Source: Apostichopus japonicus (taxonomy: Eukaryota; Echinodermata; Holothuroidea; Aspidochirotida; Stichopodidae). From it: a stretch of 64,000 nt of DNA. The DNA lies in NCBI RefSeq assembly GCF_037975245.1, contig NC_092569.1:19826001-19890000 (forward strand), written 5' to 3'. Shown here in pieces: positions 1 to 64,000 of the stretch (its first letter is position 1; every line of letters begins with the position of its first letter). Below the pieces are notes generated by a model. The model had not been told where the DNA came from. It made no database searches and saw only the letters and a program-made list of their open reading frames with translations. Both the position numbers and the translations under genes were made by a program.

Positions 1-677
1 CTATGACTGGAATTATAAGAGACGAAGAACCTGTGTATATTTAACAATATTATATCTGATTAGAAAGTTGAAAACAATACTTTGAGATACATACAGGTGG
101 TTTCATGTGGATGAGTTGTCGATCAATATAGCTTAGTGTTTGTTACTATGACAAGTCTGCAGTACATTTATTTCAAATATATGCTAATTATTGTTTTATA
201 CATTATCTTACTTTCACCCAATATCATGGTATTTCTTCATTACAACTTTACAGAAACAGATAACAACATGTCTTGTGCATTGCTCTTAGTTGTCACGTTA
301 GGGCCTTGTTATTGTAAAAAAAGGCAACCTGTGTGAATTAACTCAGTAAACACAAGTGTTAATACATCTGATTTACTCAAAAAAGTCACACATTTCATAT
401 TTTCTACTTCCAAGGAGTTTCGACGAAAAACCTCCTTGGGTATTTCAAACTTCTCTCTAATACGGAATATCGATTATAGATGTAAAATAGCATTCCGTTT
501 ATTCTTGTGCAGTATTTACACGAAAATTTGAGAGAAAACAAACGTTTAAAAGACTGCCAAAATCTGAGTTTTTACTCCCAGAAAATAAATCATTTGCATA
601 GACTATTTATTATGGTAGGGGAATAAAACGTTTGCTGAGTATAACGTTCATACAACAGAAAGATTTTCGTTACTCAC
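1..677. other. No gene recognised
   Basis: AT-rich sequence at the window edge. The only open frame of note, at the left on the plus strand, has no recognisable family features and no convincing exon borders. I see nothing else here. Confidence 0.5.
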
Positions 678-793
678 CAACTATACTGACATCCGATATT
701 CCTACCAAACTCATACACGTCACAAGCGTTGTTACATAATCCATACTTCCCAAAGCGGAAGAGTTCCTGCTTTATATTAGAAATTCTCTGTTC
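678..793 (-). pseudogene. Possible degenerate WSC-like exon
   Basis: Read on the minus strand, an open stretch contains a Cys-x3-Cys pair followed by an aromatic/Gly segment and another Cys (CNNACDVYEFG, then GCQYSW), ending at a GTGAGT splice donor. This loosely resembles the first half of the WSC domains in the genes at 47.8 and 58.1 kb. The lower-coordinate half of a WSC domain (C-x3-C-x-G, CGG) is not visible next to it. It could be the remnant of another receptor downstream of gene A1, or chance. Weak evidence only. Confidence 0.22.
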
Positions 794-2015
794 AGATGTA
801 TGAAATATTGTTTTTCATTAATTCGACGACAGCTTTGTCTAGCTTTTATATTCTCGGTACAAGCAGTCCAGTAATGGACAGTTTTACAAAGTGCATATAC
901 TCGTGGTTGAGAAACAATGCCTAGCACAAAAACTCGTTACAAATTCTTTATGGATTTGTGTTAAATATTAACATTTAACGTTTATAGAGTGAATGAATGT
1001 TACTGATGTGAACAGTAAAACAGACAGTAAATTATTAGCTAGCTTATATAGCCAGAATATTAATTAAAATATCGCACAAGGAAATGATGCCTTCTGTCAA
1101 TTTTGACCGACGAGGTCTGATTAATTCCACATACATCAAGTTTACGGCTGCTTTTTGGCAGAAGACTGTAATTGCTCTGGCTGGAAATCGTTTCCTCGAC
1201 AGTTTCAATCCAAACGAACCAGTATTTTTGCTTTCAAAATTAAGAAATACTCCTTTAAAAACTACATTTATTGGTGTAATCAGCATTTCAGCGGTGCAGA
1301 GTTTCTTGTTTGCCCCTCTTTTTCGTTACTTTGCTCTAGCATGTTTATATTAAGCCATTGGAGTTGTGTATGACATTTCGATGTCATTTATTATCCTGAC
1401 ATGTAAGACAACAAAACTCTCGCTGCAGAATACATTTGTGAATCAAATTTGGTGAAAGTAGCATTCAGAAGATCTAGTCTAAACCTATGCTGTTTGTCTG
1501 TAATAAATCAATTTAATCAATAAAATCTTACTCTGACTGAATAATGGCGATTGCTTCAAAAGATAACTTGTTTCCTTTTCTTTTCTTAAATATCATCAAT
1601 TTTGAGTTGAAGATAATGATACAAACATGATTGTCAATTAGTAGCAAATGTTTCTTGTTTATTGCCTAGTTAGTTCGTGATATTTCTTATCAACGTGATT
1701 GAAAGAACTTTACACTAAATAAATAAGACAACAGAAACTGTCGTTGTTCGTTGTTTCAAAATACTGCTCCACGGACGATCTGCCGATTTAAAGCCAAACG
1801 AACACCGTCTTCCATATTTAAGCGAAATAGTTAATCGGTAGTTGCTAATTCCCGCGCATGCGTACCGATCACGAGCAATGACATTTAAAGTCGCCTCAGC
1901 GTACATTATACTCGTCTTGATTGATGTCACTTTAAATAAACAAACTACCATTTCATTATGATAAATAACGTAACAAATGCAATTCATTTGTTTGTGAGTT
2001 TGTGTTGCATTGAGT

Positions 2016-4706
2016 CTACTCCATCGCTGCGTATACTTCGTCTACATTGAAATATATAATAGAATCACAATCCGCATCATCTCTATCAGCTTTGTCGTTG
2101 GTCGGCGCAGATTCAGAACCACATGATTTGTCCCGATGAGATCTACTGGTATTAACATGACCATCCTTTTTATTAAAAGACAGTGACTTCAGTTTCAAAG
2201 ATTTCTTTAACTCTGCTTTACCCACAGTATCTTGTATCGCAGACGGATTACTAGTATCATCTGCTTGGTAATAAGTAGAATCTCCAGGTTCGTCTACTGC
2301 TGCTGGTGAGGTGTCAGTCACAACTTAAGGAGGATCTCGCTGAAACCTCGATATGAAGAAACTTGTTGCATTTATAAGATTCGGGCTGTCAGAAATTAAG
2401 AGAGATATATATAAGGTAAAATATCGTGTTGGGAAGTTCGTTTCGTGAATGACGTTAGACGTTATTCTGATTACCAAATCCAGGAGGTAGACATATTTCG
2501 GTCTATGATTTATTGCTCACAGAATGGAGTGAATGGCGATATATGATCTACAGTATACAACATTCCGTGTGGAGATATTTATATTTTACTTACCATAATT
2601 CGACGAAGCATGATGAATAAAAGACACATATTTTAGTATATTATATGAATTTACACAGTCCCTTAGTGTTAGATATGATGTTACCGATCCAGCTGCAAGG
2701 CCAATGCACAGAATTCCAATGACAGCAATGAAGAGAAAAACTGCACCGTTTCCCCCTGATTAATTTAAGAGACCCATGATTATGATAACAGTTTCTATTT
2801 AAAGAAAGCTAATATTACTACACTGCATTATATACTTCATTCCTTGCATCTTTTTATTACTCAGTTCTTTTCAGTATCATCTTTTTTACACATGAAAAGA
2901 TATGTGATAGCTGTTGGTGTTATTTTACCATGAACGGATTATTACTACGTAAGATAAATGGATTAAAATCAAAAGAAGACATTGGTAAACAAAGAATCTG
3001 CATACGAAATGACAAGAAGATATTAACTAGAGGGCAAAAAAGTACAACTGCGGGCAATTAAAAGGAAAAATCAATTAATGAAAATAATTATGTTTAGCTC
3101 TCATCTCAAGATGGTTGTGTTAAATTAAAATAGAAAGTTCGTCCTCAAAGATAAATTTGAATATATAGCAAAAAAGTTGTTGTACATCATAGTTGTATGA
3201 TACAAAGGTTAAACTAACACCATCACACGTAAGCACAGAATGGCAGGAAACAAGATAATTTTACTTTCAGTTTAAAAATAGATTGAATTGTATATTCCTG
3301 AAGTAACAGTAAACAACTTGTTTAAAATATTTAAAATGAAAAGGGACTTTGAAGAAGCCATTTAGTGCAGCCAAATAATGAATTTCTTGATCATTTCAAA
3401 ATGACAACAAAATTAAAAAACTAGATAAAATGCCTTTCGCCCTACAATTTCCTTATGAGTCATGCAGGCCTTCTACAAAATTCGGCAATATTTGTGAATT
3501 TACATAACCCTTTAACAAATCATTGCTCTTCTGTCATAACCGTAGGCAAAGTGAAAGTGAAATTTTCATCATCATAAAAATACAACAAATTGTTATGTGT
3601 TTTTACATATTTATGTGTCCTTATTTGTACTCACTTGCAGTGATGTATGACTCATTATAATTGCTATTAACTGACAATTTCTCGGTAGACTTTTGACTTA
3701 ATGGATCTAAAAGAAAAAAAGGAGTGCATAGAAAAATAGTGCTGTGAAAGCTGCTTGTCTGCCTAACTACAAGTTTGATGATTAATCACATATACTTTAT
3801 TTAATTAGTACACTTGTAAAATCAACACTACATTATAAGGTTAAGGCTTATCAATAACATAATGCTGACGGCCCCAAGATTGCTTATCATATAAAGAAAA
3901 TCGACTAAACTAGGGATGAAACGTTATTCAGCCCACGGTGATGTTAAGAAGATCTTTGGTTTTTAATACGGCAAAATAAGCTACAATGGTAAACTGTGGT
4001 CTGTAGATTTCTACATGGCCCACTTGGCCCATGGTACTATGTGATTACATAAAGCCGTAGCTAAATTAAACTTGAAGATATATTACACTCATCAGCAGTG
4101 GTGGTTAATAATTCATTTTCTGTTGAATAATTTTCTGACGTGAGACTGTTGTCTGATGACACAATTGAGGTTATCCATTCGTGGTCAGTGGTCCTTCCCT
4201 CACCTAAGTGTGAAGCAAAATCCAACTAGATATAACATATCCTTCATGTAAACACCTAACACACCTTACAACTATATGTTTGCCTAAAGTTTGGCACAAT
4301 AAGATAGTATGACACTGGACCGTTACAGAATCCAGAAGAGATTATACACATATGCTAGCAGTTATACACGTCAATTGATTACATAAAGAAGCAGTACACA
4401 TGAATCTGCTTTTACGTATATCTATTAGTGTTTGGATCAGAATGATTCGATAAGAGTAGTCGATAGAGTTTTATCGATGTAAGTCTCTTAGACGATTGAC
4501 TTCCATCTTGTTACAATGGAATGTTACATGGCTTTTATCAGAGCAAGGTAAAACGTAGAATTCAGCTAAAAAATACAGAACACAAAACAACTCAAAGGAC
4601 TTGAGGATTACTCAGTAATGAATACATTGAAAGATGACAAACCTTTGATAAAGGAGAAAGCGCTGACCAAACAAGCAGTTAGCAGTAAAAAAAGTTTGCT
4701 ATTCAT
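2016..4706 (-). pseudogene. Gene A1: ITIM-tailed single-pass receptor, broken copy
   Basis: Five coding exons can be aligned base for base with gene A2: 4706-4643 (start codon and signal peptide), 4203-4087 and 3706-3635 (Ser/Thr-rich ectodomain), 2755-2662 (membrane helix) and 2385-2016 (cytoplasmic tail). Two lesions set it apart. The donor after the membrane exon reads GG instead of the GT kept in A2 (minus-strand bases at 2661-2660). In the tail exon, a Lys codon AAA of A2 is TAA at about 2324-2326, just after the residues QRDPP. Together they would block correct splicing and remove the tail with its two tyrosine motifs (YFNV and YAAM). The reading frame beyond the stop is still intact and conserved, so the damage may be recent, or the TAA could define a short-tailed form if the donor is bypassed. 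Not a known named gene. Confidence 0.7.
4643..4706 (-). CDS. Gene A1 exon 1: signal peptide
   Basis: The ATG is followed by Asn-Ser-Lys and a hydrophobic core (LFLLLTACLVSA), a standard secretory signal, then Phe-Ser-Phe-Ile-Lys and a GTTTGT donor in phase 1. A CTCATCAG acceptor lies just upstream of the ATG, so the 5' UTR is probably split. The A2 copy shares the frame with a few substitutions. Upstream ATGs were not preferred because this one gives the signal peptide and the right exit phase. Confidence 0.65.
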
Positions 4707-5106
4707 AGTCTTGTATGGCTGATGAGAAAACAAACTTTTCGAAAAGTGTCGGACAATTTCCTCCCAGGTAACAATACCGAACTACCGCAGGTTCTTGTCT
4801 ACCTTATCTGAGATTAAAGGAAAAATTTCACTGTATAAAAGCAATCAATGTCATTGCGATTTTGTTTCTTTTGCTGTGGTATTAAAATTAAATGTGATCA
4901 GTTTCTCTAAGTAGATCAAAACGTGAGTAAGTCTTAAACAATTTGAATACCTCGTAAACTTAAACCTGATTCTTGCAAATTGTTAAGTAACTGCAAAACG
5001 AAGGACGTGGTGCTTTGTCATTCGATCTATTAGGATTTAATAATTATAAGTACAATGCAATGCATGTTTAAAGTCAACCGCACACAGTCCGACTGAATGA
5101 TATGCG

Positions 5107-5113
5107 ACTTACC
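5107..5113 (-). other. Candidate 5' UTR splice donor of gene A1
   Basis: A strong GAG|GTAAGT donor on the minus strand lies upstream of the signal-peptide exon and is kept in the second copy at 62715-62721. Paired with the CTCATCAG acceptor before the ATG, it would remove an intron within the 5' UTR. The upstream limit of this exon is not determinable by eye. Confidence 0.4.
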
Positions 5114-6540
5114 TCAACTCGGCCGTTGAAACGTACTAAGATAATCAAGGGAAACCGAAAACAAACTGCTCAACATGTTGCGTTTACTCGACTGTTCGTA
5201 GGTGACTACCTTGGGATGTCAAAAATGTAACTTATTAAAGTACCGTGAATAACGTATGGAACATCGGTCGTCGTTAACAGACAACATCGCGGGAACAAAT
5301 CAACTCAAATGGTAAGAAAACGTGCCAATTACTTACTTTGTCAATACCGGTCATCTTCAAATGTTGCAACTTATTATAGCAAACACGTCTTTCATCACCC
5401 GAAAATTATATGTTGTCTTCTTCGCTATATAATAAACTGAATGATGAAAGGGAAACTGTCATATAGAGTTCAACAACCTCTCGATTTGTTTTTGACAACT
5501 GTATTCAGTTAAGAAACACTTAAATGGTAATTCAAGATTTAATGTTCATCGACAGATATGACAGAGATGACAAAAAATACTTAAAATGAAAGTTGTTGTC
5601 AAGTACGTAACTCTTAAACGAAGAAAGAAAAGTAAGATCAATAGTTTAAAAGTACGTTGTTAAATTTGAATTGAAAGAGAAACACTGTCAACATTACCTG
5701 TAAATTGCAGGAATATCTCTGTAGACAAAACATGTTAGCGATATTAAATATCCAAAAAAGATAGTTCAAATCAGCTGTCCTTTCGATAATTGGGTCGTAA
5801 AAATTTCCCTGATCATATAAACTGTAGTTGTTGTGTACACTGTGTAGTCAGCAGAATAAATCGTTCGAAGCATTAACTGACAGATGCATGCTAGTAGACC
5901 TTCTGTTGTAAATAACACTACGTATCAATGCAATCCTACATACAAATCCCCTTATCATACAAGTGAAGATTTACCCTGAAAGTGATTAAGGATCGAATTA
6001 TGTACACGTAGTATATTTAAAACGTTTGTCGTGTCACTTTTTGAGAGTCAGAAACTCTCTTGAGTTCATAAAACATAAAGAGTTGGCAGAGTATCAAGTT
6101 TGAACAAGATGATGTTCGATGCATCTCATTGTTCGTCTTGTAAATGAGTTACTCTTAAGAATGCCTAAGCATGACAATGTGTTAATTAATGTATAACCAT
6201 TGATCAAAGATTAAAAAAAAAACATGTTTTAACATAACTTGGCAGCAAGCATTATTGGATTGATATAATTGCCTTTTTTGGAAGTACTATTATTGCGTCG
6301 ACTGACGCTAAACTTGAAACGGCGAGAAATGTCACCTTCACAGACACAGCATAAATATAAACACAATGTATAGTATTAAAAGCATAACAACGTTTCATAA
6401 ACGGATTTACTCACCAACGTATTACTTGAAGTGTCATTCAATGTACCACAAATTAACTATATTCTGTATGACCGTGAAAGGAAAGTCTTTAAAATAGTTT
6501 GAAGTATGATCTGATGAAGAATCTGTACAAACCACACGGT

Positions 6541-8795
6541 ATGCTGTACAACGATCAAATATAATTTAATATGGCAAGATGGCAAACAGTGGTTTAAACT
6601 GTAAAGAAGAAAAAGTACAGGCAAGTTCACCATGAGTCGAAAGGGTAAATGAGTTTTCTTTTTTATGTGCTAGAATAAAAAGTACAATTAAACGTTGACC
6701 TAGTATATTATATGGTTATTTCGTACAAATACTTACATTTGTCACATTGGTACCTATACTTCCTTAGATTTATTCCCGAGATTTCTTGTAATTACAACAA
6801 ATCTGTTCAATTCCTACAAGTAAAACAATATTTCAACGCCTTCAAACCGTTTAAGAGGAGTTTTTGAAACAACATTGCCCTTTGCCTCGAATCACATTAC
6901 CTTTGACCTCGGTTCCCACGGCAACCACCTATTTTGATAGAACTATACCATTATACCCATGGCGGTTCTATATCAATTCAATGTGTTCCCTTGGAGTTAA
7001 AACAAGAACGAATTTTCAAGAGAATACAAGTTTTGTAAATTCCTGTCTATGAACCCTATGACTAAGTTTGAGCTCAGAACCCGTTTCTCCTACATACTAC
7101 TTTCAACAGTCTAAGCAGGTCAGCAGGATAATAATATCTCTTTTTTGAACAATTAAAATCCCATTGTCCATTGAAGTCAGACCAGTATCGTACGTTTCAA
7201 ACGCGCTTTTTGTTTTTGGTTTTGAGCGTTTCACAAATTTTACCAGGTGTCTTGAAACATTCCTTATTTTATTTTTAGCCATAAGTTACATTTTTAAATA
7301 TTTGGGAGATTGTCTATAAATAACAGCCGGTGGTTAACTTTGAACATTTCCTTCGTCCTTTGAGGGAGCTGTAGAGTGGAAATATCTTTTGATGATTTTT
7401 CTAAAAGAAGAGAGACGAGGGTAACCACCAAGGTGTCTTGTTTTGGCTGCCTTCCTCAAGTAGTGTCTTCCTATACACTATACTCTAAGATTTCTATATT
7501 TCCCCATTTACAATGGAAACAAACACTCTTTTAGTAAGGTTGTTACAAACGGTGTTTGAATTTCTTTCAGTACTTTTCTCAATGGAATAAATCGTTTGGT
7601 ACGAAGTGTCTGGCCATAAGCAAGGGTACGCTTATTATGTAAAGGATCATATTAAAGGTACATGTTCTGAAAAAAAGTGGCTTTGACATAAGGGCCATAT
7701 TCCTCTTGTACTTCTTTAGTGAGTTTATGTATTAATATTACCTAAGGGATATAATCCAATTTAAAAGACGTCATAAATTCAACGATCTTTCATAAGGTCA
7801 TAAAAGGCTTCATGCCCACTGGCAATCACCAATATAATAACAACACACTATATACTTAAGTTGGCAGAGCTCCATAATCTTTCTTCAACTGTAGTATTAT
7901 CATCACTTGAAATGAGAAAATAAGACGCAGTCAAATTGATTTATTGCCCAGTATTGATTTCACATAATGTTTCATAATCTCTGTGCGTATCAACAGAAAT
8001 TAACTAACGCCACTATGACTATATAAGAACATACGTTGTCATCTTGGTGAAACTAAAATACACACATGAATGTACGCTTCGCGACAAACAGTCAAACGCC
8101 ATCGGTGGTAAAGTTAGTGCCAAGAGACGGTTTAGGAGTCTATTTAATAACTTCAATATGAGTCGATAACGTGCTTGAGTGTCTTATGAATTCAAGCAGC
8201 ATTGGAACAGTTTAACAGTCTGTTGTTGCTTCCGTGCACGCTATCCCGTTGTAGTCTGACTAGAAATTCAGAGTAAGCATTTGCATAACAATGTTATGCA
8301 AACGTTACTCACTAGTTTCTCTTTAAAGTGCTTTGGTTGTTTCCAAGTTGTCCAAACACAGGTTTGCACATTATGCCAGATATTGCATTATAACGTTATT
8401 CTGTAATGAATATTGAGCCTGATATGGCCGATACATATTAACTTGACACATTATCATCATCATTTCAGCAATATTTAATTCTGCATTTTTGTTATCCTGT
8501 AGTAGAAGAGGTTTGTACGTTGGAAGGAAATGTTACAATGATATTCATGAGCTACCTAGTTCATATCTAAATCAAAGAGAGAGAAAAATCTGCTAAGGCA
8601 TATGTACTGATGAAAGCCTGTTTAGGCTAAATATGTAAAAGTTAGATTTTTGCCGTATCTCTTATCGTGTTCTTAAAAGTTTGTTTTCGTTCTAGTTTGC
8701 CTTTGAAGAAGATCCTGCTGAGATCGAAACTTCAGACCGTCTAAGTTTTACGTAGTTGCTATACATCCAACTGAACTGCCTGTCCATCTGTGTAT
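6541..8795. other. No gene recognised
   Basis: AT-rich, apparently non-coding sequence upstream of gene A1. I see no open frame with family features, no RNA gene and no clear repeat. Confidence 0.5.
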
Positions 8796-9246
<451 letters not shown>

Positions 9247-9247
<1 letters not shown>

Positions 9248-10789
9248 ACAGGTTACATTTAATCAACCATATTTCGAGTTAGCGACCAGATATTGAGATG
9301 GAGCTCCAATTGTAGACAGTAAGGAATCGTTTTCACTAACTCAATGACAGTATTTGCCTGGACTGCCACAGTAATGATACCATGTAGGATAGAAGGCGTC
9401 CATCTTAAATGCATTACTCTATTAATTTGATGGTGCTCTTTCTTTATTCGTAGCTTAGCAGCATGTTTCTGATTTATACGCTGGGTCTACAGAGCACAGG
9501 GGCACATACGCACATACGGTCAATTACGCAGATAAGTCGGTAATATAGGGGAAGGTAAAATCGTTGTGTTGGAGAAGGGAGTGACAGAACTGGATCAGGG
9601 TGGGATATTGTCGGATTTCTGAGACAGTGACAAATAACATCTGACGAACCACCTGATAAACTTACCTCGTGTGTTGGTCCAACTTGGTAACTAAACGTAC
9701 ATTTTTACAGTTTTCTCATGGAGTTCATAGATCCATTGAGGTCAGGCTAGGTCTGAAACGTTGTAAATATGATTATGTAACTGCAAAAGAATACTTGTAT
9801 GAATCCAGACCTGGTGTCTAGATCATCACGAGTGAGTATAAGAATACTAGTGTATACGTTCTGCCGTGAACTGTAAATCTAACTTGATATTAATAGGTGA
9901 AAATCCGAGAGAAAAAATTAGATAACTTAGATAATTCCTTTTTGTGTGAATTCCGTACTTTGTCAGTAAAAATTCAATAGCCTGTCATAAGAAAGTCAAA
10001 GGTCACTTTTAATCAACAATAATGAAAGTATGACAACTGTTAACATCCGATATCTAAACGAAGTACAGTATCATATAACTTTTTTATGATTTTATGTATG
10101 AAGCCTTTATGAATACCATATTTAAAATAACTGTTTCTTTTATCTTGTTTGTTTCTTTGTTACTTTCTTTCATTGTATGTAAAAAAAGGAATTGCAATAA
10201 AAGTAACAATTGTTACAACCGCGAATATTCTCTCATAACGTTCATTTGGTTTATTAGTGTAAATGTAATACGTAGATAGAAGTCAATCTGAATCTTCTAA
10301 CTTGTATCTATTACTTTTGAAACAAACACCAATATATAATTGTTGGACCTTAATAATTATTCGTGCAATTTACAGTGTGTAGCATTACAAGTTACAGTAC
10401 CAACGAAAACAAAGCACAGGCCAGTATATGTTACTCGTACGTACGTTCATAGATGCGTAGTATTTTCATTTGCTTGCTTGGATCGTTAATATGAATACCA
10501 GAATACCGAGCTATTTGTCAGAAATGCAATAAAACCAGGATTATTCGAACTTTGAACTGTTAGGCAACGAATCTGAAACACCCGTAACTCTCTGCAGAAG
10601 AGCGTCACGTGATTTAAATTGTGTCATACGGTAAACGTTGTAGTGTGATAGTTAAATAGTGATATAGTGATCTATTTCCACACCGTCACTAATAAACAAC
10701 ATCTCATTATATGTTGGATGTTATTACAGGAAGCGTCAGCCCCGAACGATTGTATTCAACAATCTAACACTGGGAGCGTATAGTCTGCA
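9247..10789. other. No gene recognised
   Basis: AT-rich sequence with no supported gene. Short open frames lack family features or splice context. Confidence 0.5.
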
Positions 10790-12714
10790 TGGTTTGTACA
10801 AGGATTCGTTTATAGATTTCCGTATACATTGTATGGTTTGGTATAGAATTGAATATCACTGTCTGTCTATCTATCTGTTCTGTGACATGATTGTACAACA
10901 TCTGACTTTTTTTGACCGTACTAAGACACACTCGATACTAATAGCTAGTACAGTAAATACTGTCCATGTTCCACAACCGTGCATCGGTTACTACTGCCCT
11001 GGGTTCGCAACACGGTAACATGTGTTACAGGTGGCACAGTAATTACTGCAAAGCTGTTACACGTCGCACTACGAGTCCGAAAGGTGGAAATGCGCAGCGA
11101 CTGGGTAACGAAGACTACTCACTAGCCGAACAATACGGAGTGCGTGGTCGGCGCTGGCACAACACGTAGCCGACACACTGCGGTGGTTATTTTATACTGC
11201 ATGCGAGATTCAGATGGTAGCCTAACTTTTCTTGAATCGTATTAGTAAATCCATTTGATTGAAACATTCTTCACGGACAGGTGAGTGTGTGAAAATCTCA
11301 AATAGATACAGAATAGATACACAAAATGCAACCTAAGGTGGTGGAGGGGGACCAGGATTTGCCGTATAGGTAGTTCCACGTCTAAATTAGGCATTTACAT
11401 AGAATTATTACCAGCATTTACATTAACATGTGAACAAATTGAAATTTTTTTCAATAAATCATCTTCGTTTAGTTATATGGAATAATATGACCTGCACTGT
11501 TCACAACACGGAGAAATAATGTTTCTAAACGGAAGGTTCTAAACTATATCAAAAAAGATGTGAGAAAGCATTATTATTAGTAAGACTATTTTTTATCTGT
11601 GATAAATGTCGTGTACATATATCAAACAAAAACACTACCTCGTGCTTTAATAACACAAGCCTTTTGCCTGTGCAGTCATTATTAGTTAGCGATCCTTGCT
11701 GTAAATTCATCATTTACTCGTGTTGTATTGATTATGTATATGAATTACATGTCAATCATTTGATATATTATAAAATAGATATAGAACGACACAAGAAACA
11801 ATTGACATCTCCAGCATTTCCATGTTACGTATCTATGTTACGTATTAATTGAAACTATTAGTTGATCCCATTAATAAGTCCCATAAGCATATGAGCCGTA
11901 TAAAATGCATATAAAATAAAGCCATGAAAAGTAGGAGATGATAAAAACCTGAATGAATATTACGAGCAAAAAAACAAACAGTTCCCAGTAAAGTTCAAAC
12001 AAGACGCTATTATAAAAAAGCAAAATAGAAGATTAATGAAAAGGAAATAAGTCTAAGATTGCTAGGAGAAACCGGGATTTTAAAGACTGTGAATGAGGGA
12101 GAAATCAATTATGAAAGAAACCTGATATAGAACGACACAAGAAACAATTGACATCTCCAGCATAAGGCCAAATATAGCCTCATTATGAAAAACAAAATAA
12201 AAAGAGAAAATTAATAAAGAGGATAACAATGTATATTGTGCCTTTTCTAGGATGAAACGAAAGAAACGAAAGCCGTCCATACTCATTAATATGAATTTAA
12301 CAAGTCGGTTTATTAATCATTGACCTGATTATACCGTAAGGCAAATACGATAATAACTCAAACTATATGCCTCGTGTGGCTTTAGATTGCGGAGTGTTTC
12401 AATTACGCCTACATTCAAAGTGACTTATTGCAGTAAGGTATATGTGTGTATAAAATCCTATTTGTGTAAAGCTACACCGTCCTACACATCAAAATGCACC
12501 TCACTGACACCAACATGGAAAGTTCATTGTATGTATGTCATTCCGACAATTGTTTGGTCTGAACTTTGCACAGAGTCATTGTCAATATGTCTACTTGTTT
12601 CTGTTTTCATGGCAAAACATGAACATGCATGATTATATATTTTCTGAGTATTTCATGCCGAACACACATATACTATTCATGACCGACTATTCAAGATATA
12701 GTAAGTAAACTCCA
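10790..12714. repeat. Degenerate kilobase-scale repeat, copy 1
   Basis: The part from 11831 to about 12714 is clearly repeated at 13994-14902, with shared words such as ATTAGTTGATCCC, AAAGTAGGAGATGATA, TGACCTGA-ATACCGTAAGGC and GAACATGCATGATTATAT. The earlier part (10.88-11.6 kb) has weaker matches near 15.54-15.86 kb. A 44-base piece (around 11774-11816) also recurs inside it at about 12126-12170. No coding function is visible, and the repeat unit's true borders are unclear. Confidence 0.75.
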
Positions 12715-12839
12715 TCAAATATTTCTAAAATATTGATTTTCACATATCGCTATATTGTTAGAACTTTCGCCATTCTACTTGTCAGAACTTCTGCAACCAT
12801 ATCATGCAATTCGCAGTTTCATGAGATCACACAATAAAT

Positions 12840-13993
<1,154 letters not shown>

Positions 13994-14902
13994 AATCTAT
14001 GTTTCGTATTAATTGAAACTATTAGTTGATCCCCTTATTAAGTCATTTTTAGCATATGAGCCGTACAAAATGCACATAAAGTAAAGCCATGAAAAGTAGG
14101 AGATGATAGAAACCTGAATGAATATCAAACAAAAGCAAACAAAAAATTGACAGCTCCTAGTAAAGTTCAAACAAGACGCTATTATAAAAAGTAAAAAATA
14201 GAAGATTAATGAAAAGGAAATAAATCTAAGGTTGCTAGGAGAAACCGGGATTTTTAAACACTGTGAATAAAGGAGAAATCAATAAAAGAAACCTGTTCAC
14301 AATATTAACTAATATTCCACCGACTGGTGCATATTTAAGAATATGGGCAAATATAACGCCGTTATGAAAAACAAAATGAAAAGAGAAGATTAATAAAGAG
14401 GAAAGTAATGTATTGTGCTAATTATAGGATGAAACTTGTTCTGTTATTACTATGAAAGAGCAAATGAAATAGAAGCGAAGCCGTCCATACTCATTATTAT
14501 TAATTCGGTTGATTAATCATTGACCTGAATATACCGTAAGGCATAGACAATATTAACTTAACCTATATGCTTCACGTGGCTTTAGATTGCGAAATCTTAA
14601 ATTACGCCTACATCCAAAGTGACTTATTGCAGTAAGGTACATGTCTGTATTAACTCCTATTTGTGTAAAGCTACACCGTCCTAAACATCAAGACGTACCT
14701 CACTGACACCAGCATGGAAAGTCCTATGTGTGTATGGCATTCCGACAATTGTTTGCAAAGAGTCCATATCCAATATGCCTATTTGGCTCTGTTTTCATGG
14801 CCAAAACATGAACATGCATGATTATATTTCCCGACTTTTACATGTTGATTAAACACATACTATTCATTACCGACTATTTCAGATGTAGTAAGTAACCTCC
14901 AT
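13994..14902. repeat. Degenerate kilobase-scale repeat, copy 2
   Basis: Matches 11831-12714 in the same orientation with scattered substitutions and small indels throughout. It contains an extra segment around 14280-14340 not obvious in copy 1, while copy 1 carries its own internal 44-base duplication at the comparable place. Confidence 0.8.
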
Positions 14903-15266
14903 AGAAAGTTAACGGTAAGTTATAGCATTGTAACTTTCTGTTTGCACAGAAATTAATATACCTGAGTATTTACTTAGACTTTTAGAGTATTACCATAACG
15001 TGGTAATACTTCTATGGTAAGATTATACCTATGTAGTCTGTCACATTTATTTAATGTATAATTAATATTATTACAAACAGTAGCTTTCGTGTAATGATAG
15101 GCCCGACTCAAATTTATATTTACAGACTCAGTTTCATTGATAAAATAGTTCAAGATGAATCTTTGTAGCTTTATATACTTATTCATTTACACACACCCAT
15201 CATATTAATCTCATCAACATAGTGTTTTCAAATGTCAATCCAACCATCTATCCATCTATCTATCTA

Positions 15267-15267
15267 T

Positions 15268-15338
<71 letters not shown>

Positions 15339-15350
15339 ACCAGCCAGCCA
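15267..15350. repeat. (AGCC)n microsatellite
   Basis: About 20 tandem AGCC/CAGC units flanked by ATCT/ATCC tetramers. The flanks on the two sides resemble each other (TTCATTTACAC...ATAGTGTTTT on the left, TTCATTTACCATC...ATAGTGTTTT on the right), suggesting the tract sits inside a small duplicated segment. Confidence 0.95.
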
Positions 15351-15535
15351 TCCATCCATCCATACTTATTCATTTACCATCATCTATCGAATCAATCTCA
15401 TGAACATAGTGTTTTAAAATGTAACTCCGTCCGTCCGGTACAAATAGTAAATTTTCTTTACAACCAACGAATAATAGAAGACAGGTTCTCCCTTAGCTTC
15501 ATCTTATCTCAGTGATACATGTTTCATTATATTTC

Positions 15536-16200
15536 GCAGAATACATGATCGTTCAACATCACACTTTATTTTACCGTAGCGAAATTATTTGTCACAATAT
15601 GTTTGACAAGATATTCAAACGTCGTATTCTTTCTGGTGCGAGACGAAATACATTTGCATGAGCCCACGTACTGAAACAATCAAACATCACAATTTTTGAA
15701 ATTTCGGCCACAGAATGGACTCAGAAGGATCTCTATATAGGAAAAAGCTTCTGGTTGAACTATATGGAATAATTGTTCATACACGGTTCACAATTCGAAG
15801 CAATAATGTTTATATTTCAGTACAGAGGTCATTAAGCACTATTTTAATGTTATCTAGTGATAAACGTCGTGTAAAGAAATCGACAAAGTTACGACTGGAT
15901 AGTTTTCTAACGTCAGTCTTGCCTTTGTAGATATGATTAGTTTGATTTCCTTATCGTTTAAGTCATCGTTTGCATGTGATCCATTCATAGTGCATATAAA
16001 ATAAAGTCAATTAAAGTCGGTGATGATAAAAAATGGAATGAATATAACAAACAAACACACAATTGACAGTTCCTCTATATGAGCAAACAGGACGCCATTA
16101 TGAATTGTACGTTGCTAGGAGGAGCCGGGATTTGTCAACACTGTGAAAAAAAGAAGATATGAAATAAAAGAAACCTGTTCATAATATTATTTAATATTCA
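15536..16200. repeat. Degenerate kilobase-scale repeat, copy 3 (partial)
   Basis: A more diverged relative of the copies at 10.8-12.7 and 14.0-14.9 kb. Shared signals are a stretch similar to AACTATATGGAATAAT, GTGATAAACGTCGTGTA, TGCATATAAAATAAAG, and GAGCCGGGATTT near 16115. It stops short of the later part of the repeat. Confidence 0.6.
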
Positions 16201-16375
16201 AAAGGCTGGTGTATTTGATTTATACTGAATACGACATATTGCCAAATGTATGATTTAAACCTATATTGTGAATATCAAATACTCTTCAAGAGACTTCTTG
16301 ATATATTATATACTGAATATGGATTTACATGGATTGTGACTTAAACCTACATCGTCCAACAGTGTCATCCATCCG

Positions 16376-16480
16376 CCCCTCCGTCCAGCCAGCCAGCTAA
16401 CCAGCCAGCCAGCCAGATAGCCAACCAGCCAGCATGCCCAGTAAGCCAGCCAGCGAGTCCCCCAATCAGCCAGCCAGTTT
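16376..16480. repeat. Imperfect AGCC-rich tract
   Basis: A broken-up CAGCC/AGCCAG tract related in sequence to the AGCC microsatellite at 15.3 kb. Confidence 0.8.
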
Positions 16481-16724
16481 TACTGGCTCCTCCCATTTGA
16501 TTAACTGATTTACATATTAGCCTCCCACGATTCGTTAAACTCCCCTGTTGTGTATAAAGTAAAATGTATTAAACTTCCAACCTTTAGTGAATTGATGAAT
16601 ATCCATAAATCTCTTAATAGCTCGACAACATATGGCAATTTCTAAAAATCGACATAGTACATCAAAACAGGTACCGAACATTTAGCAATCTGACTCTCTT
16701 CAAATCTCAGAACAACCGAAAAAC

Positions 16725-36290
<19,566 letters not shown>

Positions 36291-39200
36291 TGCGTTGTAG
36301 ATGTTTAGAATAATGCTCAGCTTTGAATAATCTAGAGATAGTTAATTGTTAAATATCCGTGTTTAGACCTTCTGCTATCATTCTTAATATCATGCATGTT
36401 TAATGTTTGTAACATAGAGTGAACCTGTAAGTATTTTGGTAAATAGCTACTATATTCCTCTTTATTTTAATTTAATATGTAATCTGTAGACATTACGATT
36501 CAACTTAGTGTCTGGAAGTTAGCAACTTCCTTATTTTGCTTGGTTGTCGTGTTTTTGTTCTGTTTGTTCCTTTGGTTTTGTCCATTATGTTACAAAAACT
36601 GGTTATCTTTCACACCTCACATATCACTAGTGGATTGATTGATGTGTGTGAATCGTTGCCTGTAGTTTCTGAATGATAAAAACAGATTTACGTTAAAGCT
36701 GATAATTATAACCTCAGCTGACAGACTTACTTAGAAACAGAATCATTCTAGTACAGATGCTTATTAGGCAAAGTGAATTAGGATAATTGTTCTATTGTAC
36801 AAGGTTGCAGTTTGTAGGTTAAATTTATCGGTTATTACAAAAGTTATAGGTAAATACTGACGTTTGTTTTCAATTGTAACTGACATACCTTCTCACCAGG
36901 ATTTAATCATATACTCTGGCTGTATTGTAACAAAATATTAATTAAGCAGGAAATGTTATCGTTGATAACAATCTACATTAATGATGATAAAACAGTCTAT
37001 GTACTATCATTCTTTATAAAACTTCTCTGTCGATCCAGAAATTATAGCAAATTTATTCGAGAAATATCTGCGAAGAAGATAAAAAACAAAAAAAAACATC
37101 AAGAAAGAGAGATAAATATTAGTATATATTACGTAATTTGTTGGGCGACGAAATTAGTAATAGTCCCAAAGTTGTAGGCAAACACGGATAATGCCGGACG
37201 AAGAATTGGCTAGGATTTTATTAATTCGCTGATCATTAATGGTACAGGCGAAGCAAAGCCATATCAATTATCTATTTCTAGTTAATATTCGCCCTCTTTC
37301 CATTCCCTTCTCATCGTGTTCAATTATCATTGAGTATCATTTCACTGTAATCTATTACAAATGATTATAGAAAAAAAAATCATTTTTTAACATATATTTA
37401 TATATGTCATTTGAAGATTCGTTGAATATATGTAGTCACTCAAAAGTCAGCTTATTTCTTGTTATTACCCTCTCTTCGTCGTTCTTTCTGTCTCCATTAT
37501 GTGTCCAAAATCTCTTCTATCGTTTTAAACAATTCCAGATTAACCAACCACTATCGTGCAACAGATATATTAATAGGATTATCCATCCGTAATATGCCAA
37601 TTTACTTAATTCCCGACTTCCAAATCTGATAATTTACATAATCCGTCCTCGATATATCACTTTAGAAACCTTTTGTAGTTTCCATCCTTAAAGATACTGT
37701 CATTATCCATCCCCTCCATCCTCCCCATCAGCATCGGAATCAGTTTCCCTACATCGGAACCAGCTTCAACGGTCCCACTTCTTCCTTTTTTAAAATCCAG
37801 GATTCGCCTCAGATGACAATACGTAATTGCAATGACTTATGACTGTTAAGTGAATGCAGTATTAAATTTGACATTTTCGAGACAATTAAGGACATTAAAT
37901 CTTTAGTGTGCGTGTGTGGAGGGGGAAGGGGGTGGGGTGGTTGCAGGGGTTAAGCTGGGTTATCTAACATATTAAATATTCATTGTCACCGGGCTACTAA
38001 AATAAATATGAACATCACAAATGACACTCAGTTACACATATTAGACATTATATTCCATGAGAGTTGCTCTCTTTCTCTCAAAGTATTTAACATAACATAT
38101 GGATAATTTAAATAAACACATTTGTATGTGAATTGATTGCCTGTTACTGATTTTCCACCTCAATAAAATTATTTAATACAAGTAAAGAATAACACATATC
38201 CACTGTTAATTATTACCACATGTCTTTAGTACGTCAGTACGTGAAGAGTTGATATATTTCTAGGTCGGATAATTACTGTAGGCTGAGTAAAGTGCAGAGG
38301 TCTACTATTATCTTTAATTTGTTCATATTTGGCAAACCAGTAATATCACACTAAACCAAAAATAATCCTCCAGCTCAACTAACTTGAATTAATTACATTA
38401 AGGGTTTTTGACTTTGACTTTGGGTGACTGACGGACGAGGCGCAGCCGAGTTCATTATTGCGTAAACTGTTGGGTCGAGACTGCTTGTTCACCAATAACA
38501 GGCAGCCTAAAATAAATTATTCCTAATATAACGGATGGTCAGAATATGATGTCATAGCATCCAATCATATACGCAATAATGAAATAATAAAAGATAAATA
38601 AAAGGGAGATTATGAAGGGTTCATAATATGGGTCTGTTTTCTGGGGATGGTTAGTGTATGACTTGTCTGCATTCGATAATTTGATATTATGCAATAATAA
38701 CTCGCTTCTGTTTCCTTAATGCATGATGACGTTATGCCCAGCGAGTTAGCGGGCAAAATACTTCTTTGAATAACACCCTCATTTGAAATTCTTTAATCCT
38801 GTTTATATTTTCGTGTGTTTCTTTATTTCCCCACTTGCTCTGGAATGACAAAGATATACCATACACCCACAACACTTTTAAGATTTAGCAATCAATCCAG
38901 TTTTACCATACATGTAATCAATGTCGTTTTACAAACTTATTATGAATGTGAATTTCTATGGTTTTATTATTCAAATTGGAAGTAAAGCTGGAACAATATA
39001 CAAAGTACTTAAATAACTTTTCGATAGTGTGCCTTCTCTCGAGCCTAATCCCTGTCCTCAAAGATCTCGAGAATATCTGGCAACCGCAGAGTAAAGATAA
39101 ATGGTTTATACTTCACATATCTCATTCTTTATGCCTGACCCTAAGTAAATCAAAGGTATCTTGCTCTCAAGACTCTGTTCCTGGAAGTTGGAATTGAAGG

Positions 39201-40744
39201 GTCCACTAAACTATTCACGTCCTATATCAACAAGTTTGTGGATCATACCTTAATGATTACTTTCGGCAGACAATAAATGTTGTTATGTTGTAAATCGTTA
39301 ACCGGATATCAGTCAATAATTTACATTGAACCATTTGAAATGAGCCTTTAAACATCTCGCGTCAATAAATTAAAGTGGGAAGCCGACTTTGTCTAACACG
39401 TTGACCATTGGCTCAGTTCATCAATTGTACACACAATCTTAGTAGGAAATCAGGTTGTGGATAAATGACATGTTGTCAAGGACAAATGATGTCATCCAAT
39501 GGTGTTCTGTGGTTTATATGAAGGTAAAAGCACATATTTTGGTTTTTTTATTAGCATTAATAAAATAATAGGTTGATATTAACATTTAGGCCTACACCGA
39601 GCAACATAACTAGCAATAAAGTCTTCCCTTTATCTTGAACTGAGGAAATCGAAAGTAAGATTCTGCCAAAGTCATCGTTTAGTATCTCACGGATGATAAC
39701 TGTGTATCGTTATAGGTTTTTTCCTGGCTTTAATGTTATTACTATATATAAAGGTATGAAAATATGAAGGGTTTTTACAACCGTCTTTGTTATCTTAAAC
39801 TGCAACTTGTGTTTAATTAATCACACATTGGTGGTAGCACACTCAAGCGGTGAAGGAAAGATACTTACGATAGTTGAAAACGTTACCCTGTTACTTCACT
39901 CCAAGAACATAGCAAGGGTTTCAAATGTGAAAACATCACATTAACCTTTCGGGGTAAAAAGTTGTCTTAGTTTATATTAACTATGACAGTACAATAATAT
40001 GAAATAGCCCAATGTTTGTATCCAGTTAGGTATATTTCTTATAACAGAAGCCGTTACCCAATAATCCTTTAATATTATACGCTTTGTTCAGAATATTAAA
40101 ACGTTGCAATTCATTTCATGAAAGCATGTACACATAAATATACTTTAATTTGTAGTTGATTGAAACAGGTCTAATATTCATCATTGTTTTGCAAGGAACG
40201 AATATGAAATATCTATTCGTATATTATCTGGCTTAGTTGCATGTAAAGTAATGTATAAACTTTCGTTTTTGCGTCGATTACCTTTTTTGACAGTTGAACA
40301 ATTCTGAAAGGGAAAGTTAAACAAACGATAAACCATTTTCTAAACAGACAATGTCATGAGAAGGTCTTGTTCAGTTTTGCTTATCCTCAGTTTGCATTCA
40401 ACCCAATTTTAATTGAATTGAACTGACACATATATAATGGGCATTCATATCCATGGATTGTTATTATTATTTTTACTGCCTATGGTGTAACATACTTCTA
40501 TTTCATGACTAATAGCACAATGGACAATATGTGTTGTAAAAATACATGCATGCGGCGCGTACCGAGCTATATTCGTTATTTTTCAAATGATACCTTACTG
40601 TGGGTCACTGTCCAAAAAAGACAAAGATGAGACGATGAAAACAGTAAATAAAAAGGGCCCCAAAGTGCAACTTGTAGGTATCATGATTGTTGTTTTTCTT
40701 TGACACAATAATCTTACTGTATAAACCGTACCCATCAACACGCT
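36291..40744. other. Intergenic between converging FReD gene and gene B
   Basis: Holds the 3' UTR of the FReD gene at the left and of gene B at the right, with lengths not determinable. Seen here are a small inverted repeat at 38451-38583 and an old dispersed repeat at about 39360-39620 related to 19.8-20.6 kb. No further gene is supported. Confidence 0.5.
38451..38583. repeat. Short inverted repeat
   Basis: TTCATTATTGCGTA at 38451-38464 is the exact reverse complement of 38570-38583. It could be the ends of a small palindromic element, but the flanks do not show a clear target duplication. Confidence 0.5.
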
Positions 40745-41585
40745 CTATTCAGAACTGCTCTCCTTGAGTGTAGCATACATTATAGTGTTAGAAGCAGAAT
40801 GATGACAACATGAACTAACATTCTTAGTTGCAGTCACACTTTCCCTTTGCAAAGAACTAGGACCCTGAAGCTGTTCGAAAAGTCGTTTAGCATTTAGAAA
40901 TGTCGAATTAACATCATTACTATCTGTGGAGTGAATATCATTGATTCCCCCACGAGCTGTCGGGTCCCTTTCAATATGTTCTTCCCCTTCTTTATTTAGA
41001 AAAACTATCTTCTTTTTCCGACATTTAAGAGTGTCTGTTTCATAGTTGAGTTTATCTTGCGTTGGGCAATCTGTCACACCTGGTATTTGATGCGCTCTAC
41101 ATACCTCAATATCAACGACAGCGTAAGGCTCTATGAGTTCATGAAAGCATGCTGAACTAGTTTCGCCCTTCTCGTCTTCTTCAATATTTTGAAGTTCATC
41201 AACCTCTTCATGATCCTGAGAAGATGGAGAATTAGTTGATTCCAATATTTCTTTTACTGATTGGTCAAAGAATTGACATGAAGCTCCTCTATATGTCTTG
41301 TATGTCACCACACCAGGTTCAACTTCAAGATTGCTATCTTCAATTGCAATATAAGTTGAAGGTTGATCCATATCGACAGGAGCAGATATTTTGAAGGATC
41401 CCACGTGATAAGAATGTCTAACACAGCATCTATTCCTTTCCATTGTAATTTCATCTTCATTATCTACATTAAAGGCGTCACAGTTATTTATTCCGCTACC
41501 TGTGCGTGACAAATACGAATCCAGTGGACACTCCCGTGCTCGTCGCCACCATCGTGTTATGCTCCTTAAAACACCCGGGCGGCAT
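40745..41585 (-). CDS. Gene B exon: cytoplasmic tail
   Basis: Opens at TATTCACAG in phase 2 and is open for about 279 residues to a TGA/TAA-type stop at 40745. It starts with a basic, Trp-rich juxtamembrane part (ITRWWRRAREC). An acidic Glu/Asp-rich middle follows. The ITIM-like motifs are STYIAI in the first third and IMYATL about nine residues from the end. There are no hydrophobic segments inside the exon. The open frame extends upstream into the intron, which is why a longer ORF is seen. Confidence 0.8.
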
Positions 41586-44500
41586 CTGTGAATAGTAATA
41601 TGGAAAAAAAAACATGAAACAAGACAAACACAATAAATAACCCTCAAACTAAAACAGTACATATATCTTTGAAAATAGCCCCTCGTCTTTCACTTCCTAT
41701 ATCCCTCGGGCCAATATTTAACCTGCACCAACACAATGACAGTTGTAACGCCATAATTCTTCTTAACATTTTTTAGCTTTGCAGCATAGGCATTGGTACT
41801 ACAGGAATAATGTTCAAGACAGGGATTATTCAGATGATCGGCTGTTTTGGTAGAACCTTGTTCAAATCCTCCCTATATTCACAGTTTTTTTTGGTAAGTT
41901 TTTTCATTCTGTAATTTTCCCAATGTTGCTGTTTGCTTTTATAAAAAAAAATACTGCATAATGATTATGGAGCTTCCTAGAGTTATCCAGTCCCCAAACT
42001 ATGGCGTCGAGCTCATGCGTATGACAAACGTTTGACATAGACCATTCTATACTTACTTGGAAATGAAATAGACCGAGCCAATAACCGACATGCACCCGAG
42101 GATAAATGACGTAGAAGATATAAGGAAATAAATTCCACCGAAACCGCTTTCTGTAAATTAAAATGATTCACCAGATCAAACCAAATAAATTGGATACTGG
42201 ATATTTCGTGAACCAACATAAGTTTCATTTTACACTGCCATTAACAGTTTATTCAAAACGATATAACTTTTTTGTCTTATTGAATTTAATGCTGTAAGCT
42301 AATTACAATTGTTTAGCCATAGAATTTTGAATCGAGACAATAACTCAAATAATAATAATTTTATACCGCAATAACTTGTTAATCATTAAATGTAAGATAA
42401 GAGATAAGATAAGATAAGATAAGATAAGATAAGATAAGATAAGATAAGATAAGATAAGATAAGATAAGATAAGATAAGATAAGATAAGATAAGATAAGAT
42501 AAGATAAGATAAGATAAGATAAGATAAACTGTATTGCATCCGATAGGGAAATTACATGCTTGCAGATAAAACAGTAAGATATAAAAACGATACTATACAA
42601 CAATAAGAGAACAAACAGCAGGACAATAAAAGCATAAGAAATGCTAATAACAATGAACGGGAACAGATGGGCCGAAGCTCACAGAATGGCAAGGAATAAA
42701 AAGTATAAACAAATCACAAACGGTAAATATGATAAGAACCCAATGAAAGAAGGAAAGACAAAGGCAAGAGATTAGCGATTAAAAGATGCATTAAAAATTC
42801 TAACAGCTTGTCCCATGAAAGATGAGGGGCAACGATTAGTATGAGCCTTCGGAGGTCTCATCCTCCCACTACGAGGGATAATACAATTATTTAATGGAGC
42901 GTGGAGAGGGTGATCGATATCCTTGAGAACTGAATGAAGCTTATCATCAACGCGACTATCAAAGACCTCGTCAACCATTGGCAAGCGTTTCCCAACAGCC
43001 CTACCTGCCCGTATAACAGTATCATCTAACACTTTCTTGGATGTCTTATTTATGTTACCAACCCAGGAAGTTATGCGGTATGACCAAACACTACTAATAA
43101 TAGAGTTGTAAAAAAATGGATAAAATGTTCTGGTTCACGTCAAAAGAGACGTTTGGCAACATACTCAACATGTGCATCCCACTTTAGCTGATCATCCATA
43201 ACTACACCCAAATATTTGTACTCAGTTACCCTATCCACTGTCTTACTGTCAATGACCACAGGTTCGGGCACTATCTTGTTCGCTCTCCGGAAGTCTATAA
43301 TGAGTTCCTTCATCTTGCTGACGTTAAGATGGAGATAATTCCTGTCGCATTCAGCAACAAAATTGGCAATTTGTTCACGGTAGATCCGGTCATCGTCATT
43401 TTTAATCCGGCCAACGAGAGCAGTGTCATCCGCGAACTTGATGAGCGGACAGCTGAGGTCAGTGGAGCGTATTCCGGAGGTATACAGAGTGAATAGGAAT
43501 GGTGCTAACACAGTGCCCTGTGGTGCTCCAGTGCTACATTCCATAATGTCAGATACAACATCACGACCGATACGTACAAATTGTGAGCGGTTAGTGAGAT
43601 AGTCCAATACCCATCGAACCAAAGCATGTGGCACATCATCAGATCCAAGTAAAACGTTAGCTAAAATATGAGGTTGCATCGTATTAAAAGCAGATGAAAA
43701 ATCAAAGAACATGATGCGAGCGGAGACTTTACCAGATTTAGAGTCTTCGAGATGGGAGTATAATGTGTCCAATGTGAACAGGAGTGCATCGTCAGTGTTG
43801 CGTCCCTTCCTATATGCGAACTGGTGATCATCCATTAGGTTTACAGTTAGCCTTTTGATATACTGCAATATAAATCTTTCACATGATTTCATGGCTACGG
43901 AAGTGAGCGCCACCGGACGAAGATCATTCATGCTGGTGATAGTTGACTTTTTGGGCACCGGAATAATACAGTCTTGTTTTCATAGGCGAGGGATGCACTG
44001 GGTCCTAAAGCACAAGTTGAAAATGTGGGTGAAGATATATGACAATTGATGGTTACATAGTTTCAAAACTCGCGGTGAGAGTTTGTCCGGTCCAGCTGAT
44101 TTTGATGCGTTCAGCCGGGAGAAATCTCGAAGTACATCATCCTCTGTTATGGTTAGGAAAGGCGCGGACTCCCCGGAAGTTACTCTGAGAATACGTTCGA
44201 TTTCATCCGTGAAATCGTGGCAATCGAACCGGTTATAAAATGAGTTCAGTTGATTGGCGTAGGTTTGGGAGTATTCTGGTAATGAGCAATGCTTCGAGCT
44301 ACCGTTAGTATAACCGCTCATCAAACGCATGCCGGTCCACACATCCCTAATGTTGTTTGTTGTGAAATTATTTTCGATTTTCCGTTTATAAGCATCTTTC
44401 TCTTGTTTGATTACAGAGTTAATCTCCTTCTGAATTAGCTTCAAGTCATTTTTAGAACCCGTTCTGAATATCAGTTTCTTCTTATTGATCAACTGTTTCA

Positions 44501-47500
44501 CCCTTTTAGTAATCCATGGCTTGTTATTGGGGTAACATTTGACTTTCTTCGTGGGAATGATGGCGTCCTCACAAAATTTGATATAGGAGCTGACGGTGTC
44601 CGTTAATTCGTGAATATCATCGGCAGTGTCAACAAACATTTTCCAGTCCGTGCGATCAAAACAGTCTTGGAGTTGATCCAGGGCATCATCCGACCATTGT
44701 TTGATTGTAATTACCCGCGGCTTTTCACGCTGGACGACAGGCCTGTACTTTGGTAACAGGAGAACGAGGTCATTGTCGGCTTCACCAAGCTTAGTCAACT
44801 GGGATGATACATAAGCGTCTTTGACGTTGGTGTAACAAAGGTCCAGAGTCGATTCCCCCCGTGTTGGACAATTGACGTGTTGATAAACCGTAATCCCGGG
44901 TGTTTCATTGATCCATGGTTGAAATCTCCATTAACCACAACAAGGGCATCAGGGGCTTTAGCTTCCAAATCTTGAATGGCCTTAATCAACTCAGCACTAC
45001 CCGCCTTGGCAACGGACTTGTCCGGTATGTAAACAGTACAGACTAAAACGTGTGAGAACTCCCGCGGTAGATAAAATGGCCGTACAGAAACAGTTAACAT
45101 TTCCAGGTGGGGGGTGCAAACATAGTCCTTTCTGTACACATTATTCGGGTGACACCACTTCTGGTTGACGTAAACACACACACCTCCTCCACTGCATTTA
45201 CCAGCCGCTTCCAAATCCCTGTCACCACGTACCAGTTGGAATCCGTCGATGTTAACATGATCGTCACTATGGTTACCTGTCAACCATGTCTCTGTGAACG
45301 ACACAATACAAGTATTCCTGAAGTCCGACAAATATCTCACACTCGTACAAAGTTCATCCATCTTGTTGCTGAGAGATTGAACATTTCCCATTATGATTGA
45401 GGGTAAATAAGGCCGGTTCTTACACTGACTATTCCTTCGTTTGACACCCCCTGCTTTCCCACGCTTTCGTCGCCTCATCTCTTTTGGTAATAGCATATCT
45501 GGTAGTCCTGTACCGACTGCGCATCTAGTACCGATTGCGCGAAATTCCGATGGAGTGTAATAGAAGACTGTCCGGGGGCCATTATGAAAAACCTCGCCAT
45601 TTCCGTGGGAAACGATACAAACAGTCCCAAACACAACCAACAAAACGATAAACATCCACTTAGAGCACATATTGACAGCATTCGGTGGATAAAACAGCGA
45701 CAATAGAACGATGAAACATGGAATTCGAGAGGAAACTGCAAGCTGTGTCGCCACGCGAGCAGCGCCACATATATAGATGTACCACATTCAATTACAAATG
45801 GAATTATGCAAAATAATCATTTTCAAAATATTATATTTTGGTTGGAAACGACAGTACTTGGAACGTGATCCTGCAACATTTCTGGTATGTTTAAAAGTCA
45901 TAAATCGGACCCTTTTCTTAAAGTTCACCCTTTATACCAAACCCAAAGTATTATGTACACATATATATATATTGTTTCTTGTTATAATTTCAAGGACTTG
46001 AATAAATGTGTTTCAAACTCAACGACCTTTTATACATATTTCATGTAACATTTATATAGCAAATAAGAAAAGGGATTATTTAAGAATAGGTTGCAATATA
46101 CAAGAAGGTAAATATTGTTTACCAACAGTGGCAGCAAAACTTGGTACAGATCAACATCAAGTGTGAACATAATAGCAAATACTTATGATACTGTACGAGC
46201 ACGATTAAAATGTCACCATTACACTATTTTACCACAATGTTGAAGAGGATAGGTCAAAATTCATCCAAATCCTATGAAATGTCGAATTGAAAGTGAAATA
46301 GTAAGAAAAAGTTGAACTTACTCCTCTTAGCAGCCTTTTGTTTCCAAATTGCAATTCTTCCACTGCCTCCGCATTTTTCGGCTCCCGAACAAAATACACC
46401 ATTTTCAAAGCAAGACTTCTTGTGCACATCTTTAGAAGGGAGTACGTCTTCGCACAAGCATTCGTTACCTCCAATGAGACCGTTGAATGAATGTGACATA
46501 CATTTACGTTGACATAACTCTAAAGTTAAATCCGGAAATTTACCACCGAAATGGAAGATTTCTGAACTATCATTTGAAGAATGATGAAAGCAGCCCTGGT
46601 ATTGATCGTTTTAATATGTAAATAAATATGAAATATGCAAACACGTAAATTAGATATTCGGATATTCATTTAATGAAGTAATACATGTTGATCAATGAAA
46701 TCGAATATGAAATACAGACTCAATGACGAACGCACAAGAAAACGACACTGTGAATTGAAATAGTTCACGATGTTCCTTGAGTAGTTTATCCGAGGTAAAA
46801 ACTCAATAACAGACTCCAGAAAGACAACATAATAACATTGTTAATATACAATTTGTAAAAACATACAAAATTACGACCTCACAATGGATTGCTACGTCAT
46901 CGTTTAATTGAGTTCTACACGGTGTTCTTTCATTGTGTAATATGAAGTACTAACTCAGAAATGGACTCCAGAAGACATAGTTATGACAAATTGAAATTGA
47001 GTATTACATGCTGTTCTTTGATGCAGAATCTAGAAATACAGATGCCCTAACGACCTCCCCAGTAATCATTACGTTATCGTTTAAACGAGTACGACACGGT
47101 GTTCTTTCATTATGTTTTTTGAAGTACTAACTCAGAAATGGAATATAAACAATGTCAAGCTTTGATGTAATATGGAGAATAATAAAATCGAAACTAATTG
47201 ACATTGTTAACATGTGAAAGTATATGCTGCCTAAAATCCAAGCTGTAACATTGCCGTGGTAACTTAGCAAACTTTACAATGAGCAAAGTTAGTGTTTATT
47301 TTATTGGGCTTGAAGATTAATTTAATAACTTTTTTATTTCCGTTAATGTTACTTTATTGAATGTATTTGCTTTTTTTTATTTGCATGATAGAAATTTTGG
47401 AAGTTGGTGTAAGATGGTTGCCAAGACAAATGAAGATAAAATGAGAACAATTAAGTCACGTGATATAATTGTCCACAGGCTATTACATCGTTTTACGGCG

Positions 47501-48727
47501 TATGATATATCGTATAAGTGACCATAGGAAAACCTAATAGAATATAACAGTATCAATATTTTCTCTTCTGAAGTGCTTTGGTATCTTAAATGAAGATGAG
47601 TCATTTTCTTTCCATAAGCATATAAGAAATGTTGGTTTAGAGGTATGCAAACCCTATCCTTAAAATGTTGACAACAGTCGCTGTCTTTATATCCTTATTC
47701 TTATTCTTAAGTTTTTCTTCTTTTTTTTTCTTTTTGGGGAGTCTCCTACTTTGTTAAGCCTTGCAGGCTTTATAGGAGACTTCCCGTCACACTGTAAATT
47801 GTGATGAAACAAATAAATATACAAATACAAAATATCCTACCTTGATACACGGCCAGAGCCTGTTCTCCGCCACATTTCACAGCTCCCGCACAGAATGTAT
47901 TGCACTCTTTGTCAGAAACATTTGTGAGTTTTTCATATAGGCCGTCATCCCCGTTTCTGCAGTGGCAATATGTTCCATTTTCCAAGCCGAAGTGTGTATA
48001 ACTCCCAACGGCACAAAACCGAGAGCAATTTGAATGGCTTAAATCACTTTGATAGAGCCGTAATTCAAATTTTTCGTCAAAGTTACCAGAAAAGCATCCT
48101 AAGTAGTCTCTGTCTGTTTAAGAACAAACAAAAATGATCTTGGTCGGATTGGGTGAAGCGATTTACGAAAATAATATGATGACATCGAAAAGAAAAACTG
48201 GTTTACTGAGGTCACGAAATGGGTCAGCCAACATTTCTCAAAAAGTTAACCGTCTTGAGAATTTTAATTGATTTACACTATTAGTTTTATCTTAAGTTGA
48301 AAATGTGCACGTCTTTTCTGCACGTCTTCCTCTTCTATGTCCTAAATGCTCTTCAAGACAAGAAGCATTTTCGTTAATGTTTAGCATGATTATACCTTTA
48401 TATAAACTTTAGCCCTGTTTACGCATTGATGAAACACTGAATAGTAGGAGGTATACCGTTCTGGAATTCTCTTTGTCTAGAAATTATAGCAATTTAAATG
48501 TTCCTTATTCTAACATAGTTGAAATATAATGATGTTGAAAAGAAACGCATTGTGAATTTCAGAGGAATTCGCCCCGTATCTTACTATGAAGGTTGTATTG
48601 TAGATTCATTATGTAACACAGAACGAGTTCATATTTTTCAGACAACAAAAGTGAGCTCACCTGCAAAACACAGCATTGTTTCACACAAAATCACAATTAT
48701 AAATACTTCAGTGCTTGAGAAACACAT
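40745..48727 (-). CDS. Gene B: WSC-domain membrane receptor with ITIM-like tail (whole gene span)
   Basis: Exons, in transcript order: 48727-48661 (signal peptide), 48113-47841 (WSC 1), 46606-46322 (WSC 2), 42150-42057 (membrane helix), 41585-40745 (cytoplasmic tail and stop). The first joins are phase 1 and the helix-tail join is phase 2, all compatible. This gives about 519 residues if no stalk exon was missed. WSC domains are Cys-rich putative carbohydrate-binding modules known from yeast stress sensors, polycystin-1 and Kremen. The tail has two motifs fitting (I/V/L/S)xYxx(L/V/I): STYIAI and, close to the C-terminus, IMYATL. It also has YAVV after a Glu-Pro. Such motifs recruit SH2 phosphatases in vertebrate inhibitory receptors, and that role is inferred here. 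A broken LINE in sense orientation fills most of the intron between WSC 2 and the helix. The acceptor of WSC 2 looks mutated. Confidence 0.7.
42057..42150 (-). CDS. Gene B exon: transmembrane helix
   Basis: A TAATTTACAG acceptor opens a 94-nt exon (phase 1 in, phase 2 out) encoding a hydrophobic stretch, GGIYFLISSTSFILGCMSV then Ile-Gly-Ser-Val-Tyr-Phe, ending CCAA|GTAAGT. The join to the tail exon recreates a Lys codon, giving Ser-Lys-Cys-Arg-Pro at the cytoplasmic border. Its length equals that of the A1/A2 helix exons. Confidence 0.75.
42393..42528. repeat. (AAGAT)n microsatellite at LINE 3' tail
   Basis: About 27 tandem copies of AAGAT. On the minus strand these are TTATC units lying directly after the LINE's 3' UTR (…CAATACAGTTTATCTTATC). 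L2/CR1-type elements end in short tandem repeats rather than poly-A, so this is best read as an expanded retrotransposon tail. Confidence 0.9.
42393..45787 (-). mobile_element. Broken L2/CR1-like non-LTR retrotransposon
   Basis: On the minus strand, an endonuclease part (about 45430-44870; GNVQSLSNKMDEL, SFTETWL, SGGGVCVYVN, RPFYLPREF, NGDFNHG) is followed by a reverse transcriptase part (about 44100-43140; FDFSSAFNTMQP, GAPQGTVLAPFLFTLYTSG, FADDTALVG, YKYLGVVMD). A C-terminal part follows at 43032-42772 (DDTVIRAGRAVGKRLP). It is clearly dead: a frameshift near a C-run at 44855, a TGA at 43980-43982 in place of the Trp usually found in LWK, and a further slip in a T-run near 43110. The endonuclease catalytic SDH reads ADN. 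It lies in sense orientation within the gene B intron. The upstream residues before RRRKRG may not belong to the element. Confidence 0.88.
46322..46606 (-). CDS. Gene B exon: WSC domain 2 (acceptor CG instead of AG)
   Basis: Encodes YQGCFHH, then LCQRKCMSHSFNGLIGGNECLCE, and ends ENGVFCSGAEKCGGSGRIAI, a full WSC domain without stops. It leaves in phase 1 at AGGA|GTAAGT. By alignment to the other WSC exons the exon should begin at 46606, but the two bases before it read CG, not AG. The nearest AG is inside the exon (ACCAG|GGC) and would break the phase. Skipping this exon would keep the frame, because it is phase 1-1. Confidence 0.75.
47841..48113 (-). CDS. Gene B exon: WSC domain 1
   Basis: A phase 1-1 exon from TTCTTAAACAG to CAAG|GTAGGA encoding one whole WSC domain. 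Landmarks in order: YLGCFSG, CSRFC, FGLENGTYCHC, ECNTFCAGAVKCGGEQALAVY. All eight usual cysteines appear present, and Asn-Cys-Ser, Asn-Gly-Thr and Asn-Val-Ser are glycosylation candidates. Confidence 0.88.
48661..48727 (-). CDS. Gene B exon: signal peptide
   Basis: An ATG followed by CFSSTEVFIIVILCETMLCFA, a hydrophobic secretory signal, ends in phase 1 at GCAG|GTGAGC. Joined to the WSC 1 exon it makes Asp at the junction followed by Arg-Asp-Tyr-Leu-Gly-Cys. It overlaps a longer open frame on the opposite strand that has no family features. Confidence 0.65.
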
Positions 48728-51700
48728 GATCAAATGTATCCATGTAATCCTGTGCAAAGATTATGACTTCAATTCCACCATAATATGGTACAGAAGAAAC
48801 TGTCTCATTTCAATCATGAACAGTTACTCGTACAGTGTGCCTCATGCCGTACTTGCTACAAACCAACCTTCAAAGTTGTCTTCGTTGATTAAGAACATAA
48901 CATATATGAGAATATGCCTTTATCGACTGCACGCTAACCTATACCGAAACCAAAAGCATCGATATGCTTCATTAGTATCCTGTATAATGGTATATTTAAA
49001 GAGAATATTAAGATATATCGGTTATAAAGAAACCGAAACATGCTTACATGCATTTCAGTGATTTAGAAATATATGCTACATTATTAAAATGAATAGCTGT
49101 GTATTCTATACAATTCTTATAGCAAGGCCTGCATTGAAAAACCGAACAGAAAGTATTACCTGAGATAACACTCGCATGCCTAACACTTTATACTGTTTTA
49201 GTTTGCTACAGTAATTGACACTGATATCGTAGTCCTGCGGATTATTTTAGCTTATTCGCTTCTCAATCTTTCTTGTATATGTGCACCCGGTTTATAGCCT
49301 TATCATTGAAACTCAGTTTAAAGATTTATCAGTTAAAAGTGCGAGAAACCGTTAATCAGTTAAAACTGAATGTGTGTAAAAATTTCTTAACATGTGTTAT
49401 TTCCTACCGAGAAAGAATTAACAACAGAATGCCGAAACACACGAAGCGGCGCATAACGACTGATATGTGTTAACTCCTTACCAAGACAGGATTTGATTGA
49501 TTCGTGGCAATTTGCCATTTTGCCAATTTGCCACAAGTCGCTTATGTGGGTTTCTACTGTCCTGGCCAATACGATATGATAGGACAATGGCAGTCCTGTA
49601 AAGTGATTCGACTTATTAGATTCTACATTGTTATGTCATGGTTTTCCTTAACCTATCCGGGAAATTTTAATATCGTGTTACAGTTGAAAGAATCCGAAAA
49701 ACATGTTTTGGCACGGGGGACGATGTGTGTGGTGGCCGTTGGTGTCCAAAGTCCTCGGAAACTTGATTTCGGTGTTTTCTTCTTTATTGGTTACTGAACT
49801 CGTTTTCAGAAATATGCTGTTTTAATTGAACACCGTTTCCTCTTTATATTAAAACATGGGATATTAAAATATCTAAAGGTGAATATTGCCCTCATTTCCA
49901 TTTGAAGTTTAACTGAGATTGACATTTGCCTATTGCAAAGAAGAAAAGAAATCACAATAAATATAAAAACCTTTATTTGAAGGAACTACATAGTGAAGTA
50001 AACCGGCCCATCGCTTGATTGCTCAACATTCAGTGACAACTTCCGTGCGTAATAATTTTGTCCTCGCCACGGAGGTTTGTGGACGTAAAGTTTGTTATCA
50101 AGAAAATGCATATTGTCATGCATATTGAAATCCCTAAACTGTCTCACGAAACAATTTGAACTTGATAATTTGTTATGCCATTTCATCATATCATATCAAT
50201 ATCATTAACAGTAGTTTTACAATAGTTATCTTCTGTCGTTGCTGATTTCCAGATCTCTGCGTTAGGTTGTAAATTGATATGGTATCATTATTTTCGATTT
50301 TTCGTTGTGATTACGCATTTGCAAGAGGACAGTTCCATGGGGTCAAATTCAAATACGGATTTACCATATTGTTATGTAGTAACTTCAAAGTTGTATCAAT
50401 ACCGTTCTATACTGAGTTCAATATATCGCGAGCGGCTCATCACAGTTAATTTACTCCATTACTCCTATTGATAGCGGTAAGGAAATGTATAGATTAGAGG
50501 AGGACCTTGCCACATTACAATATTCTGTGTCAGTTAGCTATTTCGTCTACATCTGCCCATGTAGGCAGATGCTTTCAAAAATTACATTCCTAAAACAAGT
50601 GTTTGTATTAATCATTGAAATTGTGACATCTGGAATATTAGCTCAATCTGTCAATGCTCGTTGCATTTTGAATTTTAACAATTTCTCTTTGAGTAGAAAT
50701 AGTAGTTTTCTTTTCTCTGTAGATAACTGTTTTACAGGAAATAAGGAAAGACGAAAGCCTTGTTTACATTACTTATAATCATACAGTCTGCTGTTCACAG
50801 ATGCATTCACAAATTATCGCTAAATTTAAACCAGAAATGCAAAAGTGCACGGTGCTTATGTAAATAGTCGTGCGTTTGTGGTATCTGAGACTAGAAGGTT
50901 GCGGTCTTTAGATATCATGGTTCCTAAAGTTTCCACGATTTTATCTATGTCACTGAAATGAAACGACCTCTCAATTGTATGTTTAAATTCAATGTATGTT
51001 TAAATTTAAATTCATTTCAAATAGTGAATTGTACCATCTATCCGTATTTATGCACCGGCTAATTAGTTGATATGTATTCGTGAGTTTCCTTAATTTGTTG
51101 TAAGATTAAGGGTTTAAAATGTTTGATTTTATTTCCCACTTTCACATTATTCCAAACAAGACCAAACATTTAAAAGGAAGAAAAAGATAATCTTTCAACA
51201 ATTGTGAAAAACAGAATACACACTTTGCTAATAAACTATAAATATATCAATTAATGAACTCGTCCATCCAGACCTTTTCATATCGATGTACATTATTATC
51301 ATGCATGACAATAACCCTTGACCTTATCCAGGAAGAACCCCCGACAAAGTGCAGTGATTGTTTGAAATAAACATCAAATATATATCAACTGTTTCAGGCA
51401 TTTCCTCAGGTCATCATTATTATAATCCAAAGTAATAACCGTTGACCTTCGCGAGGCTTGTGATGATGTGATGTGATTGCTGGTGATGATGTGATGCGAT
51501 TGGTTGAGAGAAATAGTACTGCAACCAATCTTACGTTTTAACTGTAAAATAGTAAAGAAGGCGAGAGATCCAGGTTTGAATCATCCTTCCCTTTGGCTGC
51601 AGATAACTGTATTTGCCCTTTGCCCTCCTAATCCTGGTAGTGGGTTCTTCTTCTCACGTGAAGCACCTATGTACAACATATGAGATATTATTGAGATATC

Positions 51701-52519
51701 TTGTCACAATCAAAGCGTTACAGACAAGTACGAGTAAACACACATTAACAAGCATACCGTCATGGCTTTTTTTTACGATACAAATCAAAACCAAACATTC
51801 AGATCTTCGACATATAAAGTGCAAACAAAAAATAGTTGTAGTGTTCAGCTCTTGTTAAATGAGTATAAACCAATTTATCTCTCCACGTTCTAGTCCTCAT
51901 GTTGATGGAATTGATATATTCATTGATAACAGTGCAATACCTCTTGTCGGTCAATCGCGCTATAAATTTCTCTGTGTTTATCTTGAGTGCCAACGGAAGT
52001 TGTAGCATAATATTGGCACTCATATTTAGACAACATTTGACAGTGTTGTTGTTAGATTTATTGGTGATAGGGGTAAATATCCATGAGCAAAACAAGATAC
52101 ATGTTAAATCTCCAATAAAGTTTGTATGATGATTTTTTTTTAAATTTAATGTGTTAATATATCGCACTCCCTAAAATAGAACCAACGTTTAAGTGACTTC
52201 CTGTTTGTCACGAAACACTGTTAGTGTAGAGAAGAGGGCAACGAAAGTTAATTTATTTGTTGCAGACAATAATAGTATTGAATGAAACCAAAAGATAATC
52301 ATAACAATGTCAGTAACATATTGAAAGAAAATTAAAGAAAGGGGTTGATAAGTTAATTTCATACTGATGATAAAATAGCTCCTGTATATTGCTATAAACT
52401 GCCACGTATCGAAACCGATGTTGTACATTAAACCGACATATTTTATTAGTAAACTGTGAATCTGCTGCGATTCAGGTAAAGGAAGAAGGAAAATAAAAAC
52501 AGTAAGAAAGAGAGTAAAA
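48728..52519. other. No gene recognised
   Basis: Upstream flank of gene B. Several open frames of 60-180 codons occur but none has family features or consistent exon borders. A short GATGTGATG run near 51465 recalls the minisatellite at 23 kb. Confidence 0.45.
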
Positions 52520-52690
52520 AATAAACAGTGCTATTGTTGAGTGAATAAAACGACGTAATTGAAAGCAATGAAGCCTGTCATTTGGGAGGTCATGGGTTCG
52601 ATCCTCGGCATGCCCAATTAAGGTGGGTGATTTTTTTGATCCAGGCGAAGTTCCCATCTGAACTGGCCTTAAAAATTGTTTACAATTTAA
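52520..52690 (+). mobile_element. tRNA-derived SINE-like element
   Basis: A perfect Pol III box B-like GGTTCGATCC (52595-52604) lies in the context GGGAGGTCATGGGTTCGATCCTCGGCATGCCC, typical of tRNA-derived SINE heads. A SINE-like body follows (GATCCAGGCGAAGTTCCCATCTGAACTGGCC). The box A half is degenerate, and no intact tRNA fold is apparent. Confidence 0.55.
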
Positions 52691-52921
52691 TAATTATCCA
52701 AGACTGTAAATCGGAAGTGTAAGTAATAACCCATTTATGGATTAGGCATACGTGGCTGCCTAGCGTTGTAAAGTAACTGCCTTCCGTGTCGATATATACA
52801 CTCGCTTCAATCTTATATACTTAAAGTTATAACTAAGCGAAATCAGCTATAACACTAAACTCCACTTCGTGTTCTCAATAACGGTAACAGTGGGAAAAAA
52901 AACTCCTCGTACATTTCGTGT

Positions 52922-53207
52922 TTAGATATCATATAACCCTAATCCATACGCATCAAGTGAGTCAGCTTCCTGTGAAGGTCCCGTCTCCCTTCCTACCGTT
53001 ACATTGCCTGTATCTTGTAAGGAATGATCTATTGATTCACAAAGAGTTCCATGATATGATTCAACAACATACTCCACGTCGGTCATATCATCCGGGTTCT
53101 CAGCTAAATATGAATGACGTACATCTATATTTGGTCTTCTTTCGTTATCATATTTAATTGTCGGTTTGGGGCGCATCTGCGTAAGGTACCAACGTGAAAT
53201 CGTAGAT
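52922..53207 (-). CDS. Gene C exon: cytoplasmic tail
   Basis: Opens at GCCACCAG in phase 2 and is open for about 94 residues to a stop. It begins basic (SRWYLTQMRPKP), then has TIKYDNERRP, HSYLAENP, DVEYVVES and ends GLGLYDI. It is shorter than the gene B tail and shares no obvious sequence with it beyond the basic juxtamembrane start and frequent tyrosines. Confidence 0.7.
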
Positions 53208-53580
53208 CTGGTGGCAAAATGTAAGATTAATGTAGATAAACTAATATTAAAGAGAGAGAATAAATACACCAAGTCTTCATGACATTACGGCATGCAGAGG
53301 TGCGCTCGAAGTTATGTCAAAGTGAAATGGTGTACCCAATGTAGAGATATAAGACTATTTGGTCATTTTGATGGATCACAAAAAGTTGAACACGCGCATT
53401 ATCTATCTGTGTTGACATATTCTGATGTAGACACTCAATTCTTATATAAACTATTCCAAATTTATCTTATTTGATTTTTTCCTTGATGTAGGATTTTTTC
53501 GGTCACATTAAAATATTGTTCATTCATACTTAGTAAAGATTCCTAAATCCTATTGGTCCGTTCAGGTCAGCTGACCGTGG

Positions 53581-54558
53581 TTAATCCTGTGAGTAACGCA
53601 CGGTAAAATTACCGGTGGATGAATACAATTGTTACCATGTTTTGTCGTCTGCTTTGCTGAGCTATTGAAATTCATCAAAAACACAAAAACTTGTTCAAAA
53701 GTCTTGCAAGATGCCATCACAGGTAAAGGACGCGAAACCATGGATCCGCACTCGAGTCTAGGTCAAAGTGTAGGCTGCACAGCTGTTGCCTCCAACAATG
53801 ACATTAACGTTACTGCTGCTGTTAGGGCTGAAACGTCTAACATGTCCAAACTGTTTTCCAAATGTTCTTTCCAAAGTCCTGCGAATGTTTACTTCCAAAA
53901 TTCATAGTAATATCCGTATTAAAACACCAAACAGTTGTGGATGCTTTGAGTTTAAATATATCCAGTATCTGTCCGTAATTAAATGTTCGCAAGGTCGTTA
54001 TGTTGCTCATAGTGTTATAAAGTTAAAGTTAAACGACCGCAGTGCCAAGCACTGTGTAGTGTGTACGTTCAAGTGAGTGTACGTGTTCAATACAAGGCCT
54101 ACTATGTTATCGTATGGCTGTATACCATACGTACATGTTTGTCCCTAGAATGGTTGCTATGGGAACCAGAAGCTGTAGGGCATTGATATGATGAAGCCAA
54201 TTAGTAATTGTTTGTAGTTCCTTGTTATTGAGACCTTTCAAAAATAGTTTTATGGCCGCAATATTGCCAAAAATTAGTTAAATATTATTATGGTTCATCT
54301 TTTATGAATGACAGCCTTTCAAAGACGTTTCCTTTATCATTATTCACTATCGTTCAGTATTACTTTATAATTGCACATGTACATTAATGTTATGCTGGTT
54401 GTTAATCGTTAATTCGACTTACGGGGCATCACTTTAATAAATCTTCGGTTATATTTAACCAAAAATGTTTTTTTTTATGATTTTTCCCCCACACAAATGG
54501 TAGTGTATGAATGAACGGGGTTAATCAACGGTCTAGCGTGCGTTACTCACAGGATTAA
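53581..54558. mobile_element. Candidate element with 22-bp perfect inverted ends
   Basis: Bases 53581-53602 (TTAATCCTGTGAGTAACGCA plus CG) are exactly reverse-complemented at 54537-54558. The interior, about 930 bases, has no recognised coding region. It lies in the gene C intron between helix and tail. No clear target duplication could be placed. Confidence 0.5.
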
Positions 54559-54636
54559 TGCACGATCGGGGGATAATGCAAGCGATGCACGAGGGCGGAG
54601 CCCGAGTGCATCCACGCTAGACCGTTGATTAACCCC
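54517..54636. repeat. 24-bp perfect inverted repeat with inner hairpin
   Basis: 54517-54540 is the exact reverse complement of 54613-54636, enclosing about 70 bases. The interior includes a second palindrome, GATGCACGAGGG…CCCGAGTGCATC. It overlaps the right end of the 22-bp inverted pair, so two palindromic systems are nested. Confidence 0.85.
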
Positions 54637-54922
54637 TTATTGAAAACCTCACAGACGCAAGGAAACTCGTTCGGGAGCTGCGTGATTTCCTTGGGGTAAA
54701 CTCATGCCGCATGTATATGCCAACAGATGACAACAACAGTCATGTTTTTTTCAATAAATATTTGCAAGGATTGAGTATCAGCATGCCTATTCATTAGTCT
54801 ATTTCATTGTTGAAAACGTAACCCTTGCTCTTTCTCTATATATCGTGGTATTATGACATTGCGTCATGTAGGATAGATAGAGGAACGGTGATGGGTCCCA
54901 TCTCTCACACTGGACCCGGGGC

Positions 54923-55928
54923 GCGAATATTTTTTTCCCAAACTGAACTGACACTGAAATTATTTCCTCGATTCTGATTGGTTATCAGCGAGCACGTGAT
55001 ATACTTTAGTTTTCAACATGGATCCTCCATAATCTGTCGATATCAGTATGATCAACACAATCATATTCAAGATATTAACATTAGCAACTTTCCAGAACTT
55101 TTAGTAGGTATATTTGAACGAAAGTATAGAGTGAAGCAACTATTCCCAACTACTGCGCCCATTATAGGCAGTCCTCGTTCGTTTGTTTACTCGCTTGACT
55201 CCGCTCTACGCAACACATACATGTAATGTAGCCTATTGTACTGTGTATAGTATACAACACAATAACACACAGTGCATTTGTAATTGTATACATGTAGCCG
55301 ATGTACATATGTACCGTGGTGTTTGGTTGCGATACTTTTAGTTTTATAATCATAAATTCAAAATGTATTCAGTCAATGAATCATGATAGGCCTATTCGAA
55401 TATGTAGTGGCCATGAAGACGCGCGAGCGAGTGTGTGTCAGCCAGTGAGTGTACACAAACATGGCATTTGACGATATGTCTGTGTCTTTTGACTTGTTAA
55501 CTAGTTGTATATAGCATTATAACCTATACGTACGTAACCACATATGTTTACCTGCACAATTAGAAGTTCTTATACATGGTGACATAGTAGGCCTGCATTA
55601 ACCGTATATACGTATTCGTACTAGTTCGTACGAGATCTCAAATTCACTAATATAGGCCCTACCGCCCTTGCAGTAGCTCTTGATAACTGGAAGCCTCACA
55701 TTGTATCTACATGTAGGCACACTTAGGCCTACATACTTTAACTTAGCCTGTATATGGCGTACACACGTATTTTTGACATGATGCGGCCCATGAGGATTGG
55801 TATGATCAACACTAACAGTGTCACATACATTCATTCATAAACGCCGACTACCATTCCGGTTTTGATCAGCCAATCAGAATCGAGGAAATAATTTCAGTGT
55901 CAGTTCAGTTTGGGAAAAAAATATTCGC
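54923..55928. mobile_element. Long-TIR element with 9-bp target duplication (MULE-like)
   Basis: Starts GCGAATATTTTTTTCCC and ends with its inverse GGGAAAAAAATATTCGC. The inverted similarity continues inward for about 60 bases or more (…CTGACACTGAAATTATTTCC, CGATTCTGATTGG). Directly outside both ends is the 9-mer ACCCGGGGC (54914-54922 and 55929-55937). Long TIRs plus a 9-bp duplication are typical of Mutator-like elements. No transposase frame is visible, so it is non-autonomous. Confidence 0.85.
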
Positions 55929-56023
55929 ACCCGGGGCTTCTGAATCCTTAGCATTACACAATTGATATATTATTATTGTTATAACTAGTTTATTTTATGA
56001 TATAGTAGAATATCGATATTTAC

Positions 56024-56120
56024 CTGCACAATACAATTCCGGCAATCCCACCAATTAACACTCCTTCAACAAACAGGAACGCTGTGATGAAATACCTGCT
56101 GGAAGTCACGACAGCAGGAT
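56024..56120 (-). CDS. Gene C exon: transmembrane helix
   Basis: Opens at CATTAGCACAG in phase 1 and ends GCAG|GTAAAT in phase 2. It encodes YFITAFLFVEGVLIGGIAGI then Val-Leu-Cys, a membrane helix with one acidic residue. The join rebuilds an Arg codon before Ser-Thr-Ile-Ser-Arg of the tail. Confidence 0.75.
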
Positions 56121-56198
56121 CTGTGCTAATGAACAATACAAGCTTCCAGAAGGTAAATACAAATAAATAAAACGAGTAGTACATAACCTACACACACA

Positions 56199-56653
56199 CA
56201 GGGGAGTAAGAGCTTGGGGGCAAAACATCAGAGGGGCACTTTCTCAACCACCACTCGTTATGCTATATACGATACACACCGGCCATGTCACTTAAATATA
56301 TATAATGTGTTAGTATGCTATCAATACTAGTATGGTGCACGTGACTCTATCAACCTGCATACTGTACTACATACTGTACTTCTGTCCATCCATAATTTAG
56401 AACTTTCCGAAAAAATCCTCCTGTGTTCATTACTTGAACAAAAGTCTTTAGCAACCTCGGTTAAATCCTTAGCATGTACAGTTTAAAGATAAATAATTAA
56501 AATAAAATATTAAAATTAACAAACGCTTAAGATATCCAAAAGACAGTTCTTCATCAAAGGGGAAAATATTTATTTACCAGTAGGGCACATTTGCTATTTT
56601 GAAAAAAAAGTGGGGGAGCACGTGCCCCTAGTGCCCCCTGGTCCTACCCCCTG
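56199..56653. mobile_element. hAT-like MITE in a CA repeat
   Basis: Left end CAGGGGAGTAAGAGC…GGGGGCA and right end the imperfect inverse TGCCCCCTGGTCCTACCCCCTG. Flanks are CACACACA on both sides, compatible with an 8-bp duplication but also simply the host CA repeat. Non-coding, 455 bases, in the gene C intron between stalk and helix exons. Confidence 0.65.
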
Positions 56654-57009
56654 CACACACATATGTATATGTATACCATAAAATACACACACACACACAC
56701 CTATGTATTATATATATATATAGCAAAGATTCAGTTGTTCATTTCCTGCTGTAATACTGCTCAATGCATGAAAGTAGAGCAAGTGCATAATATAGTATAC
56801 GTAGCCTATATTTTATGGTAACCTACATCACGTTGCTACTCGAGGTTGACGGTCAATGCGGCGATCATCATACAACAGCATAGTTAAGCATGATCATTCT
56901 CGTTGGTTAACAATTTTCTCGCTTTGATAATTTGCTTAGGTCATTGTAAATTGGATTCGTTAACCTGTAACCAACTAATATACAATCCCACGTGAAAGGT
57001 AATACATAC

Positions 57010-57066
57010 CTTGAGATGGAGTTGCTTCGGTTGTCAAGTTGACCTCAACAGGAATCGAGTATGGTG
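57010..57066 (-). CDS. Gene C exon: stalk
   Basis: A small 57-nt exon from CTATGTTAG to CAAG|GTATGT, phase 1-1. It encodes a Thr/Pro-rich spacer (PYSIPVEVNLTTEATPSQ). The Asn-Leu-Thr is a glycosylation candidate. It occupies the same place as the Ser/Thr exons in A1/A2. Confidence 0.7.
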
Positions 57067-57290
57067 CTAACATAGAAAAGAGAAAAATTTATAGTAAACA
57101 GAACATCTGATTCAAACTATTTCAACATTTCCTATTTAAGTAAGTAAATTTGAAGCAATTTTCACCCCGAGGAAATGTTTTCAATGTAAAATATGTCACG
57201 TCACATAACGGTTTTTCCAAGCTCTAAATTCGTGATAATTATATGACTGGGGCAATTTTGTAATATAACCACGAATAGCAATAGACTCAC

Positions 57291-57590
57291 TTATACTTTT
57301 TAGTTCCTTAATGTGGTCCCAGATTGCAACATATCCATAACCTCCACAAGTCTCCCCACCTGGACAAGTTATTCCTTCCTCTACACATTGGTGGTCTTCA
57401 AGAAACTGAGAGTTGTTTCCGTCGCGCGGAGACTCGAAGCTACAGAAACATTTGTTTCCTTCTGCTAAGCCAATGGAAGGATAGGCTTGACAACGTTCCA
57501 TGCATGATCTAAGAGTTAGTTCGGTAATTGATCCCATGAAATGAAAGTCGTGGTCAGTCGTATGGTTCAAGCATCCAAAATAAGTAAAAT
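57291..57590 (-). CDS. Gene C exon: WSC domain 2
   Basis: Opens at TTCCTACAG and ends ATAA|GTGAGT, phase 1-1, 300 nt. It contains YFGCLNHTTD, CMERCQAYPSIGLAEGNKCF, CVEEGITCPGGETCGGYGYV and AIWD, an intact WSC domain with all cysteines. Confidence 0.87.
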
Positions 57591-58073
57591 CTGTAGGAAA
57601 ACAAAACAGGCCAAGTAAATATTTCAGACATTGCAGTCCTGGATTCTGCTGTAAATTTAATTTTAAAAGAAGGTTTGTTTTTAATTGTGTTCTAAGCCGA
57701 TATTGTCTACATACGATGTATTGTTCGTATATCTTCAAGACTCAACTTGATGTGTGTTCCTGGTACAGTACTGTGATTCCTACGAACACTATATTTAAAC
57801 AGAAACATCTTTGAGTAACTTGCAACAACAACATTGGAGATCTTCGTGACGTGTTTGAAAGAGTTTATTTAATAATAATGTGTTCATAGTTCTTAAAGAA
57901 CATCGGGTCGACCTCATGTGGACAAAAGCATAAAAGACAAAGGTGCAGTGACTCACAGTAGCATCAAAGCGATGCATTTGTATTTTGGTTTTTATGTTTT
58001 TGCTCTTAATAATGTCAATTTAAATGTTTTGTCATATTTAACCCACCTTATGTTTTTATATTTAACAACTTAC

Positions 58074-58343
58074 TAGTGTAGACCGCCATTGCCTGTTTAC
58101 CACCACACGTTGGTCCACCTGAACACAAAGTATCGCACCGTGTATCTGTAACAGTATTGTAAGCCTGGTATTGACTTCGATCCGTCCCACAATATCAGTA
58201 AGATCCATACTGAAGCCCCAATAAAGTATAGGTATCCACGTCGCATATTCGGGCACAAAGTGAGACCGTTAGATCGGGTCGGATTTGTCTTACAGCAAGT
58301 ACACTGGAATGGTTACTGCTATAGCAACCAAGATAGTACCCAC
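58074..58343 (-). pseudogene. Gene C exon: WSC domain 1 with TGA at a Cys position
   Basis: Opens at CTACCAACAG and ends ACTA|GTAAGT, phase 1-1. It reads GGYYLGCYSS, SLCARICDV, LQYGSY-stop-YCGTDRSQ, CDTLCSGGPTCGGKQAMAVY. The stop codon (58197-58195) sits where gene B has Cys in TYCHC, one base away from TGC or TGT. Everything after the stop remains a good WSC frame. Confidence 0.75.
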
Positions 58344-59572
58344 CTGTTGGTAGAATGAAACATGCGGTCACAGAATCATCCTTAACACAAATTCAAAAAA
58401 GGTATTGTAGTAACATGAATACGTTAACAAGTAACATTCACATTTAGTTTGTTATTTTTACGAATAGATTTACTAGTTCAGCACAAAAACCCGTTACAAA
58501 TTCTTTATGGATTTGTGTTAATTATTAATATTTAACGTTTATAAAGTGAATGAATGTTACTGATGTGAACAGCGAAACAGACAGTAAATCATTAGCTTGC
58601 CTATATAGCCAAAATATTAATTATAATATCGCACAAGGAAATAATGCCTTCTGTCAAGGGTGACCGACGAGGTCTGAATAATTCCACATACATTAAGTTT
58701 ACGGCTGCTTTTTGGCAGAAGACTGTAATTGCTCTGGCTGGAAATCGTTTCTTCGACAGTTTCAATCCAAACGAGCCATTAATTTTGCTTTCAAAATTAA
58801 GAAATACTCCTTTAAAAACTACATTTATTGGTGTAATCAGCATTTCAGCGGTGCAGAGTTTCTTGTTTGCCCCTCTTTTTCGTTGCTTTGCTCTAGCATG
58901 TTTATATCAAGCCATTGGAGTTGTGTATGACATTTCGATGTCATTTATTATCCTGACATGTAAGACAACAAAACTATGGCTGCAAAATACATTTGTGAAT
59001 CAAATTTGGTGAAAATAGCATTCAAAAGATCTAGTCTAAACCTATGCTGTTTGTCGGTAATAAATCAATTTAATCAATAAAATCTTACTCTGACTGAATA
59101 ATGGCGATTGTTTCAAAAGATAACTTGTTTCCTTTTCTTTTTTTAAATATCATCAATTTTGAGTTGAATATAATAATACAAACATGATTGTCAATTAGTA
59201 GCAAATGTTTCTTGTTTATTGCTTAGTTAGTTCGTGATATTTCTTATCAACGTGATTGAAAGAACTTTACACTAAATAAATAAGACAACAGAAACTGTCG
59301 TTGTTCGTTGTTTCAAAATACTGCTCCACGGACGATCTGCCGATTTAAAGCCAAACGAACACCGTCTTCCATATTTAAACGAAATAGTTAATCGGTAGTT
59401 GCCAATTCCCGCGCATGCGTACCGATTACGAGCAATGACTTTTAAAGTCTCCTCAACGTACATTATACTCGTCTTGATTAATGTCACATTAAATAAACAA
59501 ACTACCATCTCATTTGGATAAATAACGTAACAAATGCAATTTATTTGTATGTGAGTGTGTGTTACATTGAGT

Positions 59573-59939
59573 CTACTCCATCGTTGCGTATACTTCGTCT
59601 ACATTGAAATATATAATAGAATCGCAATCCGCATCATCTCTATCAGCTTTGTCGACGGTCGACGCAGATTCAGAACCACACGTTTTGTCCCGATGAGATC
59701 TACTGGTATTAACACGATCATCCTTTTTATTTAAAGACAGTGACTTCAGTTTTAGAGATTTCTTTAACTCTGCTTTACCCACAGTATCTTGCATCGCAGA
59801 CGGATTTGTATCATCTGCTTGGTAATAAGTAGAATCTCCAGGTTCGTCTACTGCTGCTGGTGAGGTGTCAGTCAAAACTTTAGGAGGATCTCGCTGAAAC
59901 TTCGATATGAAGAAACTTGTTGCATTTATAAGCTTCGGG
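59573..59939 (-). CDS. Gene A2 exon 5: cytoplasmic tail
   Basis: Opens at CTTAATTTCTGTCAG in phase 2. Start residues Ser-Pro-Lys-Leu-Ile-Asn, then a polar tail with Lys-rich LKKSLKLKSLSLNKKDD, an acidic DKADRDDADCDS, and the C-terminal tyrosine pair IIYFNV and YATM before the stop. The Lys codon AAA in PPKVL is the position of the TAA in A1. Confidence 0.75.
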
Positions 59940-62307
59940 CTGACAGAAATTAAGAGGGATATAAAGGTAGAATATCGTGTTGGGAAGTTCGTTTCGTGAA
60001 AGACGTTAGACGTTATTCTGATTACTAAATCCAGGAGGTTAGACATATTTCGGTCCATGATTTAATGTTTACACAATGAAGTTAATTACGATATATGATC
60101 TACAATATTAAACATTCCGTGTGGAGATATTTATATATTATTTACCACAATTCGACGAAGCATGAGCAGATATGATGAATAAAAGACACATATTTTAGTA
60201 TTGTATATGAATTTACACAGTACCTTAGTGTTAGATATGATGTTACCGATCCAGCTGCAAGGCCAATGCACAGAATTCCAATGACAGCAATGAAGAGAAA
60301 CACTGCACCGTTTCCTCCTGATTAATTTAAGAGAACCATGATTATGATAACAGTTTCTATCCAAAGAAAGCTAATATGACTACACTACATTATACACTTC
60401 ATTACTTGCATCTGTTTATTACTTTCGTTCTTTTCAGTAGCAACTGTTTAACACATAAAAAGATATGTGATAGCTGTTGGTGTTATTTTACCATGAACGG
60501 ATGATTACTACGTAAGATAAATGGATTAAAATCAAATGAAGACATTGGTAAACAAAGAATCTGCGTGCGAAATGACAAGAAGATATTAACTGGAGGACAA
60601 AACAGTACAACTGAGGGCGATTTAAGGGAAAAAATCAATTAATGAAAATTATTATGTTAAGCTATCATCGCAAGATAGTTATGTTAAATTAACATAGAAA
60701 GTTCGTCCTCAAAGATAAATTTGAATATATAGCAGAAAGTTGTTGTATATCATAGTCGCAAAATACAAAGGTTAAACTAACACTATCACACGTAAGCACA
60801 GAATGACAGGAAACAAGATAATTTTACTTTCAGTTTCCAAATAGATTGAAATGTATATTCCTAGAAGTAACAGTATACAACTTGTTTGAAGTATATAAAA
60901 TGAAAGGGACTTTGAAGAAGCCATTTGATGCAGTCAAAATAATGAATTTCTTGATCATTTCAAAATGACAACAAAATAAAAAAAAACTAGATGAAATGCA
61001 ATTCGCCCTACAATTTCCAAATGAGTCATGTAGGCCTTCTACAAAATTCGGCAATATTTGTGAATTTACATAATCCTTTTAACAAATTATTGCTTTTCTG
61101 TCATATTCGTAGGCAAAGTGAAAGTGAAATGTTCATCGTAATAAAAATACAACAACATGTTATGTGTTTTTACATATTTATGTGTCCTTATGTGTACTTA
61201 CTTGCAGTGATGTATGACTCATTATAATTGGTATTAACTAACAAGTTCTGTGTAGACTTCTGACTTAATGGATCTGAAAGGAAAAAAAGGAGTGTATAGA
61301 AAAATACTGTTGTGAAAGCTGCTTGTCTGCCTAACTACTAGTTTGATGATTAATCACATATACTTTATTTAATTAGTACACTTGTAAAATCAACACTAAA
61401 TTATAAGGTTAAGGCTTATCAATAACATAATGCTGACGGCCCCATGTATTGCTTATCATATAAAGACAATAGACATGCGTTGGTACGTGTTTTTATTATG
61501 CTAGACCTAAACTAGGGATGAAACGTTATTCAGCCCACGGTGATGTTAAGAAGATCTTTGGATTTTAATACGGCAAAATAAGCTACAATGGTATGCTGTG
61601 GTATGTAGATTTCTACATGGCCCATTTGGCCCATGGTACTATTTGATTAAAAAAAAAGCCGAAGCTAAATTAAACTTAAAGATATATTACACTCATCAGC
61701 AGTGGTGGTTAGTAATTCATTTTCTGCTGAATTATTTTCTGACGTGAGACTGTTGGCTGATGACACAATTGCGGTTATCCATCCTTGGTCCGTGGTCCTT
61801 CCCTCACCTGCGTGTGAAGCAAAATCCAACTAGATATAACATATCCTTCATGTAAACACCTAACACACCTTACAACTATATGTTTGCCTTGAGTTTGGCA
61901 CAATCTGATAGTATGACACTGGACCGTTACAGAATCGAGAACAGATTATACACATATGCTAGCAGTTATACACGTCAATTGATTATATAATGAAGCAGTA
62001 AACATGAATCTTCTTTCACGTATATCTATTAGTGTGGGATCAGAATGATTCGATAAGAGTAGTCGGTATAGTTTTATCGATGTAAGTCTCTTAGACGATT
62101 GACTTTTATCCAGTTACAATGGAATGTTACATAGCTTTCATCAGAGCAAGGAATGCGTAAAATTCAACGACAAAATACAGACCACAAAACAACTCAAAGG
62201 CCTTAGGATTACTCAGTAATGAATAAATTGAAAGATGACAAACCTTTGATAAAGGAGTACGCGCTGACCAAACAAGCAGTTAGCAGTAAAATATGTTTGC
62301 TATTCAT
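59573..62307 (-). CDS. Gene A2: short ITIM-tailed single-pass receptor (whole gene span)
   Basis: Five exons: 62307-62244 (signal peptide), 61807-61691, 61273-61202 (ectodomain), 60317-60224 (membrane helix), 59939-59573 (tail). The total is 714 nt, an exact codon multiple, predicting 237 residues. All borders are GT/AG with matching phases. The ectodomain is only about 65 residues, Ser/Thr/Asn-rich, with glycosylation candidates and no WSC domain or cysteines. There is no room for a WSC exon between signal and ectodomain exons that I can see. The gene B and C transmembrane and tail exons have the same phase pattern, so A looks like a paralogue that lost its WSC domains. The tail ends with IIYFNV (ITIM-like; also a YxN context) and seven residues later YATM (YxxM, the PI3K p85-type motif). 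A poly-A signal AATAAA lies at 59545-59540, 28 bases past the stop. In copy A1 this signal is mutated. Function as a signalling receptor is inferred. Confidence 0.75.
60224..60317 (-). CDS. Gene A2 exon 4: transmembrane helix
   Basis: Opens at AATTAATCAG and ends CTAAG|GTACTG (phase 2). It encodes GNGAVFLFIAVIGILCIGLA followed by Ala-Gly-Ser-Val-Thr-Ser, a strong membrane helix. The donor GT here is GG in copy A1. Confidence 0.78.
61202..61273 (-). CDS. Gene A2 exon 3: membrane-proximal stalk
   Basis: Opens after TCCTTTCAG, phase 1-1, 72 nt, ending GCAA|GTAAGT. It encodes PLSQKSTQNLLVNTNYNESY plus Ile-Thr-Ala. The join makes an Arg before Gly-Asn-Gly-Ala of the helix exon. Confidence 0.65.
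61691..61807 (-). CDS. Gene A2 exon 2: Ser/Thr-rich ectodomain
   Basis: Opens at TCACACGCAG, phase 1-1, and ends GAGT|GTAATA. Residues include EGRTTDQGWITAIVSSANSL and ENNSAENELLTTTADE. Asn-Asn-Ser is a glycosylation candidate. No known domain. Confidence 0.6.
62244..62307 (-). CDS. Gene A2 exon 1: signal peptide
   Basis: The ATG is followed by NSKHILLLTACLVSA, a secretory signal, and the exon ends CAAAG|GTTTGT in phase 1. The acceptor CTCATCAG lies 12 bases before the ATG, and an upstream UTR donor (GAG|GTAAGT) is at 62715-62721. Confidence 0.65.
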
Positions 62308-64000
62308 AGTCTCGTGTGGCTGATGAGAAACAAACTTTTCGAAATGTGTCTGACAATTTCCTCTCAGGTAACAATACCGAACTACCGCAGGTTCTTGTCT
62401 ACCTTATCTGAGATTAAAGGGAAAATTCCACTGTATAAGAGCAAACAATGTCATTGCGTTTTTTTTTTTTTTTTTTTGCTGTGGTATTAAAATTAAATGT
62501 GATCAGTTTCTCTAAGTAGATCAAAACGTGAGTAAGTCTTAAACAATTTGAATACCTCGTAAACTTAAACTTGATGATTCTTGCAAATTGTTAAGTAACT
62601 GCATTACGAAGGACGTGGTGCTTTTTCATTCGATCTCTTAGGATCTAACAATTATAAGTACAATGCAATGCATGTATACAGTCAACCGCACACTGTCCGA
62701 CTGAATGATATGCGACTTACCTCAACTCGGCCGTTGAAACATACTAAGATAATCAAGGAAAACCGAAAACAAACTGCTCAACATGTTGCGTTTACCCGAC
62801 TGTACGTAGGCGACTACCTTGGGATGTCAAAAATGTAACTTATTAAAGCACCGTGAATAACGTATGGAACATCGGTCGTCGTTAACAGACAAAATCGCGG
62901 GAACAGCGCGGGAACAAATCAACTAAAATGGTAAGGAAACGTGCCAATTACTTACTTTGTCGATACCGGTCATCTTCAAATGTTGCAACTTATTATAGCA
63001 AACACGTCTTTCATCACCCGAAAATTATATGTTGTCTTCTTCGCTATATAGTAAACTGAATGATGAAAAGGAAACTGTCATGTAGAGTTCAACAACCTTT
63101 CGATTTTTTTTGACAACTGTATTCAGTTAAGAAACACTTAAACGGTAATTCAAGATTTAATGTTCATCGACAGAGATGACAGTTCTGAAAAAAAAATACT
63201 TAAAATGAAAGTTGTTGTCAAGTACGTAACTGTTTGACGAAGAAAGAAAAGTAAGATCATTAGGTTAAAAGTACGTTGTTAAATTTTAATTGCAAGACAA
63301 ACACTGTCAACATTACCTGTAAATTGCAGGGATATCTCTGAAGACAAAAGATGTTAGCGATATTAAATATCCAAAAAGGATAGATTAAATCAGTTGTCCT
63401 TTCGAAAATTGGGTCGTAAAAAATCCCTGATCATATAACTGTAGTTGTTGTGTACACTGTGTAGTCAGCAGAATAAATCGTTTGAAGCATTAACTGACAG
63501 ATGCATGATAGTAGACCTTCTGTTGTAAATAAAACTACTATATAGTTGGCAGAGTATCACGTTTGAACAAGATGATGTTCGATTCATCTCATTGTTCGTC
63601 TTGTAAATGAGTTACTGTTAAGAATGCCTAAGCATGATAATGCGTTAATAAATGTATAACTATTGATCATAGATTTTTTTTAAAAATATCCATGTGTTAA
63701 CATAAGATGGCAGCAAGCATTATTGGATTGATGTAATTGCCTACGTTGGAAGTACTACTATTGCGTCGAACGACGCTAAACTGGAATCGGCGAGAAATGT
63801 TACCTCCACAGACACAGCATAAATAGAAACACAATGTATAGTATTAAAAGCATAACAACGTTTCATAAAGGGATTTATTCACCGACGTATTAATTAAAGT
63901 GACATTCAATGTACACAAGTTAACTATATTCTGTTTGACCGTGAAAGGAAAGTATTTAAAATAGTTTGAAGTATGATCTGATGAAGAATGGGTACAAATC

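Follow-up and report, generated by a model that had tools for sequence, protein, structure and literature searches.

ITIM receptors are best known on vertebrate immunoglobulin and C-type lectin ectodomains. A cluster of minus-strand genes in a 64,000-nucleotide stretch of the sea cucumber Apostichopus japonicus (hereafter the window) raises the question of whether ITIM-type tails also occur behind WSC ectodomains in an echinoderm. The initial annotation had described a family of such receptors at positions 40745-62307, and this delimitation was correct, with the NCBI model adding a short A2 coding exon upstream at 62956-62973. Gene B of the cluster is an annotated and well supported receptor gene, and its neighbours are reduced or decaying. 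Judged from sequence, B, which has at least one relative, may be a WSC-ectodomain, ITIM-type receptor of the sea cucumber acting in inhibitory signalling, a reading on which we are evenly poised.

Architecture and gene models of B

B has the layout of a type I receptor that crosses the membrane once, featuring a signal peptide, two WSC domains, a helix and a 280-residue tail (Table 1). The exon phases were as initially described, with ectodomain exons of phase 1-1, a helix exon of 94 nt (A1, A2 and B) or 97 nt (C) leaving in phase 2, and one long tail exon. The signal peptide and helix of B were recognised by reading and hydropathy only, while WSC domains were called with Pfam PF01822 at its curated cut-off of 27.8 bits. 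This HMM recovered the proposed domains in B W1, B W2 and C W2, the last scoring exactly at the cut-off, and each of the three has eight cysteines.

Table 1 Positions of the exons and other features of the cluster and its surroundings in the window.
Feature	Position	Strand	Remark
A2 upstream coding exon, MTGIDK	62956..62973	-	in NCBI model; needed to reproduce P0009
A2 signal peptide exon	62244..62319	-	
A2 stalk exon 1, Ser/Thr/Asn rich	61691..61807	-	
A2 stalk exon 2	61202..61273	-	
A2 transmembrane helix exon, 94 nt	60224..60317	-	
A2 tail exon, IIYFNV (ITIM) and YATM (YxxM)	59573..59939	-	isoform X3 leaves at an internal donor after 59779 for C W1
C WSC domain 1 exon (W1), in-frame TGA at a WSC cysteine	58074..58343	-	joined to A2 in P0009
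C WSC domain 2 exon (W2), open, 8 Cys	57297..57590	-	Pfam E 3e-6, at cut-off (27.8 bits)
C stalk exon, phase 1-1	57010..57066	-	
C transmembrane helix exon, 97 nt	56024..56120	-	
C tail exon, no ITIM; VRHSY in common with B	52922..53240	-	
B exon 1, signal peptide MCFSSTEVFIIVILCETMLCFA, ends in phase 1	48661..48727	-	start identical in NCBI P0001
B WSC domain 1 exon (W1), phase 1-1, 8 Cys	47841..48113	-	Pfam E 4.7e-10, 40 bits
B WSC domain 2 exon (W2)	46322..46606	-	start inferred from P0001; Pfam E 5.8e-8, 33.3 bits
Non-LTR retrotransposon remains, B intron between W2 and helix	43140..45787	-	ORFs; outside 43302-43835 by adjacency
B transmembrane helix exon, 94 nt, phase 1 to 2	42057..42150	-	
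B cytoplasmic tail exon: VRHSYH, STYIAI, EPYAVVDI, IMYATL, stop	40745..41585	-	agreement with P0001
A1, ~93% duplicate of A2	2016..5354	-	helix-exon donor GG, in-frame stop in tail
D, candidate signal exon with phase-1 donor; gene would run off the window	678..744	-	signal-exon scan

Queried without W2, the B protein retrieved two A. japonicus proteins from NCBI, at 82% and 84% identity and 96% and 100% coverage, and a four-sequence profile search returned six proteins, of which P0006 was the sole addition. NCBI gene models usually rest on RNA reads. Over 473 aligned residues, the model P0001 and window B are identical at 472, and P0001 has 47 extra residues, located in W2. The joining of WSC exons to the helix and tail, so far proposed from the letters, is found in NCBI models of B (P0001 and P0002), and in a relative, P0004 (519 aa), a single reading frame on a 2247-base contig takes in two WSC matches, the helix and the tail. 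Whole-protein PF01822 scores were 56.5 bits for P0001, which has two WSC stretches, and 63.6 bits for P0004.

In window B itself, an AG acceptor is absent at the expected phase-1 start of W2, the nearby CAG being out of frame, so the window copy is not an intact two-WSC gene. An internal in-frame acceptor gives an exon from 46468 that keeps part of W2 (473 aa in all); the same pattern is found in P0002 (473 aa), and P0001 has the full W2. The window copy would thus either make the short form or be an allele without the full W2. Accordingly, the statement that both B and C have a pair of WSC domains holds for B as modelled in P0001, and fails for window B, with its missing acceptor, and for C, whose W1 has a TGA. 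Of the 28 differences between window B and its near copy P0002, 25 fall within the tail and only 3 upstream of the tail, so that in this one pair a diversifying immune receptor family, with an ectodomain that changes faster than the rest, finds no support. None of the 28 touches the five conserved tyrosines of the tail.

Predicted structures were poor, with a mean pLDDT of 29 for P0001 (4 rows) and 43 for B W1 (3 WSC rows). By sequence match to solved structures, the B-type WSC found 7pz2 (E 1.2e-4), which we take to be the yeast Wsc1 domain, and Kremen1 chains (best E 0.0025). As Kremen1 makes up the animal chains among these matches (four of five rows), and as its Kringle and WSC domains bind Dickkopf (PMC5014086), B could be a Kremen-like receptor that serves development or adhesion and has no part in immunity. 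KREMEN1/2 are, like B, type I membrane proteins with WSC, of which they have one. However, their ectodomain is Kringle-WSC-CUB, whereas WSC is the sole ectodomain family in P0001, P0002 and P0004, where Kringle, CUB and LRR were not found (Pfam to E 1). Kremen tails are given as 60-75 residues in the same source, and a GPI linker suffices for Wnt antagonism; the long tail of about 280 residues with conserved motifs is a feature of B. We consider the Kremen reading improbable.

Tyrosine motifs of the tails

ITIMs follow the pattern [ILVS]xYxx[ILV], which we used for scoring, and tyrosine sorting signals follow the YxxPhi rule. ITIMs usually come as close pairs, whereas the two of B lie 192 residues apart, a point against the ITIM reading. 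All motifs named in the initial annotation are present, namely STYIAI and IMYATL in B and IIYFNV with YATM in A2. ITIM tails across the whole cluster, however, were confirmed only in part, with two ITIMs in B, one in A2 and none among the seven tyrosines of the C tail. Against chance, the two motifs of the B tail alone are weak evidence, as 0.38 ITIMs are expected and two were reached in 5.3% of 10000 shuffles; the single ITIM of A2 was reached in 14.5%. Under the narrower form I/V/LxYxxL/V given in PMC8211107, STYIAI falls outside through its S and its final I.

The evidence for the B motifs is strengthened by their conservation across divergent tails. We aligned the tails of window B, P0004 and P0005, assuming orthology and leaving out the near copies P0001, P0002 and P0006 as well as the fusion P0003. 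Two ITIMs are present in all three, although the other tails are only ~32-39% identical; the canonical ITIMs, STYIAI and a C-terminal I-x-Y-x-x-[L/V], persist at this distance together with EPYAV as a third site, and the motifs consequently look selected. The conservation of tyrosine motifs among divergent relatives, on which the initial proposal depended, is thus observed for B. In total, 64 of the 280 B tail residues are invariant across the three sequences, including five of the eight tyrosines; the other three have no invariant position around them. Invariant positions per hexamer were 6/6 for STYIAI, 5/6 each for HSYH and EPYAV, 3/6 for LNYE and 2/6 for IMYATL, the last from an alignment that gaps the C-terminus, where the site nevertheless fits I-x-Y-x-x-[L/V] in all three tails. 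Taken over all eight tyrosine hexamers, enrichment of invariance is only moderate, with 391 of 20000 random placements equally high.

Each ITIM in the cluster also fits the YxxPhi sorting signal, and sorting is a serious rival to the ITIM reading. The tyrosine motifs of B would then be endocytic signals, and B a WSC scavenger or uptake receptor working via AP-2 with no phosphatase signalling. YIAI, YATL, YAVV and YFNV fit YxxPhi as well as they fit ITIM, and EPYAV, which lacks the ITIM residue at -2, is yet among the best conserved sites, which speaks for sorting. On the other hand, the invariance of STYIAI extends over the whole hexamer, and its -2 and -1 residues are not required by YxxPhi; the C-terminal site, too, has kept I at -2 in each of the three tails, and the YxxM of A2 fits p85 docking. 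Weighing these, we regard a purely endocytic role as unlikely, and prefer the ITIM reading of B.

Known receptors and the proposed function of B

The tail grammar [ILVS]xYxx[ILV] of B recurs in Fc gamma RIIB, SIRP and Siglec, ITIM receptors of vertebrates with Ig or lectin ectodomains; the likeness to B is one of motif pattern. Among carriers of WSC, REJ/PKD1 proteins are large, multidomain and multi-pass, and WSCD1/2 are sulfotransferase-type proteins. The former include the sea urchin SpREJ6, 7 and 10, which are echinoderm membrane proteins, and human PKD1 (PMC1934368); they share WSC with B and are without its single-pass ITIM tail. WSCD1/2, reported from A. japonicus as putative WSC domain-containing proteins (PMC12784826), have WSC by name. 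Yeast Wsc1-type sensors, represented by the 7pz2 match, likewise place WSC outside a membrane-spanning sensor, but these fungal sensors feed the cell wall integrity pathway (PMC9024836), and the comparison with B covers the WSC.

Closest in kind is BbLcLRR of the amphioxus Branchiostoma belcheri, also an invertebrate deuterostome, which resembles B in being single-pass, with WSC on the outer face and tyrosine sites of ITIM or ITIM-like type in its cytoplasmic part (PMC8211107). In a human T cell line it is phosphorylated by Lck and associates with SHIP1, and less with SHP1/2. It differs in having LRRs around the WSC, where B has only WSC, and its sites (DDYATV, HDYSEV and HDYDDP) do not match those of B, the comparison being confined to the tyrosine sites. 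Since the ITIMs of this published amphioxus LRR-WSC receptor work, the pairing of WSC and ITIM is not a new kind, and the earlier remark that WSC ectodomains with such tails were undescribed was not quite right. No echinoderm WSC-ITIM receptor was found among the matches listed in the open-licence literature.

For B, we infer a sequence of events in which its one or two WSC (PAN/Apple-like) domains would engage an extracellular ligand, either a glycan or a protein; the yeast Wsc1 domain has the PAN/Apple fold, through which proteins and carbohydrates are bound (PMC9024836). A Src-family kinase would then phosphorylate the tail at its two canonical ITIMs and the further conserved tyrosines, and the phosphorylated tail would recruit an SH2 phosphatase, either a SHP homologue or SHIP, which would damp a co-engaged activating pathway. 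According to PMC3296744, invertebrates, for example the fruit fly and the sea squirt, have a single SHP homologue. The inhibitory sign of the signal and expression on immune cells are similarly presumed. If this holds, the sea cucumber would join amphioxus, with its LRR-WSC receptor, as a second invertebrate deuterostome lineage that couples WSC to conserved ITIMs. This would suggest that inhibitory signalling made use of WSC for ligand binding more than once, and echinoderm immunology would gain a concrete receptor with testable tyrosines.

Neighbouring genes and their kinship

Beyond B, the cluster may consist mostly of relics, with only B (and A2) working, A1, C and perhaps D decaying, and the 'family' being partly an accident of neighbourhood. 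We hold this possible but doubtful. Besides the missing W2 acceptor of window B, several features of the neighbours described below point in its direction; against it, in the NCBI models of A. japonicus B retains both of its WSCs and A its complete tail, and a join from A2 to C is annotated.

C and B are related in the ectodomain, with 37/89 identical residues in WSC1 and 33/88 in WSC2, and their tails show modest homology as judged by shuffling (score reached in 4/1000 shuffles). The A2 tail is not significantly similar to that of B (130/1000), which is in line with relics, and its score against C was reached in 928/1000. The A type also has no WSC, either by Pfam on P0007 or by reading of the A2 exons. 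The described relatedness of the genes is accordingly upheld for the B and C ectodomains, whereas A is grouped with them because of its exon phases, its 94-nt helix exon, its position next to them and the annotated splice that leads into C.

As for C, its W1 exon has seven cysteines and a stop in place of one of the eight expected in WSC, and W2, stalk, helix and tail are all open. With the TGA in W1, C is not an intact two-WSC gene in the window. A 102-nt version of the helix exon was rejected, being closed in the needed frame, and the 97-nt version stands. Selenocysteine at the TGA was likewise rejected, as no Rfam match was obtained for the whole window (gathering scores) or for 50900-53300 (up to E 1); a plain stop is preferred because of this and because the NCBI model ends there. 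A mechanical scan for signal exons gave four minus-strand candidates, including that of B, and none for C. As the scan also missed the signal exons of A2 and A1, its silence on C is weak. Both the stop and, by this weak scan, the lacking signal exon favour relics. The protein searches, all run with other queries, retrieved nothing that carries the C tail.

A2 is a WSC-less, short-stalk neighbour of B with one ITIM and one YxxM. Its exons and the C W1 exon, spliced from the window, reproduce the NCBI protein P0009 (isoform X3) at 228/228 residues, which, together with the match of B to P0001, marks the window as A. japonicus or a very near relative. This model leaves the A2 tail exon at the internal donor, enters C W1 and ends at the C TGA, so that the annotated join drops the ITIM tail of A2 and gains a broken WSC piece. 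A second protein, P0007 (247 aa), differs from A2 at 17/247 residues, keeps the ITIM as IIYFDV and keeps YATM, and would be either a paralogue or an allele of A2; the model P0008 is without most of the helix. A more far-reaching reading is a WSC-based paired-receptor system, with B-type ITIM tails on one side and an A2-C output set by splicing on the other, in which the ITIM and YxxM tail is kept or else cut with the C WSC fragment added (X3). We think this improbable; if true, it would be an ITIM receptor class on WSC ectodomains, tuned by splicing, in an echinoderm.

A1 is broken. It lies in a duplication of A2 that extends over 923-5925, where one block is 93.2% and the next 92.9% identical, followed by 471 aligned bases at 89.8%. 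With its GG donor and the stop in its tail, A1 is a pseudogene as it stands, and this too supports relics. Compared with A2 it has 12 synonymous and 25 non-synonymous changes (dS 0.077, dN 0.047, ratio about 0.6), which suggests weak constraint on the pair and again fits decay. Additionally, the retrotransposon remains in the B intron are matched at 97% over 43302-43835 by P0003, an NCBI protein named 'jockey-like' (PF00078), which looks like an annotation fusion, with a reverse transcriptase running into the out-of-frame helix exon and the B tail.

Receptor coding exons

Within the cytoplasmic tail of B, a minus-strand WSC receptor gene with ITIM-type tyrosines, we found a tyrosine-free block, F-x-NA-x3-FEQL, that is invariant across B and two related database proteins with divergent tails (P0004 and P0005), and for which a Pfam search returned nothing above cut-off. 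In the neighbouring gene C, a WSC cysteine position of the first WSC exon (C W1) is occupied by the stop codon TGA. Selenocysteine at this codon was weighed, and a plain stop is preferred; no RNA element for it turned up in Rfam searches of the window at gathering scores and of 50900-53300 up to E 1.

Fibrinogen-domain gene

The receptor genes flank a gene with a fibrinogen C-terminal domain (Pfam, E 2.1e-28 and 2e-11). Near it lie about three copies of a 71-77 bp unit, each including GAxGGAxxAGGATGGAC-GTAAG, which resembles a DGGGWT exon end plus donor.

Repeats and foldback element

Units of the 451-bp satellite contain a recurrent minus-strand ORF of 80-117 codons, and the arms of the foldback element (67 nt, 97% complementary) are spaced 888 nt apart.

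Positions of the features in the window
Feature	Position	Details
B tail exon	40745-41585	
C W1	58074-58343	
Fibrinogen C-terminal domain gene, with the nearby 71-77 bp repeat	33613-36290 (+), and 32393-32608	Pfam on two ORFs
Satellite, 451 bp unit	25662-30396	10.7 copies, 93% matches
Foldback or MITE-like element	54915-55936	inside C intron
Tandem repeat	8797-9246	6 bp x 75
Tandem repeat	18175-18415	AT x 120
Tandem repeat	22778-23737	20 bp x 48
Tandem repeat	42402-42527	5 bp x 25, behind the non-LTR retrotransposon remains
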